Both the position numbers and the translations under genes were made by a program. Positions 1-64,000 of a stretch of DNA of 64,000 bases are shown here, piece by piece (within the stretch, counting starts at the first letter, position 1; every line of letters begins with the position of its first letter). Origin of the DNA: a virus; the IMG/VR virus record IMGVR_UViG_3300025141_013434, positions 62,001-126,000 of that record; one strand, 5' to 3'. The notes under the pieces were generated by a model that was not told the origin of the DNA, made no database searches, and was given only the letters and a program-made list of their open reading frames with translations.

Positions 1-28
1 TAGCCGGAGTTAAAACTGGTGTAGCCAT
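1..28 (-). CDS. Start of a gene running off the left edge (tail sheath candidate)
   Basis: Only nine codons are visible, reading MATPVLTPA. The ATG at 28-26 has a GGAGG Shine-Dalgarno at 41-37, eight bases away. A second ATG at 32-30, in another frame, sits only four bases from the same site and is less likely. T4-like sheath proteins often begin with a short M-A-T-x-x-L-x-P stretch, and no sheath or tube gene appears elsewhere in the window, so sheath is a reasonable guess. Nine residues cannot prove it. Confidence 0.45.
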
Positions 29-95
29 TCATGAATCCTCCATTACTAAATAATTAGTATTAAACTAGGCAAAACACTAGTACTTAAAAATTACT

Positions 96-461
96 TTATT
101 CTTTCGTAGTTTTTTCGGTGGCCGCGGGGTTCGTCGTTGGAGTAGATTTCTTTCTCGTTGTCGACCGCTTTCTCGTTGTTTTTTTACGAGTAGGTGCCTT
201 ACTGGTGGAGGTTTTTTTTAATGCGTTAGGGAGAGGCCTCTTGGGAGACTCGGATTCTACTATCACCTCTGGTTCAGGTTCAGGCTCTACTATCACCTCT
301 GGTTCAGGTTCAGGCTCTACTATCACCTCTGGTTCAGGTTCAGGTTGTGAGACGATTTCTTCTTTTTCTATATCTTTTTTAGTACCAAACAACGCTTCTC
401 GTTTAGAAGAAAATTTCTTGGCAAATTTAGCCATTGTTAATCTTTTATTGCGTTTTCCCAT
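96..461 (-). CDS. Small protein with EPEPEPEVIV repeats and a basic histone-H1-like tail
   Basis: This 121-residue protein has no recognised family. Residues 1-30 are basic, the middle holds three copies of a ten-residue unit EPEPEPEVIV encoded by near-identical 30-bp DNA repeats, and the last 40 residues are rich in Lys, Arg, Thr and Ser (for example TRKKTTRKRSTTRKK), which resembles histone-H1-like bacterial nucleoid proteins. The ATG at 461 has AAAGGAG six bases upstream. The longer reading frame to 518 would translate through a terminator and is rejected. It sits between the decoration-like gene and the gene at the left edge. A DNA-binding internal head protein and an assembly-linked linker protein are both possible, and the function is unknown. 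Confidence 0.7.
   Translation of the reverse strand: MGKRNKRLTMAKFAKKFSSKREALFGTKKDIEKEEIVSQPEPEPEVIVEPEPEPEVIVEPEPEPEVIVESESPKRPLPNALKKTSTSKAPTRKKTTRKRSTTRKKSTPTTNPAATEKTTKE
256..345 (-). repeat. Three tandem 30-bp coding repeats
   Basis: Three in-register 30-bp units occupy 256-285, 286-315 and 316-345. The first two are identical and the third differs only at its last base. Each encodes EPEPEPEVIV on the minus strand. The near-identity at silent positions indicates recent expansion by slippage or recombination. Confidence 0.95.
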
Positions 462-505
462 CGAAAACTCCTTTCTGGTTATATAGTAAATAGCAACCAA
501 AAGAA

Positions 506-536
506 AGAAAAACCCCAAGCAATAAAGCTTGGGGTT
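506..536 (-). terminator. Rho-independent terminator after the decoration-like gene
   Basis: On the minus strand a 10-bp perfect stem (527-536 pairs with 511-520) encloses a six-base loop and is followed by a run of five T residues and further T-rich sequence. It lies 27 bases after the stop codon of the gene at 563-1069 and before the RBS of the gene starting at 461. Confidence 0.9.
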
Positions 537-562
537 AATTCTTTGATAAGGCGAGTTAACTA

Positions 563-1069
563 TTAGGTCGGATCTGTGAATACCGCGGATCCGTTCCCGT
601 TGGCGTCAGCGGTGATTATGATACCATCTAACAACCAAGCGTCGTTTGAAATCTTGACGCATTCAATCCAGGTGCCTATGTTGCCCCCACTGTGATCTAA
701 GTTGGCGTCTAGTGTGATCCTGCAATCGTTTGTAGCCGGGACGAGTATATTCACAGTATCGCCGCCCGCGCCGTCACCGGTTGCGAGTGTTTCGCCGTAA
801 ATAACAGATCCAACGAAGTCGTCTCCGCCTGAGTCGGCAGTATCACCTGTAGTGATCGTATAAGCGTTGTTGTTTGCTGCAATTACCACGAACCTATAGA
901 ACGTTCCGGTTTGAACCGTGCTAAGTTCCGGTAGTGTTACTGCAAGTGCTGAAGTTGAGTTTAACAACAGTGTCTTTCCAGAGTCTCCCTGTGTTAACGT
1001 TGCGTCTGCATCCAGCGTTTTGATATTCTTTCGGGCCCCTTCGTGGGCCGCTCTTCCTATCTTACTCAT
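563..1069 (-). CDS. Beta-rich virion protein, possible head decoration or fibre domain
   Basis: This 168-residue protein is poor in charged helices and rich in Thr, Gly, Ala, Asn and Val. Its pattern around LTQGDSGKTLLLN and VTLPELSTVQTGTFYRFVV resembles a beta-sandwich repeat seen in phage capsid-decoration and fibre proteins (recognition from memory, not from a search). The start at 1069 has AAGGAG seven bases upstream; the longer frame to 1096 begins before that RBS. It lies directly after the major capsid gene but is separated from it by a strong terminator, and it has its own terminator downstream, so it is effectively a monocistronic unit. An accessory head protein fits the position but is inferred. 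Confidence 0.7.
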   Translation of the reverse strand: MSKIGRAAHEGARKNIKTLDADATLTQGDSGKTLLLNSTSALAVTLPELSTVQTGTFYRFVVIAANNNAYTITTGDTADSGGDDFVGSVIYGETLATGDGAGGDTVNILVPATNDCRITLDANLDHSGGNIGTWIECVKISNDAWLLDGIIITADANGNGSAVFTDPT

Positions 1070-1148
1070 TTTAAATCTCCTTAAAGTATATTTCAAGGCC
1101 CTGAACGCCTTATCATAGGTTTCACTTATAAATAGTTATCCACAAACG

Positions 1149-1177
1149 AAAAAGCCCCCTCAAATGAATGAGGGGGC
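1149..1177 (-). terminator. Rho-independent terminator downstream of the major capsid gene
   Basis: The minus strand carries a perfect 9-bp GC-rich stem (1169-1177 with 1154-1162), a six-base loop and then five T residues (1153-1149). It begins about 30 bases after the capsid stop codon. Such a structure can also protect the 3' end of an abundant late mRNA. Confidence 0.95.
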
Positions 1178-1207
1178 CAAATCTTTTTAGTTAGTTATCA
1201 GACTCTA

Positions 1208-2992
1208 TCAAGAGCCAGCCTCACCAAGGAGACCACGGACAATAACAAGACCATACATATCTGGTCGGACCATCTTCTTGGCGTAACGGGTCATAACTCC
1301 CTTACGCGGCACGAAGTCTTCCGTACCAAAAATGGTCGGTGTCACCTGCAGTGGCACATACGGAGCGTAAACATAGCCACTCTCAAGGAATGAGCCACCC
1401 TTACGGCCGACGAGGACCACATTGCGAGGGAAGTAGGGGTCAACGTAAACGTCCCACTTCTTGCTAAGGGATCCACTCTTAACTGCACCAACGGTTCCGC
1501 GGTCTGCATCCGCAGTTACACTGGCTCGGAAGCCACTAGTAAACTCAAGGATGTTAGCAACCTCTGGAGAACAAACAACGAAGTTTGCGCCTCCGCGGAG
1601 CGTCTTTCTGTGGATCTGAGCCGACACGTCATTGATCGTCTCAATAAGGGTCTCGTACCACTCGCTGACGGTGCCGGTGAAGTCTGGAGCTGCCGAAGTA
1701 GCGCCGAGTTCACTTCCGTTACTATCAACGAAAAGGCCTGGAGCGCGGCTCCAGTAACGAGTACCAGCCTTTGCACCAACGATAAGATCACCAAGAATTT
1801 CCTGATCAATTTCAAGAGCAATCTGCTCCGAAAGAATACCAGTCAATTCGACTTCAGCATCAAGATTGTGGTATGCGTTGAGATCCTGTCCCAACTCAGG
1901 GGTCCACTTGGCCTTGAGCTTCTTAGTTACGGCCGTCACGGCAATACTGTCGACCTTGATGTCGATCTCTGGAATACGCTGCTTGCCCGAGGAAGAACCA
2001 ACTTCTCCTGTGGAAGGTGATGGCTCTTCAAGGCCCCAGACATCAGCACCTACAACTGCGCCAATCGTATCTGCTCCGCCATTTCCAGCATTAGCATTAT
2101 TGAAATTGTCTGCTACTGGAAATGACAAGTTGAGTCTCTGTCCATCGCCGCCGGCGACATCAGGAGCTGCACCGGGTCGACCGACGAAAAAGAGCTGCAA
2201 GTTGCCGTCAGAGTCGAACTTGGTAAGTCTTCTGACCAAGGTTGCACCGGTGGATGAACCAGTAACCTGGGAAATAGCAGTGAGTGCATTCCTATTCAGG
2301 GATGCAAGGTCGCCGCCGTTTGCAAAAGAAGAGGCACTAATTTGCAATGCCGTAACCATATTGGAATTGTCGGACAAAACATCAGGATCGAACCGGATAT
2401 GCTTCTTCTGAGCCTGTGTAAAGGCAGAAGCAGAAACGTCGATAATTGGATTTGACCCCAAGGTCTGAGCCAAACCAACGTGGCTTCCTGTTGGTGAACT
2501 GTAACCAGTTCCCAAATCGTAGAAGCCGCCGCCGCCATCCTGCTGCCGGTCAGACTGAGTGGGATCCAGGCCTAACTGAACACCACCGGTGATCTGACGA
2601 CCAACGACGTGGCCACCGTATACCGATTCACCGGGCAATACCCCGGCTCTACCATGTGTGTGCGTAAAATCAAGGAAAAAGATAAGGCCACTCGGCAAGC
2701 TCATTGGCTGAACCGATACCAAATCGTTAGCGATCAACCCGCCGAAAACACGACGAACGATCGGAAAAGCAACTGCGGCGAAGCCTTCGACATCACCTGC
2801 AGCCATCGATGAAGCTTCTCGGAGAAGCTCCTTAGCCTGATTCTCAAGGAGAACGGCCATTGTATTCTTGTTGCGATCGTCACCAAGACCCTCTAGAAGT
2901 CCAGTCTTTTCCCACTTATTAAGCAGGGCTGCTCCTTCCTTCTGGACGTCACGGTGAACGATGCCTTCTGTAAGTTTCTGTAAAACAGACAT
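1208..2992 (-). CDS. 23: Major capsid protein (T4 gp23-like)
   Basis: This 594-residue protein forms the hexamers of the prohead shell. It has the hallmark N-terminal region of the gp23 family: an N-terminal helical propeptide, then VLLENQAKELLREAS near residues 47-61, and FAAVAFPIVRRVFGGLIAND followed by LVSVQPMSLPSGLIFFLDF at about residues 71-110. The Leu-x-Glu sites in the propeptide fit cleavage by the gp21-type protease encoded at 8483-9082. It is longer than T4 gp23 (521 residues); a Gly/Gln-rich stretch after residue 140 may account for part of this. The ATG at 2992 has AGGAGG upstream. It follows the core protein gene by 19 bases and is closed by a strong terminator, consistent with very high late expression. 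Confidence 0.96.
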   Translation of the reverse strand: MSVLQKLTEGIVHRDVQKEGAALLNKWEKTGLLEGLGDDRNKNTMAVLLENQAKELLREASSMAAGDVEGFAAVAFPIVRRVFGGLIANDLVSVQPMSLPSGLIFFLDFTHTHGRAGVLPGESVYGGHVVGRQITGGVQLGLDPTQSDRQQDGGGGFYDLGTGYSSPTGSHVGLAQTLGSNPIIDVSASAFTQAQKKHIRFDPDVLSDNSNMVTALQISASSFANGGDLASLNRNALTAISQVTGSSTGATLVRRLTKFDSDGNLQLFFVGRPGAAPDVAGGDGQRLNLSFPVADNFNNANAGNGGADTIGAVVGADVWGLEEPSPSTGEVGSSSGKQRIPEIDIKVDSIAVTAVTKKLKAKWTPELGQDLNAYHNLDAEVELTGILSEQIALEIDQEILGDLIVGAKAGTRYWSRAPGLFVDSNGSELGATSAAPDFTGTVSEWYETLIETINDVSAQIHRKTLRGGANFVVCSPEVANILEFTSGFRASVTADADRGTVGAVKSGSLSKKWDVYVDPYFPRNVVLVGRKGGSFLESGYVYAPYVPLQVTPTIFGTEDFVPRKGVMTRYAKKMVRPDMYGLVIVRGLLGEAGS

Positions 2993-3011
2993 AGTTTTTC
3001 AAACCTCCTAA

Positions 3012-4124
3012 TTATTGTTTGTTCTTTTTGATGCCAGCCAAACGCTGCATCCTTTCCGCGAAGATATCACTAGTGTTGTTATCCACATCGTTTCTTCGGG
3101 AATTAATAATTAATGAAGGGTTTCTACTAACGGCTTCGCTCAGTGATTTCGGCAATGACTTCTTGTCAGTGCTTCCCACCGTGCTTTGAAGGGTCTCGTA
3201 AATAACCTTCGCTTCTTGTACAGTTTCAGCCTTGGAGATTGCTTCGACAATTTTTCTTTTTTGTCGCTCATTCAGGGAGGAATCTTCAAGGGACCTGTTA
3301 ATATATAAAAGTTTCGCATTGGAAACATTCACATTATCAATCTTTTCTTTTAAGAATAAGACAGCATCCCGGAATTCGTCATTTCGCTTGGAAAGCTTAT
3401 TCTCGGATGCTTTAGAAATTTTTATTGATTCTTCGAGTTCTGCGACTCGATTGCGCAGAGCTTCATTTTCTTCTTTGACCTCATCGTCGTTTTCTCTTGC
3501 GACGGCCTGGAGTTCAGCTTCATCTAGTGCTGGCTCTGGAGTTGCCAGATGACCAGTCTTTACCGGCTCAATGTCAACTTTAAGTCTTTCCATTATTTCG
3601 TCTACTAGGAAATCTTCAAGGTCAAAGTCTTCTGTCATCGTGCTGGCCGCTTCGGGAGAGGTCTCTGCAGCTGTGGCTAAAGTATCATCGGCAGCAAGTT
3701 CTTGATGAGTTTCTTCCGGGGCGGGGGGTGCGCCTTCTTCAGCTTCTATATCCTGTATCTTTTGAACCAGATCTGGCAGTTCGAATGTTACTGTTTCTGA
3801 ATCGCTAGCGGGTTGTTCGGGAATATCGTCGGCGGGTGCGGAGGGAATTTGTTCCAAGGATGGATCTTCTTCCACTTCTTCTTCTCCTCCAAGTTCCGCG
3901 CCAAGGTCACCGCCCAGATCGTCTAGGCCGCCGGCGAGGTCATCACCTGCGGGCTCTTCCAATCCAGCGAGAGGATCCTCTTCATCCTCCTGCTCTAAAA
4001 GAGCGCTTACAGCTTCTTTTATCTGATCAGAATATTTTTCGATGACCATGGTTTCGGCATTTTTGATCGCAGCCTCTTTCAAGGCCTTTGCATCAACGAT
4101 GGCTTGTTCTAAAAGTGAAGACAT
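3012..4124 (-). CDS. 22: Prohead core scaffolding protein (T4 gp22-like)
   Basis: This 370-residue, highly acidic and helical protein lies immediately before the capsid gene, the position of gene 22 in T4. Residues 1-48 form a helix, residues 50-90 are a Gly/Asp/Glu low-complexity linker, and the C-terminal half is coiled-coil followed by AKLLYINRSLEDSSLNERQK and a final FAERMQRLAGI motif, which I recognise from gp22-like core proteins of marine T4-like phages. The core templates head assembly and is degraded by the prohead protease. The ATG at 4124 has AAGGGG upstream. The family call rests on position plus these motifs; sequence conservation in this family is low. Confidence 0.82.
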   Translation of the reverse strand: MSSLLEQAIVDAKALKEAAIKNAETMVIEKYSDQIKEAVSALLEQEDEEDPLAGLEEPAGDDLAGGLDDLGGDLGAELGGEEEVEEDPSLEQIPSAPADDIPEQPASDSETVTFELPDLVQKIQDIEAEEGAPPAPEETHQELAADDTLATAAETSPEAASTMTEDFDLEDFLVDEIMERLKVDIEPVKTGHLATPEPALDEAELQAVARENDDEVKEENEALRNRVAELEESIKISKASENKLSKRNDEFRDAVLFLKEKIDNVNVSNAKLLYINRSLEDSSLNERQKRKIVEAISKAETVQEAKVIYETLQSTVGSTDKKSLPKSLSEAVSRNPSLIINSRRNDVDNNTSDIFAERMQRLAGIKKNKQ

Positions 4125-4212
4125 AAACTTACCCCTTAAAAAAGAAAATTTCTCACAAGTAATTAGTAATTCAAAAAGCTAAATGACAGTAAATATTACT
4201 TACAAGGTAGGA

Positions 4213-5295
4213 CTAGGGATTCTCAGTCACAGAGCCGTCGTCTCGAACGTACCAGCAAGCTTGATCATTAGCGCCCATGCAATGTGCAAAAGTGCTTCCG
4301 CCATAATTTAAAGTTGTAAGGCCTCCGGACTCGTTAGGGTTGCAATTACCTTCTTGACCCACGAGGATACAAGGAACATAACCAACAAAAGTCCAGTCAT
4401 CGGGGCTGGTGTTTTGATATTGATTGTCGAAAATGGCCAGCTTATAAAAGTTGTATGCTGCGGAAGACTCTTCATCATTCCCCGGATGCTGATTTCGAGT
4501 ATATGTCGCATGATTTTGAAAGCCCTTGTAGGCGACAGCAGGGCCAGCAACACAGGGAACCCACACGTTATTGCTGGATTCGTATCTCATATGAAAAATA
4601 TTATAAAGAGTTCCACCTACATTGGCCCAGCTGGTAAATTTAGAGCAGGCTATAAAAAACCCTGATGCGTTATTGCCATGGGATTCTATTTGACCCGCGA
4701 ACATACCAACATCATAATATTTATTATCTCCTGAAACCAAGTGCTTTCTCAAAAACACATAATTCGGAGTTTCTATTATTTTTGCATATGCATATCCACT
4801 ATAGTTTGCATATAGTCCCCCATAGTCTCCGCCGCCGGCTCGGGTCCATCCGGAAAAACGAGTAGCTGACGCAATTTGAGTAGCCCTATTTGTTATCGAA
4901 GATACTCCGCCGGCGGGGGCGATGGCGAGATGTACATCGTTTTGAGTATAGGTGCCGGATGATCCGTATGTGCCCACAGTGTCGCCCATAACGTTTGGGC
5001 ACTTGTTTGTTTTCATTGCACTACCGACATCATACCCATTTGCAAGGCATATCTCCACACCGGTTGTTGCGTTCTCTATAATAAACCCACCATCGCCGGC
5101 CGCTGAAGTGGTTGACGCGGTGCCCGATTTGATAGACCAATATTTAGAAACACCGTTAAAATGAGTATATAATGCTGCCAGAAAGTTTCTTACTCCCGAG
5201 GTTGCAGAAGCGCCCGTCCACGATATCGCAGAAAACTGAATATCAGTTGCGGTCGATGACCCGGGTGTTAGTTTTTTTGGTTGCTGCAATGACAT
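4213..5295 (-). CDS. Virion-protein candidate, paralogue A
   Basis: This 360-residue protein is rich in Gly, Ser, Thr, Asn, Tyr and Cys. It is a divergent paralogue of the gene directly upstream: both share a region like LAALYTHFNGVSKYWSIKSG (about residues 40-60), a later block ending in GMFAGQIESHG, and a C-terminal FVGYVPCILVGQ block. The ATG at 5295 follows the upstream stop codon by a single base, so translation is coupled. The longer frame to 5355 overlaps the upstream gene and is rejected. It sits in the head gene block between bS21 and the core protein. I do not recognise the family; an accessory head or neck protein is the most likely guess from context. Confidence 0.75.
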   Translation of the reverse strand: MSLQQPKKLTPGSSTATDIQFSAISWTGASATSGVRNFLAALYTHFNGVSKYWSIKSGTASTTSAAGDGGFIIENATTGVEICLANGYDVGSAMKTNKCPNVMGDTVGTYGSSGTYTQNDVHLAIAPAGGVSSITNRATQIASATRFSGWTRAGGGDYGGLYANYSGYAYAKIIETPNYVFLRKHLVSGDNKYYDVGMFAGQIESHGNNASGFFIACSKFTSWANVGGTLYNIFHMRYESSNNVWVPCVAGPAVAYKGFQNHATYTRNQHPGNDEESSAAYNFYKLAIFDNQYQNTSPDDWTFVGYVPCILVGQEGNCNPNESGGLTTLNYGGSTFAHCMGANDQACWYVRDDGSVTENP

Positions 5296-5296
5296 A

Positions 5297-6523
5297 TTAT
5301 TCAGCCACCTGCCCGTCGTCGTAAACCCAGAAGCTACCTGACATGTTTGCAGCATAAGTTGTATTGTTGGAATCCTTCATTAGGGCAGAGTTTGCAATAT
5401 TTCTACAGTGCTTCGATGGTTCCGCGGGACCAATCAAAACACAAGGAAAGGTTCCGATCATTATTGAGTTGTTGGTAGTTGCCAGTTGACCATAGTTGTC
5501 AACAAGGGCACACTTGTGCAAATTAAAGTTTGTGCCATCGTGAGAAGATGTAGGAAGATTCGGGTAAGAACCGCCGGCGTCCAAAAAGCCGCCTTGATCG
5601 TCCTCTGGTCGAGCCTTACCTATGCCAAACCGGCCGGCAGAGGCTTCATACACACACTGAACTCCCAATCTAGTTCCCCAGCCACCGTTAGAATCACGGC
5701 CGTCGCTGTAAGTAGTTGACCAGCTCCCACCACAAACAACATTCCTAGTAGTGTTAACACCGGGAGATTCTATCTTTCCACAAAAGACCCCAGTGCGATA
5801 AGCAGCACCATGATTCGTGACGACTGTTTGGTAGGCCTTGTTATCCGATGACCCGGTATAGTCCATTTTGGCCCGCACAAAGAACCAATCTTTAGTTTCT
5901 AATATCTTGAGCTTCACTATGCTGCCAGCCATACGACCACCACCAAACACGTCGTAACAAAGGCCAGAAAATCTACTATTTCCCGCTGAGGCTGTAAGAA
6001 CTCCAGTTATCTCACAAGCAGTATCCATACCAACAAACACGTCCCTATAGGTAGAACAGGTGACATAAGTGCCCGGGTCGTGGCCCTTATCTTTTACGTC
6101 CCTGAACTTCTTTTGGAACTCGTTTCTCCAGGATGCGGGAGCAGCGTTAATAAATAAGAATCGGGCGTCGTTATTGGCAGTACTTTCTGTTTTAGACTTT
6201 ACAATAAATCCCCGCTCACCGGTACCCTGAGAGTTATTTGCAAAAGTCATATTTGCATTACTTGAGCCAGAATCACCTGTATGTACAGTCCAATATTGGG
6301 ATTCCCCGTTAAAGTACGCATATAGTTCTGCCATTATTTTTCGTATGTTTGCGCCACCGCTATATTGCACAATCCCACTCCCGGGACTGGTAGAACCATA
6401 TTCAGCGCCGGAATCATTAAGGGTGACAGATCCATGATCCCAAGACCTAACGCCGATATAAGCATCTGCTAGGGATGGGACAGCTGTCGCGAAAGCTGTT
6501 CGAACTTTTACTGCTGTTGTCAT
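5297..6523 (-). CDS. Virion-protein candidate, paralogue B
   Basis: This 408-residue protein is the partner of the gene at 4213-5295. Matching blocks include IMAELYAYFNGESQYWTVHTG near residue 60, GVFCGKIESPG near residue 250, and MIGTFPCVLIGP near the C-terminus. Both contain several cysteines. The arrangement points to a tandem duplication followed by strong divergence. The RBS is weak (AAGG nine bases before ATG). No enzyme motif is visible. The location in the head operon supports a structural role, but the function is unknown. Confidence 0.75.
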   Translation of the reverse strand: MTTAVKVRTAFATAVPSLADAYIGVRSWDHGSVTLNDSGAEYGSTSPGSGIVQYSGGANIRKIMAELYAYFNGESQYWTVHTGDSGSSNANMTFANNSQGTGERGFIVKSKTESTANNDARFLFINAAPASWRNEFQKKFRDVKDKGHDPGTYVTCSTYRDVFVGMDTACEITGVLTASAGNSRFSGLCYDVFGGGRMAGSIVKLKILETKDWFFVRAKMDYTGSSDNKAYQTVVTNHGAAYRTGVFCGKIESPGVNTTRNVVCGGSWSTTYSDGRDSNGGWGTRLGVQCVYEASAGRFGIGKARPEDDQGGFLDAGGSYPNLPTSSHDGTNFNLHKCALVDNYGQLATTNNSIMIGTFPCVLIGPAEPSKHCRNIANSALMKDSNNTTYAANMSGSFWVYDDGQVAE

Positions 6524-6533
6524 TTTCTACGCC

Positions 6534-6608
6534 TTAAGCTCTATTGACTCCAGAGGGGATTTTCTCACAAAGCATTTTATTGTCTGTAGTTTGTCTTTTA
6601 CTGCTCAT
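6534..6608 (-). CDS. Possible 24-residue micro-ORF
   Basis: Between two accepted genes there is an ATG at 6608 with AAGGAG about ten bases upstream, reading MSSKRQTTDNKMLCEKIPSG and four more residues to a TAA at 6534. It fills most of the 99-base gap and ends ten bases before the next start codon. The good RBS and the tight fit argue for translation; the size means chance cannot be excluded. It may act as a leader peptide coupling translation into the gene at 5297-6523. Confidence 0.4.
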   Translation of the reverse strand: MSSKRQTTDNKMLCEKIPSGVNRA

Positions 6609-6622
6609 ATTAAAAAAACTCC

Positions 6623-6853
6623 TTATGAAACTATCGTTCCGCCTGATGGTAGGTTTATATCATCACATGGTATCGTACAAAACCCCTTTCTAGGGTTCAT
6701 CTGGGTTCGAATCATTGCACGAGAAAACAAAATAAAAGGAACCTGATCAATGTCTCCGCAAACAACATGCTGACCAGAAGCGTCAATGTTTGTCTCTAAA
6801 ACTCCACTTTGATTAAAAGTTGTGAATCTTCTGTTTCCGTTGCCGTAGGCCAT
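6623..6853 (-). CDS. Small hypothetical head-operon protein
   Basis: This 76-residue protein begins MAYGNGNRRFTTFNQSG and contains two short beta-prone segments (QHVVCGDI and VPFILFSRAMIRT). The ATG at 6853 has AAGGAG ten bases upstream; the longer frame to 6895 reads into the upstream gene and is not needed. It lies 14 bases after the gene at 6868-7311. I do not recognise it. Its location suggests a minor virion or assembly protein. Confidence 0.65.
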   Translation of the reverse strand: MAYGNGNRRFTTFNQSGVLETNIDASGQHVVCGDIDQVPFILFSRAMIRTQMNPRKGFCTIPCDDINLPSGGTIVS

Positions 6854-6867
6854 CTTCTTAAATCTCC

Positions 6868-7311
6868 TTAGAATGTTGAGCAGGCGGCCCAACACTTAGT
6901 ATCGGCAGTGACTCCAACAAAAGCAAGCCTGTCTACACCAAAGATTTCAAAGGTCTGGGCCTTCCGACCAGCGAGTGCTTCCGTACCATCATTATCCGGG
7001 GCGGTCAAGGTCACGGCGGTGGGTGGCTCGCCAGCATCCGAAGGGGCTAATAGCGGAAACCATTTTCCAAATGCATGGTTATACCCGTATACAGTAATTG
7101 TTCTGGCCCCGGCGGTGTCGTCGTCCGCGGAGCCGTTACCCACCAAAAGATGAAGGTACCTTTGATTTTCTGTTGCATAGCCATCGGTCACCGCGGTGAG
7201 AGCACCAACCAGTACGACGCTGACCTCAGCCGCGCGCGTGCTGGCAAGATTTTTCGGTCCCCTTGTTCTGCCCCAGCTAGTGTTCTTGTATACTTTGTTA
7301 TCATGCGCCAT
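6868..7311 (-). CDS. Small beta-rich hypothetical, possible decoration protein
   Basis: This 147-residue protein is rich in Ala, Thr, Gly and Val with alternating beta-strand patterns (RTITVYGYNHAFGKWFPLL, then AQTFEIFGVDRLAFVGVTA). It has no signal peptide or catalytic motif. Its composition resembles the protein at 563-1069, and both sit beside head genes. It has an AAGGAG-type RBS a few bases before its ATG at 7311, and the upstream bS21 gene ends 32 bases before it. A capsid or neck accessory protein is likely, without firm family assignment. Confidence 0.7.
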   Translation of the reverse strand: MAHDNKVYKNTSWGRTRGPKNLASTRAAEVSVVLVGALTAVTDGYATENQRYLHLLVGNGSADDDTAGARTITVYGYNHAFGKWFPLLAPSDAGEPPTAVTLTAPDNDGTEALAGRKAQTFEIFGVDRLAFVGVTADTKCWAACSTF

Positions 7312-7343
7312 TTATGCAACTCCTTGCTCTCTAATATATAGAA

Positions 7344-7562
7344 CTATTTATTGTTCTTTTTCGTTGTTTCCCTGGAAATTCTCTTTTTTCTTTCTCTTTT
7401 TCTTCGGCGTTTTTCAGATGCACTTTGAAAATGTCTTCTTTCCCTCACTAATTCCAAAAGTCCATCCTTTTTAACTTTCTTGACAAACTTCTTTATTAAC
7501 CTCTCATTCTCGTCGAGATATTTTGAATTCGCTTCCACCTCGATATATATAGCCTTGGCCAT
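7344..7562 (-). CDS. rpsU: Phage-encoded ribosomal protein bS21 homologue
   Basis: The 72-residue product matches the bS21 pattern: a short N-terminal beta segment, then ENERLIKKFVKKVKKDGLLE, then LVRERRHFQSASEKRRRKR and an Arg/Lys-rich tail. The order helix, x-x-G-hydrophobic, RERR-aromatic, S/T-E-K-R-R-R-K is typical of bS21, which binds the 30S subunit near the anti-Shine-Dalgarno region and affects initiation. The ATG at 7562 has GAGGA five bases upstream; a longer frame to 7598 overlaps the upstream gene and lacks such a site. bS21 genes are known in pelagiphages and other aquatic phages, where they are thought to bias host ribosomes toward viral messages. Here it is embedded in the head operon. 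The bS21 call is strong; its effect on translation is inferred. Confidence 0.85.
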   Translation of the reverse strand: MAKAIYIEVEANSKYLDENERLIKKFVKKVKKDGLLELVRERRHFQSASEKRRRKRERKKRISRETTKKNNK

Positions 7563-7579
7563 TAGGGTCCTCGCTTTCC

Positions 7580-8020
7580 TTAAATAAGTTTTTTCCAAGC
7601 ATCGCCGGCAACAGAAAGAATACCATCTATATTAATGCCCGGGTCGCCCGGGGAATAGTCAGACAACGGGGAGCTTGGGGTGGTGGTCTCCGATACAGAC
7701 CCGCCACGAGAGATGGGCTCCGTGCCTTCGAATACGTTTATTCCATTGAAAGCCTCTCCTCCAATGGCGTCGAGCATTTTCTTTCTAGTTTCTGTCAACT
7801 GCTTTCTTTTAGTTTTTTGTCTTTCTTTCAGAAGGTCTCCAGGCGGCGGGCTCATGTTGGCGGTAGCCTGTGGTCTCGACTCCACTATCGGAGTGCCAAC
7901 ATTTACACCTTTCACAACTTCTGAAATTATGCCCGAAAGTACACCTTCATCAAATATTACTTCTTTTATACACTGTTTGATAAGGGGCTTTAAGGCTTTT
8001 TTTAATTCTTCGTTTTTCAT
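7580..8020 (-). CDS. Scaffold-like hypothetical protein
   Basis: This 146-residue protein has an N-terminal amphipathic helix (ELKKALKPLIKQCIKEVIFD), a Pro/Ser-rich middle, a basic helix with RQKTKRKQLTETRKKML at about residues 67-83, and a C-terminus ending in INIDGILSVAGDAWKKLI. It has no known domain. Its N-terminal helix resembles that of the next gene upstream (QLSEIIKEAILEE). It lies between the prohead protease and bS21. A small core or internal head protein is plausible and could be a substrate of the nearby protease. Confidence 0.65.
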   Translation of the reverse strand: MKNEELKKALKPLIKQCIKEVIFDEGVLSGIISEVVKGVNVGTPIVESRPQATANMSPPPGDLLKERQKTKRKQLTETRKKMLDAIGGEAFNGINVFEGTEPISRGGSVSETTTPSSPLSDYSPGDPGINIDGILSVAGDAWKKLI

Positions 8021-8025
8021 TCCTG

Positions 8026-8478
8026 TTAGCTTAACCTTTCATAATCTTCAACGCCAGCTGCAGCTAATCTCCTGCGACGGCGGTCATCATCGGAAACACC
8101 AGAGGGTTCATCTCCTGCGGGTTCATCACCTTCGGGGGCCTCGGCATCGTCGGCCGGCTCGGGGGTTGGGAGTCGTGCTTCTATTTCTGAATCTTCGAGC
8201 GCCTCCAGTGCGACCCAGGCTCCCTGAAGGCCTTCTGAGACTTCTTCTCCCGTTTTCTCTTTTGCCAACCCTCTTATGACTTCAGATATTTGATCTAAAA
8301 GCTGTAAAAATTCTGCTTGACTTTCCCCAGTAAATTTGCGGCCACCGGAAGCCTTGCTAATAAATACGGCAAGGCGCTTTTCCGGGTCCTCCTTTTGTGC
8401 GGGTTCTGCTGCAGGTTCACCTTCTACTTCTTCCAAAATTGCTTCTTTAATAATTTCGCTGAGTTGTTCTTTATTCAA
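8026..8478 (-). CDS. Acidic scaffold-like protein
   Basis: The likely product is 150 residues starting at a TTG codon (8478-8476) with GAGGA upstream, just past the stop codon of the protease gene; a further upstream TTG at 8496 would give six more residues without a better RBS. It has an N-terminal amphipathic helix (QLSEIIKEAILEEVEGE), a helical middle, a Pro/Glu/Asp/Gly-rich acidic stretch, and a terminal DDDRRRRRLAAAGVEDYERL. No domain is recognised. Composition and place suggest a prohead core component, analogous in position to T4 gp67/gp68, but without detectable homology. Confidence 0.65.
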   Translation of the reverse strand: MNKEQLSEIIKEAILEEVEGEPAAEPAQKEDPEKRLAVFISKASGGRKFTGESQAEFLQLLDQISEVIRGLAKEKTGEEVSEGLQGAWVALEALEDSEIEARLPTPEPADDAEAPEGDEPAGDEPSGVSDDDRRRRRLAAAGVEDYERLS

Positions 8479-8482
8479 TGGA

Positions 8483-9082
8483 TCAATCCTCTTCAATAAT
8501 GCTGTTCAAAATTCGATTTATTTTATCGGCCTTCGTAAGGCCCGCAGATCGGTCCCTGGCTTCCGACATCATAAAAGCACCAGGAGTAGAGGGGTCCGAA
8601 ACCATGTCAAAACATATGAGTTGAAAATCATCTTCTACCATGGTGTTCCCGTTATCTTCCCTGACAGAACCCATGCCCCTAGAAGAGATTCCCAGCTTAA
8701 CTCCGCACGATATCAACTCTTTTAGCACCTTTCCCGAAGGTGTGTTGAGCACTTCTATCTTGCCCATAACTTTATCGCCGTCTGCCCATATTTCAGTGAC
8801 CAAATGAGACGCATTTGACAGGTTGACAACCGAAGTCTCTGGATGGTCTAATTCGCCCAAAGCTCTTCTTTCCTTTACGATTTTTTGATAATTTTTAACT
8901 TCCCTCATCAGGGTTTTTGACGGATATACGCGGCCATTTCCATTTCTGACATTTGCCTGTTGCATAATGCCTGTCAAGTAAACTGCGCCATTCTCTCTTA
9001 CCTTTCGTTTTTCGTCTTCAGTAAGAAGGTCTTGGCATATTCCGCCTTCGCAAAGTTCGTAAAATTCTCTAAGAAGTTTCAT
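8483..9082 (-). CDS. 21: Prohead maturation protease (T4 gp21-like, S80 family)
   Basis: This 199-residue serine protease cleaves the core and the N-terminus of the capsid protein at Leu/Ile-x-Glu sites during head maturation. Family signatures are visible: LTGIMQQANVRNGNGRVYP (residues 36-54), ALGELDHPE with the candidate catalytic His80, and LGISSRGMGS with the candidate catalytic Ser at 133-134. Length is close to T4 gp21. The start at 9082 has GAGGATTAAAG upstream. The gene lies between the portal-linked genes and the scaffold-like genes, the usual setting. Confidence 0.92.
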   Translation of the reverse strand: MKLLREFYELCEGGICQDLLTEDEKRKVRENGAVYLTGIMQQANVRNGNGRVYPSKTLMREVKNYQKIVKERRALGELDHPETSVVNLSNASHLVTEIWADGDKVMGKIEVLNTPSGKVLKELISCGVKLGISSRGMGSVREDNGNTMVEDDFQLICFDMVSDPSTPGAFMMSEARDRSAGLTKADKINRILNSIIEED

Positions 9083-9178
9083 CTTTAATCCTCAACGCGG
9101 GGGCCACCCGCCTCATCTAAGATCCCTTACAACAATTAGCAACAGGTCTTATATACCATCTTATGGTTGTGAATGGTC

Positions 9179-9517
9179 TCATTTCCATCTCCTATAATTT
9201 GTTTTCTTTTTAAAACTAACACCATTGTGTTCTATCTTTAATCCGTTATCTCCGAACAACATATTAAGAACATAACTTGTTGCTGAACTAAGACACCCTA
9301 ATAAAAAACCCGTAACTAAAGATTCATCAAAACTAAATAGTTCTGTTGTGTCATTAAGGGCCCACAAAAATACACCTACCCAAAAACCCATACACATTGG
9401 GCAGCTAAATAACTTCCCTAGGGATCCTTTCGCTGGTCGTATTTTTTTTAAGATTGTTGCATAAACAAGTATTTGTGTTAATCCGTATGCACAAAGGACA
9501 AAATATATTAAGCTCAC
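9179..9517 (-). CDS. Small membrane protein, DUF1360-like
   Basis: This 112-residue protein starts at a GTG that overlaps the upstream stop codon by four bases. It has an N-terminal membrane helix (IYFVLCAYGLTQILVYATIL), the motif FSCPMCMGFWVGVFLWAL forming a second helix, and a third hydrophobic segment around TGFLLGCLSSATSYVLNMLF. The CPxCxGFWvG signature is what I associate with DUF1360 small membrane proteins found in phages and bacteria, whose function is not established. It is unusual inside a head operon. The tail is basic and probably cytoplasmic. Confidence 0.7.
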   Translation of the reverse strand: MSLIYFVLCAYGLTQILVYATILKKIRPAKGSLGKLFSCPMCMGFWVGVFLWALNDTTELFSFDESLVTGFLLGCLSSATSYVLNMLFGDNGLKIEHNGVSFKKKTNYRRWK

Positions 9518-10131
9518 TTCTCCTCGCTTTCTCTAAGAACCGAATACATATACTGATAGCCGTATGGGCGCACCGTGTGATCAAGGGAGCCTTTTTTGTC
9601 AGAGTGGGGAATTTCTCCAAGCTCAGTACTATCCTCATCATCAGGATCTACGAAGTGTTGCAACATGTCCTGTTTGAGGTCTCTTCTTGCAAAAATGTCT
9701 GGCTTTTCTTGCTCCAAAAATATACTTGTCATAAAAATAGCAGTCTGTACAGAATCAATGCCTTCTATTTTTGATTCATGTATTTCCGCTTCCAAAGAAG
9801 AATATACATTCCCGCCTTGAATACTAGACCTTTCTATGACTCCTTTTTTTGCCATAAACTCATAGAACCTGTCTTGTGTAGGATAAACTTCTCTTTGTTT
9901 TAAATTCTTCGGAAACGTTATCAATTTGCTTTTTCCCGGAGAGACAACTATATCTATTAGATCATGATCGAATATCATGATGTCTCCATTCAGAGCCCGG
10001 CGAGCGACCATTTCGACTGTGACTGGTTTAGGTTCGTCGGGGGGATCCGCCACTATCTTTATCTTTATGGACCCTTCTTCTTGCGGGCCCTCTGTGACAC
10101 CAGTCGGAATTATCTTTACTTTAATTGCCAT
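9514..10131 (-). CDS. Conserved-type hypothetical between portal and protease
   Basis: This 205-residue protein begins with a beta-rich domain (VKIIPTGVTEG, then IKIKIVADPPDEPKPV), followed by a helical C-terminal part containing VQTAIFMTSIFLEQEKPDIF. No catalytic motif or membrane segment is evident. It overlaps both neighbours by a few bases, which indicates coupled translation with the portal-linked helical protein and the small membrane protein. The function is unknown; the setting suggests a head-assembly role. Confidence 0.72.
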   Translation of the reverse strand: MAIKVKIIPTGVTEGPQEEGSIKIKIVADPPDEPKPVTVEMVARRALNGDIMIFDHDLIDIVVSPGKSKLITFPKNLKQREVYPTQDRFYEFMAKKGVIERSSIQGGNVYSSLEAEIHESKIEGIDSVQTAIFMTSIFLEQEKPDIFARRDLKQDMLQHFVDPDDEDSTELGEIPHSDKKGSLDHTVRPYGYQYMYSVLRESEEK

Positions 10132-10951
10132 CTTTCTCTATCTCTTGCACAAGGCTTTGTATTTTTATAACCTCTTCTAGCATTATCATGTCTATACCGC
10201 TGTTCTTGTAACCCTCAAGTTTCGAAAGAACCGCCTCGGTTTTTAGTTTCATTTCTTGGTCTTGCTCCATTATCGGATCACCAATAGCTCTTTTAACTTT
10301 TTCTTTTAGTGCGCCTATTTCGTCATTGAGATAAATTTTGAGAGCCAAGCCATTGTCAGAAAACGATGCAACATACTTTGTCAAAAGCTCTTTTTGCCCC
10401 TCGTTCAGGGAGTCACAATACTTTTCATTAAACCTTTTTACAAACGATTTAAAAACCAGATTATCTATCGGGTCTTTAGTGTTCGCTTTTCGCGAGGAGT
10501 TTTTGTTTGTTAAATTATTTAAAAACTTCTGTTCCAGCAAGACCCTTTCTTTTACATTTGCCGAATCGTTGAATATCGCATAAAGGCTAGCTAAATTTTT
10601 ATAGTTTGGAACAAAGTTTGCGAACACGCCACTCAGAGACTTGTTTATCTTCTTTATAAGGGCGCTCTGTTCCACAAACAACCCCTTCTTGTCAAGCTTG
10701 GAATAAGCTATCTTTGCTTCCATCATTAGCTTTTCAGCGGTCGAAAGATCCAGTTCATTAGTTTCGTACAAGGACTTGTAAATTTCCAACTCCTTCAACA
10801 AATTAGAATCTTTTGGAAAATGCTCTTTAATAATTTCAACAATCTTGTTTTTCTTAAAAGTGTTGTTTTTTATTATACTTTTGGTTAATTCTCGAACCAA
10901 AGCCTCGTAAACGAAAGCCGTATTTCTTTTTTTATTATGTTTCAGTCTCAT
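10121..10951 (-). CDS. Helical protein adjacent to the portal
   Basis: This 276-residue protein is almost entirely alpha-helical and rich in Lys, Leu, Asn and Glu. It starts MRLKHNKKRNTAFVYEALV and continues ELTKSIIKNNTF, an N-terminal pattern I recognise from unnamed proteins next to portal genes in marine T4-like phages. Its start lies 17 bases inside the end of the portal gene. No enzyme motif is seen. A role at the portal vertex or in head initiation is an inference from this fixed neighbourhood only. Confidence 0.75.
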   Translation of the reverse strand: MRLKHNKKRNTAFVYEALVRELTKSIIKNNTFKKNKIVEIIKEHFPKDSNLLKELEIYKSLYETNELDLSTAEKLMMEAKIAYSKLDKKGLFVEQSALIKKINKSLSGVFANFVPNYKNLASLYAIFNDSANVKERVLLEQKFLNNLTNKNSSRKANTKDPIDNLVFKSFVKRFNEKYCDSLNEGQKELLTKYVASFSDNGLALKIYLNDEIGALKEKVKRAIGDPIMEQDQEMKLKTEAVLSKLEGYKNSGIDMIMLEEVIKIQSLVQEIEKDGN

Positions 10952-12917
10952 CTTTGTCCCTCATTTCAAGGTCTTTGATTAGCTTTTTTACATCAAAACT
11001 AATTTCTGTTATTAGACGCTCTTCTCTAGAGTAACTAGTTTGCTTGTCTTCATAAATGCCCTTCGATAAAGACCTCAAACCCATTAAATCATCAAAACCA
11101 GAGCCACGAGTGCCTTTCGTCATTCCCGGGTTGATGGTCCTGTCGGTATTTCGGGCTTTTTCATCGGCGTACTTTGACTTCCGTGAGCGAACCCGTGCGC
11201 CGCGGTCGTTGCGTTTTACCTTTACCGGTTTGTAAGAGCCCTTTTCATAATGACGTATATCGTCATCCCTCTTGGCTGGTGCTGCCAAGAGGGATGATTC
11301 TTCGCCAGCAGCTTCTTCACCACCAAGGTCATCGCCGAGGTCACCGCCGAGGTCGCCACCAAGGTCACCACCAAGGTCGCCACCAAGTTCACCGCCGAGT
11401 TCACCGCCTGCGCCGGCGGCGGCTTCGGTGGCAGCTGCAACCTCTGCAGATGCTTGTTCGGCAGTGGCTTCAAGAATCGCATCAAATTTGCGATCATAAA
11501 ACATTTCTCTCTGATTTCTCAGGAATTCGTCTTCGGTCAAATTAAACAGGCGAGTTGCGACCCAACGCTTGCTGAAATAACCCTCTGTTGCCGACGACGC
11601 AGTCTCAAACTTTGTCTTCCAGTGCTCCAGTTCTTGTAGTTCCGCAATTTTGGATGGATTGGCGAGGGCCAACTTGAAAGAAGTCAGGTCTTCTCCTCGA
11701 AAGCCTAAAACATATAAATGGATAATCCCGATTTTTTCAAGCTCCGTTATGATAGATCTTTGTAAGCGTGTGATCGTCCTTGCGAACCTTATGTCCTTTT
11801 GAGCAAGAGTCGTTTTGTCGTCCTCTGCTCCGCCGTCTGTGGACGCCATCAAATACGATGCAGGGACCTTCAAGGCCGAAAACAGTTTATCTCTAAGATA
11901 TTTTACATCGTCGATATCCCCAGTATACTGACCACCCGCAAGAGTCTCAACCTTGGAAGAAACTCCTCCCCGAACGGGTATGAAATAATCTTCGTCTACC
12001 GACATGGGATTGTACCTAAGGTCCACTCGACCAGTAGAAGGGTCGACAACTTGGTTTCTCTTCATCTGTGTCATGACCTTTTGCATGTATTGCTCCACGT
12101 CAAGAGGGGGTATATTGCCAACATCAATATAGAACACTCTTCTCTCTGGAGACCTTACAATTCGATAGGCCATTACTGCGTCTTCTAACAACGTAAGTTG
12201 TCTCCAAATTCTACGGGCCGGTTCGAGAACCGATGAACCATATGGTGCATACTTATCATTTCCAAGAACTCGAAAGTGGGCCATTTGCCAGTTTTCGAAA
12301 GTCATCCCGGAAGAGTTCCACTGATATTGAATGTAATTCGGGTTTGTCTTGTCCTCGCCCTCCACTCTTTCAATCTCTTGAGTTGGTAAGCCTATTACTG
12401 ACTGGACTCCAATTGATTCATCTATGTCCAAGTACAGAAAGAAGTCCCCATACTTACACATGGTACGGCACCAGCCAAAAAGATTAAACTCAATATTCAT
12501 AATATTGCGATACAACGATTCTAAGGTATTCTTTATTTCATCATTATTACAATCAATGGCTAAAAGCGGCTGCAAAGGGCTCGAAGTTGTCATTTCGTCA
12601 GCGTATATGTCGAGTGCCGAAGCGATCTCCGGCGTATATTCCATTTGATCAAAGTCTACATACCTTTCCATCCGGTTTTGATTGGCCATAACATTGGCCA
12701 TCAAGTTATCAAATGGATTGTATTCCGTCTTCTTGAATTGTTGTCCACTAGCCGATCGAAATCTTCTGGCATATTTATCTAGCTGTCGTCTTCTTAATCT
12801 TCTTGCTGTTTGTGTTCTGTAAGTAACCAGCGGACCAGAAAGAAGCTTTGTTAGCTTTTTGAACAAACCACTGTCGGGATTCCTTGTGTTGTTTTTATTG
12901 TTATTGTTAGCTGCCAT
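10935..12917 (-). CDS. 20: Portal vertex protein (T4 gp20-like)
   Basis: This 660-residue protein forms the dodecameric DNA entry ring. Typical gp20-family blocks are MERYVDFDQMEYTPEIASAL followed by DIYADEMTT (about residues 82-110), the segment ending in WRQLTLLEDAVMAYRIVRSP, and PASYLMASTDGGAEDDKTTL with AQKDIRFARTITRLQ after it. It exceeds T4 gp20 (524 residues), partly through a C-terminal extension with a GGELGG/GGDLGG repeat at about residues 501-535 followed by a basic stretch. It begins ten bases after the terminase stop codon. Confidence 0.95.
   Translation of the reverse strand: MAANNNNKNNTRNPDSGLFKKLTKLLSGPLVTYRTQTARRLRRRQLDKYARRFRSASGQQFKKTEYNPFDNLMANVMANQNRMERYVDFDQMEYTPEIASALDIYADEMTTSSPLQPLLAIDCNNDEIKNTLESLYRNIMNIEFNLFGWCRTMCKYGDFFLYLDIDESIGVQSVIGLPTQEIERVEGEDKTNPNYIQYQWNSSGMTFENWQMAHFRVLGNDKYAPYGSSVLEPARRIWRQLTLLEDAVMAYRIVRSPERRVFYIDVGNIPPLDVEQYMQKVMTQMKRNQVVDPSTGRVDLRYNPMSVDEDYFIPVRGGVSSKVETLAGGQYTGDIDDVKYLRDKLFSALKVPASYLMASTDGGAEDDKTTLAQKDIRFARTITRLQRSIITELEKIGIIHLYVLGFRGEDLTSFKLALANPSKIAELQELEHWKTKFETASSATEGYFSKRWVATRLFNLTEDEFLRNQREMFYDRKFDAILEATAEQASAEVAAATEAAAGAGGELGGELGGDLGGDLGGDLGGDLGDDLGGEEAAGEESSLLAAPAKRDDDIRHYEKGSYKPVKVKRNDRGARVRSRKSKYADEKARNTDRTINPGMTKGTRGSGFDDLMGLRSLSKGIYEDKQTSYSREERLITEISFDVKKLIKDLEMRDKDETET
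11315..11415 (-). repeat. Gly-Asp-Leu-Gly coding repeats in the portal C-terminus
   Basis: An array of short (12-bp) units, written on the plus strand as variants of accaaggtcgcc, encodes repeated GGDL/GGEL tetrapeptides. The units vary at silent positions, so this array is older or under more drift than the 30-bp repeats at 256-345. Confidence 0.85.
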
Positions 12918-12926
12918 ATTTTATTT

Positions 12927-14510
12927 TCAACCTTTGAAAAGCCAAGGAAATTGCTGTTCTTGTCTTTTTGTTTCTTTTATTTTATCAAAAACGCTATCTC
13001 TTTTATAGTTTGTTTGTCCAGCAATTGTTGTTGATATCGTTGTATTCGACACAAACATCGAATCTAGAAAGGCCCTTTTATATTCCATGCTTCTGCTGTT
13101 CTCCACCAGCGCTGTATCTCTAACCCAACAACCTATGGAGCAAGCCAAAATAAGGTCATCATTGTAGCTTCTCATCGCCTCCGGCTTTCCATTGTTCCAA
13201 ACAAAGGTCTTCATCTCGTTATAAAGACGAGAGGAGTATATTTTAATTAGTTTGTTTCTTATGAATTCTTCCATCTTAGCGATAATAAGGGGCCTAGTTT
13301 TAGAAGAAGTTGTAAAGCCTGCAATAGCATTAGACCTGTGCTCCGCTTGAATTTGATCTATGTATTCGTGAGACGACTTTATAGAATAATAAATATTTGG
13401 GTAATTTCTTTCTACCAGCTTGTCCAAAACAGAATACCCAACAGAATTATTCTCAACGATGATCATGCAATCACCATATTCTTTGCCGGCATCATGGAGA
13501 ATTCCAGCAAATATATCTGGAGTTACCTTTCCTTGATATTCTGCTATTATTTCCATGTCTGTTATGTTTAAAACGTGGAAAACCGAATAGTCTCTTCCGT
13601 CGCCCCGGGCAACGTCTGCACTTATAATATATTCTTTTGTGGGGTCAAACTCTTTCCAAATCCACAAGTTTCTATCAAAGCCGGTTCTATATTTTGGATC
13701 GGACAACATCGTCGAGATCCAGTCCAGATCATCTGAGTGGAATACAGTCTCCCCAGACATGTTGAAGTTACATTCAAGCTCTTGAGCAATTTCTCGCCTA
13801 GACATGTTTTTTGTTTCTTTTTCAAACCATTCTTGATCTCTATCAGGGTGCCTGTTCCACGTAAGTACTGTCGCGTTAAAATCGTTTGTCCTTTGTTCTG
13901 CTTCAGTATAAATCTTGTGAAACCAGTTACCAACACCATTGGGAGTAGAAAGAGCGATACAACGACCACCAGTAGAAAGAGTAGGATACAGACCCATCCA
14001 CAACTCTGCAAGACCCTCAACGTGAGCGGCCTCGTCTATAACCAAGAGAGACAGAGCTTCTGATCGGCCGGCATCGCCGCTAGTTGAAGATGCTTTTATT
14101 TGAGATCCGTTAGATAATTCGAAAGAGGTTCTGTTGTCTATCGATACCTCTGAAATCCTGATCCAATCTGGCAGATTCTTTAGTATGCTTTTTACTTTTT
14201 TTACTAAATTTGATGCTGTGCTGAACTTAGTTGCTATAACTAAAACATTCTTTTCTCGATGAAAGAGCATCAGCCAGCTAACATAAGCCGCGGAAATGGT
14301 AGATATGCCCAACTGCCTTGCTTTGAGAATTACATTAAACCTGTGATCCAAAAAGGACTCCACCAAATCTTCCTGAAAATCGTAAAGACGAAATGGTATT
14401 AGACCCTTTTGTGGGTGTGTGATTTTTGCATAAGTATTAATAAAGTATACTGGGTCTTTGCCGCACTTTACTATCTCTTTCATCACCTCTTTTTTGGTGA
14501 GTTGGTACAT
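12927..14510 (-). CDS. 17: Terminase large subunit (T4 gp17-like)
   Basis: This 527-residue packaging motor has an ATPase and a nuclease domain. The Walker-A-like loop is KARQLGIS at residues 63-70 and Walker B is LLVIDEAAH with Asp159-Glu160, followed by ALSTPNG. The RNase-H-fold nuclease shows the acidic cluster SADVARGDG near residue 298, IVENNSVG near 354 and YNDDLILACSI near 449. Length is slightly below T4 gp17 (610 residues). It starts directly after the gene at 14513-15097, with little RBS, suggesting coupling. In T4 the sheath and tube genes lie between 17 and 20; here the portal follows at once. Confidence 0.96.
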   Translation of the reverse strand: MYQLTKKEVMKEIVKCGKDPVYFINTYAKITHPQKGLIPFRLYDFQEDLVESFLDHRFNVILKARQLGISTISAAYVSWLMLFHREKNVLVIATKFSTASNLVKKVKSILKNLPDWIRISEVSIDNRTSFELSNGSQIKASSTSGDAGRSEALSLLVIDEAAHVEGLAELWMGLYPTLSTGGRCIALSTPNGVGNWFHKIYTEAEQRTNDFNATVLTWNRHPDRDQEWFEKETKNMSRREIAQELECNFNMSGETVFHSDDLDWISTMLSDPKYRTGFDRNLWIWKEFDPTKEYIISADVARGDGRDYSVFHVLNITDMEIIAEYQGKVTPDIFAGILHDAGKEYGDCMIIVENNSVGYSVLDKLVERNYPNIYYSIKSSHEYIDQIQAEHRSNAIAGFTTSSKTRPLIIAKMEEFIRNKLIKIYSSRLYNEMKTFVWNNGKPEAMRSYNDDLILACSIGCWVRDTALVENSRSMEYKRAFLDSMFVSNTTISTTIAGQTNYKRDSVFDKIKETKRQEQQFPWLFKG

Positions 14511-14512
14511 AC

Positions 14513-15097
14513 TTATTTGAGGTCAGTGTTTCTCTGGCCAGATTGAAGATTCCATGGCTCAAATTGTTTAAAATTGTCGGACTTTGACTTGTCGTTTTTG
14601 GGCCTCTTCTTTCCCGGCGCTTGGTCCAAAAACTTTTTAATATTGTCCCTCAGACCTTCAGGGTCGGTTTTGTCGAGGCCGTCAACACCGTTGATCGTAT
14701 AAACCTTGTTTGCTGTAACCGTGGTCCTAACTCTAGAAACATATTGCACTAGGACATCCACTTCCCCTTCTTCTTTCAGAGAGAGTGTACTCTTTGTCAA
14801 TTTGCGATATTCTTTCTTGATAAATTTAACGACATCATTGATGCTCGACTCAATTTCCGATTCAAACCCCTTGTCGTGTACGTGCTTGAGTTTACAGTCA
14901 TATTGATATGAAACAATCATCTTGTCCCTATTAAATCTTACTGAAAAGCCGTCTATAAGTCTAGAGTCTATCAGGGGATTCCCCTCTTCTCTGCGCAGGC
15001 CCATCTCCACGGGTGAACCTTCCGAATCAATAGCGCCATCGTGAGTGTTTGATAACACTTGCGATATTCCATTTACGATATCTAATATAGTTGCCAT
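14513..15097 (-). CDS. Hypothetical protein upstream of terminase
   Basis: This 194-residue protein has a mixed alpha/beta N-terminal part (ILDIVNGISQVLSNTHDG, then a beta hairpin around FSVRFNRDKMIVSYQYD), a helical middle with FIKKEYRKLTKSTLSL, and a Lys/Asn/Asp-rich polar C-terminus. It is next to the large terminase, where a small terminase subunit would be expected, but it shows no helix-turn-helix or the central coiled coil of gp16, so I do not call it that. The ATG at 15097 has AGAGGG seven bases upstream. Confidence 0.7.
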   Translation of the reverse strand: MATILDIVNGISQVLSNTHDGAIDSEGSPVEMGLRREEGNPLIDSRLIDGFSVRFNRDKMIVSYQYDCKLKHVHDKGFESEIESSINDVVKFIKKEYRKLTKSTLSLKEEGEVDVLVQYVSRVRTTVTANKVYTINGVDGLDKTDPEGLRDNIKKFLDQAPGKKRPKNDKSKSDNFKQFEPWNLQSGQRNTDLK

Positions 15098-15132
15098 ATA
15101 AAAACCCTCTTGTCCACTAGTAAATAGTAGTT

Positions 15133-15522
15133 TTATTTGATAATAGCCCTAGTATTATCCGGACGCCAACCCGTTAACCAGCGCTTTTCGCGACCTTCGA
15201 CATATTGAATGTAACACTCGCGGCAGCAATTAAATTTATTCATATAAAGATCGTCCTTTAGCGAGAAAGAATATTTGTCGCAAACCGGGCAATCTCTTTT
15301 TGTTTCTCTTTCTAGAAACTTCCTTGATACTAGAAATCCCTTTTGCTTTTCTTTCTGCCCTTCTGAGCTGTTATGTTTTTTATAGAACTCTTTTAACTCT
15401 TCAAGATAGCGTTTTTCTTTCTCGTCTGTCCAACTAGACCTCGGATTCTGAACTGCTTCTTCTCCATATTTTTCTTTTATTGCCTTTTCTACTTTTACGG
15501 TATAGTTGGGGTCTTCGCTCAT
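15133..15522 (-). CDS. Small zinc-ribbon-like protein
   Basis: This 129-residue protein has a charged helical N-terminus with RSSWTDEKEKRYLEELKEFY and a C-terminal four-cysteine cluster, CPVCDKYSFS and then CCRECYIQYVEG, spaced C-x2-C...C-x2-C as in a zinc ribbon or treble clef. A Trp/Arg-rich tail follows. Its start overlaps the end of the upstream gene as TGAAATG. It separates the lysis-like cassette from the terminase block. A DNA-binding packaging or regulatory factor is possible; no family is recognised. Confidence 0.7.
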   Translation of the reverse strand: MSEDPNYTVKVEKAIKEKYGEEAVQNPRSSWTDEKEKRYLEELKEFYKKHNSSEGQKEKQKGFLVSRKFLERETKRDCPVCDKYSFSLKDDLYMNKFNCCRECYIQYVEGREKRWLTGWRPDNTRAIIK

Positions 15523-15523
15523 T

Positions 15524-15997
15524 TCACAATGAAGCCCCCATTGCGACGATCGTTAACACGGTGGTTAAAGCACCAACAGTAAATCCGCCGAGGGCCCATA
15601 AGTGAACATAGTCGTTCGGACGCTTAAGGGCGGCGGCCTCCAAGTCTTCTATTTCTTTGTTTTTTATCTTCATTACGGCGGTGGTCTCTTGCAGGATCGT
15701 GTCTATTCTCAATTCAAGGTTACTTATTTGCATGTCAAATGCTGCTTGCGCTCCTTGTAGATATTTTTTCACTCTAAGGTCGCACTTTTGTTCCGCAAAT
15801 TCAAGATTAGCTTGGAGTTTTGCTGTAGCCCTATCGTCAAAACACCAGCCGTCAAAAGGAACCAAGTGACCCTTCTTTACTTGTGCGAATTTTCCATGGT
15901 CGGTTTCGGTTGTTTCTTGGGCAAAGGCTGCCGTTGAAACAAAACTAATCAACGTAAGTAAGACCAAGTACCTCTTCAATCTTAGATCTAATAACAT
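15524..15997 (-). CDS. Exported, coiled-coil, C-terminally anchored protein (spanin-partner candidate)
   Basis: The 157-residue product starts with a signal sequence (RYLVLLTLISFVSTAAFA, predicted signal peptidase I cleavage before QETTE). A periplasmic region follows with two Cys (GWCFDD, EQKCDLR), a long helix of about 60 residues, and then a C-terminal membrane segment (WALGGFTVGALTTVLTIVAM). There is no lipobox, so it is not a classical Rz1 outer-membrane lipoprotein. Its first 53 bases overlap the end of the inner-spanin-like gene in another frame, an arrangement characteristic of overlapping Rz/Rz1 pairs. The RBS is AAAGGA seven bases before ATG. A lysis role is inferred from architecture and neighbours. 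Confidence 0.65.
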   Translation of the reverse strand: MLLDLRLKRYLVLLTLISFVSTAAFAQETTETDHGKFAQVKKGHLVPFDGWCFDDRATAKLQANLEFAEQKCDLRVKKYLQGAQAAFDMQISNLELRIDTILQETTAVMKIKNKEIEDLEAAALKRPNDYVHLWALGGFTVGALTTVLTIVAMGASL

Positions 15998-16349
15998 TAG
16001 GGTTTCCTTTCGAAAGAGCTACTATTTCTTTCACCCTCTCCTTTTCTTGTTCATCTAGTTTGCGATTTTGCTGTTCTAGTTCTTTCTCTATTTTAGCAAT
16101 AGTTTGGTTATATTTTTCTATAATTTTGTCTCTTTTGGAAATTTCTTCAATGTGGCTCTTTTTGAGAACCCCCATCTGACTCTCGTAAGAGGTCTTCTTC
16201 GCTTTGAGAACCTCAACCAGCGCGTCTGAATTTCTTCTCGTTAGCACCCAGACAACGAAAGTCCACACCAAAAGAAACGGTACCTGCCAATGGGCTTTAA
16301 GCCATACCCAGGTTTTCTTTATAGAAGATGTGAAACTAATCCAAAACAT
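15945..16349 (-). CDS. Inner-spanin-like (Rz-type) protein
   Basis: This 134-residue protein has one N-terminal membrane helix (WQVPFLLVWTFVVWVL) followed by a long charged coiled coil from about residue 45 to 110 and a short C-terminal end. That topology (type II membrane protein with a periplasmic coiled coil) is the Rz inner-spanin pattern. Its 3' end overlaps the next gene, which is exported, as in many spanin pairs. A GGGAG RBS sits eight bases before ATG. No sequence family is recognised, and a tail chaperone or other coiled-coil membrane protein cannot be excluded. Confidence 0.6.
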   Translation of the reverse strand: MFWISFTSSIKKTWVWLKAHWQVPFLLVWTFVVWVLTRRNSDALVEVLKAKKTSYESQMGVLKKSHIEEISKRDKIIEKYNQTIAKIEKELEQQNRKLDEQEKERVKEIVALSKGNPNVIRSKIEEVLGLTYVD

Positions 16350-16364
16350 TTGTGCTACTCCCTA

Positions 16365-16565
16365 TCAAGACGGGCCGTGCTTCCATTTGACGGCCATGTC
16401 AACTAAGGCCTGTGTCCCTATATATGCTAGTGTGATTGCTGTCCAGTTATCGCTAGTCACCACACCGTAGGCGCAGAGGCCAGTGGCGGTAACCCAGGCC
16501 AAAAATTTACGAGATATAAATCTCTCTACATGTTTGTCTGCGAATGCTTTAAGTTGCGTCACCAT
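16365..16565 (-). CDS. Holin-like small membrane protein
   Basis: This 66-residue protein has a basic, amphipathic N-terminus (KAFADKHVERFISRKF) and two hydrophobic segments, AWVTATGLCAYGVVTS and AITLAYIGTQALVDMAV, ending in a short basic tail. The RKFLA...GxxxxDNWTAITLAYIG pattern resembles small two-helix membrane proteins of phages that are often labelled holins. The RBS is a strong AAAAGGAGGGG. Position directly before the spanin-like pair supports a lysis role. Biochemical identity is not shown by sequence. Confidence 0.6.
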   Translation of the reverse strand: MVTQLKAFADKHVERFISRKFLAWVTATGLCAYGVVTSDNWTAITLAYIGTQALVDMAVKWKHGPS

Positions 16566-16589
16566 GCGCCCCTCCTTTTAAATAAATAG

Positions 16590-19500
16590 TCAGATCTCGA
16601 CTTGTGCGTATCCATTGTTTTTCTCAATTATAATTTGTGAATCTACACAGTCCTTTAACGAATCTAGGTGTGATATAAGTATAACAGTTTTAAAATAAGA
16701 TTTAACCATATCTAAGATTCTGATAAACCCTTCCATGTTCTCCTCGTCGAGGGCAGTTCCTGGCTCATCCAAAATAAAGATATCTGGTTTTGGTAGGCTT
16801 GAAACTGATAACAAGGCCAAGCGGATAGCCATCGAGGCAATTGTCTTTTCTGCACCTGATCCCAATTCCAAAGGCCGATGATCATGTTTGGGGTGTTTTA
16901 TTGATATATCTAATTTGTTTCCGTCGTTTTCGATGAAAATGTCAAAATCAACAATGTTTGTTAGAGTTTTAGCAATTTCAGAATTGATCAATGGCAAACG
17001 CTTCTTAATAATATCGTAAGAAATACCATTTGAATGACAACAGGTCATCAGAAGATCATAGGCGGAATATTCCAAACTTAATTCAGCGATCGTCTCCTTT
17101 TGTTCCTTTAAGGTTTCAAGCTGATGCTCCAGAGATCCATGCTGCCTATAAAGAGAATGAACCTCTTCTCTGCATTTCTCGTGTTCGTGCTTCTTTTCAA
17201 ATCTTTCGTCGAGAACTTGTTCTCGGGTCGAAAGAAGCTGTTCTAAGCTCTCGATTACTTCTCTGTTGCTTTCATATTCTTCAATTTTTTCCTGCAGTTT
17301 TTCTATTTCTATTCTTGTCTTGATTATTTGTGTTTTATTTTTCTCTAAATTTACTTGATTTCTTGCAAGAGAGGTAGCCAAAACAGCTTTCTTTTCAGCG
17401 AGCTTGTCATATTTTGCAAGATAGTCATCTACCTTTGTTGGTTCGAGGTTATTTATTTTCTCGCCGAGAGAGCTAGTTCTAACACAATCGGCAGACATCT
17501 TCTTCTCTGTAATTTGAATTAGGTCATATGCTGCATGAGCATCTTTTATAAACTTACAAGACGGATATTGAGTACCGCATGGAACTTCAGATAGTAAATC
17601 CTGCTTTCTCCTGCTAGTGGTAACAATCTCACTGTTTTTTTCTGTCTCATGTATTAACTTAATAAGTTCTTCCTTGTGCTCCTCAATGAGCACTTTCTTT
17701 TCTTGATAGGAAGAGACATCGAAATTAACTAAAAAGTCGTCTATCTTTTTAAAGCTTTCTTGTTCTGATCTTATATTCTTCTTTAATGAAATTCCGTTTT
17801 CTTCTAAAACGGAGAACATATTCTCTGCAGAAGTCATGTCGTTCTTCGTAGTAATAATATCAATTATCTCTGCTGGAACAGAATCTATTTCCTCTTGTAA
17901 GGATCTCTCTTGAAAATCTAGTGATTCGATTTCTTTCCTTAGGGTTTCACACCTTTCCTTGTTTCTGTCCATCATTATTAAGCTCTTCTCTAGCTCAACC
18001 TCGACTTCTTTGATTTCTTCTATGTAATCCCGGCCTTCAAGCTTTTTAAGGGCACCGCGGGTGTCTTGTGAATCTTCTTTTGCTAATCTAAATTTTCTTT
18101 CAAAAACTTCAAGATCTAAGAACTTTGCAAGAATCTCTTTTCGTTTGGTGGAACCTTCGTTAATAAAAGATAGTGAACCGAGTTGACTAGCCATAGAAGT
18201 CATCAGAAAATCGTCGATAGTGCCAAACAATCTTCGAATATTCTTGTCAGTATCCATCCGAGACAAGCCGTTAAAGCTAATCTTGTTTTCTACAAAATCT
18301 TCACTGTAGAAATCCAAATCAGTTTTTGCCTCCAGGGTCTCTTCTCCATGGAGCCTTTTGGTGTATTTCTCTGAATTCCTCTCTATGATATAATTTTTTT
18401 CTCCAACACCGATGGTCACCTTTCCTATACCATAATCGCTTTGTTGATTAATGATATTAAGATTCTTTCTTATTGACTTGGACGTAGAGTTGTAAATTGT
18501 GTATAAAATGCTATCAATAATCGAAGACTTGCCAGAAAAGTTCTTTCCAAAAATACCAACAATCCCGTTTAAATTTTCAAAGTTTATCTTATTGCCTTCG
18601 CCATAATTAAAAAGATAATCCCACTCAATACTTTTGAGGTTCCAATTAATATTTCTGGACACCTCTTCGCTCTGTTCTATTATTGTATTGTATTTATTAT
18701 TGAGCTGTAGGACTTTTTTCATCACATCCTCTTCTACTTGAAAATCCTTCAAATATTCTTGAATGAGACTTTCCTGCACCTTTACATCTCTCAAGTCTTC
18801 TTGTACGAGACCCCTTGCTGCGTCTTCAACTGAGATGTTTCTTCCGGAGGCTCTGTTCAAATACACTAGAGATTCTGGCTTGAATCGGTGCTTTGCAATT
18901 TCTACCGCACGTCTGATCTTATCAAGAGAGATATTGGTCTTAGATGCCAGTCGTAACCTTGCTCCAAGCGGAATGTCGAGCTTTTTCGGCATACGACCTT
19001 TCGGCGTGAGGTTAATAGTAATGAACGGCTTTGGGTTTGTGAAGGTGATATGATCAACACAATACCTGTCTTTGTCCTCAATATCCCAGAGTAGATAACC
19101 CTTATCTAAAGTTTCGCCAAAATTCTGCTGAACTGTACTGCCGGCATATCGAATACGACCTTCTGGATCTAGGGCTTGGGTCTTATGAATATCGCCGAGA
19201 AACGCATAATCAAACGAATCGAAAATATCGATCTTATGATCTGCAGATTCCATCACCCACCCAATGTCAGTAGAGCAGCTTAAAATTGATCCGTGATAAA
19301 GGGCGATATTGATGCGGTCACTATCAGTTGGATCCATCCAACCATCCTCATCGAAAACGGAAAGAACATTTAAAGAAAAGTCATCACCTAGAAGAACCTC
19401 TCCCGAATTCTTGATCAAATGAAGATCCGGATGATTCATCGCATCCACGATTGGAGTCAATGCATCCTGCCTACTGCTATTTTTTAAATTGCCATCATGG

Positions 19501-19736
19501 TTGCCCAAAATAATATATGTCGGTGCAATGTTTGCTAGATTCCTAAAGAAGTCAGTACATAACTCCACAAACTCTGGAGATATTTGCGTTTTTGTATGCG
19601 CAATGTCACCGCAGTGAACGATATAATCTATTTCTTCTTCTAGTAAGGAATTATATAATTGTTTGAATACTTCCCGGTATTCGTGGTGATATTTTAAGTT
19701 GCGGATATGCGTATCCGCAATATGCGCAAATCGCAT
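16590..19736 (-). CDS. Fused Mre11-Rad50-type recombination nuclease (T4 gp47-gp46 fusion)
   Basis: One 1048-residue chain carries both subunits that T4 encodes as genes 47 and 46. Residues 1-350 are the calcineurin-like nuclease: DTH (8-10), GDIAH (43-47), GNHDG (78-82) and GDIHKTQ. The rest is the SMC-like ATPase: Walker A GKNFSGKSS near residue 395, two long coiled coils around a hook region, ABC signature LGSGAEKT near 956 and Walker B DIFILDEPGTALDEEN near 983, then ISHL. The hook has C-x6-C (CGTQYPSC near residue 719) rather than C-x2-C. The complex resects DNA ends for recombination-dependent replication. It begins with a GGAGG RBS and has a near-consensus sigma70 promoter upstream. 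Confidence 0.95.
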   Translation of the reverse strand: MRFAHIADTHIRNLKYHHEYREVFKQLYNSLLEEEIDYIVHCGDIAHTKTQISPEFVELCTDFFRNLANIAPTYIILGNHDGNLKNSSRQDALTPIVDAMNHPDLHLIKNSGEVLLGDDFSLNVLSVFDEDGWMDPTDSDRINIALYHGSILSCSTDIGWVMESADHKIDIFDSFDYAFLGDIHKTQALDPEGRIRYAGSTVQQNFGETLDKGYLLWDIEDKDRYCVDHITFTNPKPFITINLTPKGRMPKKLDIPLGARLRLASKTNISLDKIRRAVEIAKHRFKPESLVYLNRASGRNISVEDAARGLVQEDLRDVKVQESLIQEYLKDFQVEEDVMKKVLQLNNKYNTIIEQSEEVSRNINWNLKSIEWDYLFNYGEGNKINFENLNGIVGIFGKNFSGKSSIIDSILYTIYNSTSKSIRKNLNIINQQSDYGIGKVTIGVGEKNYIIERNSEKYTKRLHGEETLEAKTDLDFYSEDFVENKISFNGLSRMDTDKNIRRLFGTIDDFLMTSMASQLGSLSFINEGSTKRKEILAKFLDLEVFERKFRLAKEDSQDTRGALKKLEGRDYIEEIKEVEVELEKSLIMMDRNKERCETLRKEIESLDFQERSLQEEIDSVPAEIIDIITTKNDMTSAENMFSVLEENGISLKKNIRSEQESFKKIDDFLVNFDVSSYQEKKVLIEEHKEELIKLIHETEKNSEIVTTSRRKQDLLSEVPCGTQYPSCKFIKDAHAAYDLIQITEKKMSADCVRTSSLGEKINNLEPTKVDDYLAKYDKLAEKKAVLATSLARNQVNLEKNKTQIIKTRIEIEKLQEKIEEYESNREVIESLEQLLSTREQVLDERFEKKHEHEKCREEVHSLYRQHGSLEHQLETLKEQKETIAELSLEYSAYDLLMTCCHSNGISYDIIKKRLPLINSEIAKTLTNIVDFDIFIENDGNKLDISIKHPKHDHRPLELGSGAEKTIASMAIRLALLSVSSLPKPDIFILDEPGTALDEENMEGFIRILDMVKSYFKTVILISHLDSLKDCVDSQIIIEKNNGYAQVEI

Positions 19737-19758
19737 ATAGCCTCCGTATCTAAATAGT

Positions 19759-19794
19759 TTTATTTATTATAGGATAGTTTTGTTCTTAAGTCAA
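19759..19794 (-). promoter_or_regulatory. Host-type sigma70 promoter for the gp47-gp46 fusion gene
   Basis: On the minus strand TTGACT (19794-19789) is separated by exactly 17 bases from a perfect TATAAT (19771-19766), and transcription would start near 19759, about 23 bases before the ATG at 19736. The -35 box overlaps the stop codon of the preceding small gene. This is the best sigma70 match I found in any gap and suggests early transcription by host polymerase. Confidence 0.8.
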
Positions 19795-19982
19795 GAGTTT
19801 TCTTCGTTTAGAAAACCGACAAAACGATTTAGAAAGACCTGCTGGTCCTGAGGTGTAAGGTTGCGAAATTCCTTAATAATATTTTCGGCCATTTCGCTTC
19901 CCGCACTAGATTCTTCAGTCTCCACCATTCTGCTTATCTCTTCTCGAATGATCTGCTTAAGCCTACCTCTAGTGATTTCCAT
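19791..19982 (-). CDS. Small helical hypothetical protein
   Basis: This 63-residue acidic, helical protein begins EITRGRLKQIIREEISRMVE, a motif I associate with short proteins and N-terminal segments in marine phages, and similar in type to the first helices of the scaffold-like proteins at 7580-8478. A strong AAGGAGG RBS is seven bases before ATG. It lies between the primase and the recombination nuclease. Function unknown. Confidence 0.7.
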   Translation of the reverse strand: MEITRGRLKQIIREEISRMVETEESSAGSEMAENIIKEFRNLTPQDQQVFLNRFVGFLNEENS

Positions 19983-19994
19983 GTTCGCGCCTCC

Positions 19995-20924
19995 TTAAAA
20001 ATTTAAGTACTGATATAAGTAGTCAGTATTGTCAACAACAGTCGCCTCTTTCTGCAGTTTTAAGAAAGTCTCTTTTGGCATGTCTCCGACGTCCAAGTAA
20101 GAACCCAAACTTATCTTTCTTACTTCTACATCGTAATCCATCAAATTCTTAACTATCTTTCTTTCTTTGTGTTCTGCATCAGAATCTAAAGCTATATAAA
20201 CCTCTTTGCGACACTTTACAATCTTTCTGAATAATTTTGAGTTTACTCCCAGGCTTGAACCCAAGATAGGAATTGCGTTTTCCGCCCTCATTGCGTCAAA
20301 GACCCCCTCGACCAAAACAACCGGCTCGTCCCAATCAATGTATAAATCGTTGAAAACCACATCGCGACTTACAGGTGGATTTTTATATTTCGGAAAATGA
20401 CCTGCATAAGATCTAGCTATAAAATAATTTAAATCTCCATTCTCATCAAAAGAAGGTATACAAATCCTTTTTGCATAATCTCCAGCATCGCAATATCCTA
20501 TTTTCCATTTCAAGATGTCCTCCCTATCTATACCCCTGCCCTTTAAATAAGACAAGGCATGTCGAGCGCCGAAGGATCCTGTCTTGCCGGTCAGCGTTTT
20601 AAAGGATTCCGGTAAATGAACTATTGACTTTTCCTCTTTTTGAACCTCTGTTGAGAAGATATCTTCGAATCGAGCAAGGTCGACCACTTCTTCGAAAGAA
20701 GCCCACTTAGAATATTCAGAATATGGGGCGTATCGTTTTACCAGTGCAGAAATGTCTATACCTGAGTATCCACAAATCCAGCACTTAAAAACATTTTTAT
20801 CAACATTTACAGATAATTTACGTTTAGAGTGTTCGCACTTCGGGCATTTGAATAAATACTCTTCACCCGTCTTAAAAAATCTTCCAAAAGACCTTTCTAA
20901 GATTTCAACTTTTTCTCTTTCCAT
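19995..20924 (-). CDS. 61: DNA primase, CHC2 zinc finger plus Toprim (T4 gp61-like)
   Basis: This 309-residue protein synthesises RNA primers for the lagging strand. The N-terminal zinc ribbon has Cys27, Cys30, Cys48 and Cys51 (CPKC and CWIC). The Toprim domain follows, with VVLVEGVFDAMRAENAIP at about residues 198-215 and YIALDSDAEH near 245. Length matches T4 gp61 (342) rather than full-length DnaG, so there is no helicase-interaction domain. The start overlaps the resolvase gene by 28 bases and lacks a clear RBS, implying coupling. The partner helicase (gp41/DnaB type) is not in the window. Confidence 0.92.
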   Translation of the reverse strand: MEREKVEILERSFGRFFKTGEEYLFKCPKCEHSKRKLSVNVDKNVFKCWICGYSGIDISALVKRYAPYSEYSKWASFEEVVDLARFEDIFSTEVQKEEKSIVHLPESFKTLTGKTGSFGARHALSYLKGRGIDREDILKWKIGYCDAGDYAKRICIPSFDENGDLNYFIARSYAGHFPKYKNPPVSRDVVFNDLYIDWDEPVVLVEGVFDAMRAENAIPILGSSLGVNSKLFRKIVKCRKEVYIALDSDAEHKERKIVKNLMDYDVEVRKISLGSYLDVGDMPKETFLKLQKEATVVDNTDYLYQYLNF

Positions 20925-21436
20925 TTTAAGAAGCCAGCTTTCGCTATGACCCAGCTGTCGGCTCTATCAAAAGCTCCGGGGCGTGGGTTTCCATGTTTTG
21001 TATATTCTACAACGAAACCGGGTAAAATGTCAAGTACATGTTTCAAAACTTCTTCTTTTGCTTTCGAACCCCTTGGAACCTTTATTTCACAAGCCTTTCT
21101 GGCGGAGGGGGCTGATATGTATTCTGGCTTTATTCCCAAGGATTTAAAACAAATCCAAGATACAATTCCATTAAATCTAGATAAAGTGGATAAAGTCTGC
21201 GCAGACGAAAAGCCGGATCGAAAAGACTGAAGTGATTGTTCTATATAAACCTCTTTTATTTGAAACTTGTGCGACAAGGCAAATATTTGCAATCTTATAA
21301 AATCCGCCTTTTCAAAAAGGTCTTTAAACTTGTTTGCGTTCCTGGTATCCCAACTTTTACAAAAAACTACTTCGCCTTTTTCGTTTAGTATTGTGGCACC
21401 GGTTATGCTCGTCGAAACATCTAATCCCAATATCAT
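20897..21436 (-). CDS. RuvC-like Holliday junction resolvase
   Basis: The 179-residue product has an RNase-H-like fold pattern: ILGLDVSTSITGATIL (Asp6), VYIEQSLQSF (Glu66) and a C-terminal FDRADSWVIAKAG with Asp157 and Asp160. These acidic residues match the metal-binding set of RuvC/poxvirus-type resolvases. The ATG at 21436 overlaps the upstream stop as ATGA, which decides this start over a GTG six bases earlier. T4 uses the unrelated endonuclease VII (gp49) for this task, so this phage appears to use a different resolvase to clear junctions before packaging. A role in other branched DNA processing is also possible. Confidence 0.85.
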   Translation of the reverse strand: MILGLDVSTSITGATILNEKGEVVFCKSWDTRNANKFKDLFEKADFIRLQIFALSHKFQIKEVYIEQSLQSFRSGFSSAQTLSTLSRFNGIVSWICFKSLGIKPEYISAPSARKACEIKVPRGSKAKEEVLKHVLDILPGFVVEYTKHGNPRPGAFDRADSWVIAKAGFLKWKEKKLKS

Positions 21437-22050
21437 TTGCACGTCTCATAAATAAATTGAATATATCTCACCATTAGTATTTCTTTCACCTTATCATCTG
21501 CATTATACCATTCCCAAGAGGCTGTAGACTTCATTCCTTTTAATTCTTTTTTTAGTGTTTCTATTTCTTCGTTTAAGATTTCAATTTGGCTATCATCAGG
21601 CGGTGGCAGTTCAACTTTTAGTTTTTCCGAAATCTCGTACAGATCGCTCAAGTTCTTTTTATCCGCGGCTTCTTGAGCTACTTTAAATAATTCCTCTTTC
21701 TCTTTTCTCTCGTTGTCAGTCATTTCGACAAGCTTATCTGGATGGATTTCTTTTGCTATATTTCTGAATATCTTTCTTACTGTACTAGAAGGTGGTTGAA
21801 TTTCTTTTATTTCTTCTTTTTGAACTTCCTCTGCTCTCTTTTTCGAATTGTCTATCATCCCCTTCTTTGTAATATCCTCAAAAACCTTCCTATCTTCTTT
21901 TGAAAGGTTGTTTTTAATAAAATTATTAAAAGCCGAAGCAAAATGGGCTGAAGCAGCTGATGCTAGATCTCTATTTATTTCTAATTTTGCTTTTAAGAAC
22001 TTTAATTCTAAAAGCCGAAGATCGAACTCTTGCTTTGTCACGGAGGGCAT
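21433..22050 (-). CDS. J-domain-containing protein (DnaJ-like co-chaperone)
   Basis: This 205-residue helical protein contains a J-domain core at about residues 90-150: VRKIFRNIAKEIHPDKLVEM (HPD at 103-105), followed by a helix FKVAQEAADKKNLSDLYEIS. The HPD tripeptide between two helices is the diagnostic feature for stimulating the ATPase of Hsp70/DnaK. A coiled-coil N-terminal half and a C-terminal helix flank it, with no Gly/Phe or zinc region, so it is a class III type J-protein. It is translationally coupled to the adjacent genes at both ends. It may recruit the host DnaK for virion assembly or for replication-complex remodelling. Confidence 0.8.
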   Translation of the reverse strand: MPSVTKQEFDLRLLELKFLKAKLEINRDLASAASAHFASAFNNFIKNNLSKEDRKVFEDITKKGMIDNSKKRAEEVQKEEIKEIQPPSSTVRKIFRNIAKEIHPDKLVEMTDNERKEKEELFKVAQEAADKKNLSDLYEISEKLKVELPPPDDSQIEILNEEIETLKKELKGMKSTASWEWYNADDKVKEILMVRYIQFIYETCK

Positions 22051-23330
22051 TAAAAATCCAGTTTGAGCTTGAAAGTGTATTCTCTTTCTTCTGTCTTCCT
22101 CACTGGCTTAGCAAGCTTGGCTATACCGATAAGGTTTCTATCTTTATCATACACCCCTATCTTCGAAATGTAAACCTCTTTTTTATATGATCCTGTGGGA
22201 TCCACATATTGAGAATTGTTAAGATTAACAAACTCCAAATCGTCAAATTCTTTAAAATGTTGACTAGAAGTTTGTGGAGTTTTTGATTGATCGAACCTCG
22301 TTACTGTTGGATTTGTTGAATTATTTAATTTGCCGCGGCCCGCATGAGCCATCATCGTTACAGTTGGGATGTAGTTAACTCCCTGATATTCTAGCACGAA
22401 TGCCGAACCTGTCACTACGCCGGCGGCTGTACCGTCAAAAGCACCTGCGCCAAAGTCCGTCCACTTTGGAGTCGAAAAAGCCCCGCCAGTGTACTTATCT
22501 TGAAAATCTGCGTTTATGTTCCAGCTACCAGTAAGTGCAATAAAACCTTCATTGTACAAGACAACGCCAGCAACTTTGTCATTATAAGCAGTAGAAGACC
22601 CGGCAGTGCCGGATACCTGAATTAATTCGCCGTTCTTCTTCTTGTCCGTAATTTCTGCAGCTAAAGCGCCAGTGATATAAAATTTTAAAGATACTGATCC
22701 TTTTCTTATGGAGGATCCGTAAAATATCGAAGGTATCTCTATGAGATTTAGTAACTGGCGGCCCTTGTCCCAGTTTACATCAGGTGGTGCAGCTTCGACC
22801 GATGAGGAAGAAAACAAATAGTGTTTACTGATATTAGAGTAGCTATTGAAAACGTTCTTTAAAGCTAGAATATTTTTCTTACTATTAGCAACCTGGGTGA
22901 CTTCACCTTGCACAAATCTGTCTGTTATCGATGCCGTTGGTGGGCCGACCGCAAAACGAGTCCTGGTTATACTTGCCGTAAGGGGGTAATTACTTTTTAT
23001 AATATCCCCGTAATTGAACTGATTGGCAGAGTCAAATTCACTGGTACTTATTGTCTTAAATGCTGTACGAGCGCCGTTCTTTGTTACGAATGGAAAGATT
23101 GAACCTGAACCAGGAGGTTCTGATGTGCTTTGGTCAATTACCCTGTCTATATTGAGTTCATATAAACTCAAATATCCCTGTGTAGTTGCAAGCTCGTTAC
23201 TAAGGAGTGATTTGCTAGTCTTTATTCCGTCAATATAAACTTTAGAATCGTATATAAAAAAAGATTTTCTGGGATATGCTTTTACTCTGTTGTAGAACAG
23301 GTCTTCTGAATTGAATTTGTAAAGTGGCAT
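22050..23330 (-). CDS. Tail/virion-protein candidate with shared C-terminal domain (A)
   Basis: This 426-residue Ser/Thr/Asn-rich protein has no catalytic motif. Its last 45 residues (VYISKIGVYDKDRNLIGIAK, then a KPVRK turn and KLKLDF end) clearly match the end of the adjacent gene at 23346-24686, so the two share a C-terminal domain. The N-terminal part begins MPLYKFNSEDLFYNRVKAYP. It is the last gene of the long tail block before the DNA metabolism genes, and its stop overlaps the start of the J-domain gene. A virion structural role is inferred from composition and position. Confidence 0.75.
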   Translation of the reverse strand: MPLYKFNSEDLFYNRVKAYPRKSFFIYDSKVYIDGIKTSKSLLSNELATTQGYLSLYELNIDRVIDQSTSEPPGSGSIFPFVTKNGARTAFKTISTSEFDSANQFNYGDIIKSNYPLTASITRTRFAVGPPTASITDRFVQGEVTQVANSKKNILALKNVFNSYSNISKHYLFSSSSVEAAPPDVNWDKGRQLLNLIEIPSIFYGSSIRKGSVSLKFYITGALAAEITDKKKNGELIQVSGTAGSSTAYNDKVAGVVLYNEGFIALTGSWNINADFQDKYTGGAFSTPKWTDFGAGAFDGTAAGVVTGSAFVLEYQGVNYIPTVTMMAHAGRGKLNNSTNPTVTRFDQSKTPQTSSQHFKEFDDLEFVNLNNSQYVDPTGSYKKEVYISKIGVYDKDRNLIGIAKLAKPVRKTEEREYTFKLKLDF

Positions 23331-23345
23331 AGCATTTCTTAAATC

Positions 23346-24686
23346 TTAATAGTCTAGTCTAACTCTCAGAGTCAGTTCGTTTGTTGGATCTTTTCTAAGC
23401 GGTTCTGACAACTTCGCGGTTGCCATCAATTCATTGTCCGGAGAATATAAGCCAACTGAAGTTATATAAGATACCGGCATATCGCTTGGGCTGTTCTTTA
23501 CCCTTATCTTACTTTCTGTCAAGTAAGTTGGGTTGGAACTATAATTAAACTCATTGTGATTCGCACGACAGAAATAAACTGTTGAATTAAGTTCTGTCGT
23601 GTTGTTGAAAGAGATCTGCTTAATTCTGCGCCTAAGTGCGCTACAACCAGTTTGAATTGTAGAACCCGTCAACATAGAGTATACATCTGCTTGAGCTAAT
23701 GCTGTGATATCAATACCAGCTGCATCTACAATTTGCTTGTGCATCATGCAGCTTGCTGAATTGAGAATACCTCCAGTAAGAGCATATACAGTTGGGTTTC
23801 CGGCCGCTTTGGCATGGTGGCCTCCGCCGGCGGTAGTAGACGCGGTAACAAAGCGATTTACTGCACCGCCGAAGCCGGGCCCAGTGGTCTGGTCCGTTGG
23901 GGCGGCAGCTTTTGCAAAAACTCTAGCATCCAAAACAACAATGCCAGCCTGATAGAATACCAACCCTATATTTCCTGGTTTGGTCGGATGAAGAGAGCCC
24001 GTTGTCGCGCCATGCGCTATAGCGCCGGATGCTTGCGTAGAAGAAGCTGACAATATTCCATATTCACCGGCGGGAGAGTTGATCCTGTAATCGTTTTGTG
24101 CATTTGTATCTTTTACAGTGATTGTTCGACCAGTATATTTTCGTAAATCACCGCTAGTCTCTGAAGGAGAGTCTGGTGAACCATAGTTCGGCGCAACACC
24201 GAGTTCCATGCTGAAGCTGCCTTTCTTTATTTCATCTTTGACCAAAAGCCTTGCAAAACTGATGAAAAATGCTTCATTGATCTTCCCTCTCTGACTATCC
24301 ACAACATCACCGTCTTGATCAAACGCTCTAACGTTTCCGTGCTGATCGTGACCCATAAGAATCTGAGCCATTTGATTGTATATTGCTATCTTTTCTTCTT
24401 GCTCTGTTCTTGCAACTTCCGCAAGAACACCAGATAGTGCCGACCCTGTACTGAACCCAAGAGTTATATCAAAAATGTGATTTGCGGAAGAACTAAGATA
24501 AGGGTAGTCATATACGCTTTGAAACATTTTGTGAGAATAATTCTTAATGTTCAACTCTGTCGAAAGACTACCGTCTTTGTTGTAAGTCCCGGAAACAAGA
24601 GACCCGGTAATCGGTATTGCCTCGTGCAACAAAGTCTTTGTTGTTACGATGTCACTGTTTAGGAAGGGTTTGAAAGTTGTCGCCAT
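23346..24686 (-). CDS. Tail/virion-protein candidate with shared C-terminal domain (B)
   Basis: This 446-residue protein begins MATTFKPFLNSDIVTTKTLL and has a helical segment around residues 95-155 (EEKIAIYNQMAQILMGHDQH), a Gly/Ala/Thr-rich middle and a C-terminus, YITSVGLYSPDNELMATAKL then SEPLRK and RVRLDY, homologous to the C-terminus of the gene at 22050-23330. It resembles unnamed structural proteins of marine myoviruses. It has no enzyme signature. A tail or baseplate-peripheral component is the most likely role. Confidence 0.75.
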   Translation of the reverse strand: MATTFKPFLNSDIVTTKTLLHEAIPITGSLVSGTYNKDGSLSTELNIKNYSHKMFQSVYDYPYLSSSANHIFDITLGFSTGSALSGVLAEVARTEQEEKIAIYNQMAQILMGHDQHGNVRAFDQDGDVVDSQRGKINEAFFISFARLLVKDEIKKGSFSMELGVAPNYGSPDSPSETSGDLRKYTGRTITVKDTNAQNDYRINSPAGEYGILSASSTQASGAIAHGATTGSLHPTKPGNIGLVFYQAGIVVLDARVFAKAAAPTDQTTGPGFGGAVNRFVTASTTAGGGHHAKAAGNPTVYALTGGILNSASCMMHKQIVDAAGIDITALAQADVYSMLTGSTIQTGCSALRRRIKQISFNNTTELNSTVYFCRANHNEFNYSSNPTYLTESKIRVKNSPSDMPVSYITSVGLYSPDNELMATAKLSEPLRKDPTNELTLRVRLDY

Positions 24687-24701
24687 TTATACAGTCCTTT
24701 T

Positions 24702-25739
24702 TTATGAAGTTCCAGACTTCTTAAGATATCTAATTGGAACATCAATCGATGCCCCCGTTGTTGCTGCCGTTATTCTAATGTACGTGTCTATGTAGAGATA
24801 TGTCTTCGATCCCCGAAAACCCGGGCACGCGCCAGATGTATCTTCGACCGAGGTAGCGCCGGTTGTAGTTTTTGAACTTCCAAGTTTCTCAAATAAGTAA
24901 GTGGAAGTTTGAAGATTGGTGCTTGGTTGTATCTTGAAATTAAGCATTTTTCCTCGGGGTCCACGCATGCGATGCCTAGTATGAGCACCACTGGTGTCGG
25001 TGCCGGTGCCGCGAATGCCGTCGAAGGGGTCGCCAATCAATCCATTATTGGCGGCATTTGCACTCAAATAATAAGAAGCAATTTGATCATCGTCAATAAA
25101 AGAAACAGGTACCTGACTGCCGGCAGGGTCGAGAAGATGACCTAGTCTGTCGTCCATCTCAACAATGAATTGGTTTTCCTGCAAGTCAATCGGGAGATTA
25201 ATCGCCGGAGATATTTGTGTCGTATCTAATCCTGATTCTATCATTATGGAATTGGTAGTTGGGCCCTGGGCCTGAGCCCCTAGCAGAATACCCTTACTTC
25301 TGACGTTTGCATTGATCAGGGATTTTTGGACATCCTCCGTATTCGGATCAACTGTTACAATGTAATATCCGCCGCCTTGCTCATTCGCGCCGGCTGCGGT
25401 GGTTTGACCGGAAGTACCAACGTTCTCCTTCCTGTACCCTCCATTATGAATTTTAAGAACGGGGAGGTGCAGAGCATTAGTTCTTGTGATTGTCATGAGC
25501 TTTGACTTCATCGCAGATGTGTTGTTCGTGAAAGCTTCCAAGATCGGAGTTTTTAAGACCTCCAAATCGTAGTAGGCAGAACCACTTGGATGACTTCTGT
25601 TGAAGAGAGAATAGTCTATCTCATCATCACCAAGGGCAAATTTTGTAATTTTAAAATCGCCGCGGGCCATTCGAAATCGGCCTGTGTCCGTAAGAACTGC
25701 ATCGAGGAGGATATCTCCTGAATTATCAAGAAACGCCAT
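24702..25739 (-). CDS. Virion-protein candidate with the LTxxG...FALGDDE N-terminal motif
   Basis: This 345-residue protein begins MAFLDNSGDILLDAVLTDTG, continues RFRMARGDFKITKFALGDDE, and then becomes Gly/Thr/Asn-rich. The same N-terminal layout appears in the gene at 33019-34095, so the two share a domain. I recognise this N-terminal motif from unnamed structural proteins in marine T4-like phages. No enzymatic motif is present. It starts 76 bases after the previous gene, behind a repeat-rich spacer, one of the longer gaps in the tail block. Confidence 0.78.
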   Translation of the reverse strand: MAFLDNSGDILLDAVLTDTGRFRMARGDFKITKFALGDDEIDYSLFNRSHPSGSAYYDLEVLKTPILEAFTNNTSAMKSKLMTITRTNALHLPVLKIHNGGYRKENVGTSGQTTAAGANEQGGGYYIVTVDPNTEDVQKSLINANVRSKGILLGAQAQGPTTNSIMIESGLDTTQISPAINLPIDLQENQFIVEMDDRLGHLLDPAGSQVPVSFIDDDQIASYYLSANAANNGLIGDPFDGIRGTGTDTSGAHTRHRMRGPRGKMLNFKIQPSTNLQTSTYLFEKLGSSKTTTGATSVEDTSGACPGFRGSKTYLYIDTYIRITAATTGASIDVPIRYLKKSGTS

Positions 25740-25750
25740 ATTGTATGCTC

Positions 25751-25805
25751 CTAGTTTTTTTTACTAGAATAATTAGGATTCTAATCAAATAAAATTCTAA
25801 TTATT
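25751..25805. repeat. Nested inverted and direct repeats in a tail-block spacer
   Basis: Within the 76-base gap before the gene at 24702-25739, AATAATTAG (25768-25776) is inverted at 25797-25805. Inside that, ATTCTAAT is repeated directly at 25778-25785 and 25794-25801, one and a half helical turns apart. CTAGT (25751-25755) and ACTAG (25763-25767) form a further small inverted repeat. AT-rich stems without a following T run do not look like a terminator; a protein-binding site or RNA processing hairpin is possible. Confidence 0.7.
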
Positions 25806-25815
25806 TGTCCATTTA

Positions 25816-28746
25816 TTATCTATCAACTATATTACTATAGTCTTTTGTAAAATTAAAATTTAAATCAATCTGTTTTCCTGTTGATTTAGATGTAATTCTA
25901 ATTTTAAATTGCTTTCCCCACACAGGGTGATCTGAAATTCCAACTGGGCCCGACTTGCCTGGAGCTGATTCCCAACTATTAAAAGACCCGTCTGCTGGTA
26001 AGTCTAGCATCTTCTGAGAAAATGCTGGTTCTATGAGAATGTCCTTCTTGAAGGACAATGTTCTTTTTCTTTCTTCTTTTGGAAAATAGAAAAGATCCGA
26101 CTTCAAATATACCGCATCGAGATCGCTAACTAGCTCAATTTGATATATGTTCGATGGATTAGAAACATGCCCATGGATATCCTCGGTTCTAAATGTGTAC
26201 CAGTATTTTTTATTCGGAACTATTTTATCTATAAATGATCCCGCGGTTGCGTCAGATTCCACTCTGCCTATTTTTGATTGAAAAAACGAACCCCAAGAGG
26301 TTGGCTCTCGGTCTACCCTGAAAACTTCGAATACTTGAGTTGGGTCATCGTTTTTGAATTCTACTGCGGAATTCAATATTTCTTCTCCAAGTTCGGGATC
26401 TGCTCCTTGACTTATGGCTATCAAGCTAAACTGAGACACGTCATCTGGCTCCAACACTACTGGCTTTGCTGCAAAATTCCCAGTCATGCTGTCCATATTG
26501 AACATCAGCCTCTTCTTGTCTCCCTTGAAAGGTATCACATCAACATTCGGAGATATCGGGGGATTATCCATTGTTATAATTTCTTTAGAATATACCGGGT
26601 ACTCCAATATTTTAACTGACGGAGTGTGAATAACTCCCATATAAAAATCCTGGAATCCTCGCTGGGATGCGCCGGTGGGATCCCAAAAATCAACAAGACC
26701 CGGAGAAGACATACAGTCAGAATAGGCGTATACCGTCCCGACAACAACCACCACTTGATAAATTGTGTACCTATACCTCTTTGAGTATTTCACCTGACTA
26801 TCTACCATTTTAATGACTTCTGTTTTATCATTTGTTGCAAGATAGGTTACTTGTATTGTTTCTCCGGTTTCTGCATCTTTCTTTTCGATCTTAAAACCAA
26901 CGACTTCTGAATGTGCTGGCTTTCCTCTCAAAATATCCATGAAAGATCTTTCATTTCTCTTGACGATATTCTTAATTCTTGTCTTCATTAAATTCTTCGT
27001 AAAAAGTAGTCTGAATTTCTCTACCGGGTGGAGATCTCTGCCCTCAACGTTGAACCAATCACGGAACAAGCTTGCAAACCACACTTCTCTGATCTTTGGG
27101 CTGCTAATTCTTGACAGAACTAACTCCTGAACATCTTCTGCGCTTTCGACAACTTGCTCTACTGCATTCCAGTTGTGATTGCGATTGAGACCTTGACGAG
27201 CCAAAATTCCGAAGATATTCTCGATAGCTGATGTATCTTCTCCTTCTCTCAGAGACTGGGCTATTAAAGATTTCTCTACTGAAGTTATTTGAATATCGGT
27301 GTACATCGGAAGAAACGGCCGATCGTTCTCGTAAACGGATCTGAATTCTTCTGAGGAAGGATCGCCATATGAAGATGTGAAAGGAGACCGGCCGGGCAAT
27401 ATACCGAAGACTTCTACGAGATTTTCTTCTGAAATTCTTTCCTCTGCGGTGAGGTGGCCATCTTCGTCTACTCTTATGTGTGCCCCGGGGCGTCGTATAT
27501 AATAATTTGGCAGTTGCCTTTCTTCATAATTCTGTAAAACTACACTTTCGTAAAGATTACTGTAAAAATTATACTTCCCTTTTACAGAAATCGTAGGAGC
27601 GCCTCGAAGCTGATTATCTTCTGTCTCTTTTTCGCTAAAAAGAATAGGAAAATTTGTGGCATAATCGTGAAAATAGTGTCTGCCGGTAAATGGAGGATTA
27701 TACACCGGCGAGTTGACGCCATTGTGTTGTCTTGATACGGGTGATTCGAGCTGCCATGGAACCGGGGTACCATAAAACGGTATAACTGGAAATAAATTTT
27801 CTGAAAAGTTGGACCTTTGAGTACTCCAGTTTTGATGATCGCTCGTGTATGTCTGTAAGCGGCCGTATCGGGCTCTTCGATGTTCGTCTCTCAATTCTCT
27901 CCAATTTTGTTCTATCATTTCACGAGGTGTGCCGTCAGAAAAATCACCATTCTCTTGCAAAGTTGGTCGACCATACAAATAACATGGCCATTGCCATCGC
28001 TGTTCTGGAGTGAAGACATACGGAAAGCGTAACTTTAAAGGCTCATACCTGATCGGGCCTAGGCGTCTTTCGCTGCGAAACGGTGGTCGATCGAGCAAAT
28101 CTTCCTTCTCCCAGAACCTTGTCGGGTTGATTGGACCATCATTGACAGCAAGCTGGCGAAAGCTTTGTTCGGAAACGGATTCGATGTAAGGAGCGCCGGC
28201 GTAGAGTTGGTCGTCCACCTGGGGGCCACGAAAAAGTATAGCTGAGGGATTATGAAAAGAGATGCTGTCCCTTCGATTTGCTTCAACTTGAGCCATGAGA
28301 TTCGGAACAAATGTTTGTATTCCATTTTTCCAAAACTTTCCTGTCACATATCTAAAACTATCTATCATTGTTCGGCCATCGGGGCCCGGGACGTTCGCAG
28401 GAATTCCGGCCGGGTTCAATGGATCAAACTTTGCATTAGAGTAAAGATAGGTCGTTTCATCTGTTGGCTCTCCAGCCAAATTATGTGAATGAAATAGCCA
28501 AACGCTTTTGCCGGCTGCATACTCTTCGTGATGAAGTCCAAACTCTTCCCGGTCTGGAGACACAGAAGAGAGCAAGATCTCTTCTGGTGCGCTCCCAGTT
28601 ATGCCTGTCTCTGAATCCCCACCAGGGCCATTATTATCATCAAGATCGGTATTCTGATCGCCGCCATCACCTTCGAATGGGTCATCATCGCGAGAAACCG
28701 GAGGAGCGAGGCATGGATCTAATATATTGTCATTTTCTTCTGCCAT
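25816..28746 (-). CDS. Large virion-protein candidate with Fn3-like segment
   Basis: This 976-residue protein has an acidic Gly/Asp-rich N-terminus (residues 1-55), a Pro/Arg/Tyr/Phe-rich middle rich in asparagines, and a C-terminal third of alternating beta strands including KYWYTFRTEDIHGHVSNPSN, which looks like the last strands of a fibronectin-III-like fold. There is no catalytic motif. It is situated between other large tail candidates and is probably a structural tail or baseplate protein; the family is not recognised. Confidence 0.75.
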   Translation of the reverse strand: MAEENDNILDPCLAPPVSRDDDPFEGDGGDQNTDLDDNNGPGGDSETGITGSAPEEILLSSVSPDREEFGLHHEEYAAGKSVWLFHSHNLAGEPTDETTYLYSNAKFDPLNPAGIPANVPGPDGRTMIDSFRYVTGKFWKNGIQTFVPNLMAQVEANRRDSISFHNPSAILFRGPQVDDQLYAGAPYIESVSEQSFRQLAVNDGPINPTRFWEKEDLLDRPPFRSERRLGPIRYEPLKLRFPYVFTPEQRWQWPCYLYGRPTLQENGDFSDGTPREMIEQNWRELRDEHRRARYGRLQTYTSDHQNWSTQRSNFSENLFPVIPFYGTPVPWQLESPVSRQHNGVNSPVYNPPFTGRHYFHDYATNFPILFSEKETEDNQLRGAPTISVKGKYNFYSNLYESVVLQNYEERQLPNYYIRRPGAHIRVDEDGHLTAEERISEENLVEVFGILPGRSPFTSSYGDPSSEEFRSVYENDRPFLPMYTDIQITSVEKSLIAQSLREGEDTSAIENIFGILARQGLNRNHNWNAVEQVVESAEDVQELVLSRISSPKIREVWFASLFRDWFNVEGRDLHPVEKFRLLFTKNLMKTRIKNIVKRNERSFMDILRGKPAHSEVVGFKIEKKDAETGETIQVTYLATNDKTEVIKMVDSQVKYSKRYRYTIYQVVVVVGTVYAYSDCMSSPGLVDFWDPTGASQRGFQDFYMGVIHTPSVKILEYPVYSKEIITMDNPPISPNVDVIPFKGDKKRLMFNMDSMTGNFAAKPVVLEPDDVSQFSLIAISQGADPELGEEILNSAVEFKNDDPTQVFEVFRVDREPTSWGSFFQSKIGRVESDATAGSFIDKIVPNKKYWYTFRTEDIHGHVSNPSNIYQIELVSDLDAVYLKSDLFYFPKEERKRTLSFKKDILIEPAFSQKMLDLPADGSFNSWESAPGKSGPVGISDHPVWGKQFKIRITSKSTGKQIDLNFNFTKDYSNIVDR

Positions 28747-28756
28747 TTATAACTCC

Positions 28757-31700
28757 TCAAAAACCACCGTAGCCGCCGGGTCCAGATGTTGTAGTGCCAC
28801 CAGTCGGTGCACCGCCGCCGCCGGGGGATGGTGGAGTGCCGCCGCCGCCAGGGCCAGGAAAACATTCATCATACAGTGTCGCCATGTCTTCGGGCGGGGG
28901 AGATTCCTCTCCATGATACTGACTCTCGTTTGGCATGTAGAATACTATTCCTGGATATTCTAAAAAGGTGTGAGCGTGGGTTTCTAAGCCCTCTATCGGC
29001 TCACACACACTTGTCAAGTATAGTGGATAGAAATATCCAGTCACGCCACTAGTGTCTCCCGAATCGCTGGTGCCGAACAAATAGTAAGGCCCGCAACCAC
29101 ATACTTCCTGAGGTGCTGCCTGCCTTGATGCTTGGGTTCTCCTCCTATTCCTGCGGCGAGTGCGTTTAGTCCTGCGACTTGGAGGGCTAGCGGGGACTTC
29201 AAAATATGACTGACCCTGCGCTGGTCTAGTAGCGGAAGTGTTTCCTCCATCCGCCTCTCCAGTGTATGGCCGCCAATTTGCAGCGGTTTGGTTTCCCGCC
29301 TCAGTTGAAGAGTCCTGAGCATAACGAAGTCTGTATTGGCCGGATAATACCCTACCAGCAGCAACCATGTCTTGATTTAGAGTGCTAAAAATTGGACGTC
29401 CTAAGTTTATATTCCCATCTGCATCCCTGGCAAAACCATCCATCCTCTCCACTACCACTGCGGCGTCAGTAACTGCACGACTAACCGCTGGGTAGGGTAC
29501 CGGGTCGGGACGGCTTTCGCCCCGGGGGCCGGCGAGGCCACCAATACCTGGACCTAGACCCTGAAGGCCATCCGACGTTCCTTGCACCAAGTTGCTTGTT
29601 AATACGTCCGGATTTATTACGTTTCCCATGTCACTTACTAAAACTCTCGATAAATCCAAAAAGCCAGTGTTGGCCCCTGCCAAAGAGCGCCAATGTTCAT
29701 CCCAATCAAAAGGAAACCCTTCGGGTTCATCTGGTTCATTCCCCACGCCACATAACTCGCCCTCATTAGGAATAGCCTGTGTGTCATCAGATAGAAGTAT
29801 TTCAGATGGCACCGTAACAGAAAAGTTAGTTACTGACGAAAGCTGTGCTGCCATTCTTGCCGTAATTGTATTTAGGGCGGTCGAGGGTTGATCAAAAGGA
29901 TTAGCTGTGCCGGCTTGGCCATCATTTGGACTAGCAGCCTCATTTACATCTCCCCAGTCAAACGACTGTATTGCAGGATCTTGTGTAGCTTGTCTAGACA
30001 TATTGATGACATCCATAGCTCTATTGACCTCTGCTGCACCTGCTTGCCAATTGATCACAAAAGACCCCGGGGTCGTCATATTGTCCCCCCAGGTAAAATG
30101 TGAGTTCGTTTGCGTTGCATTGCCGCGGTAAGAGCTAAAAGTCAATACGGCAGAATTACCCAAATAACTTCTCATTGAGGAACCCCAACGTGTAGTTTCC
30201 GTATTCATTCTTCCTGCAAGATTTGCCGCTGTTATAACGGGAAAGGTAGAAGCTACTGATCTGGCCGTTGTCACCGGTGAGGGCAGGGGTAAGAGCGGAG
30301 GCCTGGGAACCGGATCTGTGGTGGGTGGCCTATCAAGAAATGTATCTTCAGAAAGCTCGAAACCTGGGGTAGCAAAATCTTGAAGAGTCTCTGTCCTTTG
30401 TGGGTTGTCCGGACTGTCTTGGATGGTCGGCATTGTTGCCATGCTCCGGAGCCTAGCGCCGGCGGCGCGACGGTCAGCTTGACGTTGATTTTCGGCTAGC
30501 CACCGGTTTTCTTGTTCAACAAAACTAACAGAGTCGAGCTTTCTTTTGCTACAGTCGACATAATATGAACTGGGTTCGCTATCTCTGTGGCCGGTGAACC
30601 ACCTCTTGACTCTCAATGTTCTATTTTTTCCGGCCGTGAGATTTCTTCTGCCGCCGATCTCGGAAGACAAGCTGGACTGATCTGCTGATGAGCCCCCGCC
30701 CAAAAGTTTATCTACTTCAGCTGACAGGTCTTTAAAGGATTTCAATATTTGTAAAATTTGCTCTGGTCTGGAATTGTTTGGATTGAGAAGGGTAGCGACA
30801 AGGCCGACCATTGCGTCATCCCTAAGTGAGATTGCAGAGTCGACGGTGAAGAGGCCCTCCGAAACCGCGGCTTCGACAAAGTCGCCTTCGCCTTGTGCTG
30901 TCAAGTGTTCTGCAAATTTAGACGCCGAAATAATAAATTTCTTATTTGCGTATACCAAGCCCAAAAGTTCAAAAAAAACTGCCTGCATAGCTTCAAAATC
31001 AAACCTCTCCATGGCTTCACTTACGAAAGAGGGTGAAAACTTTTTTGTTGCTGTGTTGTAATTTCCCACCGGAGTGAATCGAACTCTATCAACATTGAGA
31101 ATTTCGTCTCGGGAGGGCCCATTGCCGCGAGTCTCCCTGAAGGACTTTCCCGTTATTACTGGAATGTTTGCTAGGTTATAATATTCTTCCAATTGGAGAA
31201 TTTGCTCTTTGAGTCGATTGAGTGCATGCTCGAAATATTCATAAATACTATCTTCGTATTCTAACTCTATTCCGTATTGATAAGTCCCATCAACTGTTTT
31301 CATTAGTGAATAATCGCGGCCATGGAAAATTCTATAAAACGGAAACAAGGGAGTACCTGCTAGTCTGGACTCTGACGAGTTGTCAATTGGCATAGGATCT
31401 TCGGGGTTGCCTGTTAACCAACTACTCAAGTTATCGAAATTGGCTCTCAATTGAGTCATAAGGTCTCTCACGAGCAAATCTGATATTGTTCCGGTCTCTC
31501 GACTATTATCGTTGGCACCCAAAAGAAACCGCGGGGCCGCAAATGCCGCGGGTAAAATTGCGTCGACGAGGTTGTCTTCATGTTCATATAAATCTGAAGG
31601 TAAACCAGCGCGCTTCATTGACCTTTCGTTCCGATTTAAGAACCATTCTTGAGATGCCTCTGCTACAACAAAATCTGGGGTGTTTTTGTCGAAAAGATCT

Positions 31701-33019
31701 TTTGCCGGAAAGCCAAGCGAATCAATTCCAATACTTCTGTCTGTAACCCTCCTTCTTAACACCCTTGTATTTAAGAGTTTGAAATTTACTTTCGGCCGGA
31801 GAATTTCATATTTTGTGAGATTTGGCAGATACTTAAACAGGTGACCCAGGCTCGATTCTTTTTCTAAAATTTGCTTTTGATCTATTATAAATTTATAATC
31901 AACAACTCCGGAATCAGGGTTTTGATGTACAAACAGTTGTGCATTGAAGTTTTTTTCTCTTTTGCTTTTTAAAAATTTTCTAACTTGACCCTGTTGCATT
32001 ATACTGGGTAACATTAGCGGAGTATACAAGTCGTTCGTTCTCTGCATTTTTCTAAAGTCTTGAATTTTCGTATTAGGTACATTTATCGCTGTTAGATAGT
32101 CGTCAGGACCAGAAGCGTCAGAATGCCTCAACCCCTTCATAAACACGGTTGTTCGATCGTCTTCGGGAGGCATCATATGGTATGGACCGCCATAAGGAAC
32201 TCCCTTGCTGTCCCTCAATACCATAGTATAAGAGTCGACTCGACCTCTTCTCAGTATTGTGTCCTTACTTTTTCTACCGTGAAGTAAGTTTAAATATTTA
32301 ATATCTGAGTGGTCGAGATCAAGACCCAGCAAAGAAAAATCTAAATATGTAAAAGCATGAACAGACAATTCAGTAGTATCTCCAGAGATCAATTCATTTG
32401 GAATTTCTGGATCATTACCTATCGTAATTGTATATGGAATTCTGTAAAACGCAGGTTGAGTTCCAACGTTAGTTACCCTGAAATGTTCTGAAAAATCATC
32501 AAAATATTGATTAGGAAGAGCCTGTCTTGCCGGTTCAGTCTTTATTAAAAAAGGGTGAAATCTTACATTCTCTCCGGTAGGTGAGTTGTCATGAGCAGAG
32601 CCCTTCTTGGTGGTAGTTTTAAGCTTGTCTAAGAAAGCCCCCATCGAGGCGGCGCGGCCACGCATGCCCGCTGGGAGGTGCCGCGAGACGTCTCGCTCGG
32701 AGGCTCCTTCGTCGATAGCGACCCTGTATTTCGCAAGCTTGTTGAATTGCCTGTTTATCCACGTATCGCGGCCGTGATGTGAGATGATTATCCCAATCTT
32801 AAGAGCTTTCATGAACTCCTCTTCTTTTGGCATTCCAGCATCAGCATCAAAAGAATTTGGAAGAGACATAATAAAACCAGCGCCTTCAGATGTGAGATGG
32901 TCATCAATATAATAATCAAGTGTCAAAATTATATTATTATTTGCACCCGACTCCAAAGTTGCCCTCCTCATCTTGACGGCAGGAAGGATCTGATACATTA
33001 AGTCACCTTCTCTTGACAT
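28757..33019 (-). CDS. Large virion-protein candidate with Gly/Pro-rich C-terminus
   Basis: This 1420-residue protein starts at an ATG overlapping the upstream stop as TAATG, with AGGAGG nearby. The first 350 residues are beta-rich (ending before a block with VRKFLKSKREKNFNAQLFVH), the middle is helical with KEQILQLEEYYNLANIPVIT, and the last 300 residues are of low complexity, with RRTKRTRRRNRRR and a terminal poly-Gly/Pro segment (GGGGTPPSPGGGGAPTGG). The family is not recognised. It is most likely a structural tail protein; the glycine-rich end could be an exposed adhesive segment. Confidence 0.75.
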   Translation of the reverse strand: MSREGDLMYQILPAVKMRRATLESGANNNIILTLDYYIDDHLTSEGAGFIMSLPNSFDADAGMPKEEEFMKALKIGIIISHHGRDTWINRQFNKLAKYRVAIDEGASERDVSRHLPAGMRGRAASMGAFLDKLKTTTKKGSAHDNSPTGENVRFHPFLIKTEPARQALPNQYFDDFSEHFRVTNVGTQPAFYRIPYTITIGNDPEIPNELISGDTTELSVHAFTYLDFSLLGLDLDHSDIKYLNLLHGRKSKDTILRRGRVDSYTMVLRDSKGVPYGGPYHMMPPEDDRTTVFMKGLRHSDASGPDDYLTAINVPNTKIQDFRKMQRTNDLYTPLMLPSIMQQGQVRKFLKSKREKNFNAQLFVHQNPDSGVVDYKFIIDQKQILEKESSLGHLFKYLPNLTKYEILRPKVNFKLLNTRVLRRRVTDRSIGIDSLGFPAKDLFDKNTPDFVVAEASQEWFLNRNERSMKRAGLPSDLYEHEDNLVDAILPAAFAAPRFLLGANDNSRETGTISDLLVRDLMTQLRANFDNLSSWLTGNPEDPMPIDNSSESRLAGTPLFPFYRIFHGRDYSLMKTVDGTYQYGIELEYEDSIYEYFEHALNRLKEQILQLEEYYNLANIPVITGKSFRETRGNGPSRDEILNVDRVRFTPVGNYNTATKKFSPSFVSEAMERFDFEAMQAVFFELLGLVYANKKFIISASKFAEHLTAQGEGDFVEAAVSEGLFTVDSAISLRDDAMVGLVATLLNPNNSRPEQILQILKSFKDLSAEVDKLLGGGSSADQSSLSSEIGGRRNLTAGKNRTLRVKRWFTGHRDSEPSSYYVDCSKRKLDSVSFVEQENRWLAENQRQADRRAAGARLRSMATMPTIQDSPDNPQRTETLQDFATPGFELSEDTFLDRPPTTDPVPRPPLLPLPSPVTTARSVASTFPVITAANLAGRMNTETTRWGSSMRSYLGNSAVLTFSSYRGNATQTNSHFTWGDNMTTPGSFVINWQAGAAEVNRAMDVINMSRQATQDPAIQSFDWGDVNEAASPNDGQAGTANPFDQPSTALNTITARMAAQLSSVTNFSVTVPSEILLSDDTQAIPNEGELCGVGNEPDEPEGFPFDWDEHWRSLAGANTGFLDLSRVLVSDMGNVINPDVLTSNLVQGTSDGLQGLGPGIGGLAGPRGESRPDPVPYPAVSRAVTDAAVVVERMDGFARDADGNINLGRPIFSTLNQDMVAAGRVLSGQYRLRYAQDSSTEAGNQTAANWRPYTGEADGGNTSATRPAQGQSYFEVPASPPSRRTKRTRRRNRRRTQASRQAAPQEVCGCGPYYLFGTSDSGDTSGVTGYFYPLYLTSVCEPIEGLETHAHTFLEYPGIVFYMPNESQYHGEESPPPEDMATLYDECFPGPGGGGTPPSPGGGGAPTGGTTTSGPGGYGGF

Positions 33020-34095
33020 TAATATTCTCCTCCTTCGGGATCATCATCCCCTGGACCGCCGGCAAGAGTAGAACTAGTATCACCTTCTGATATTCCCTGG
33101 CCAGGGGTTGCTCTTTCAAAACCTTCGTACAGGCTATCTTCACATATGTCATCATCGTGTGGACCGAAGTCATAAAGGCCCGGCTGTTCCTGCTCTTCAA
33201 ACATTTCTTCAGGTATGTTTTCATCAAACTTTATGTCAAGATACGTATTTATATTATCTGATCTATCCCACTCATTCGGTTTCGCAATATACAACTTAGT
33301 TACAGTCTCCATTCTTCTCGATGGTCCGGTTGTGGCCTCGACGAGTTCATCTTCGATGACAAAAACCTCGATATCAAAATTCTCGTTTTCAAAATCCACG
33401 TTATCTTCCGCCACTGATAGCAATATCGAATTTTCTTTCATGGTCAGTTTTATTCCACCCCTGAACGTTATTTCCTGTTCTGTTCCGTTCTGATATGAGT
33501 ATTCATATTCTGGGAGGTCGTCTTCATCTTCTTCTGATGCTAAGATCAAGTGACCAACCGACATTGATAATTGCGGCCTAGAAAGCCCATACCCTGCAGA
33601 AGAACTTAGCGTAATTGGAAGTATAAACTTTTGATTGTTTCGACTTCTTATGTTCCAAGACGGCACCTCTTGAGAACCCAGTTGTGAGGTGCCTATCAGG
33701 TTTCTGATAATCTTTCTGTCATCGGGTGCCATAGACACATGGTCCGCGTAATCACTACCGTAGACATCATCAACCGGAGTTCGATTGAGGTTCGCTCTCT
33801 TCCTGTTGTTGTTACCGGGCAGTTTCTCTAAGATATGCGCGTTTAATTGGGCCACGCGAGTTTCAATTCCATCTGTTTCATACAAAGCCTTGAATCTCAC
33901 AGTGTCGTTTTGAATTCTTTCGTGAGCTTTTGCAGCCAACTCTTTTGATCCACTGACATATGCTACATCGTATAGTACTTCATCGTCCGAAAAAGCATAA
34001 AAGGCCGGCTTAAACCTGCCCTTTGATACCAAGTATTTGCCATACTGGGTAAGCTGCAAATCCAAAACATCTTCTTTTCTATTAAAGAAAGTCAA
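33019..34095 (-). CDS. Virion-protein candidate with LTxxG...FAxxDDE motif (TTG start)
   Basis: This 358-residue protein begins at TTG (34095-34093) with GAGGA seven bases upstream and reads MTFFNRKEDVLDLQLTQYGK followed by YLVSKGRFKPAFYAFSDDEV. The spacing and residues match the N-terminus of the gene at 24702-25739. The C-terminal third is acidic, ending in GDDDPEGGEY. I recognise this start from unnamed proteins of uncultured marine myoviruses. It is presumably a conserved structural component of the tail or baseplate periphery. Confidence 0.78.
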   Translation of the reverse strand: MTFFNRKEDVLDLQLTQYGKYLVSKGRFKPAFYAFSDDEVLYDVAYVSGSKELAAKAHERIQNDTVRFKALYETDGIETRVAQLNAHILEKLPGNNNRKRANLNRTPVDDVYGSDYADHVSMAPDDRKIIRNLIGTSQLGSQEVPSWNIRSRNNQKFILPITLSSSAGYGLSRPQLSMSVGHLILASEEDEDDLPEYEYSYQNGTEQEITFRGGIKLTMKENSILLSVAEDNVDFENENFDIEVFVIEDELVEATTGPSRRMETVTKLYIAKPNEWDRSDNINTYLDIKFDENIPEEMFEEQEQPGLYDFGPHDDDICEDSLYEGFERATPGQGISEGDTSSTLAGGPGDDDPEGGEY

Positions 34096-34098
34096 CTA

Positions 34099-37000
34099 TT
34101 ATTCCTCACTGTCGGGATCACTCTCACCTGTAGGAAATCCATAGTTGATTGCATCGAAGGGGTCCTGGAAGTCACCTCCCGGTAGACCACTATATTTTCT
34201 ATTTACTCCCTGTAACAAATCTGTTGTTCCTTGTGCTGAAAGTTCTGGCGTATTATACACCACTTCTGTGTCTAATCTAACTAGTTCTATCATTGAGAAA
34301 TAATCATACGGCCAGTTATAACCATACTCAAAAATATCGTCTTCCACGTTTAAGGCCCGATGGGGATGATTTGCTGGTAATCTATCTCTTTTCATCTTCT
34401 TAAAATAATTGTTTTCTGCTCTTTGCTTAACCTTGAAAACAAGCCATTTAACATTTTCGCCGAAAGTGCCACCGTACATATCATCCCCAGTCATCGATAG
34501 GTCGTGAGTCACTGATGCCTGTGTCACCAAGGTATCTCTGTCATTATTGTAGAACATGTTCAATGCCAAGTCTGGAGCGGTATTTTGCCAAATGTAAGCA
34601 ACATCCTTCTTGCTCAACGTGTGTTCGAATTCAAAGACATACATCAAAAAGGGCCTGACATAATTCTTGTTTGTATTGTTGTATTTGAGAAAGTTAAATT
34701 TCGGAGGAAGAACATAATTCATCATGCTCTTGACCATCTTTTGTATATTGCTTCTGACTGGCATGCCCTGCTCATTCGCAACTCTTATGAGTCTGTCGAC
34801 AGTTGCATCCCAGGCTCCGCGGTTGCCATCGGTGAATCCATTGCTGTCTCTGAACTCTCTCACGATCCTATTCATATCTTCATTGTCGCTAGATCCATTT
34901 TGCATAATGGTATTAACATAAGCTTGCTTTGACTCTTCCAGGAACTGTCTCTTATATTGGGCATGCCCCAGGTTGACAACTGACTGATAAACTTCCGGCC
35001 TGGGCAGATTGAAAAATGATCTGGCTTTCCCTTCCCCTTCTGTAAAAGGTATCGCGACGACTGCTTCTTTAATCTTTCTTTGTTCTGGCAACTGGCCGAT
35101 GGGCCTCGTTATTAGACGGCCAGTACCCGAATCTTCGCCGACTTTCAATCCCTTTTTCTGGAAGTGCATGCCCAAAAGGCTTGCTAAGTTTCCATATTGA
35201 GGATCTTCTGGGGGCCTTATTTCTATTCTTGCCACCGGAGTATCATATGTTCCTGTCTGGTGCCACATCCCCTTAGCTGTTCCGATATGGTGCGGTCTGG
35301 GTGCAGTAGGGGTAACCTTGCTAAAATCTAGATTTGGTACTTCCCATTTACTCTGGACTGCCCAAGACTTTCTAATGATGTCTCTCCTGACTGGGTTTCG
35401 AGGGTCGTTGTTCTCCTCTTCTCTGTCCTCATATATAGGTATTGCACTATCTTCGCTGAAATCTAGTCCGTAAAAACTGGCAGATAATTGCATTGCATGA
35501 GTTTTATGAAGTGATCCGGTCGCCGTAGAGATGACGCCGTCCACGCCGGCGGTGGCAGTTTGCGCAAGAGTGGAGTCTGTCATGCCCGATCCCCAGGATT
35601 TATTGTATGATCCCGTGGCTCTAATGAATCTGCCATATTTTATAGAAGGTCCCCGCTCTTGGTACCTGTTATCTGCTGTTATGGATGCCAACACTGATTC
35701 AATCGTATCGAAGCTGGTCCTATCTGTGGCAGTCGACCCTGTTGATTGTCCTGGGTTGAAAGTATATTCCACCTCTGCATAAGAATCATAATGGGGAGGA
35801 GTATATGGAGCAAACCCGTGACCCATGAAAAGACCACTCGTCGAGACATTGTCCGGAGGTGAGGCGTCGACGGGAGGCCCGAAAGATGAGGGTCTATTAT
35901 AAATTGGAAAGTCTAGCTTCGATGGTCGGGTCAGCCGGAGTCTCATCTTATAAACTTTTCCATGGTCGACAATTTCCCGTAAGTGATCGCTCGATGCGAT
36001 AACCGTTGTTTCTCTTCCATCTAAAAAGAAGTTCACACATTCAGAATAGAAATTATTTGCTGCTTTTGAATATGTCGTGTACGGCAAAGATCGGGCAACC
36101 GATAAGTCTAGACTACAGCTAAGGACTGAAGACGTGCATGGTGTGCCCCAGAAAATATCGTAGTCAGAACCGCCAACATCATATTTGCCATCTTTATCAG
36201 CGTCCGGGCGGATCTTTGATCTCAAAAACCCTGCTGGACTAAAACTAGAACTTGGATGAACTTCGTTATCATAGAACGCAAATCGTTCTCTAATTCTCGC
36301 TTGATTCGGGGTCATCCCCACTGTGTCTATCTTGTTCGGTTTTAAAGCCTTTATGGGATCTATCAAAGCTTCAAAGGGAACTCGGTGCACTTTTTGTACT
36401 CCGCCTATGCCGTTATCCTTGTGCCACTTTGTCCAATAGTTCTGAGCGCCATGCCCCTTATGGAAGCCACCCGAACCCCCGGGGATCCGCCGCGGGCCCG
36501 AGATGCCCCAACTTGCAGAGCCTATTCTTGGTATACCACCATCAGCTGTTTCATTGTAGGCGGATCCAGTTATCCAAGAAGGATAATTATAACTTCCTGT
36601 CAGGCGACCCGCTACGCCGTTCAGGAGGCCATCGCCCAAGAGAGTAATTCCGTAACCACTAGCAGCCTTATCACTTGCCGCGGACCAGAGATCGGAGAAG
36701 TTTCCAAAATCTCCTTTTGTTACAGAGGTGAACTTGGCTTCGGGATGTCCACCGGCTGAGGCATATGCGTGGCCCACATCTTCGTACATTGGCATCGCAT
36801 GATTAATCAAAGGAGAATTATTGGTCATGTGGACAGACCCGGTGCCGGTGTATATATAGCCCGCGTCGTTACCCATCCTGTACCACCCGATTAGGTTACC
36901 AGCATCAGAATCTTCTACGCAAAGATCTGGTCGGAAGGGGCCGCGATGGAGGACACCTCCTCCTGCGAGGCCTGCGACAGACTCGACACTAAGATCTGTG

Positions 37001-40000
37001 TTCCAAATCGACACCTCTCCGATTCCACACTTCATCGAATTCAGTGAATGATTAGTTTGAGTGTGGGCATAGCGATGATTGCCGATCGTACAATTACCGC
37101 GGTAGCCTACGCCACCTTCGGAACCTGTTGAGTCCATCGCGAGGTCTAATTCTACAAGATTGCTAGCAGAGCCAATAATACCTGCAGCAGTGGTGCCACC
37201 CTGAGTTGTTACGGCTGTACCGTCAATGTAAAAGCTTGGGGCACTGCCATCAAACTTTTTCGTAACACAAAGATGATACCACTTCATTGTTGTCGTGATT
37301 GATTTGTACGGCTTTGTCCACCATTTTTTATAATTAGAGCTATCGTTGAACATCGAAAGCATAATGCGGCCGCCATGTTTCGTGAATTGTATACCCTCCG
37401 TCTGACTATTTGAACCATCATCTTTAAACACAAGAAGGCTACCAGAAGTCTTATTATCGGCATCAGCATCTGGATCACCTGTGAGATCGCAGTACCACAT
37501 AGAAATTGACAGGCCGCCAGCAGAGCCAGTTTGTTTTGCAAAAGAGCCCGTCATAAGATTTGCCCATTCACTAGACATGCCAATATTCACATAATTGTCG
37601 TCTGCGTCGGCGAAGGCTGTGACGAACTTATTAAACGGCCGATCGCGGGCAGGCTCAAAAATAGGATAATCTACCGCTAGGCCCGACTTAATAGAGTTAT
37701 AACAAATGCCAGGGGCATAAAATGCTGACAACATAGGTCGGATACCTGTTACATCTACCGCTTCTTGAGTTTCTGGCATTATACTCTTTCTGGCATAGGA
37801 CTCGCTCATCAGAGTTGCAAGCTGCAGCGTTCTTTGAACGGGGTAGAACCCCTCGTATGGCAGAAACTTCTTCATCGCTTTACATCTCAGGGTGAGCATT
37901 CCCGGATGCTTGTTTACAGTAGCCTGATCTGCAGTGACTTCATCAAAATGTCTTAAAAAGTCGCTATGGCCGTAAACCTTAAAGAAGTCCGTCTTGCTGC
38001 TGTCTGTGAAATCATCCGCAGCCCCAGTAAGCTCAAAAATCCCATCTGGATGGCAAGTAAAGAACGGATCTTCAACTTTTGAACTATCAACATAGAAGGG
38101 CATGTGTTCGCTTATTCTATATTCAGGAAGAATTGAGAAATCTTTTGCTTTTCTCCTTATCACTTGTTGCCAATCTTCATAATCCTCGTATGGAAAAGGA
38201 TTCCTGCCTGACATCTCGCCAACTTGCCACTTTGCTCCGCCCGCTAGGTGACGGCTCACTTTTGAAGTTGGTCTTAATAATTTTGTCAAGCGCGCATCTG
38301 CGTCATCAAACTGATTGCCTAGATAATCTCCTGCCCAGTCCTCGCCAAGATAGTGGCCGGACAAATATGAATTTTCCCAAACGCCTTTAAACTTTATCAA
38401 CACTTTATTGTTACTACTATCACGGTGAACCGTAACAAGGTCTTTCCACCCAGAAGGGGCCTCAGCAAAGTTATCAACAATAGCTTTCGACAATTGACTG
38501 GCATTTGTAACAGTGCCAGACAGTGGAACTACCCAAACCAAGTGTTTTGGGTCAGACACATTTGCTTTTAGCGTATTTCCAGTTGTCGCATTCGAGGAAA
38601 AGAACAAAAACAACGGCAATGCATCGCCGGCTGGTGGATACATTAGTAAATAATCGCCAGTATTATAACCAGGAGAGTCACTGCTTCCATAGAGCAGATT
38701 CTTGTTTGAAACGTGAGAAGCACAATTAAGTATAACCTGATAAGTAGTCTCTGGAAATTTTCTTGAATATACGGCTGAGGCGCTTGGGATTCTCGTGATT
38801 GGGTACCCGCCTCCTCTCGATCCGGATCTAAAGATTGAAATGTTTGAAACTAACTGACCTTCTCCGAAGGTATTCGGATCATCGGTACCTAGGCTTATCT
38901 CATTTGCAGTGCCGAAATTTACCTGCGCATCGAGGGGCCAAACACTACCTGTTATACCTTCGCCGCGAGAAGTTGAACCAGAAGGTTGACTCACTAGCCT
39001 GTCTGCCCTATTCTGCTTCCACCAATCAACCCTAAATTGACTTCGTGATCTTGCCTTTTTAAGATAAGAATTCTCATCTCGTGGATAAACTGTCTCAAAA
39101 TAAGTGTTAAGTACAGAATTCCTAGTTATGGGAATGTTAAGCCTTTCTCTCATCCTCCCTTCATTTATACCAAACAAGAGCCTCATTTGCTTATTGGAAA
39201 AACTAGCTAGCGCGTTGCCATAAGTAAAGCGAAGTTCTTTTATGTCTCTTCTGCCCAAGCCTCTGGAGGCTGCCCCGTTTGTATCTAAAAGGTCTTCTAT
39301 TCTAGCCTCAGAAGTAACAGAAGGATTGCTAGCAAAGAACTCCTCTCGGGGAGTACCCCTTTCCTCAATCGGGGGAAGAACCTGAGTTTCAAGAACTGAA
39401 AGTTGTGTTATCGGTCCAAACTTAGAACTAACTACAGATTCTGTGAGTCTATATCTCGAAGCAGATGATCCCCTGGTTGTCGTTGCAGACCGATGATCAA
39501 TTGAGTCGGGCCAAGAATAATTACCGCCCCTATTCGATTCGTAAGATAAAGCCTTCGCTGGAGAGTTGGGATCTATCTGCTCAACCGATGGAGCATAAAT
39601 ATTGTTTTCTCTTAGCTTTCTTGCAATAGGATGTTGGGCCACCCTCAACTGTTTCCAGCTAGGCCAACCATATGGGCCCTGGCGGTTATGTATCAGTGAA
39701 TTGAGAAACAGCACATCAGTTTGATATAAGTGATCGTGATATCCCAAATAACCATAAAATATTCGAGCATCTCCTTCTTCCCCAGTTAGATGACCGTTTG
39801 GTTCCGCAAGGAGTCGGCGCTGGCGAATAGTATTCCCGTCAGAATCGGTATCCGACCCAACCACATACCCATTAGAATTCCATTCAATATTGTCTGACCC
39901 TATTTTGTTCGAATCTAAATGCACAGGCTCCACTATAACCTGATTCATACCAACGAAATCAACTGGAAGGAAAGACGCGTTTGCCTTAGTTTCTGCGTAA

Positions 40001-43000
40001 GCCCGATACCCATGAACAGAACTATAGTCTCCCGCATCCAAAAACCCACCATCACTGGCACTAACAAACTCAGGAGAGCTTGCAGTTACGCTTGTAAGGG
40101 AGTAAGATGTTGGATCATCCTGCCCAGAAGGATGCGTAAAAGCACTCTCTAAACGGTTGTAGGAGGCCGTAGTTTCCGTCGTAGCGGCCTTTATCCAAGC
40201 ATACTGTAGGTCACTCTGGGGTATTTGATGTTGAACAAAATAGTTGTCATGTTTTGGCCTCACGCCCGGTTCGGTTGTCGTGTCCGTTCCCACATACTTC
40301 GTATTTCTATGAATTTTGTGAGGGTTGGCAAATTTCTCAAAAAATGCATGCGAAAATACTGGAGAGCTTCCTGTTGTATGCGACCCGCTGATGGTGAAAC
40401 TTGTTGGGTCTTGAAGCGGCGTTATATATACAAACTGCTCTTTGACTGAGCAAGATATTGGCAAGAAGTCTTCTTCTGCTGCCTTTCTCAGAGAGGTATA
40501 CAGCGAATAAGCCAGTGCCTTAGCTGTAGAGATACCATTTACGCCGATGACAGTAGGAGAGGAAGCGGTCGCTGGAGTTGCTGTTTTAACTTTCGCATTA
40601 TACTTTTTACCATTTTCAAATTCAAACGAAACAGACGGAATATGCAAACTGTCCTTTAGTCCCGTAACGCTACAAGTTATTGCTGCAGGGCCGTAAGTAT
40701 ATCCGTGCCTTCTTGTGGTATTCATATAATGGCCATCAAGAGGGTATCTTACCGCTAGATTTCTATAGTTCAAGCAATTATAAACCGAATATTGGTTCGT
40801 TGGGCGATCAAGAAATGCACCGCCAAAGGCATCGCCGGCAGTCTCTGGGCCGCCGGGGGCTGAAAATCTATTAACAAAATAAGTTTTTCTTATCGGCCTT
40901 GATACAATTTTTGTCGAGTCTTTAACTGTGGCGATACTATCGCCGGAGCCAGAACCGAAGAGGTCTGTTTTGTTTCCACCTCTCCAGGCCGTTTCTCTAA
41001 CTAAGAAAACCTTGTTTACTTCCGGGGAGGTACCTTGAACAATTTGATAATCATGCTGATAATTACCCGCCTTGATACTTCCGCTCTTTGCATACTGTCT
41101 TATATTGCGAATATTAACTGGTCGTTTGGCCAAAGGCTCCCTCAAAACATGAGCGCGGCCGGCGTAACTACTGGTGGAAGAAATCTTGAAAAGAGACGGT
41201 GATTGTCCATGGAAGTTCGGGCCGTACATATCTGGATTTATAACATAAAGGTTCCCTTGAGACATGGTAATGAAGAACCCTTCTATTCTCGTTGTCCTAT
41301 CATCAAGACCTCTTAACGTCACTCCCTCTGCACCATCACTATCAGATGAATGGCTTGCAGTGTGATTTAAATCAACATGCCTGTGAAAATGGCCACCAAC
41401 ATGTCTTTCTGTGAACGGGCCCTGCATAGGGATTTCCCGATCATCACCATATGCGTCCGAATGAAGATTCGTGATTTCCACACCTTGTTTGAAATTTCTA
41501 TAAACCTGCGCTTTGTAATCTTTTGGATCGTCGATAGAACTACTAAAAAGACTAAAAGGCACCACTGTATCCAAATCATAATCATTCTTTGTATAGCTGA
41601 CGTCGACCTTTCCTTTAAACCTCTTCTTTTCGTAAACTATCGCTCCGCCGGCAGATGGACCTGAGTGCCACCGGCCATTGTCAAAATATTCGGTGACGCG
41701 ATGGCGGCCGCCGTATCTAGGCTTATTTATATCTGAACAGTCTCTTCCTACGTCAATATCAGAGCCGCTGATTCTTATATACTGCCTACTTTCTGGATGT
41801 GTTGTGCCGAGAAAGAAATCCTTTTTCTTATTATAATGAAAATTATCGCCGCCGTGGATTGCTGGCATCACAGAAACTGAAAGTCTATATGGTCTCGAAA
41901 GTTTGTTGATAACATACGTCGAACCTGAAACTTGCTTATTGGCAACTTTTCTTATGTTTTCTCTGTCTGAATTAAATCTACGAAGAGGAGGATCCGCAGA
42001 CGCCGGGTCCACAGACGCCGAAAGTGGGAATTCCTTTGTTCTTGACGCCCTATCTCTCCACCAAAGGCAGTTTTCGTCTTCGGCCCGGGCGTTCTTTCCA
42101 CCAGTGAACGCAGATGGTACATCCGGGTTGGAATTAGCTAGCCAATTTGCCTGATCGCTGAGCGCAATAGATGTATTGCCGCGCTCACCACCAATATCTT
42201 GAGTTAAAAGTACTACTCCACTACTCGGATTAGTTGCTGTAATTTTTAAAGCTGACGCATTAACCGAGGAGACCATTATACTAGCCATACCCGCTGCATT
42301 ATTAGTAGGCGGGTCCATAGCTATAGCTCCAGCAACTGAAGCACCATCACCAGTACCAGAAGCATTATCAACTTCAAAAGTAGCTGATGTTCCTACAGCG
42401 TCAGTAAGTGTTATCGTAGTTTCTTCATTTGCTTTATCGGTAAAAGTCCATGTTGCAGTGGCTGCAACTGGGACCGACAATTCAGGCAACGGGGCATGCC
42501 CATGTTCCCAGTCATACAACAGTTCATTTATGCCCAAAATGTGACCAACAGGTTCTTTACTCTTCATATCAAGAGTTGGGAACTTTGTCCAATATTTGCT
42601 CCTCTCAAGTAGGTGGCTCTCGACCATGGTCCGGATATCTTCCGAGAATCTAGCTGTGGCTGGCTTGAACTGATCTAGCATGACTGAAAGAGATGCATCT
42701 ATCCACTTATAAAACTCCACATATTTCTCTAAGTCCATATCGTTGGCGATCTTTCTAAAGAAAATCTGTCTGAGTTTCTCCATCGCCTTGTATTGCGGGC
42801 GATACCTGTTAACTGGGTCTCCTATTATATCTCCGAAGTCAGATATCGAAGCAAAGAAGTCCAACATCTCTTGCGAGATAGTGTGGTACATACTCTTTTC
42901 CATAGAAAAGAAGTGAGATACCGGGGTGGATTCTCTGGTGAATGTTTGATCATCTCTTGTTAGCGGCTTCACCATGTTTGAAGAATTAATCTGTTCTGGG

Positions 43001-45972
43001 TGTCTCTTTCTTGCAGAATATAAATACTCCACATCAACACTGGCTGTGGTGCTAGCTTCAAAGAATCTTCCTTGTCCAGGATGATAATTTCCTACTATCT
43101 TTCCAGCCCAACCATAGTTGTTCTTGAGGTACACCGAACCAGAAGAAAAATCGGAAACTACAAATATGCCGTACTTATCGGATCCCGTAACTTGTGCAAA
43201 ATCCCAATTCAAAGCCAATGTATCAATTTTTGGAACCCTAGAGTTGTCACCTTTTATGAAAGTAAAGCTGTCTTTATGTGGACCAGGAACACCATAAGAC
43301 ATTGGGTCAATTGCGTGTGCCTCAATTGTGTCATTATCCAAGTAAGATATCCAGTGCCTTAGGGACGAAAATTTGACATCAGTAGATGTTTGCACAGATC
43401 CTGTAAAGTTTTGCCTGTGCGCGCCGATATAAAACCTCTTTGAAAATTCGTGAAACCTTTTACCTTGGGCCTGAGTCAAAGAAGATGATATGAAGAATTT
43501 TTCTTTTATTTCACCTGCGTCAGTTTGGACTCCGAAGAATTCCACATTATATCCCCTGGCCATAGAACCAGATACCATGTCTCCAAACAAGTGGGCCTTG
43601 GGAGCAACTCTTACTGCGAAGTTCCATTTACTGTTATCGTAAACATCGTAATAATAATCTGTCTCTATGCCTGGGATAATCCCAGAAGTCGACCTCAGGA
43701 TAAATTTTGCGTCCTTTGAATTTTTCTTGAACTTTTTAGCATAAACCTCGAAGTTTGCGAAATCTTTAGCAGAAGTTCTCCAAGTGAAAACGTCAGCTGT
43801 TGTGCTTGTGAAAGTCTGCGGCACTGTATGGCAACCAAAAAGTGAACTTGACAAGGGCGTAGAGAAATGGAAAGCAGAATTTATGTCAAAATGTTTTGGA
43901 AAAATTACTTCTGCTTCTGTCGTAAAAGCCATGCCAGATGCGGGAAACGTAGATGCAGTTATATAGCCAGAAAGAGCCCATGGGGCCGCCTTATGGCCGC
44001 CATATCCAAGATATGCATGCGGTGAAGACCCCGGATCAAAACTAGAACTAGCCTGATAAACAGTTGCTTTTTGATTTGATTCTTTATTGAAATTTATAGT
44101 TGGCTTCTTTATAGCACCTATTCTATAGTTTTCTTTGATAGGATAAGTTACCCCATCTGCGTAAACGTTGATGTTTATTAATTCTTCGTCTATACCATAA
44201 CAACGAAGAACATTTCTAAAAGCCCTTTCCGTGCCTTTCGATTTACATATTTCAACTAAATTATTATAAATATTTCTGTATATTAAATTCTTAACATCAT
44301 GAAGATTTTGTTCAAAAGTCCTGTCCTCTGTTCTCTTTCCTATCGTTTCAAGAACTTCGGCATCAACAAAGATCTCTGGTGCGTCGACGCCCAAAGAGCC
44401 AAGCATACGATCCATAAAGGGCAAAGGCTTGTGTTTGTAATCTGAATATTTTCTGTGTTTAAGTTCATTAAGGGCCTCTATCTTTAAAAATAAACTATCA
44501 AAATAGCTGGCAATAATATGAACCATCTTCTTAAGATCACCATTGTCATCTTCTAATATCCACAAGGGAAACGAATGATACAAGCATGCTGAGTTGACCA
44601 AGTCATGGGACTTTCCTTGGGACTCTTTTTCGTCTTTTAGGGAAATAATATCCGGATGTTCAGAATGAACTATGGGGTCCTCGAATTCACTCAAAGATGC
44701 AGATGACTCAATTATTGCAGATCTAGTGGAGCGACCTGCTGAAGAATACCCTGTCCAGGCACCATTAGAAACCCTTCCCGAATAATCTAAAACTATTTTA
44801 TCAATTGTACTATCTTGAACTATACCTTCGTTGAACTTATAATATATTCCGAGATCAGTATTCCCCTCTTCGTTGTTTGCACCTCCTCCAACTTGAGTAA
44901 ACCAGTGTCTCCCGATGTCTTTAGACGACCTCTTGGTTTTCCAAAACCGAAATTCATCCAAAGAGCCAGATAACTTTCCGAGACCTAAAGCGGGTGTTCT
45001 TACCGCGGTCGAATCTTCGATATCTGATCCGGTACCGTCTTTGACGGCCACCAGAGACCCAATGGTCCCAATAAGGGCAGTGTTTATACTACCTATTGAG
45101 GACCCGGCCAGAACAGATCTGTGTAAATTGCCATCAATGTAAAGTCTGGCGTTTATTTTACTACCCGTATTTTGCATGGCGATTGCGTAATGATGCCATG
45201 TATTATCTGAACCACTGGCATTGACGGGAGATGCTCCGCCACCTGGAGTGCCTTCGATTCCCAGAATTAAATTTTTAAATCCGGATGAGCCCGATCGATA
45301 TGTTATTTGGAATGGAGACTTCGTATTATCTGTTCTTCCGTCCAGTTCCACAGTCAAGCGCCCGTAGCCGTGATCACCTGGGAAGGAGCCGGTGGTCCAA
45401 ACGTCAAAAATTACTTCTTTTGTTGTCAGACCGTTGTAACCACCCTTCTTGAGCCAGAACTCAACGGTATTTCCGCGGTTGCCGTCTATTTCCAGGTTAG
45501 AAGTTCTGTTGCTAGCCGTGTGCCACACATTATCTAAGTGCGGGCCGCCTTTTATGTAAATGTACTCTTTTGTGGCTGGGTTACCGTAACTTCCAGACTG
45601 GGATACCTTTGAACCCCAACCAGAAGGAGAAAACCTTACATAACCCGTTGTTCTGGGATATTCGTTTCTGAAAATATGTAAATCTAGGCCGTTTGATTCG
45701 TTTAGCCACTTCTCTTTTTCGTAAAGAGATCCATCATATGGATATGTTTGGTGAGTTCTCTTAATGGCTACATCATAATACTCTTCTGCCATGCCGAACT
45801 TCGCAAAGTTTGAGGCAGTGTAGTAATCAATCGGAGGCTCCATCCGATTCCTATTTTCAATGTAGGCGTCTACAAATCTATCCGACTCTACATCTTCTAA
45901 GGCCTGATTTGCGCTGGCTTTAGGGAGAACAGTGTTGGATTTTACACCTTTAAAAAGCTTCTTAAGACTCAT
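34099..45972 (-). CDS. Giant 3957-residue baseplate/adhesion protein with LamG domains
   Basis: This single uninterrupted gene covers nearly a fifth of the window. An N-terminal LamG/concanavalin-like domain spans about residues 160-357 (NTVEFWLKKGG, then KLSGSLDEFRFWKTKR). A second spans about 2790-3005 (GGLSISMWYCDLTG, WYHLCVTKKFDGS, GIGEVSIWNTDLS). Between them, residues 515-600 contain CKSKGTERAFRNVLRCYGID, similar to the phage P2 gpI/T4 gp7 type of baseplate wedge sequence. Around 1168-1294 there is a Thr/Ala-rich beta module inserted into the chain. T4 gp7, which follows gp6 and is the largest T4 wedge protein, has 1032 residues; position after gp6 fits a gp7-like scaffold expanded with carbohydrate-binding-type domains. 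Host-surface binding is inferred from LamG. Confidence 0.85.
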   Translation of the reverse strand: MSLKKLFKGVKSNTVLPKASANQALEDVESDRFVDAYIENRNRMEPPIDYYTASNFAKFGMAEEYYDVAIKRTHQTYPYDGSLYEKEKWLNESNGLDLHIFRNEYPRTTGYVRFSPSGWGSKVSQSGSYGNPATKEYIYIKGGPHLDNVWHTASNRTSNLEIDGNRGNTVEFWLKKGGYNGLTTKEVIFDVWTTGSFPGDHGYGRLTVELDGRTDNTKSPFQITYRSGSSGFKNLILGIEGTPGGGASPVNASGSDNTWHHYAIAMQNTGSKINARLYIDGNLHRSVLAGSSIGSINTALIGTIGSLVAVKDGTGSDIEDSTAVRTPALGLGKLSGSLDEFRFWKTKRSSKDIGRHWFTQVGGGANNEEGNTDLGIYYKFNEGIVQDSTIDKIVLDYSGRVSNGAWTGYSSAGRSTRSAIIESSASLSEFEDPIVHSEHPDIISLKDEKESQGKSHDLVNSACLYHSFPLWILEDDNGDLKKMVHIIASYFDSLFLKIEALNELKHRKYSDYKHKPLPFMDRMLGSLGVDAPEIFVDAEVLETIGKRTEDRTFEQNLHDVKNLIYRNIYNNLVEICKSKGTERAFRNVLRCYGIDEELININVYADGVTYPIKENYRIGAIKKPTINFNKESNQKATVYQASSSFDPGSSPHAYLGYGGHKAAPWALSGYITASTFPASGMAFTTEAEVIFPKHFDINSAFHFSTPLSSSLFGCHTVPQTFTSTTADVFTWRTSAKDFANFEVYAKKFKKNSKDAKFILRSTSGIIPGIETDYYYDVYDNSKWNFAVRVAPKAHLFGDMVSGSMARGYNVEFFGVQTDAGEIKEKFFISSSLTQAQGKRFHEFSKRFYIGAHRQNFTGSVQTSTDVKFSSLRHWISYLDNDTIEAHAIDPMSYGVPGPHKDSFTFIKGDNSRVPKIDTLALNWDFAQVTGSDKYGIFVVSDFSSGSVYLKNNYGWAGKIVGNYHPGQGRFFEASTTASVDVEYLYSARKRHPEQINSSNMVKPLTRDDQTFTRESTPVSHFFSMEKSMYHTISQEMLDFFASISDFGDIIGDPVNRYRPQYKAMEKLRQIFFRKIANDMDLEKYVEFYKWIDASLSVMLDQFKPATARFSEDIRTMVESHLLERSKYWTKFPTLDMKSKEPVGHILGINELLYDWEHGHAPLPELSVPVAATATWTFTDKANEETTITLTDAVGTSATFEVDNASGTGDGASVAGAIAMDPPTNNAAGMASIMVSSVNASALKITATNPSSGVVLLTQDIGGERGNTSIALSDQANWLANSNPDVPSAFTGGKNARAEDENCLWWRDRASRTKEFPLSASVDPASADPPLRRFNSDRENIRKVANKQVSGSTYVINKLSRPYRLSVSVMPAIHGGDNFHYNKKKDFFLGTTHPESRQYIRISGSDIDVGRDCSDINKPRYGGRHRVTEYFDNGRWHSGPSAGGAIVYEKKRFKGKVDVSYTKNDYDLDTVVPFSLFSSSIDDPKDYKAQVYRNFKQGVEITNLHSDAYGDDREIPMQGPFTERHVGGHFHRHVDLNHTASHSSDSDGAEGVTLRGLDDRTTRIEGFFITMSQGNLYVINPDMYGPNFHGQSPSLFKISSTSSYAGRAHVLREPLAKRPVNIRNIRQYAKSGSIKAGNYQHDYQIVQGTSPEVNKVFLVRETAWRGGNKTDLFGSGSGDSIATVKDSTKIVSRPIRKTYFVNRFSAPGGPETAGDAFGGAFLDRPTNQYSVYNCLNYRNLAVRYPLDGHYMNTTRRHGYTYGPAAITCSVTGLKDSLHIPSVSFEFENGKKYNAKVKTATPATASSPTVIGVNGISTAKALAYSLYTSLRKAAEEDFLPISCSVKEQFVYITPLQDPTSFTISGSHTTGSSPVFSHAFFEKFANPHKIHRNTKYVGTDTTTEPGVRPKHDNYFVQHQIPQSDLQYAWIKAATTETTASYNRLESAFTHPSGQDDPTSYSLTSVTASSPEFVSASDGGFLDAGDYSSVHGYRAYAETKANASFLPVDFVGMNQVIVEPVHLDSNKIGSDNIEWNSNGYVVGSDTDSDGNTIRQRRLLAEPNGHLTGEEGDARIFYGYLGYHDHLYQTDVLFLNSLIHNRQGPYGWPSWKQLRVAQHPIARKLRENNIYAPSVEQIDPNSPAKALSYESNRGGNYSWPDSIDHRSATTTRGSSASRYRLTESVVSSKFGPITQLSVLETQVLPPIEERGTPREEFFASNPSVTSEARIEDLLDTNGAASRGLGRRDIKELRFTYGNALASFSNKQMRLLFGINEGRMRERLNIPITRNSVLNTYFETVYPRDENSYLKKARSRSQFRVDWWKQNRADRLVSQPSGSTSRGEGITGSVWPLDAQVNFGTANEISLGTDDPNTFGEGQLVSNISIFRSGSRGGGYPITRIPSASAVYSRKFPETTYQVILNCASHVSNKNLLYGSSDSPGYNTGDYLLMYPPAGDALPLFLFFSSNATTGNTLKANVSDPKHLVWVVPLSGTVTNASQLSKAIVDNFAEAPSGWKDLVTVHRDSSNNKVLIKFKGVWENSYLSGHYLGEDWAGDYLGNQFDDADARLTKLLRPTSKVSRHLAGGAKWQVGEMSGRNPFPYEDYEDWQQVIRRKAKDFSILPEYRISEHMPFYVDSSKVEDPFFTCHPDGIFELTGAADDFTDSSKTDFFKVYGHSDFLRHFDEVTADQATVNKHPGMLTLRCKAMKKFLPYEGFYPVQRTLQLATLMSESYARKSIMPETQEAVDVTGIRPMLSAFYAPGICYNSIKSGLAVDYPIFEPARDRPFNKFVTAFADADDNYVNIGMSSEWANLMTGSFAKQTGSAGGLSISMWYCDLTGDPDADADNKTSGSLLVFKDDGSNSQTEGIQFTKHGGRIMLSMFNDSSNYKKWWTKPYKSITTTMKWYHLCVTKKFDGSAPSFYIDGTAVTTQGGTTAAGIIGSASNLVELDLAMDSTGSEGGVGYRGNCTIGNHRYAHTQTNHSLNSMKCGIGEVSIWNTDLSVESVAGLAGGGVLHRGPFRPDLCVEDSDAGNLIGWYRMGNDAGYIYTGTGSVHMTNNSPLINHAMPMYEDVGHAYASAGGHPEAKFTSVTKGDFGNFSDLWSAASDKAASGYGITLLGDGLLNGVAGRLTGSYNYPSWITGSAYNETADGGIPRIGSASWGISGPRRIPGGSGGFHKGHGAQNYWTKWHKDNGIGGVQKVHRVPFEALIDPIKALKPNKIDTVGMTPNQARIRERFAFYDNEVHPSSSFSPAGFLRSKIRPDADKDGKYDVGGSDYDIFWGTPCTSSVLSCSLDLSVARSLPYTTYSKAANNFYSECVNFFLDGRETTVIASSDHLREIVDHGKVYKMRLRLTRPSKLDFPIYNRPSSFGPPVDASPPDNVSTSGLFMGHGFAPYTPPHYDSYAEVEYTFNPGQSTGSTATDRTSFDTIESVLASITADNRYQERGPSIKYGRFIRATGSYNKSWGSGMTDSTLAQTATAGVDGVISTATGSLHKTHAMQLSASFYGLDFSEDSAIPIYEDREEENNDPRNPVRRDIIRKSWAVQSKWEVPNLDFSKVTPTAPRPHHIGTAKGMWHQTGTYDTPVARIEIRPPEDPQYGNLASLLGMHFQKKGLKVGEDSGTGRLITRPIGQLPEQRKIKEAVVAIPFTEGEGKARSFFNLPRPEVYQSVVNLGHAQYKRQFLEESKQAYVNTIMQNGSSDNEDMNRIVREFRDSNGFTDGNRGAWDATVDRLIRVANEQGMPVRSNIQKMVKSMMNYVLPPKFNFLKYNNTNKNYVRPFLMYVFEFEHTLSKKDVAYIWQNTAPDLALNMFYNNDRDTLVTQASVTHDLSMTGDDMYGGTFGENVKWLVFKVKQRAENNYFKKMKRDRLPANHPHRALNVEDDIFEYGYNWPYDYFSMIELVRLDTEVVYNTPELSAQGTTDLLQGVNRKYSGLPGGDFQDPFDAINYGFPTGESDPDSEE

Positions 45973-47946
45973 TTACTTTTCTACTCTAAATTTAAATACC
46001 TGCTCTTGTACAATATTTTGACCGCCATGGTCATAAGCCAGTTGTATGGCATAAGAATAATCCGACTCGAACATGGACATGTCTAAATCAAAATAGTTGC
46101 CCTTCTCGTCATAAGACATTCTCGTATATTTGCCCTGCTGGCCTGAACCCGTACCAAATGGTATTACATCAAACTCGTCAATAATTCTATACACTCTATA
46201 ATATGCATTTTCTATATATTCTGCTTCTGCAGTGTTCTTGGCAACATTGTAAATATTTGGCTGCCAATCTTTTTGCCTAACATGTACTCTAAATCTTGGC
46301 TTATCTCCTTGGGAATATGCGCTTTTCAAGTTTGTTATCTTGGTAACGTAGCGATTACCCGGATTATAATGCAAAGAGCCAAACTTCTTGACATCGAATA
46401 CAGAACCAGTTACTAGCTGAATTCCTTGTATTACTTTGGTAGGCTTGCTCCAAATATCAAAAATCTCTTTTTCAGAGCCAGTAAATGCAAAAGATGCGGA
46501 ATATATTCCGGTCGAAACCCAACCCCCACTTATCACAGTAGCTCCGTGGACGGTGACGCCGCCGCCGATGGGCAAACTTTTCGCCTTTATAATTTTATTC
46601 TTTATATTGCCAGAAGGAAAAACCTGCACATGTATGCTTGTATGTGCATCGTTACTTCCGGAATTGCCGCCCAAGACTGGTATATTCTTTAGTTTGCCTC
46701 TTACATAATTGTACAGATACAGAGTGTTTAAATTGTCTTCTCCAGATGCCAAAGAACTGCTCATAAAGAAATTTCCGCGGTCGTCTCTTTTTGAGCTGTC
46801 CCAACGAGCTTCGATCAGAGGCCTCTTATAAAAGAATTCACTAGTACGAGAAAAGAACTTTTTAGTATAATAAGATCTGCCTCTGGTCCCGTCTTCGTAG
46901 GAGGATTCCGCCGTAGATGAACCCGATAACCTTATCATCACGCCGTGATTTTCTCTATCGGGGTCTGTAGCACTTTCTGCTTTTATCCATTCTTCCACTA
47001 GTGAAGTTATGTTGACCTCCAAATTCTCGGGACCTTTTGTAAAAGACTGCACATAATGTGGAAGGTTTCGACCAGCAGTATAACCTATTTCATGAAAATC
47101 TCCGCCAGGATTCGTCCACACGGTCATGCCACCAGTTTGTTTCGTTTCTATAGAAAGATGAGCGGTACTCACCGACCCCTGATATGACCCGGAAATACCA
47201 CCCTCAGATGTAACTGTTATTCTTACTGTTGCTTGGGTTGCTTCTGCTGTGTCGCCGGCGGTCCAAGAGGCAGAGAGGCCCGTTACAGTTGTACCATCTT
47301 GAGAGCCCGTGTTTACCGCTCTGGCGAGTTGTTTTGCAAACTCTTTGGCAGTGTCAATCGCCGCACCAGTAAGAGGTACTGTAACCTCGGTTCCCTCTGG
47401 GTTGGGCCCACCATCGCTGGATTCTACCATGAACCAGAAATTGTATTTTGTACCTTCTTGATTATGTATCGAAAAATATTTATTTTGATAATTGGTCTTT
47501 GTGTTTGTGAGGAATTTAACATCGGTTATGTGCTTCTGTTTTGTAGTGTTAGCAACGTCCCAGTTCGCAACGCCCTCGTCGCTATATTGTTCCATATCCA
47601 GGCCAGTGCCCTCCGTGAAAGATCTAGAGAGGGGCAAGATTTGTAATTTATAATCTTTAGGGAGAGTTTGTCCATGAGGACAATTAAAAAGCCTCAAATA
47701 AAAATTCACACTTCCAGAGTGCGGAATAGTTCCTGCGTTCCTGTCCGATAAGATTGTAGATACCGGAAACTTCAAAAGGGCGCGAGACTTCTCCACAGAA
47801 GAGGTATTTGCTTGACCATATATTGAAAACACCTCTAATACATCAGATGCGCCCATATTGGAGCCAGTTGCAGAAGAAGAAAGATTCGTCTTGTAAGCAT
47901 TGCTTATGGTTGTATCCGACGTTGCTGTATATCTCTTTATTGTCAT
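45973..47946 (-). CDS. Virion structural protein after gp6, DNRLRE-like N-terminus
   Basis: This 657-residue protein begins MTIKRYTATSDTTISNAYKT and has SRALLKFPVSTI near residue 55, a pattern of beta-jelly-roll DNRLRE-like domains. A beta module near residues 165-280 (YNFWFMVESSDGG ... ITVTSEGG) appears inserted. The C-terminus is beta-rich (KPRFRVHVRQKDWQPNIYN). It overlaps the gp6 stop codon by one base and abuts the giant gene, so the three are one transcription and assembly unit. It is probably a wedge or fibre-attachment protein. T4 genes 7 and 8 follow gene 6 but have no visible relation to this sequence. Confidence 0.78.
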   Translation of the reverse strand: MTIKRYTATSDTTISNAYKTNLSSSATGSNMGASDVLEVFSIYGQANTSSVEKSRALLKFPVSTILSDRNAGTIPHSGSVNFYLRLFNCPHGQTLPKDYKLQILPLSRSFTEGTGLDMEQYSDEGVANWDVANTTKQKHITDVKFLTNTKTNYQNKYFSIHNQEGTKYNFWFMVESSDGGPNPEGTEVTVPLTGAAIDTAKEFAKQLARAVNTGSQDGTTVTGLSASWTAGDTAEATQATVRITVTSEGGISGSYQGSVSTAHLSIETKQTGGMTVWTNPGGDFHEIGYTAGRNLPHYVQSFTKGPENLEVNITSLVEEWIKAESATDPDRENHGVMIRLSGSSTAESSYEDGTRGRSYYTKKFFSRTSEFFYKRPLIEARWDSSKRDDRGNFFMSSSLASGEDNLNTLYLYNYVRGKLKNIPVLGGNSGSNDAHTSIHVQVFPSGNIKNKIIKAKSLPIGGGVTVHGATVISGGWVSTGIYSASFAFTGSEKEIFDIWSKPTKVIQGIQLVTGSVFDVKKFGSLHYNPGNRYVTKITNLKSAYSQGDKPRFRVHVRQKDWQPNIYNVAKNTAEAEYIENAYYRVYRIIDEFDVIPFGTGSGQQGKYTRMSYDEKGNYFDLDMSMFESDYSYAIQLAYDHGGQNIVQEQVFKFRVEK

Positions 47947-49739
47947 TACTTAATAGTACCTACAATGTCTAAGTTTGGATATTTAAGCTCAAATATATGG
48001 GTCTGAGGAGGGGTTATTACTCTTCCGTCTGCTGAAGTATTTTTAGCAATATCGAAAACTACTTGAGAATATGCTCCTGCAACCTTATTGATTATTCTAA
48101 CTTCCACGACATCTACCACTTCGCGGACATCTTTCAGGGCTTTGAATATGTCTGTTATTATTATTGGTTCTCCGATCTCTTTTGTCATTTTAAGTAAACT
48201 TCGTATGGCTAAGTTTGAGGCCCTAAGGGCGGCATGCCTATTTACGCCAGATTCAATAACAATGTCATATTCTATTCCAAAATTTATAATATGCGCATCA
48301 AGTATATCAACTGTATCGTTTATCATTCTATAATGATTTAGCCAAGTCTTTAAATTATTTTTAATTGTTATGTTTGTTCTAACAAGATGATTGTCTTGAT
48401 TTTCAGATATCACATACAAATTCAAATTCCTGTTAAAGGCATCATCGTCTCTTTTCACACAACATCTCTTAACTGCGCCAAACTGCGCAGGCATAGTATA
48501 TGTTGCGGCAACATAATCCTCTCTAGTAACTGCTCTATTTTGTGCTGCGAAGGCGTCTATTGCTCTTATTTTTAATTCTTCTACGGTTGGCAGACTTATA
48601 TCTCCCAATATTGGCTCGCCGTTTGTAACCTCTAATGAATTAGCTACAAAATCCCTTGTGGCCTCGGTTAAAGACGTAATATTATTAAATTCCACGTTTG
48701 CCTGAACAACACTATTTATAGAGTTTGCTGCTACATTTGTATTTTCTTCTGTATTTGTCCTATAAATTATTTTCAAAACAGTGTTTGACGGGCCGACTCC
48801 AAACTTATCAGTGGAAGTCAACTTTACAGGGTCGAAAGAAGTATCTGAAATGAAATCTCTGCCCAATCTTCTCAAAACCACATTAGATGGATCAGCTATC
48901 GATCCGCTCATTATTTCGTTTTCTGAGCCGTAGCCAAATTGTAAAATTGTTTCATCGTCCAGGTGCTCAACAGTATACCTTCTCGGTACCGCAAAGGGCT
49001 TCATTACGCTGGGTACTCCATCTTTTTCGGCCTTTCTGTTTACGACTGACTTAAAAATAATGTTTTGAGAAAGATGATCTACCTCGTAATACTCGTGCCC
49101 TTCTGCGTCGACAACAGATAAAATTTCCGAAATTGATTCTCCCGGTAAGGAGATCGATCTAAACTTTTTAAAATCTCCCACTGTGACTCTTTCGACTTCG
49201 TTTCTTCCTGAGACAACTCGGCCTTCTGCTTTTATTGCAAAATATGTTGGTGCACCTGTAGATTCATTAACTCTTGCTATTACAAGCTCATTTGTTGTGT
49301 CTGCAAAATTAACATTTTCTATTAGTGTAAATGGCGCATCGTTAATTGTTGAAAGTCGCGTGCCACTCCTCAGAACAGGGGCGTATCTCATGTCTGGTGC
49401 TCCTGTGTTTGAAACCGCGGGCACCAACATAAAAAATTGACACAACCCATGAGAAGAGGGGTTCTTATTAAACTTTAGGCCCTGGGCCCTTGAAAGTTTT
49501 AAAACATTTTTATACTCTGCAGCTGTTTCCAAGAATGACTCGTTTGCTTGATAATCCAGATAAAAAGATAAAACGTCGCCGACGTAGGCTACCGTATCTA
49601 TCATCAAGGATCCAAACGAAGCCTCATTAAAGTCTTTGTACGTATTTGGGTAGTATCTTTTCGCATGTCGTACCAGAGAGTCCCGGATTGACGAAAAGTC
49701 TCTATTGGTATATTTTATTGGGATTATCTTTTTAGCCAT
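47946..49739 (-). CDS. 6: Baseplate wedge protein (T4 gp6-like)
   Basis: This 597-residue protein forms the dimeric ring that joins baseplate wedges. Family features are the N-terminal KYTNRDFSSIRDSLVRHAKR and FGSLMIDTVAYVGDVLSFYL then DYQANESFLETA blocks, and a baseplate-J-like C-terminal half with RAVTREDYVAATYTMPAQFG and ADGRVITPPQTHIF. Length is close to T4 gp6 (660). The ATG at 49739 has AAGGA upstream; a TTG at 49757 without an RBS is rejected. It follows gp25 by 29 bases. Confidence 0.93.
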   Translation of the reverse strand: MAKKIIPIKYTNRDFSSIRDSLVRHAKRYYPNTYKDFNEASFGSLMIDTVAYVGDVLSFYLDYQANESFLETAAEYKNVLKLSRAQGLKFNKNPSSHGLCQFFMLVPAVSNTGAPDMRYAPVLRSGTRLSTINDAPFTLIENVNFADTTNELVIARVNESTGAPTYFAIKAEGRVVSGRNEVERVTVGDFKKFRSISLPGESISEILSVVDAEGHEYYEVDHLSQNIIFKSVVNRKAEKDGVPSVMKPFAVPRRYTVEHLDDETILQFGYGSENEIMSGSIADPSNVVLRRLGRDFISDTSFDPVKLTSTDKFGVGPSNTVLKIIYRTNTEENTNVAANSINSVVQANVEFNNITSLTEATRDFVANSLEVTNGEPILGDISLPTVEELKIRAIDAFAAQNRAVTREDYVAATYTMPAQFGAVKRCCVKRDDDAFNRNLNLYVISENQDNHLVRTNITIKNNLKTWLNHYRMINDTVDILDAHIINFGIEYDIVIESGVNRHAALRASNLAIRSLLKMTKEIGEPIIITDIFKALKDVREVVDVVEVRIINKVAGAYSQVVFDIAKNTSADGRVITPPQTHIFELKYPNLDIVGTIK

Positions 49740-49768
49740 TTCAGAATTCCTTAACAACTATCTTATTA

Positions 49769-50167
49769 TTAATTAGTGCTTTGATCAGTACTTAATGTAA
49801 GAATATTTACATCATCCATGCTTTCTATGGAATAAACTATTTTTATAGATAAAAAATTTGATGTTGATTGGAATCTGTCATCGTCTGGGTCACTCATTAT
49901 AATCTCATGGATGTCCACAAAGGGAAGATATTTTGCAGTTTGCGAGCGTATTCTCATCCTTACAGAATCATAAGTCGGCGGAGTTGCATTTTGAAACAAA
50001 TACTTATATAGCCCCACTCCGAATTCTGGATCCATCATTCTTTCTCCGGGGACCGTCAAAATAAGATTCTTCAAGTTTTGCTGAACTGCTTCTGGTATGC
50101 TTTTTGTAGAACCATACCCGCCCTCTTCAGACATTGCCAGTGGCAATTTTGGTGATATTTTAGGCAT
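49769..50167 (-). CDS. 25: Baseplate wedge protein (T4 gp25-like)
   Basis: This 132-residue protein has the GPW/gp25 signature: SIPEAVQQNLKNLILTVPGE then RMMDPEFGVGLYKYLF at about residues 22-60, and a C-terminal beta part with FLSIKIVYSI. Length equals T4 gp25 (132). It is a lysozyme-like-fold protein of the inner baseplate that initiates sheath assembly. It sits next to gp6, the usual partner in wedge assembly. Confidence 0.95.
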   Translation of the reverse strand: MPKISPKLPLAMSEEGGYGSTKSIPEAVQQNLKNLILTVPGERMMDPEFGVGLYKYLFQNATPPTYDSVRMRIRSQTAKYLPFVDIHEIIMSDPDDDRFQSTSNFLSIKIVYSIESMDDVNILTLSTDQSTN

Positions 50168-50170
50168 CTA

Positions 50171-53100
50171 TCATTCCTCCTCTTCAGTCACAATATCATC
50201 GACACAGAAAGGCGGTGGCTGCATTGGCCGGCCGGGTGTGTCGCACGAGATGCATTGAAACTCCTTTTGCTTCTTCCAATGTTCTTCCCCTGGAAGCTCT
50301 CTTATAGACAAGCCCCAAAGTCCTGGAAGAAAAAGGAGTTTTCCATATTTTCCTGTTTCTTCTCCGGCTCCAAGATTTTCTAAAAATTCAGTACCGAGAG
50401 CTGTATTAACTAGGTGCTGAACTGTTCCTTTTATCGGTTTTGCTGCACGCGACCACGAAGGCCCGAAAGGAAGAGCCGCCATAATAAGAGCCACCACAGA
50501 TTTGCCAATATCCCCGGCGACCCGGTTAACTGGAACATAAAGTGGCAGTGCACCGCCTGCGCCGCAACGGGTGAGGCCCTCTTTTGTCAATTTTCTGGGT
50601 CGCCCTGCATATGGGAAAGAGTTAACCACAACCCCTTTATTTGATAACGATCCCATGGTTAGGCCCCTTCTTAGCTTGCAGGGGTCTTTTTTATAGACCT
50701 TGTTCATTTCTTTGTAGGCCGGATCCAAATGATTTGCGGTATTTCTTATAGCAATTATCGGAGCCATCTTTATTGCTTTCTTTATCATGGGCCAGAAATC
50801 TTTTAGTTTCCTCTTGAGTTCTTCCATTGGGCCCTCAGAGCCTTGAGACGCCATGGCAGCACTAAACATATCACCATCGAGGGAAAGGTGACTGTCGTCG
50901 AGAGTCGGAGGGGTAATCATCGCCCTTAAGATCATGTTTGCTGCAGCTCGGGTACCATCAAACAATTCTGCTAAATCTTCATTTCTGTCTAGGATTGTTA
51001 TGTGATTTATTAAAAATAATGAAACATACCTATCTAGAGGAAAAACGAAGTCAAAAAGATACCTTATGTCTTCCGATGGCTCTGAAGTTAGCCTCCACCG
51101 TACCTCATTGATCGACTCATCGCGGATAAGGGACCGTGGGTCGGTGTCTTTTTCCATCCCAAAATGCTCCTTCAGGAGGGCTTCTTTATAATTCTGCATC
51201 AATCCTTGGATTTCACCTAAGAAAATCGTATTGAAGACGCGCGTCTCGACCTCACCTTCTGTATCGAACGCGTTCTTATAGTTGAGCAGGAACTTGCCCA
51301 AACAATCTATCGATTTCTCGAAGTTGTAAATAGGAGTCGGTGTCATGTCGCCGCGGCCTTCTGGCGGCCAAACGCCGGCTTGACTTATACCCCTTTTGTC
51401 TTCATGGGAGAATTGATCCATCTCTGGCTGCAGATTAATATGGACATTGGAAGGGATTGTACCCCCGTCTTTCACGCGCATAGGGAAAACAGTATAAGTT
51501 CCCCAAGGGTCTCCTCTGTGAGCGCTTGGATCTCCTTCTTGGCCCGCACCGCCCGCACCGCCAGCAGCTTCGGCACCACCGGCACCGGTACGTTGACCCA
51601 TGGTGGATGTGTCGATATCTTTAACGTGCATCGCCCCAAAAACGCCCGAAGACATGTCAACACCTTGAACGATGCTGCCTTCATCTGCCAGTCCGGACGG
51701 GGTACCAACACCCCTGCGTGGAAGTAGAGGAAATATATTTGGGTGGTTTGGCTCACGATTATAAAGATTTTCTTGCTTTTCAATGGGATATTCACCGCGA
51801 AGAAGTTCATTAAATCGGTCGAGCCTTTGCTGTGGTGTCATCTCTTCATGGATTATTCCCACCGCCTCAGGGTGAGTGCCGGCATGGATGATGGTATTCT
51901 CAACGTCGGCGGCGTGGCCATGTTCTTGCCAATGTTTTTCTTGTGCCGCAACCAGAGCTTCCATTTCCCCTTGACGCCTATAGAACCAGTTATGAGTTTC
52001 AAATCCAGCCGTTGGACTACCAAGAAAGGCGCGAGTAGTTGTGATAAACTCATTTGCACCCTTGTTCCATTGTTTATGCACCGTGAAGTCGCGACTTCGT
52101 TCATTCGAGGTATCGCCCTGGGTGAACATCTGGTGATTATTGCTTGCAAGCGAAGGTTGCGAAAACCGGATTTGGTTTTGTCGCCCCTGTTGGAGTCCCT
52201 GGTCTATTTTAAGGCCGTCGTCGTATTGTCCAACAATTTGGTTAAACGACATATCCCTTCCAATAAGAGCCCGAGGTTGGATCGGTCGAGAATCTGATTT
52301 CCATCCCGCGGGTCTGACTGCCTGTCGCGATTCGTCGTATTCGTCTTCGTTCTGGTACCAAACACGACGATTATGCCTAATTGAACGCCGAATCGATTCA
52401 TTTGCCGGCGGTATATACATTAATCTAACTCCGGCAGTCAGGGCCCCGGGCTCACTTATAAGATATTTTGCCAAAGTCTCGTATTCATCAGCCTTGGCTT
52501 CGGGGAAAATTTCCCCATCTAGTTCAGATCCTCCGACAAGAGTGGGGGAACCATGTTCCGCAAAATAATTTAACAAGCCATTTAATTCATGCTCATTGAA
52601 TGGTCCGAAATATGCATTCAGCGGTATCAGATTTCTTTCGCTCGCGCCTCGCCGATGTCGATGGTCACCCACGGGTACTTCTCGGCGACCATGGCCGCCT
52701 TCATGTACATCTTCATAGTTACGAAGCCAATCACTATCCGCCATCAAGCCTACCAAGAAAGTCTTACTGAATCTGAAATATTCCTCTAAATAGAAACAGC
52801 CATGAGTAAGTTTCATTTGACTTACCGAACCGGCCGTGATTTGCTGGTTGCCTGCAGCATCATATGAAAACTTATGATTATTGAAAAACTTTCTTCCTAT
52901 GTTTATATATCCTCGACGGATAGGGTTTTGTATTTGTTTGTAACCCTCTATTTTATCACTGCCAAGAGCTAGCTCTTCAAAGAACTTCTCTTTGTAAGAT
53001 TTATATTTGGGCATAAAAAGCTTGTTTGAAACGCTTGTAATTGTCTTCTTCGCATTTTTCATAACTCTCGCTATCAACTTATCCAAAGCAATATTGAAGT

Positions 53101-56100
53101 CATCCTCGTTTGTTATTTTTTTAATTCTATCTACGATCCTTTGGCTATCTTCTTGCTCTTCCTCTCCAAAGACCTCTTCTAATATTTTTGACTCTAGATA
53201 GTCTTTCATATAAGAAGATATTATTCTTGTTTGCATAATATCTTCTCCGTCAAATTCAGAAAAGAGGAATATCCCCTTCATTACAAATTCCAAGGCAAAA
53301 GACATTATATATATGAATATCATCTGATCTGCAATGGCGTTCTCAAGAGGGCCGGGTTCTCTGAAGTCTCTCGTTACAGGGTCATTTTCTGGTTCGCACA
53401 ATGATTCATTATAGGCCTTCATTATATCTTTCTTAAGTTGTTCGAAATCTAAAGCAATATCATTCTTTTTGATGCAGGGCTTTTCCGCTGTGGCTGGAAC
53501 GATTGCTGAGGGGCTCTGCTCTTCCTCTGGGACATCAGGATCCCCTTCATTTCCCATTGGGCCTTGGCATGGTTCCTCGTCACACTCAACAAAGGCTGCA
53601 ACCAGTTTTGTATTTAATGCCTCTAGTTGTGCCGGATCGAAAAACTTAGACTCGGATATACTCTCGCCGATGGCCTCAAGAAATGCCGTTGCTTGTGCTC
53701 GATAAAACCCTTGATAATTGTTATCTGGCCATCCGGCCAAGTTATTGAGGCTTTGGTGGGTATTCAGAAACTCAAGGCTCTGGTTTATCCACTTATCCTG
53801 AAGGTTTCTGGTCTCAGCGGTGCGCGGGTCGGTGATTTGTTCAACGTCTGAGTTAAAAAATGGAAAACGACTGTTAATCTGATGTCGCATAGGGTCATGA
53901 CCAAAAGCATACTCCGACGATGTAAAGGCTGCCTCTCGGGCAGCGCGAATGAAAGGTAAATTATCTCGGTGGGCTTCGAGTTCACGTATCCAAGCATTCA
54001 CAAACAAATCAGCAAACATTGGTGGACGAAGCGATCGTGGCGAGTCGGGGCCGGGGCTGCCCATGGCCTTCTCATTGGCCAAGTTAAGTCTTCTCGCCTT
54101 AAATTCTGGCGGAATTATAAAATTTGCTGTCCTTACCCTGTAAACCATTTGTTCCTCTCTATCTTCCGGTCTCAGGGTCCTGTCGATGGTGTGACTTATT
54201 ATATTAAAACAATCTTTAATATCGTGGTCGTGACCTCCAATCGGCAACTCTTGATAGGCTATATCATCATGTGTGATATCATTCAACTGTGCAATCGATG
54301 TATTTTTATTGGTACCAAGAACAACCAACTCATGGCTATCATCCATAAACCCTTCTCTTTTGGGTAAATTATTTATAAAATTTTCCATTTGCCCAGCAAC
54401 AGGCAATGGGTAGGTGCCGTTCCAGAGGCCAGGAACATTTTTATAAGAATATCCAAAAGCATAGTTGCTCTTCATCAAACTCTTCAATAGTGGTATAACT
54501 TTTGTTTTTCTGACCGCATTGGCAGGTAAAAATCTCGAAGCGAGGCGTTCTTGAAATAATTTTCCATCCTCTATTGTGGATCGATATGCTGTCACATGTT
54601 TTTTAATGTTGTCTATACTTTTCCATCGCTTTTTCTCGTCTGATGCTGTGCTCGGATGAAAAACCAAAATTGGATACCCCGCCCTTCTATGTTCTTCTGG
54701 GGTTGCAAGAATCTGTATTTTCTCATTTTCGTCTATCCAAAGATACGGTTTATAGATGTTCCCCTTCTCACCTTCGGATGCGATCCACTGGCTCTCTGTT
54801 GATGCTCGCCTTGGGTCTCTAAATGTAGGGTCTTCGCCCCTAGTCTGAAGATCTTGCATCTGTTTCATCAGATTCATATGAATGTGAAAATCTATCACAT
54901 CCATATCGTCCTCTCCCGGGAGATCCGCAGTCTGTTCGAAGAACGCTGGCACGTACGATGTCAAGTCCATCTTATAAGACATCTCCAGTGCGTTCAAGGC
55001 CCCCTTCACCGCTACGGTATTGGCCTTCTGTGAATGCTCGTTGTCATAAGGTCCCGGCAGACCGCCCTGGTCCGGACACCCGACAGGCGGGAGAGAATCT
55101 TGTAGCGGATCTTTTGCGAAGAGATCCTTAATTGCATCCCTCTTTTTTGCAGCATCAGCCATGGCTGCTTTAATCTCCTCTGGAGATGCTCCAAGATCCT
55201 TTAATCTTTGTCTTAGAGATGGAATTTCTTTTTCTGGACAGACCTCATCCGAAATTACAACGTTCGAAAGTCTGGCTATCTTTCCGCACACCGAGGGATC
55301 AATCAAGTCTCCCATACAAGAGAAAAACATTTCTATCTGACTTTCTGTTCCGATGTAATCCTTAAGCGTGGGCTTTGTTTTGTTAATTATCTCTTTAATA
55401 ATTCCGATAACTTCTGGAGGTGCGTTGCCACCTAATAGAGCACAAAGTTCCGCAGGTGTGAGAACCAGAGATACTTCATCAAACAAGTTTGCTAATTCCG
55501 AATAGTGCTCAACGGGGATACCCATCTTTTCCAAGCAATCAACCCCTTTGTCAATACACTCAGCTCTTGAGCTTGCTTCTGGCCCGAGGAGTTCACACAA
55601 CTCTTTATCACCAACATCCAAAAGATCTTTACAGCCAGGAAATCCCGGGATGGACAAAAGATCTTTTAGAAGATCTAGAATCGCCCTCGCAATACCGCAC
55701 AAAATGCCCAATATTATACTAATAATCATTAAAAGTAGCATTTCCAGTAGAAACCCCAAGGGATCCCATGATGGAAGTTTCGGCAACATAGGAAGTTGAA
55801 AATCGAAATCCCAATCAAACTCCAATGGCCACGGAATATCAGGAATACAGCCGGCGAAATTACAAAAAAGAGAAGTAAAATCAAAAATGTCCAAGAACTC
55901 TGCAAAAAGACCCTCTAAGGTGCATGCCGCTCCAGCTGGCAATTTATCCGTAATAGACGCAGGATTCATTGCTTGTTCTGCTGTTATTGATGCTTTCCAT
56001 GCCCCTCCTGAAGCAATAGCTAAATCTTCTTCTAGTTTTTTAGCAGCTGTTTTTAGTTCGTTAGAAAACGGAGGAAACGTACTCTTGAATTCATTCAACA

Positions 56101-58015
56101 AGAAAACAGTCTTAAGTGCCGGTATCCTGTGTGTGAATTTTTTAAAAAACTTCGTTCCTGGCATTGGCTTTGTTGTAGAACAAAGATTACTGTTTCTTGA
56201 TATCTTATACATTTCTTCAATATTATAAAGATATCCCATCGTCCGTGGATTGTTCCATGGCCTCTCATTAGTCATCAACCAATCAATTCCAGAGGTAAAT
56301 TCTATTTCTTCTTTGTTCTTCTTTACAATATGTACGGACAACACCTTAAGACCAGCCGTCACGAGCTGCATCGGAGGCTTCTGGGCCCAGGGCTGGAGAT
56401 TTGCTTTATGATCTCCTATTTCAAATTTTGTAGCCAAGCCCTTTATCGAGCCGAAAAGCGGCCTAACTCTTTCGAGCCTCTTTACTTCATCGAAACAGAA
56501 GCGAATCTTGTCGCCGGGCTGGGGAGTATAATCGTTTGTTCTTATCAGTTCCTTTGTGGCCTCTATGACTCTCTTTAATTCTCTCGACTCGCTAGGAACT
56601 CTCAGACCGGGCTGGAACCGGCCGCCGACCAGACGCCATGGTTGCATTTGGATTTCATAGTTGTTCATTCTTGTTACGACTGTCTGAATTAACCCTTCAC
56701 CGCGGAAGCTACCATGCTCATCTCTGATTTCGCCGGCCAGGAGCGCATCTATGTTATACTCTCGACACGCTGGAAAGCTTTCGTCTGAAACGTCTTTTGC
56801 GTGCTTTTCTGCTCTGGCTAATAATTCGTCTCTCAGGGCTGCTCGAATTCCATCTTTGTCTAAGCCATCAGATTCAGAATTTCTCGCCATTCGAGCTATA
56901 CATTTTTCAACTATTTCAGAAGTCGCCTTGTCTATCTCATCTCTTGAGCTTTCCAACCAATTTGACGCAGCATCTGCAGCCAGTTGCTGAACTTCGGCTT
57001 TAGCTTCCTGAAGAGCATCAAGATCCTCTGGACTAGGAAGTTCATGAAGCGTCCCTTTTGCTGGAATCGGATCAAACAAGTGTCTATTTATTGCAACTGA
57101 AAATTTAAAAGTAGAGCCGGGACGTTCCCCGGGGCTGTGTATTTTTTTGATGGCAGCGAAAATAGGCTTGGCCCTTTCTCTCAAATCCTGACCGTATAGT
57201 ATATCCACAGTAGGTGCGCTGCCAGCCAGAGCAGCGGTCGGAACAGGTGCAATAGTAAGCTGTAAATCTTCATTTCTTAAAGAAGTTGGAAAATTTTGAT
57301 AATCCATTATCTCGTTCCAGGTACCCTTGTTGGGATCTGGCTTCCACACTGGAGATTTGCCATAAAATTTAAAGGCTTTAACAACTGCTGATCTAAGAGC
57401 CAACTCACTTGTAGATTCTACAAAATTCCTATAACTGGGATCATCCCCTATGTCTGCTCGGGTTTTTCCAGAAAGCCACGTAACATATATAAATTTGCCG
57501 TCTCTGGTTGGCGGGCGATCAGTATCTTCCGGGACTCCAAACTCATTCCAATAATCTTTAGAATCCAAGTCTGAACCCTTTATAAGCTCAGATTTTGTAT
57601 CTAAATATTCCAGAACCCTTTGGGCGGATTCTTGTATTTTTTTGAGACCGGTGTTATCGAACGTTGCGCCGGGGACCTGCATCATTGACATAAAGGTTGC
57701 GGGACGAACTACACCAAATTCCGAGAACCAACCGCGGTCGGCGGAAGATGAGTTGTCTTCATCAATGATAAGGCCTGCGAATTCGCTTATTTCTGTTTTG
57801 TGCTCTAACTGCCATTTTCTAAGTGCGTCTTTGGTAGCATCATCAAAGACATCACTCTCAAACATGCCAACTCCCAGAAAATCACGTATTACTAGAACTT
57901 GAACTCCCTTGTCGCCCTTTTTCAGCGGGAGTTCAAAAGTTATAGCCCTTTCATCGGTCCCCGGCAGCCCGGTGACAACAAATTTAGATGCCTTTAAAAT
58001 TTCACTGTTACTCAT
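50171..58015 (-). CDS. Giant 2614-residue baseplate-region protein with peptidoglycan-binding N-terminus
   Basis: Residues 30-110 form a PG_binding_1-like domain (KKGDKGVQVLVIRDFLGVG followed by FDDATKDALRKWQL). Much of the rest is mixed and unrecognised. Three hydrophobic stretches stand out: about 750-785 (FLLEMLLLMIISIILGILCG), about 1561-1582 (QMIFIYIMSFALEFVMKGIF) and one near residue 2500 (VVALIMAALPFG). The region around 690-830 is Cys-rich, and the C-terminus has CISC. It lies between the spike candidates and gp25. Cell-wall binding fits the domain; a role near the tail tip that contacts the cell envelope is inferred. Confidence 0.75.
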   Translation of the reverse strand: MSNSEILKASKFVVTGLPGTDERAITFELPLKKGDKGVQVLVIRDFLGVGMFESDVFDDATKDALRKWQLEHKTEISEFAGLIIDEDNSSSADRGWFSEFGVVRPATFMSMMQVPGATFDNTGLKKIQESAQRVLEYLDTKSELIKGSDLDSKDYWNEFGVPEDTDRPPTRDGKFIYVTWLSGKTRADIGDDPSYRNFVESTSELALRSAVVKAFKFYGKSPVWKPDPNKGTWNEIMDYQNFPTSLRNEDLQLTIAPVPTAALAGSAPTVDILYGQDLRERAKPIFAAIKKIHSPGERPGSTFKFSVAINRHLFDPIPAKGTLHELPSPEDLDALQEAKAEVQQLAADAASNWLESSRDEIDKATSEIVEKCIARMARNSESDGLDKDGIRAALRDELLARAEKHAKDVSDESFPACREYNIDALLAGEIRDEHGSFRGEGLIQTVVTRMNNYEIQMQPWRLVGGRFQPGLRVPSESRELKRVIEATKELIRTNDYTPQPGDKIRFCFDEVKRLERVRPLFGSIKGLATKFEIGDHKANLQPWAQKPPMQLVTAGLKVLSVHIVKKNKEEIEFTSGIDWLMTNERPWNNPRTMGYLYNIEEMYKISRNSNLCSTTKPMPGTKFFKKFTHRIPALKTVFLLNEFKSTFPPFSNELKTAAKKLEEDLAIASGGAWKASITAEQAMNPASITDKLPAGAACTLEGLFAEFLDIFDFTSLFCNFAGCIPDIPWPLEFDWDFDFQLPMLPKLPSWDPLGFLLEMLLLMIISIILGILCGIARAILDLLKDLLSIPGFPGCKDLLDVGDKELCELLGPEASSRAECIDKGVDCLEKMGIPVEHYSELANLFDEVSLVLTPAELCALLGGNAPPEVIGIIKEIINKTKPTLKDYIGTESQIEMFFSCMGDLIDPSVCGKIARLSNVVISDEVCPEKEIPSLRQRLKDLGASPEEIKAAMADAAKKRDAIKDLFAKDPLQDSLPPVGCPDQGGLPGPYDNEHSQKANTVAVKGALNALEMSYKMDLTSYVPAFFEQTADLPGEDDMDVIDFHIHMNLMKQMQDLQTRGEDPTFRDPRRASTESQWIASEGEKGNIYKPYLWIDENEKIQILATPEEHRRAGYPILVFHPSTASDEKKRWKSIDNIKKHVTAYRSTIEDGKLFQERLASRFLPANAVRKTKVIPLLKSLMKSNYAFGYSYKNVPGLWNGTYPLPVAGQMENFINNLPKREGFMDDSHELVVLGTNKNTSIAQLNDITHDDIAYQELPIGGHDHDIKDCFNIISHTIDRTLRPEDREEQMVYRVRTANFIIPPEFKARRLNLANEKAMGSPGPDSPRSLRPPMFADLFVNAWIRELEAHRDNLPFIRAAREAAFTSSEYAFGHDPMRHQINSRFPFFNSDVEQITDPRTAETRNLQDKWINQSLEFLNTHQSLNNLAGWPDNNYQGFYRAQATAFLEAIGESISESKFFDPAQLEALNTKLVAAFVECDEEPCQGPMGNEGDPDVPEEEQSPSAIVPATAEKPCIKKNDIALDFEQLKKDIMKAYNESLCEPENDPVTRDFREPGPLENAIADQMIFIYIMSFALEFVMKGIFLFSEFDGEDIMQTRIISSYMKDYLESKILEEVFGEEEQEDSQRIVDRIKKITNEDDFNIALDKLIARVMKNAKKTITSVSNKLFMPKYKSYKEKFFEELALGSDKIEGYKQIQNPIRRGYINIGRKFFNNHKFSYDAAGNQQITAGSVSQMKLTHGCFYLEEYFRFSKTFLVGLMADSDWLRNYEDVHEGGHGRREVPVGDHRHRRGASERNLIPLNAYFGPFNEHELNGLLNYFAEHGSPTLVGGSELDGEIFPEAKADEYETLAKYLISEPGALTAGVRLMYIPPANESIRRSIRHNRRVWYQNEDEYDESRQAVRPAGWKSDSRPIQPRALIGRDMSFNQIVGQYDDGLKIDQGLQQGRQNQIRFSQPSLASNNHQMFTQGDTSNERSRDFTVHKQWNKGANEFITTTRAFLGSPTAGFETHNWFYRRQGEMEALVAAQEKHWQEHGHAADVENTIIHAGTHPEAVGIIHEEMTPQQRLDRFNELLRGEYPIEKQENLYNREPNHPNIFPLLPRRGVGTPSGLADEGSIVQGVDMSSGVFGAMHVKDIDTSTMGQRTGAGGAEAAGGAGGAGQEGDPSAHRGDPWGTYTVFPMRVKDGGTIPSNVHINLQPEMDQFSHEDKRGISQAGVWPPEGRGDMTPTPIYNFEKSIDCLGKFLLNYKNAFDTEGEVETRVFNTIFLGEIQGLMQNYKEALLKEHFGMEKDTDPRSLIRDESINEVRWRLTSEPSEDIRYLFDFVFPLDRYVSLFLINHITILDRNEDLAELFDGTRAAANMILRAMITPPTLDDSHLSLDGDMFSAAMASQGSEGPMEELKRKLKDFWPMIKKAIKMAPIIAIRNTANHLDPAYKEMNKVYKKDPCKLRRGLTMGSLSNKGVVVNSFPYAGRPRKLTKEGLTRCGAGGALPLYVPVNRVAGDIGKSVVALIMAALPFGPSWSRAAKPIKGTVQHLVNTALGTEFLENLGAGEETGKYGKLLFLPGLWGLSIRELPGEEHWKKQKEFQCISCDTPGRPMQPPPFCVDDIVTEEEE

Positions 58016-58029
58016 ATTTTGATTTTCCG

Positions 58030-60216
58030 CTAATTAACATTATTATACCTACTTCTTATACTCATTTTACCGCCGCGTTCCAAATATCCCAGTTTAGACC
58101 TTGCGAGGTTCCACTTTTGCGCAACTCCAGAAAAAACATCTTTGCTAGCATTTTTTGTAGCAAGGGTAATATCCAATGGAATCAAATTCGGAGAAGGCCC
58201 CGAGAAAGCAGCTGGGCCGGTGTTGATATGTATGTGGGACGCCAACGCGGTATGGAGCATGATTTGATCAAGTAAGAGCGACTCAACAGTTCCCACGACC
58301 ATGTCTATAACCTCTGTGAGATCTGTAAGGCATCTTGTTAAGTTGTTTCCTAATACCATTGGCTGCAAAGCTCTTTGATTGTTGTTCGCAATAATATCCA
58401 CGCCTCTTATCTTTGTTATCGGACCACCTTGAGAATTAAATTTATCTGATCTTGTTACTAATTTAATTCCTTCATTTCCTATTACCCTTACTGCATCAGC
58501 TTTTATACCTATTCCGGAACGTGCAACACTTGACCCAACGCGGCCATCGGTCAGCTTAAAATTTGAATCTATGTCAGTTTTTTGGCTTATGTGAATTCTC
58601 GCAGCATCGCATACGTATCCATCCTTTAATGGCTTATTCGGCTTTGGCCACGAACGAACATTAAACTCGGGATCGGCATATATCTTTTGTCCGTCAGAGA
58701 CTGTAACAGAACGTGGACCTGGGTTACCTGCATGGCGACCGACAACGATATCGATGGCTCCGCACTGGGTATGGCCCTTGCCTCCATAACCGGATATTCT
58801 ATTGCCAGGGCGATCGACACCCAGAACAATAAATGAGTTGTATCTACTTTTCGGTTCAAGAAGCACTTCCGCGTCAGCTTTTGCAAACTCAGGGACAGGA
58901 TCAACGCGGTGAGTGCACCCCACTCCAGAGTTCAAATTTTTGTCTCCCTCTGATAAGTTCTTTAATGCTTCTTTTGTTGTTGAATCTGCTCCATCAGTAT
59001 TAACTGCAGCACGAGCTTGCATTGCCGGCTCGCCAGCGCCGGATGCATCTTCTTCCTCTGCAATTAGTTCTTTTTCTTCATCAGGCTCATCCCCAACTTC
59101 ATGTTCAGACTCTTCAGATAGCCTCATTCCTTCGACTTCTAGCTCCTCTGGGCATCCATTGTTTTCTAGGAGTTTTTTGAGCATTTGGGCGCGCGCGCAT
59201 GAAAACGTTTTCCCAGCCTCTCGTTCGGCTGGATCTTCATGGGAATCTTCACACAGACGCTCCCATTTCTGGATTTCTTCCCTGGTTGGGATACATTTAC
59301 GAGGAGAGCCATCTGGGCAGGGGCCACTCCAAACACTTGGGGTAAATCCTTCTCTACAGGGGCCGCCGGCGTTGCCTGCCTGGGGTGGTGATGCCGGATC
59401 AGCGTCTTCAGTGAGATTTGCTTGTCCTCCAGAATACGTCGCTCCGTAAGGGGGGCCATCGTCGGTGACAGACGGGGTAGAGCTTCTGGAATCTCCTCTT
59501 CCGAAGCCGGACAAATCAAACCGAGATCCTCGAACTGTTAATAGATTGTTTGTTAAGTCGTCCAAATTTCGATCTAGGTCTGGATTTGTACTTGGACTAT
59601 CAGGACTACGACTAGGGACAGAACTATCTCCGAATATCGCTTCAAAATTTTGTATTTGGCCCGCAGCGAGAAAACTAGCCCTTAATAACTCCTGGTACTG
59701 TTGCCATTGAACTGAGTTTTGTTCTATATCTTCTATATTGACTGGTCTGGACAAATTTCCAGTAAGAGTGACCGGATCAGACAGCGGCTTCTCTTCTAGT
59801 GCATATGGTACGTAATTAGGATCCCCGGGCAGTGGCTGACTCTCTGACCACCGAGAATTTGGAGACTCCCCTGTATTAAGGGGAGAGTCCGGAATCATGG
59901 TTGAAGGGTCCCTATCTTGTGCGTATACTGTACCTTCTTTTGCTATTTTGCCTGTTTTGTCAGTTATATAATTGGTGCTGGATATGACTGTACCGTCTGA
60001 GTCTATGCCTTCCAAGGTATACTCTTCATGGTCAGGGTCCGTTAAATCGAAACCGTACTCTTTCCAGAGAAATTCAAATGCCTTATCTAAAACAGATTTA
60101 CTTGGAGTTTCGTCAAAAATCTTTTCTCTTTCTAGATTGCCGAAATCTGCATTTATTACCAAAACTTTTAGCTTTTGGTTTTTGAAATTTTTTATATGAA
60201 AAGTTTTTCTACTCAT
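58030..60216 (-). CDS. Baseplate spike or hub candidate, beta-rich C-terminus
   Basis: This 728-residue protein has a helical N-terminal head (residues 1-90), a long Pro/Ser/Asp-rich linker with a Cys-containing patch (PCREGFTPSVWSGPCPDGSP) at about 270-330, and a C-terminal region with RSGIGIKADAVRVIGNEGIK then LVTRSD at about residues 570-600, typical of the intertwined beta-helix needle parts of phage spikes. It is upstream of the giant protein and downstream of the two tail peptidases. Central spike or its adaptor is the preferred reading, at moderate confidence. Confidence 0.7.
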   Translation of the reverse strand: MSRKTFHIKNFKNQKLKVLVINADFGNLEREKIFDETPSKSVLDKAFEFLWKEYGFDLTDPDHEEYTLEGIDSDGTVISSTNYITDKTGKIAKEGTVYAQDRDPSTMIPDSPLNTGESPNSRWSESQPLPGDPNYVPYALEEKPLSDPVTLTGNLSRPVNIEDIEQNSVQWQQYQELLRASFLAAGQIQNFEAIFGDSSVPSRSPDSPSTNPDLDRNLDDLTNNLLTVRGSRFDLSGFGRGDSRSSTPSVTDDGPPYGATYSGGQANLTEDADPASPPQAGNAGGPCREGFTPSVWSGPCPDGSPRKCIPTREEIQKWERLCEDSHEDPAEREAGKTFSCARAQMLKKLLENNGCPEELEVEGMRLSEESEHEVGDEPDEEKELIAEEEDASGAGEPAMQARAAVNTDGADSTTKEALKNLSEGDKNLNSGVGCTHRVDPVPEFAKADAEVLLEPKSRYNSFIVLGVDRPGNRISGYGGKGHTQCGAIDIVVGRHAGNPGPRSVTVSDGQKIYADPEFNVRSWPKPNKPLKDGYVCDAARIHISQKTDIDSNFKLTDGRVGSSVARSGIGIKADAVRVIGNEGIKLVTRSDKFNSQGGPITKIRGVDIIANNNQRALQPMVLGNNLTRCLTDLTEVIDMVVGTVESLLLDQIMLHTALASHIHINTGPAAFSGPSPNLIPLDITLATKNASKDVFSGVAQKWNLARSKLGYLERGGKMSIRSRYNNVN

Positions 60217-60227
60217 ATCAATATCAC

Positions 60228-61694
60228 TTAAGCCAGCTCCGGGATATATCTCTGGGGGTCTATTCGCGAGGATTTTGCAATAGCATGCGTAGAATGCAAC
60301 TGCATATGCAAATGAGGCTTAGAATCAAATATAGCAGTATCCCCTGTTCTGCCAATAATTTCGCCTTGCTTAACTTCTTGACCTTTTTTTACATATATCA
60401 CGCTCATGTGCCCATAATAAGATCCCCATTTTTTACCATTATCGTCCATGTGTGCGATTCGTACCGATGCTCCGCCGATGCCGCCAGCAGATTTATATCC
60501 CGCTACGCCGGCCTTTTTAGCATCTCGCCAACGTGAAGAGACAATATCACGTCGAAATATCTTTTTTACAAGCTTTTTAAATTGCAACCAGTCCGCAGCT
60601 GCGAGGAGTTGTTTCTTTTCGTCTGCAGTAAGGCCCTTTCCGTGGGCGCGGTCATTTCTAAAAAACTTATTCGAATTTTTGCCCTTTATTGTAAGATTTG
60701 CCCAGTCGTCATTGGCAACGGCGTTACGTAAACTCTGGAATTTTGAACCCGTCATTCTTGCCGTTGCGGACCTAATTATCCCTACTTTTCCTGGTGCGAT
60801 TGCTCGGAGCGGGGTACCAACCGGAACATTTTGATCTATGGATTTGTGACTTGTCTTTCCTCCGCCATGAGCCCGCCTACCTTGGCCGTATGTTGCATGA
60901 ACCGCAAAGAACCCCTTAATCGGCGCAATCATGGGACATCCATCAAAAGTTGGGATATGTGCCTCAAGTTGAACCGATTCAGTGCATACGGGGTCTGGTT
61001 CGGGCTGTTGTTGCCATTCATCTGGAATCTCTAGCGTCTCCGCTCTTGATGAGGCCTCTTCAAAGGGTTTCTGAGCACCAGTCGGCTTCGACGTGCTTCT
61101 GGAACTGACCTGGGTAGATGTTTCGTTAACTGGTCCAAGTAGCCAGCCCCATGATTGTAACTGCTTGTCGACAAATTCGACATACACTTGATTTCCGGCG
61201 GTGGGGGTGGCCATGCCCGGAGTAGCGTAAAACCTAGGGTATCTTATAATTCTAGTATAGTCAGTTGCAACTGATTTTGCTGGATCAGAATCCGGCAGCT
61301 CTGTGGGGTCGATTGGAACAGTCAACATTGAGGATGTACCTCCTGCAACAGGACCGTAAACAACTAATACTTCTGTCAATGTTCCTCCTGCCGCCTCTGC
61401 TTGGCTTTCCAGCACTGCTACAACGGAAGGATCTCTGATATCTTCTTTCGGTACTGTTTCATAGTGCACCACTAGACAAATCCTCTTTCCCCCTATGCCG
61501 TCATCAGCTCGGGGTTCGGAATAGTGATCCATGGTCATATTACTCATGGCTTCCAAAAGGTCTATGTTGTTGCTAGCGCCGGGACGCATTGATGAAGGCA
61601 TACCACGAGCAAATGCCGGCGAGACTTGGCCGAATGTCCCATAGTCTGGCCTTTGAAACTCCCTGAACCTGTCAAACTTGTCATCTTTAGGCAT
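60228..61694 (-). CDS. Tail-associated peptidase with M23 (LytM-like) domain
   Basis: This 488-residue protein has an N-terminal domain (residues 1-190) shared with the gene immediately upstream, including EFQRPDYGTFGQ, DIRDPSVVAVLESQAEA and VEFVDKQLQSWGW. A Ser/Thr/Pro linker follows. The C-terminal M23 zinc-peptidase has HKSIDQ (His283, Asp287), then GHMSVIY and HLHMQLH (HxH) at about residues 460-466. About 100 residues rich in Lys and Arg are inserted between the two metal motifs. The ATG at 61694 directly follows the preceding stop; the frame to 61781 overlaps it and is rejected. It is probably a cell-wall-cutting hub protein that opens peptidoglycan during DNA injection. Confidence 0.88.
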   Translation of the reverse strand: MPKDDKFDRFREFQRPDYGTFGQVSPAFARGMPSSMRPGASNNIDLLEAMSNMTMDHYSEPRADDGIGGKRICLVVHYETVPKEDIRDPSVVAVLESQAEAAGGTLTEVLVVYGPVAGGTSSMLTVPIDPTELPDSDPAKSVATDYTRIIRYPRFYATPGMATPTAGNQVYVEFVDKQLQSWGWLLGPVNETSTQVSSRSTSKPTGAQKPFEEASSRAETLEIPDEWQQQPEPDPVCTESVQLEAHIPTFDGCPMIAPIKGFFAVHATYGQGRRAHGGGKTSHKSIDQNVPVGTPLRAIAPGKVGIIRSATARMTGSKFQSLRNAVANDDWANLTIKGKNSNKFFRNDRAHGKGLTADEKKQLLAAADWLQFKKLVKKIFRRDIVSSRWRDAKKAGVAGYKSAGGIGGASVRIAHMDDNGKKWGSYYGHMSVIYVKKGQEVKQGEIIGRTGDTAIFDSKPHLHMQLHSTHAIAKSSRIDPQRYIPELA

Positions 61695-61695
61695 T

Positions 61696-62961
61696 TTATG
61701 CCACCCCGCTGATAGCAGGCTTGCTAAACCTGATATGATAATGATGATGGTGGCCAGCGACGTGAAACAGCCTTTGGTCACGTATACCCATCAGGGCTAT
61801 CAGATTGCGATCAAGAAAAATAGAATGAACTGTTCCAGATCTCAAAAGTTCTTCAGTGAATCTCTTATTTGCCTCTACATGAAAATGTTGTTGATTTGTC
61901 TCAACAGCATCAATCATAAAATGGTCTCCGAACCTCTTCGTCCAAATAAAACCAGTATCTATGTCTAGCCCGTTTTGGTGCGATTTATGGATTACGCCAC
62001 CACCGCCCTGAGCTTTACAACAAACTCCGCCGTCCTTAAGAGAAATATCGCCCATATATATGCGGCTTGTTTGATCTGGAAACTCTTTGAAGACGGTGTC
62101 CATAGCTTTTATTAGTCCGTTTATTAACACGGGGTTGGCCCATTGTCTGGCTTTTCTGGCCCTATGCCATTTGAATAAATCTGGCCTTTGGCCGTGCATA
62201 TTGACACCGTTTATTAATTGACCATCTCTGTTCCAGCGACCGGTCGATATGGTTTTATTATTGGGATCGTGTGTGAGATCCCCCACAGTTGTAGGCCTAG
62301 TGGTTGGCAGAGGGCTAGAAGGCACATCTTCATGCGCATCTCTTGCGCTTGGGGGAGTTGGAGAACCGGCCGATCTGGAACTGATTGCACCTGAACCTGC
62401 ATCCATCATGCTATGAAACCAACCCCATGATTGTAGCTGCTTGTCAACGAACTCGACCCGACAAAGATGACCGAAGAGCGGAGCTGCCTTGGAAGGAATG
62501 GCGTAAAATCTAGGATATCTTATAATTCTAGCATAGTCGTCTGCTATGGTTTTCGCAGGATCGGTATCCGGCAATTTTTTAGGATCCACGGGCACAGTCA
62601 ACATTGAAGATGTTCCGCCGGCAACAGGGCCGTAGACGACCAACACCTCTGTCAATACCTCTCCTGTCGCTTCTGCTTGGCTCTCCAGCACTGCAACAAC
62701 GGAAGGATCCCTAATATCCTCTTTTGGTATTGTTTCGAAATGAGCAACTAGACAGATCCTTTGACCCTTGATCCCATCATCTCCACGTTGTGAGGAGAAA
62801 TGATCCAGCGCCATGTTTTTTGCTGCTTGCCAAAGATCTATATTATTACTAAGGCCCGGGCGAGTAGAGTTAGGTACGCCGCGGTTAAAGGCAGACCTTA
62901 TTTGTCCAAACGTTCCATAATCTGGTCTTTGAAATTCTTTAATCTTTTCATCTATGGACAC
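61696..62961 (-). CDS. Tail-associated peptidase with MepA/M74-like domain
   Basis: This 421-residue protein starts at GTG with GAGGA nine bases upstream. Its N-terminal domain matches the gene downstream. The C-terminal domain carries the MepA/M74 motifs: IHKSHQNGLDIDTG (His and Asp of the H-x6-D metal site, near residue 326-333) and HHHHYHIRF (HxH near 404-409), with QQHFHVEANKRF between. This family cuts D-Ala-mDAP cross-links of peptidoglycan. It shares its N-terminal domain with a differently armed protein, so both may sit at the tail tip. The alternative, a free endolysin, is less likely because of the shared structural domain. Confidence 0.85.
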   Translation of the reverse strand: MSIDEKIKEFQRPDYGTFGQIRSAFNRGVPNSTRPGLSNNIDLWQAAKNMALDHFSSQRGDDGIKGQRICLVAHFETIPKEDIRDPSVVAVLESQAEATGEVLTEVLVVYGPVAGGTSSMLTVPVDPKKLPDTDPAKTIADDYARIIRYPRFYAIPSKAAPLFGHLCRVEFVDKQLQSWGWFHSMMDAGSGAISSRSAGSPTPPSARDAHEDVPSSPLPTTRPTTVGDLTHDPNNKTISTGRWNRDGQLINGVNMHGQRPDLFKWHRARKARQWANPVLINGLIKAMDTVFKEFPDQTSRIYMGDISLKDGGVCCKAQGGGGVIHKSHQNGLDIDTGFIWTKRFGDHFMIDAVETNQQHFHVEANKRFTEELLRSGTVHSIFLDRNLIALMGIRDQRLFHVAGHHHHYHIRFSKPAISGVA

Positions 62962-62966
62962 TTCTA

Positions 62967-63260
62967 TTAATCCTCGTCTTTTTTAGACTGGATGATATCA
63001 AACAATTCGTCTTTTTCGATATCTGTTATTCCTTTCTCTCCGGAGGATTGTTTCTGTATCAAGGCAGCAAGCTTTACCAACTGTTCGTTCGACCTTTGTA
63101 AAGTCTCTACATATTTTGCTGCAACCATCCCCACTTCTTTATGACGATCATCTTGAACTGTCATATACTTTATCAAAGTAACAAGGAGAGCTTTTGTAGC
63201 TGCCCTATCTTCTTTGATGTTTTGAGTTGCTTTGTTTATATAATCTGTCAGATCTTTCAT
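62967..63260 (-). CDS. Small helical protein next to the late sigma factor
   Basis: This 97-residue helical protein has a central coiled-coil-like region (VAAKYVETLQRSNEQLVKLA) and an acidic/hydrophobic C-terminus, DIEKDELFDIIQSKKDED. No family is recognised. It follows the gp55-like gene by 20 bases and has no Shine-Dalgarno in that gap. The T4 late co-activator gp33 is a small protein that binds the sliding clamp by its C-terminus; the position and DELFDII tail would fit a functional analogue, but there is no sequence match I can claim. Confidence 0.65.
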   Translation of the reverse strand: MKDLTDYINKATQNIKEDRAATKALLVTLIKYMTVQDDRHKEVGMVAAKYVETLQRSNEQLVKLAALIQKQSSGEKGITDIEKDELFDIIQSKKDED

Positions 63261-63280
63261 GTAATAAATAGGGTTTATGT

Positions 63281-63991
63281 TTAAATTCTATTGATACTTT
63301 CGTAGTCGCCGCGGTCCCACTTTATCTTAAAAATTCTATATTTTTGCCGCAACTTATTCAAATTATTGACTATTTGCTTGGTGTTGAGGCCCGTTATTTC
63401 TCTCAAATATAGGTAGACCGCTTTTTTGTTAAAAATTTCTATCTCTTCTGCGTTCGTAAGAAGAATCTTTATTGCTTCAATCACTTTTCTTTCGTTGACT
63501 TTTAAGTCTGCGCCTTCCCAACGATCGATCTCTGACATTAATGACATCCAGAATTCCTTATACTCTCTCTTTTCTACATAACTCTCTTCGTTTGTCACCA
63601 GATCTTCATGAATTGCCTCTTTTACCAGATCATCATAACTAACTTCTCTTTTTGTTTGAGTCGAGTTCTTTTTTAATTTATGTATAAACCAATGTTTTGT
63701 CACAACGCTAAAATATGAGAAAGCTTTAGATCCCTTATTAGGATCGTATTTGTCCAAAATTGTTGTCAGCCAAATTTTACATTCGTCTTTTAGTGGGTCT
63801 ATGTTCGGCAGAGATGTGAATTTATAAGTGTAAGTTATTTTTTCAACCATTTCGTGAAAAGCCGGTTGTATGTAATCTACATATAATTCTGTTCTCTTTA
63901 TATTACATTCAGTATTTGTATAATCTATGATTGCGTTTTCATGAACCTTTGTAAAATAATGATTCTTATTCCGCTTCCGTCTCTTCTTCAA
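63281..63991 (-). CDS. 55: Late-transcription sigma factor (T4 gp55-like), possibly extending past the edge
   Basis: The 236-residue reading from a TTG at 63991 is a divergent sigma factor. It contains a region-2-like segment at about residues 75-110 (DKYDPNKGSKAFSYFSVVTK followed by HWFIHKLKK), which matches the core-binding and melting helix pattern of gp55, and a C-terminal helical part with LREITGLNTKQIVNNLNKLR resembling a helix-turn-helix. The frame stays open to the window edge, so the true start may lie further right. In T4, gp55 with the clamp and gp33 directs RNA polymerase to late promoters. Confidence 0.82.
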   Translation of the reverse strand: MKKRRKRNKNHYFTKVHENAIIDYTNTECNIKRTELYVDYIQPAFHEMVEKITYTYKFTSLPNIDPLKDECKIWLTTILDKYDPNKGSKAFSYFSVVTKHWFIHKLKKNSTQTKREVSYDDLVKEAIHEDLVTNEESYVEKREYKEFWMSLMSEIDRWEGADLKVNERKVIEAIKILLTNAEEIEIFNKKAVYLYLREITGLNTKQIVNNLNKLRQKYRIFKIKWDRGDYESINRI

Positions 63992-64000
63992 TGAGTGCCT

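What the first reader, a model, noticed from the sequence alone, without database searches (positions are those of the whole stretch)
60228..62961. Tandem tail proteins share one domain but carry different peptidases
Seen: two adjacent genes encode nearly the same N-terminal domain of about 190 residues (for example DIRDPSVVAVLESQAEA in both, with strong DNA similarity over that stretch) but end in different peptidoglycan hydrolases, MepA/M74-type in one and M23-type in the other. Inference: a duplication of a hub domain followed by domain swapping, giving one tail tip two cross-link cleaving activities, or alternative hub subunits for different cell walls. T4 has a single gp5 lysozyme for this job.
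Basis: partly seen in the sequence, partly recalled or inferred. Interest (0 to 1): 0.7.

Follow-up and report, generated by a model that had tools for sequence, protein, structure and literature searches.

The report
Tandem tail-tip wall-cutters on shared anchors
A marine phage carries two side-by-side genes that share one tail-tip anchor domain but end in different cell-wall-cutting enzymes, and its relatives have repeatedly built similar sets of two or three, which suggests that these phages mount several different wall-cutting tools on one needle.

Summary
Two adjacent minus-strand genes (61696-62961 and 60228-61694) share a 198-residue N-terminal domain at 69% identity. They end in an M74 (MepA-type) and an M23 peptidase, both with intact catalytic motifs. 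The duplication is old (dS about 2) and under purifying selection.

The slot lies between a gp55-like sigma gene plus a small coiled-coil gene and a conserved spike-like gene, next to giant tail, gp25 and gp6 genes. In 155 distinct related marine slots it holds one such protein in 135, two in 10 and three in 9, never four. The window's close kin have one. In all 20 arrays (38 pairs) the N-domains are homologous; C-terminal parts are homologous in only one pair. Enzymes include amidase, M15/VanY, M23, muramidase/SLT, tail lysozyme and GDSL esterase. Enzymes and anchors recombine freely (82% identical enzyme on 29% identical anchor, and the reverse). Single/array state changed at least 15 times.

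Best reading: gp5-type hub anchors with exchangeable lysin cassettes, repeatedly duplicated so that one tail tip carries complementary activities. Fold evidence for a gp5 OB domain is moderate; virion presence and stoichiometry are untested. A one-of-each heterotrimer is the most novel open possibility.

The parts
61696..62961 (-). Array member 1: anchor domain + M74 (MepA/LAS-type) peptidase, 421 aa, GTG start
62377..62961 (-). Anchor (N-terminal) domain of the M74 protein, residues 1-195; folded as model m92cefffc7341
61699..62244 (-). M74 catalytic region (about residues 240-421) with HKSHQNGLDID at residue 325 and HHHYH at residue 405
60228..61694 (-). Array member 2: anchor domain + M23 peptidase, 488 aa, ATG start one base after the M74 stop
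61095..61694 (-). Anchor (N-terminal) domain of the M23 protein, residues 1-200
60231..60932 (-). M23 catalytic region (about residues 255-488) with HKSID at residue 283 and HLH at residue 461; about 90 residues are inserted between the two halves
58030..60216 (-). Conserved spike-like neighbour (728 aa; core about residues 430-728), present downstream of the slot in 201 of 204 related loci
   Evidence: fold unresolved
62967..63260 (-). Small gene (97 aa, looks coiled-coil) that precedes the slot in nearly all relatives
63281..63991 (-). gp55-like late sigma factor gene that marks the upstream edge of the slot
50171..58015 (-). Giant tail protein (2614 aa) downstream of the spike-like gene
49769..50167 (-). 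Baseplate wedge gp25 homologue
47946..49757 (-). Baseplate wedge gp6-like protein

Best explanation
Each protein is a tail-tip lysin made of two modules. The N-terminal domain of about 195 residues, a divergent relative of the OB-fold domain of T4 gp5-type hub proteins, docks it at the baseplate hub or spike. The C-terminal enzyme cuts peptidoglycan as the tail passes through the wall. In T4 these parts and the needle form one gene (gp5, later cleaved); here the anchor-enzyme part and the putative spike are separate genes. That lets the anchor-enzyme gene be duplicated and its enzyme exchanged without touching the needle. In this phage the anchor was duplicated and the copies carry M74 and M23 endopeptidases. 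In relatives the same slot was repeatedly expanded to two or three anchors with different enzymes, so one tail tip probably carries complementary cutting activities. Shown: duplication, intact motifs, synteny, enzyme exchange, recurrence. Inferred: virion location, simultaneous assembly, enzymatic activity.
For: Paralogy, selection and motifs. Baseplate setting beside gp25, gp6 and giant tail genes. Slot conserved in 201 of 204 sigma loci. 20 arrays: N homologous in 38/38 pairs, C homologous in 1/38. Copy number in 155 distinct slots: 135 single, 10 pairs, 9 triplets, 1 none, never four. At least 15 single/array changes on the tree. Modular exchange: L151.2/L215.2 enzyme 82%, anchor 29%; L170/L171 anchors 49-50% at all three positions with no enzyme homology. 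Enzyme classes. gp5 OB and hub proteins among the best viral structure matches.
Against: The anchor model is of moderate confidence and no solved structure matches with E<0.001. Sequence profiles find no PDB relative. The window's nearest relatives keep a single gene, so two enzymes are not required. Virion presence is not tested. The spike-like neighbour's fold is unresolved.
Confidence: 0.66

Rival explanations
1. Alternative subunits: paralogues compete for the same hub position, so different virions (or homotrimers) carry different enzymes, a bet-hedging mix for different walls.
For: Anchors within an array are often each other's closest match (31 of 49 members), so they should be interchangeable; most relatives manage with one.
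Against: L170/L171 keep three position-specific anchor types (.1-.1.2-.2.3-.3 at 49-50%) although all three enzymes were replaced, and L215/L218 anchors match by position; this suggests distinct places rather than competition. Arrays combine different chemistries.
Confidence: 0.25
2. One of the two proteins is (or doubles as) the lysis endolysin rather than a virion component.
For: No other M23, Amidase_2, phage lysozyme (PF00959) or M15_4 domain is found in the phage's 145-kb record.
Against: Both keep the same anchor and lie in the baseplate cluster; a free endolysin would not need the anchor. The record may be incomplete and only four families were tried.
Confidence: 0.08
3. The extra copies are mainly recombination stock: transient duplications caught during enzyme exchange, without a joint function.
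For: Arrays are scattered on the tree, enzymes move between anchors, and one array has an enzyme-less anchor copy (L210.2).
Against: The window pair has dS about 2 with dN/dS about 0.12 and intact motifs in both enzymes, so both copies were kept by selection for long; sister phages share whole arrays (L113/L141, L205/L207, L170/L171, L215/L218).
Confidence: 0.08

Closest known systems
T4 gp5 (baseplate hub tail lysozyme and needle)
   Same: N-terminal hub-docking domain followed by a wall-cutting enzyme; encoded in the baseplate gene region of a T4-superfamily phage; structure search returns gp5 OB-fold and hub proteins.
   Different: One gene with GH24 lysozyme and a C-terminal beta-helix in T4; here two genes, peptidases instead of lysozyme, and no beta-helix in the same chain (a separate spike-like gene follows).
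Anabaena myophage A-1(L) hub gp15 (PMC10966104)
   Same: A baseplate hub carrying several wall-cutting domains, with two activities shown in vitro.
   Different: All domains are in one polypeptide; not tandem paralogues on a shared anchor.
B. thuringiensis phage 0305phi8-36 gp147 hub (PMC2147016)
   Same: gp27-type hub with transglycosylase, NLP and M23 domains that differ from those of its relative; domain exchange proposed.
   Different: A single fused gene; the anchor is of gp27 type.
Evolved VgrG spikes of type VI secretion (V. cholerae VgrG1/2/3; PMC8668125)
   Same: Spike paralogues, some with C-terminal enzymes, three in number, reported to form a heterotrimeric spike.
   Different: Bacterial secretion system; the same paper attributes the requirement in its own species to effectors rather than to heterotrimers as such.
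gp5 divergence in pelagi- and cyanomyophages (PMC7029224)
   Same: gp5 noted as far more divergent than VrlC, read as adaptation to the host wall.
   Different: No tandem arrays or anchor/enzyme exchange described in the passages read.

Membership tests
T4 gp5-type hub lysozyme | N-terminal OB-fold hub domain | tested here: inconclusive
   pLDDT 71 model; PDB top hits mostly OB-fold proteins but E>=0.18; BFVD hits include a marine M23B protein (prob 0.99), a gp5 N-terminal OB-fold protein (0.51) and a cyanophage hub lysozyme (0.44); profile link at 90.9% to other slot N-domains.
T4 gp5-type hub lysozyme | GH24 lysozyme domain | tested here: not met
   M74 and M23 peptidases instead.
T4 gp5-type hub lysozyme | C-terminal triple-stranded beta-helix in the same chain | tested here: not met
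   Both chains end after the enzyme; a spike-like protein is encoded separately, its fold unresolved.
T4 gp5-type hub lysozyme | Encoded in the baseplate gene cluster | tested here: met
   gp25, gp6-like and giant tail genes lie downstream, with conserved order in relatives.
T4 gp5-type hub lysozyme | Trimer at the tail tip, present in the virion | not testable with these tools
   Needs virion proteomics or cryo-EM.
Peptidase family M23 | Family profile above cut-off; HxxxD and HxH zinc motifs | tested here: met
   60.4 bits against cut-off 28.7; HKSID and HLH.
Peptidase family M74 (MepA) | Family profile above cut-off; HxxHQxGLDxD and HxHxH motifs | tested here: met
   33.8 bits against cut-off 25, partial profile 21-94 of 240; motifs.
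Heterotrimeric (VgrG-like) mixed spike | Paralogues assemble together in one trimer | not testable with these tools
   Only indirect: maximum of three copies and position-specific anchors.

The most novel reading that the evidence does not exclude
The array encodes a mixed tail tip: paralogous anchors occupy the three positions of one hub trimer, so a triplet phage carries three different wall-cutting enzymes on one needle (2:1 for pairs like the window's). The maximum of three copies in 155 distinct slots and the conserved position-specific anchors in L170/L171 would follow from this.
Probability: 0.3. Interest if true: 0.82.

Novelty: new variant of a known kind. Interest (0 to 1): 0.63.

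Why it matters
Tail-tip lysins are known as single enzymes, or as several domains fused in one hub protein. A conserved gene slot that is repeatedly expanded to two or three copies of one anchor, each with a different enzyme, shows how phages swap and combine wall-cutting tools without rebuilding the needle. It makes testable whether contractile tails can be hetero-oligomeric at the tip. It also gives a natural library of anchor-enzyme pairs and enzyme combinations (for example esterase, muramidase and amidase in one array).

Tried and rejected
Direct searches with the window proteins found nothing: the M74 protein and the spike-like neighbour had no match in 50,697 phage records, and neither array protein gave a relative by peptide patterns in IMG/VR. 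Relatives had to be reached through the terminase and sigma genes. PHROGs matched only the M23 part of the M23 protein and nothing in the M74 or spike-like proteins. Profile searches of the PDB with the anchor (two alignments) and the spike-like family gave no credible match. The spike-like AlphaFold model was too poor to use (pLDDT 57); its only clear viral match is an unnamed 324-aa protein, so a beta-helix needle is inferred, not shown. An assembly artefact was rejected (longest shared exact run 16 nt, dS about 2). Chance similarity was rejected (E=1e-98). Some slots with two ORFs proved to hold unrelated ORFs and were not counted.

Full report
Observation. The window is bases 62001-126000 of a 145-kb virus record in IMG/VR. 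Its terminase and gp6-like baseplate protein are related to those of T4-superfamily phages, with Microcystis phage Mel-JY01, Flavobacterium immuto phages and an uncultured phage nearest. Two adjacent minus-strand genes, 61696-62961 (421 aa) and 60228-61694 (488 aa), share 198 N-terminal residues at 69% identity, E=1e-98. After residue about 205 they are unrelated. One ends in a Peptidase_M74 domain, the other in Peptidase_M23, both above Pfam cut-offs and with their metal-binding motifs present. The M23 gene's likely start is the ATG at 61694, one base after the M74 stop. dN is 0.24 and dS about 2; differences concentrate at third codon positions (47/38/105) and the longest shared exact run is 16 nt. 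The duplication is old and both copies have been under purifying selection.

Setting. On the minus strand the order is a gp55-like late sigma gene (63281-63991), a small gene (62967-63260), the M74 gene, the M23 gene, a 728-aa protein, a 2614-aa giant protein, gp25 (49769-50167) and a gp6-like wedge protein (47946-49757). Sequence searches with the two proteins themselves found no relatives. Relatives were reached through the terminase, whose contigs held homologues in the same place, and then through the sigma gene. This gave 204 loci, of which 201 contain the same slot between the sigma gene and the spike-like gene. The C-terminal 300 residues of the 728-aa protein are conserved in this spike-like family.

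What the slot holds. After removing near-copies, 155 distinct slots hold one anchor protein (135), two (10), three (9) or none (1), and never four. The window is one more pair. Including it, there are 20 arrays and 38 within-array pairs. The N-terminal parts are homologous in all 38 (30-89% identity) and the C-terminal parts in one (L116, where both appear to contain a GDSL-like domain). Homology stops at about residue 150-230 in every case, as in the window. Pfam and PHROGs assign many different enzymes to the C-terminal parts: M23 (L127, L149, L151, L165); Amidase_2 (L092/L105, L109, L114, L165, L170, L236, L260); VanY/M15 (L115, L117, L129, L170, L236); N-acetylmuramidase with GDSL (L106); tail lysozyme (L207); SLT (L116, L209 weak); GDSL esterase-like (L113, L116, L141, L151 and others, several below cut-off); endolysin-like (L113.2). 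Notable sets are L260 (GDSL, muramidase, Amidase_2), L170 (Amidase_2, DUF2272, VanY) and L165 (M23, Amidase_2). The same pairing can be fused in one protein (L106: muramidase plus GDSL) or split over two anchors (L113: GDSL and lysozyme-like). Several C-termini have no recognised family.

Modular exchange. Nearly the same enzyme occurs on very different anchors: L151.2 and L215.2 are 82% identical in the enzyme and 29% in the anchor; L209.1 and L203.1 are 74% and 31%. Conversely, the sister triplets L170 and L171 keep positional anchors (49%, 49%, 50%) while all three enzymes differ. In L207 the three anchors resemble each other (62-66%) more than their positional counterparts in L205 (44-52%), although the enzymes of members 1 and 3 are orthologous (59%, 52-53%). 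This looks like homogenisation of anchors within an array. L215/L218 show the opposite: positional anchors 53-55%, within-array 41%. Overall, 31 of 49 array members have their closest anchor in the same array.

Recurrence. On a FastTree phylogeny of sigma plus spike-like proteins (156 rows), the single/array state changes at least 15 times. The window sits in a fully supported group of eight whose other members all have one gene. The window pair is therefore an independent event among many. FastTree support is approximate. The sampling favours relatives of three query sigma genes, all from array-bearing phages (the window, L113, L116), because the later scans returned the best 80 of about 600; frequencies are therefore not population frequencies.

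What the N-domain is. AlphaFold2 with ten homologues gives a moderate model (pLDDT 71, pTM 0.65). Its best solved-structure matches are weak but many are OB-fold proteins (ribosomal S12-type chains, IF1, an RPA OB domain), plus a phage P1 baseplate chain. In BFVD the best matches are unnamed viral proteins, a marine-virus 'Peptidase M23B' (prob 0.99), a 'Protein Gp5, N-terminal OB-fold domain' protein, and several cyanophage 'baseplate hub + tail lysozyme' proteins. The window-type anchors align collinearly with the more gp5-like anchors of other slot members (hhalign 90.9%; further group links). Together with the gene order this supports, but does not prove, a gp5-type hub anchor. The spike-like neighbour could not be modelled reliably.

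Mechanism. The most likely reading is that the anchor places each enzyme at the hub or needle, as the OB domain of T4 gp5 places its lysozyme (established knowledge of T4), so the enzymes open the wall during tail penetration. With anchor-enzyme and needle on separate genes, the anchor-enzyme unit can be duplicated and re-equipped. The window's two enzymes are both expected from their families to cut peptide cross-links or bridges; activity is inferred. Joint assembly in one virion is inferred. A mixed trimer would explain the limit of three copies and the position-specific anchors of L170/L171, but alternative subunits remain possible. A lysis role for one protein is less likely, though no other M23, Amidase_2, PF00959 or M15_4 domain was found in the record.

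Known relatives. Multi-enzyme hubs are known as fusions: A-1(L) gp15 with two demonstrated activities (PMC10966104) and 0305phi8-36 gp147 (PMC2147016). P1 gp5 appears to lack a lysozyme domain altogether (PMC9024508). VgrG spikes with different C-terminal domains are reported to form heterotrimers (PMC8668125). Divergent gp5 in marine T4-like phages has been noted (PMC7029224). No paper found here describes tandem arrays of one anchor with different enzymes, but the library is limited to open-access papers. This is a new variant of a known kind.

Noticed in passing
L210:5552-6295: Middle member of a triplet is an anchor domain with no enzyme (247 aa, about 75% identical to its neighbour's anchor).
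   Followed up: partly
L259:11081-12934: Array member whose C-terminus matches HINT/AXH/intein-like domains instead of a wall hydrolase.
   Followed up: no
L110, L112, L121, L128 hub genes: Some single-copy slots hold very large hub proteins (1000-1370 aa) that may fuse several enzymes on one anchor.
   Followed up: partly
window 34099-45972: Single 3957-aa predicted protein in the tail region of the same cluster; function not studied.
   Followed up: no
L093:4662-7385: A related phage encodes a separate 907-aa protein with M74 and peptidoglycan-binding domains, in a different gene setting and without a detected anchor domain.
   Followed up: no
L090 and L091, upstream of the sigma gene: A cluster of sugar-nucleotide, glycosyltransferase-like, sulfotransferase-like and epimerase-like genes (names judged by eye) lies just upstream of the tail slot in several relatives.
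   Followed up: no
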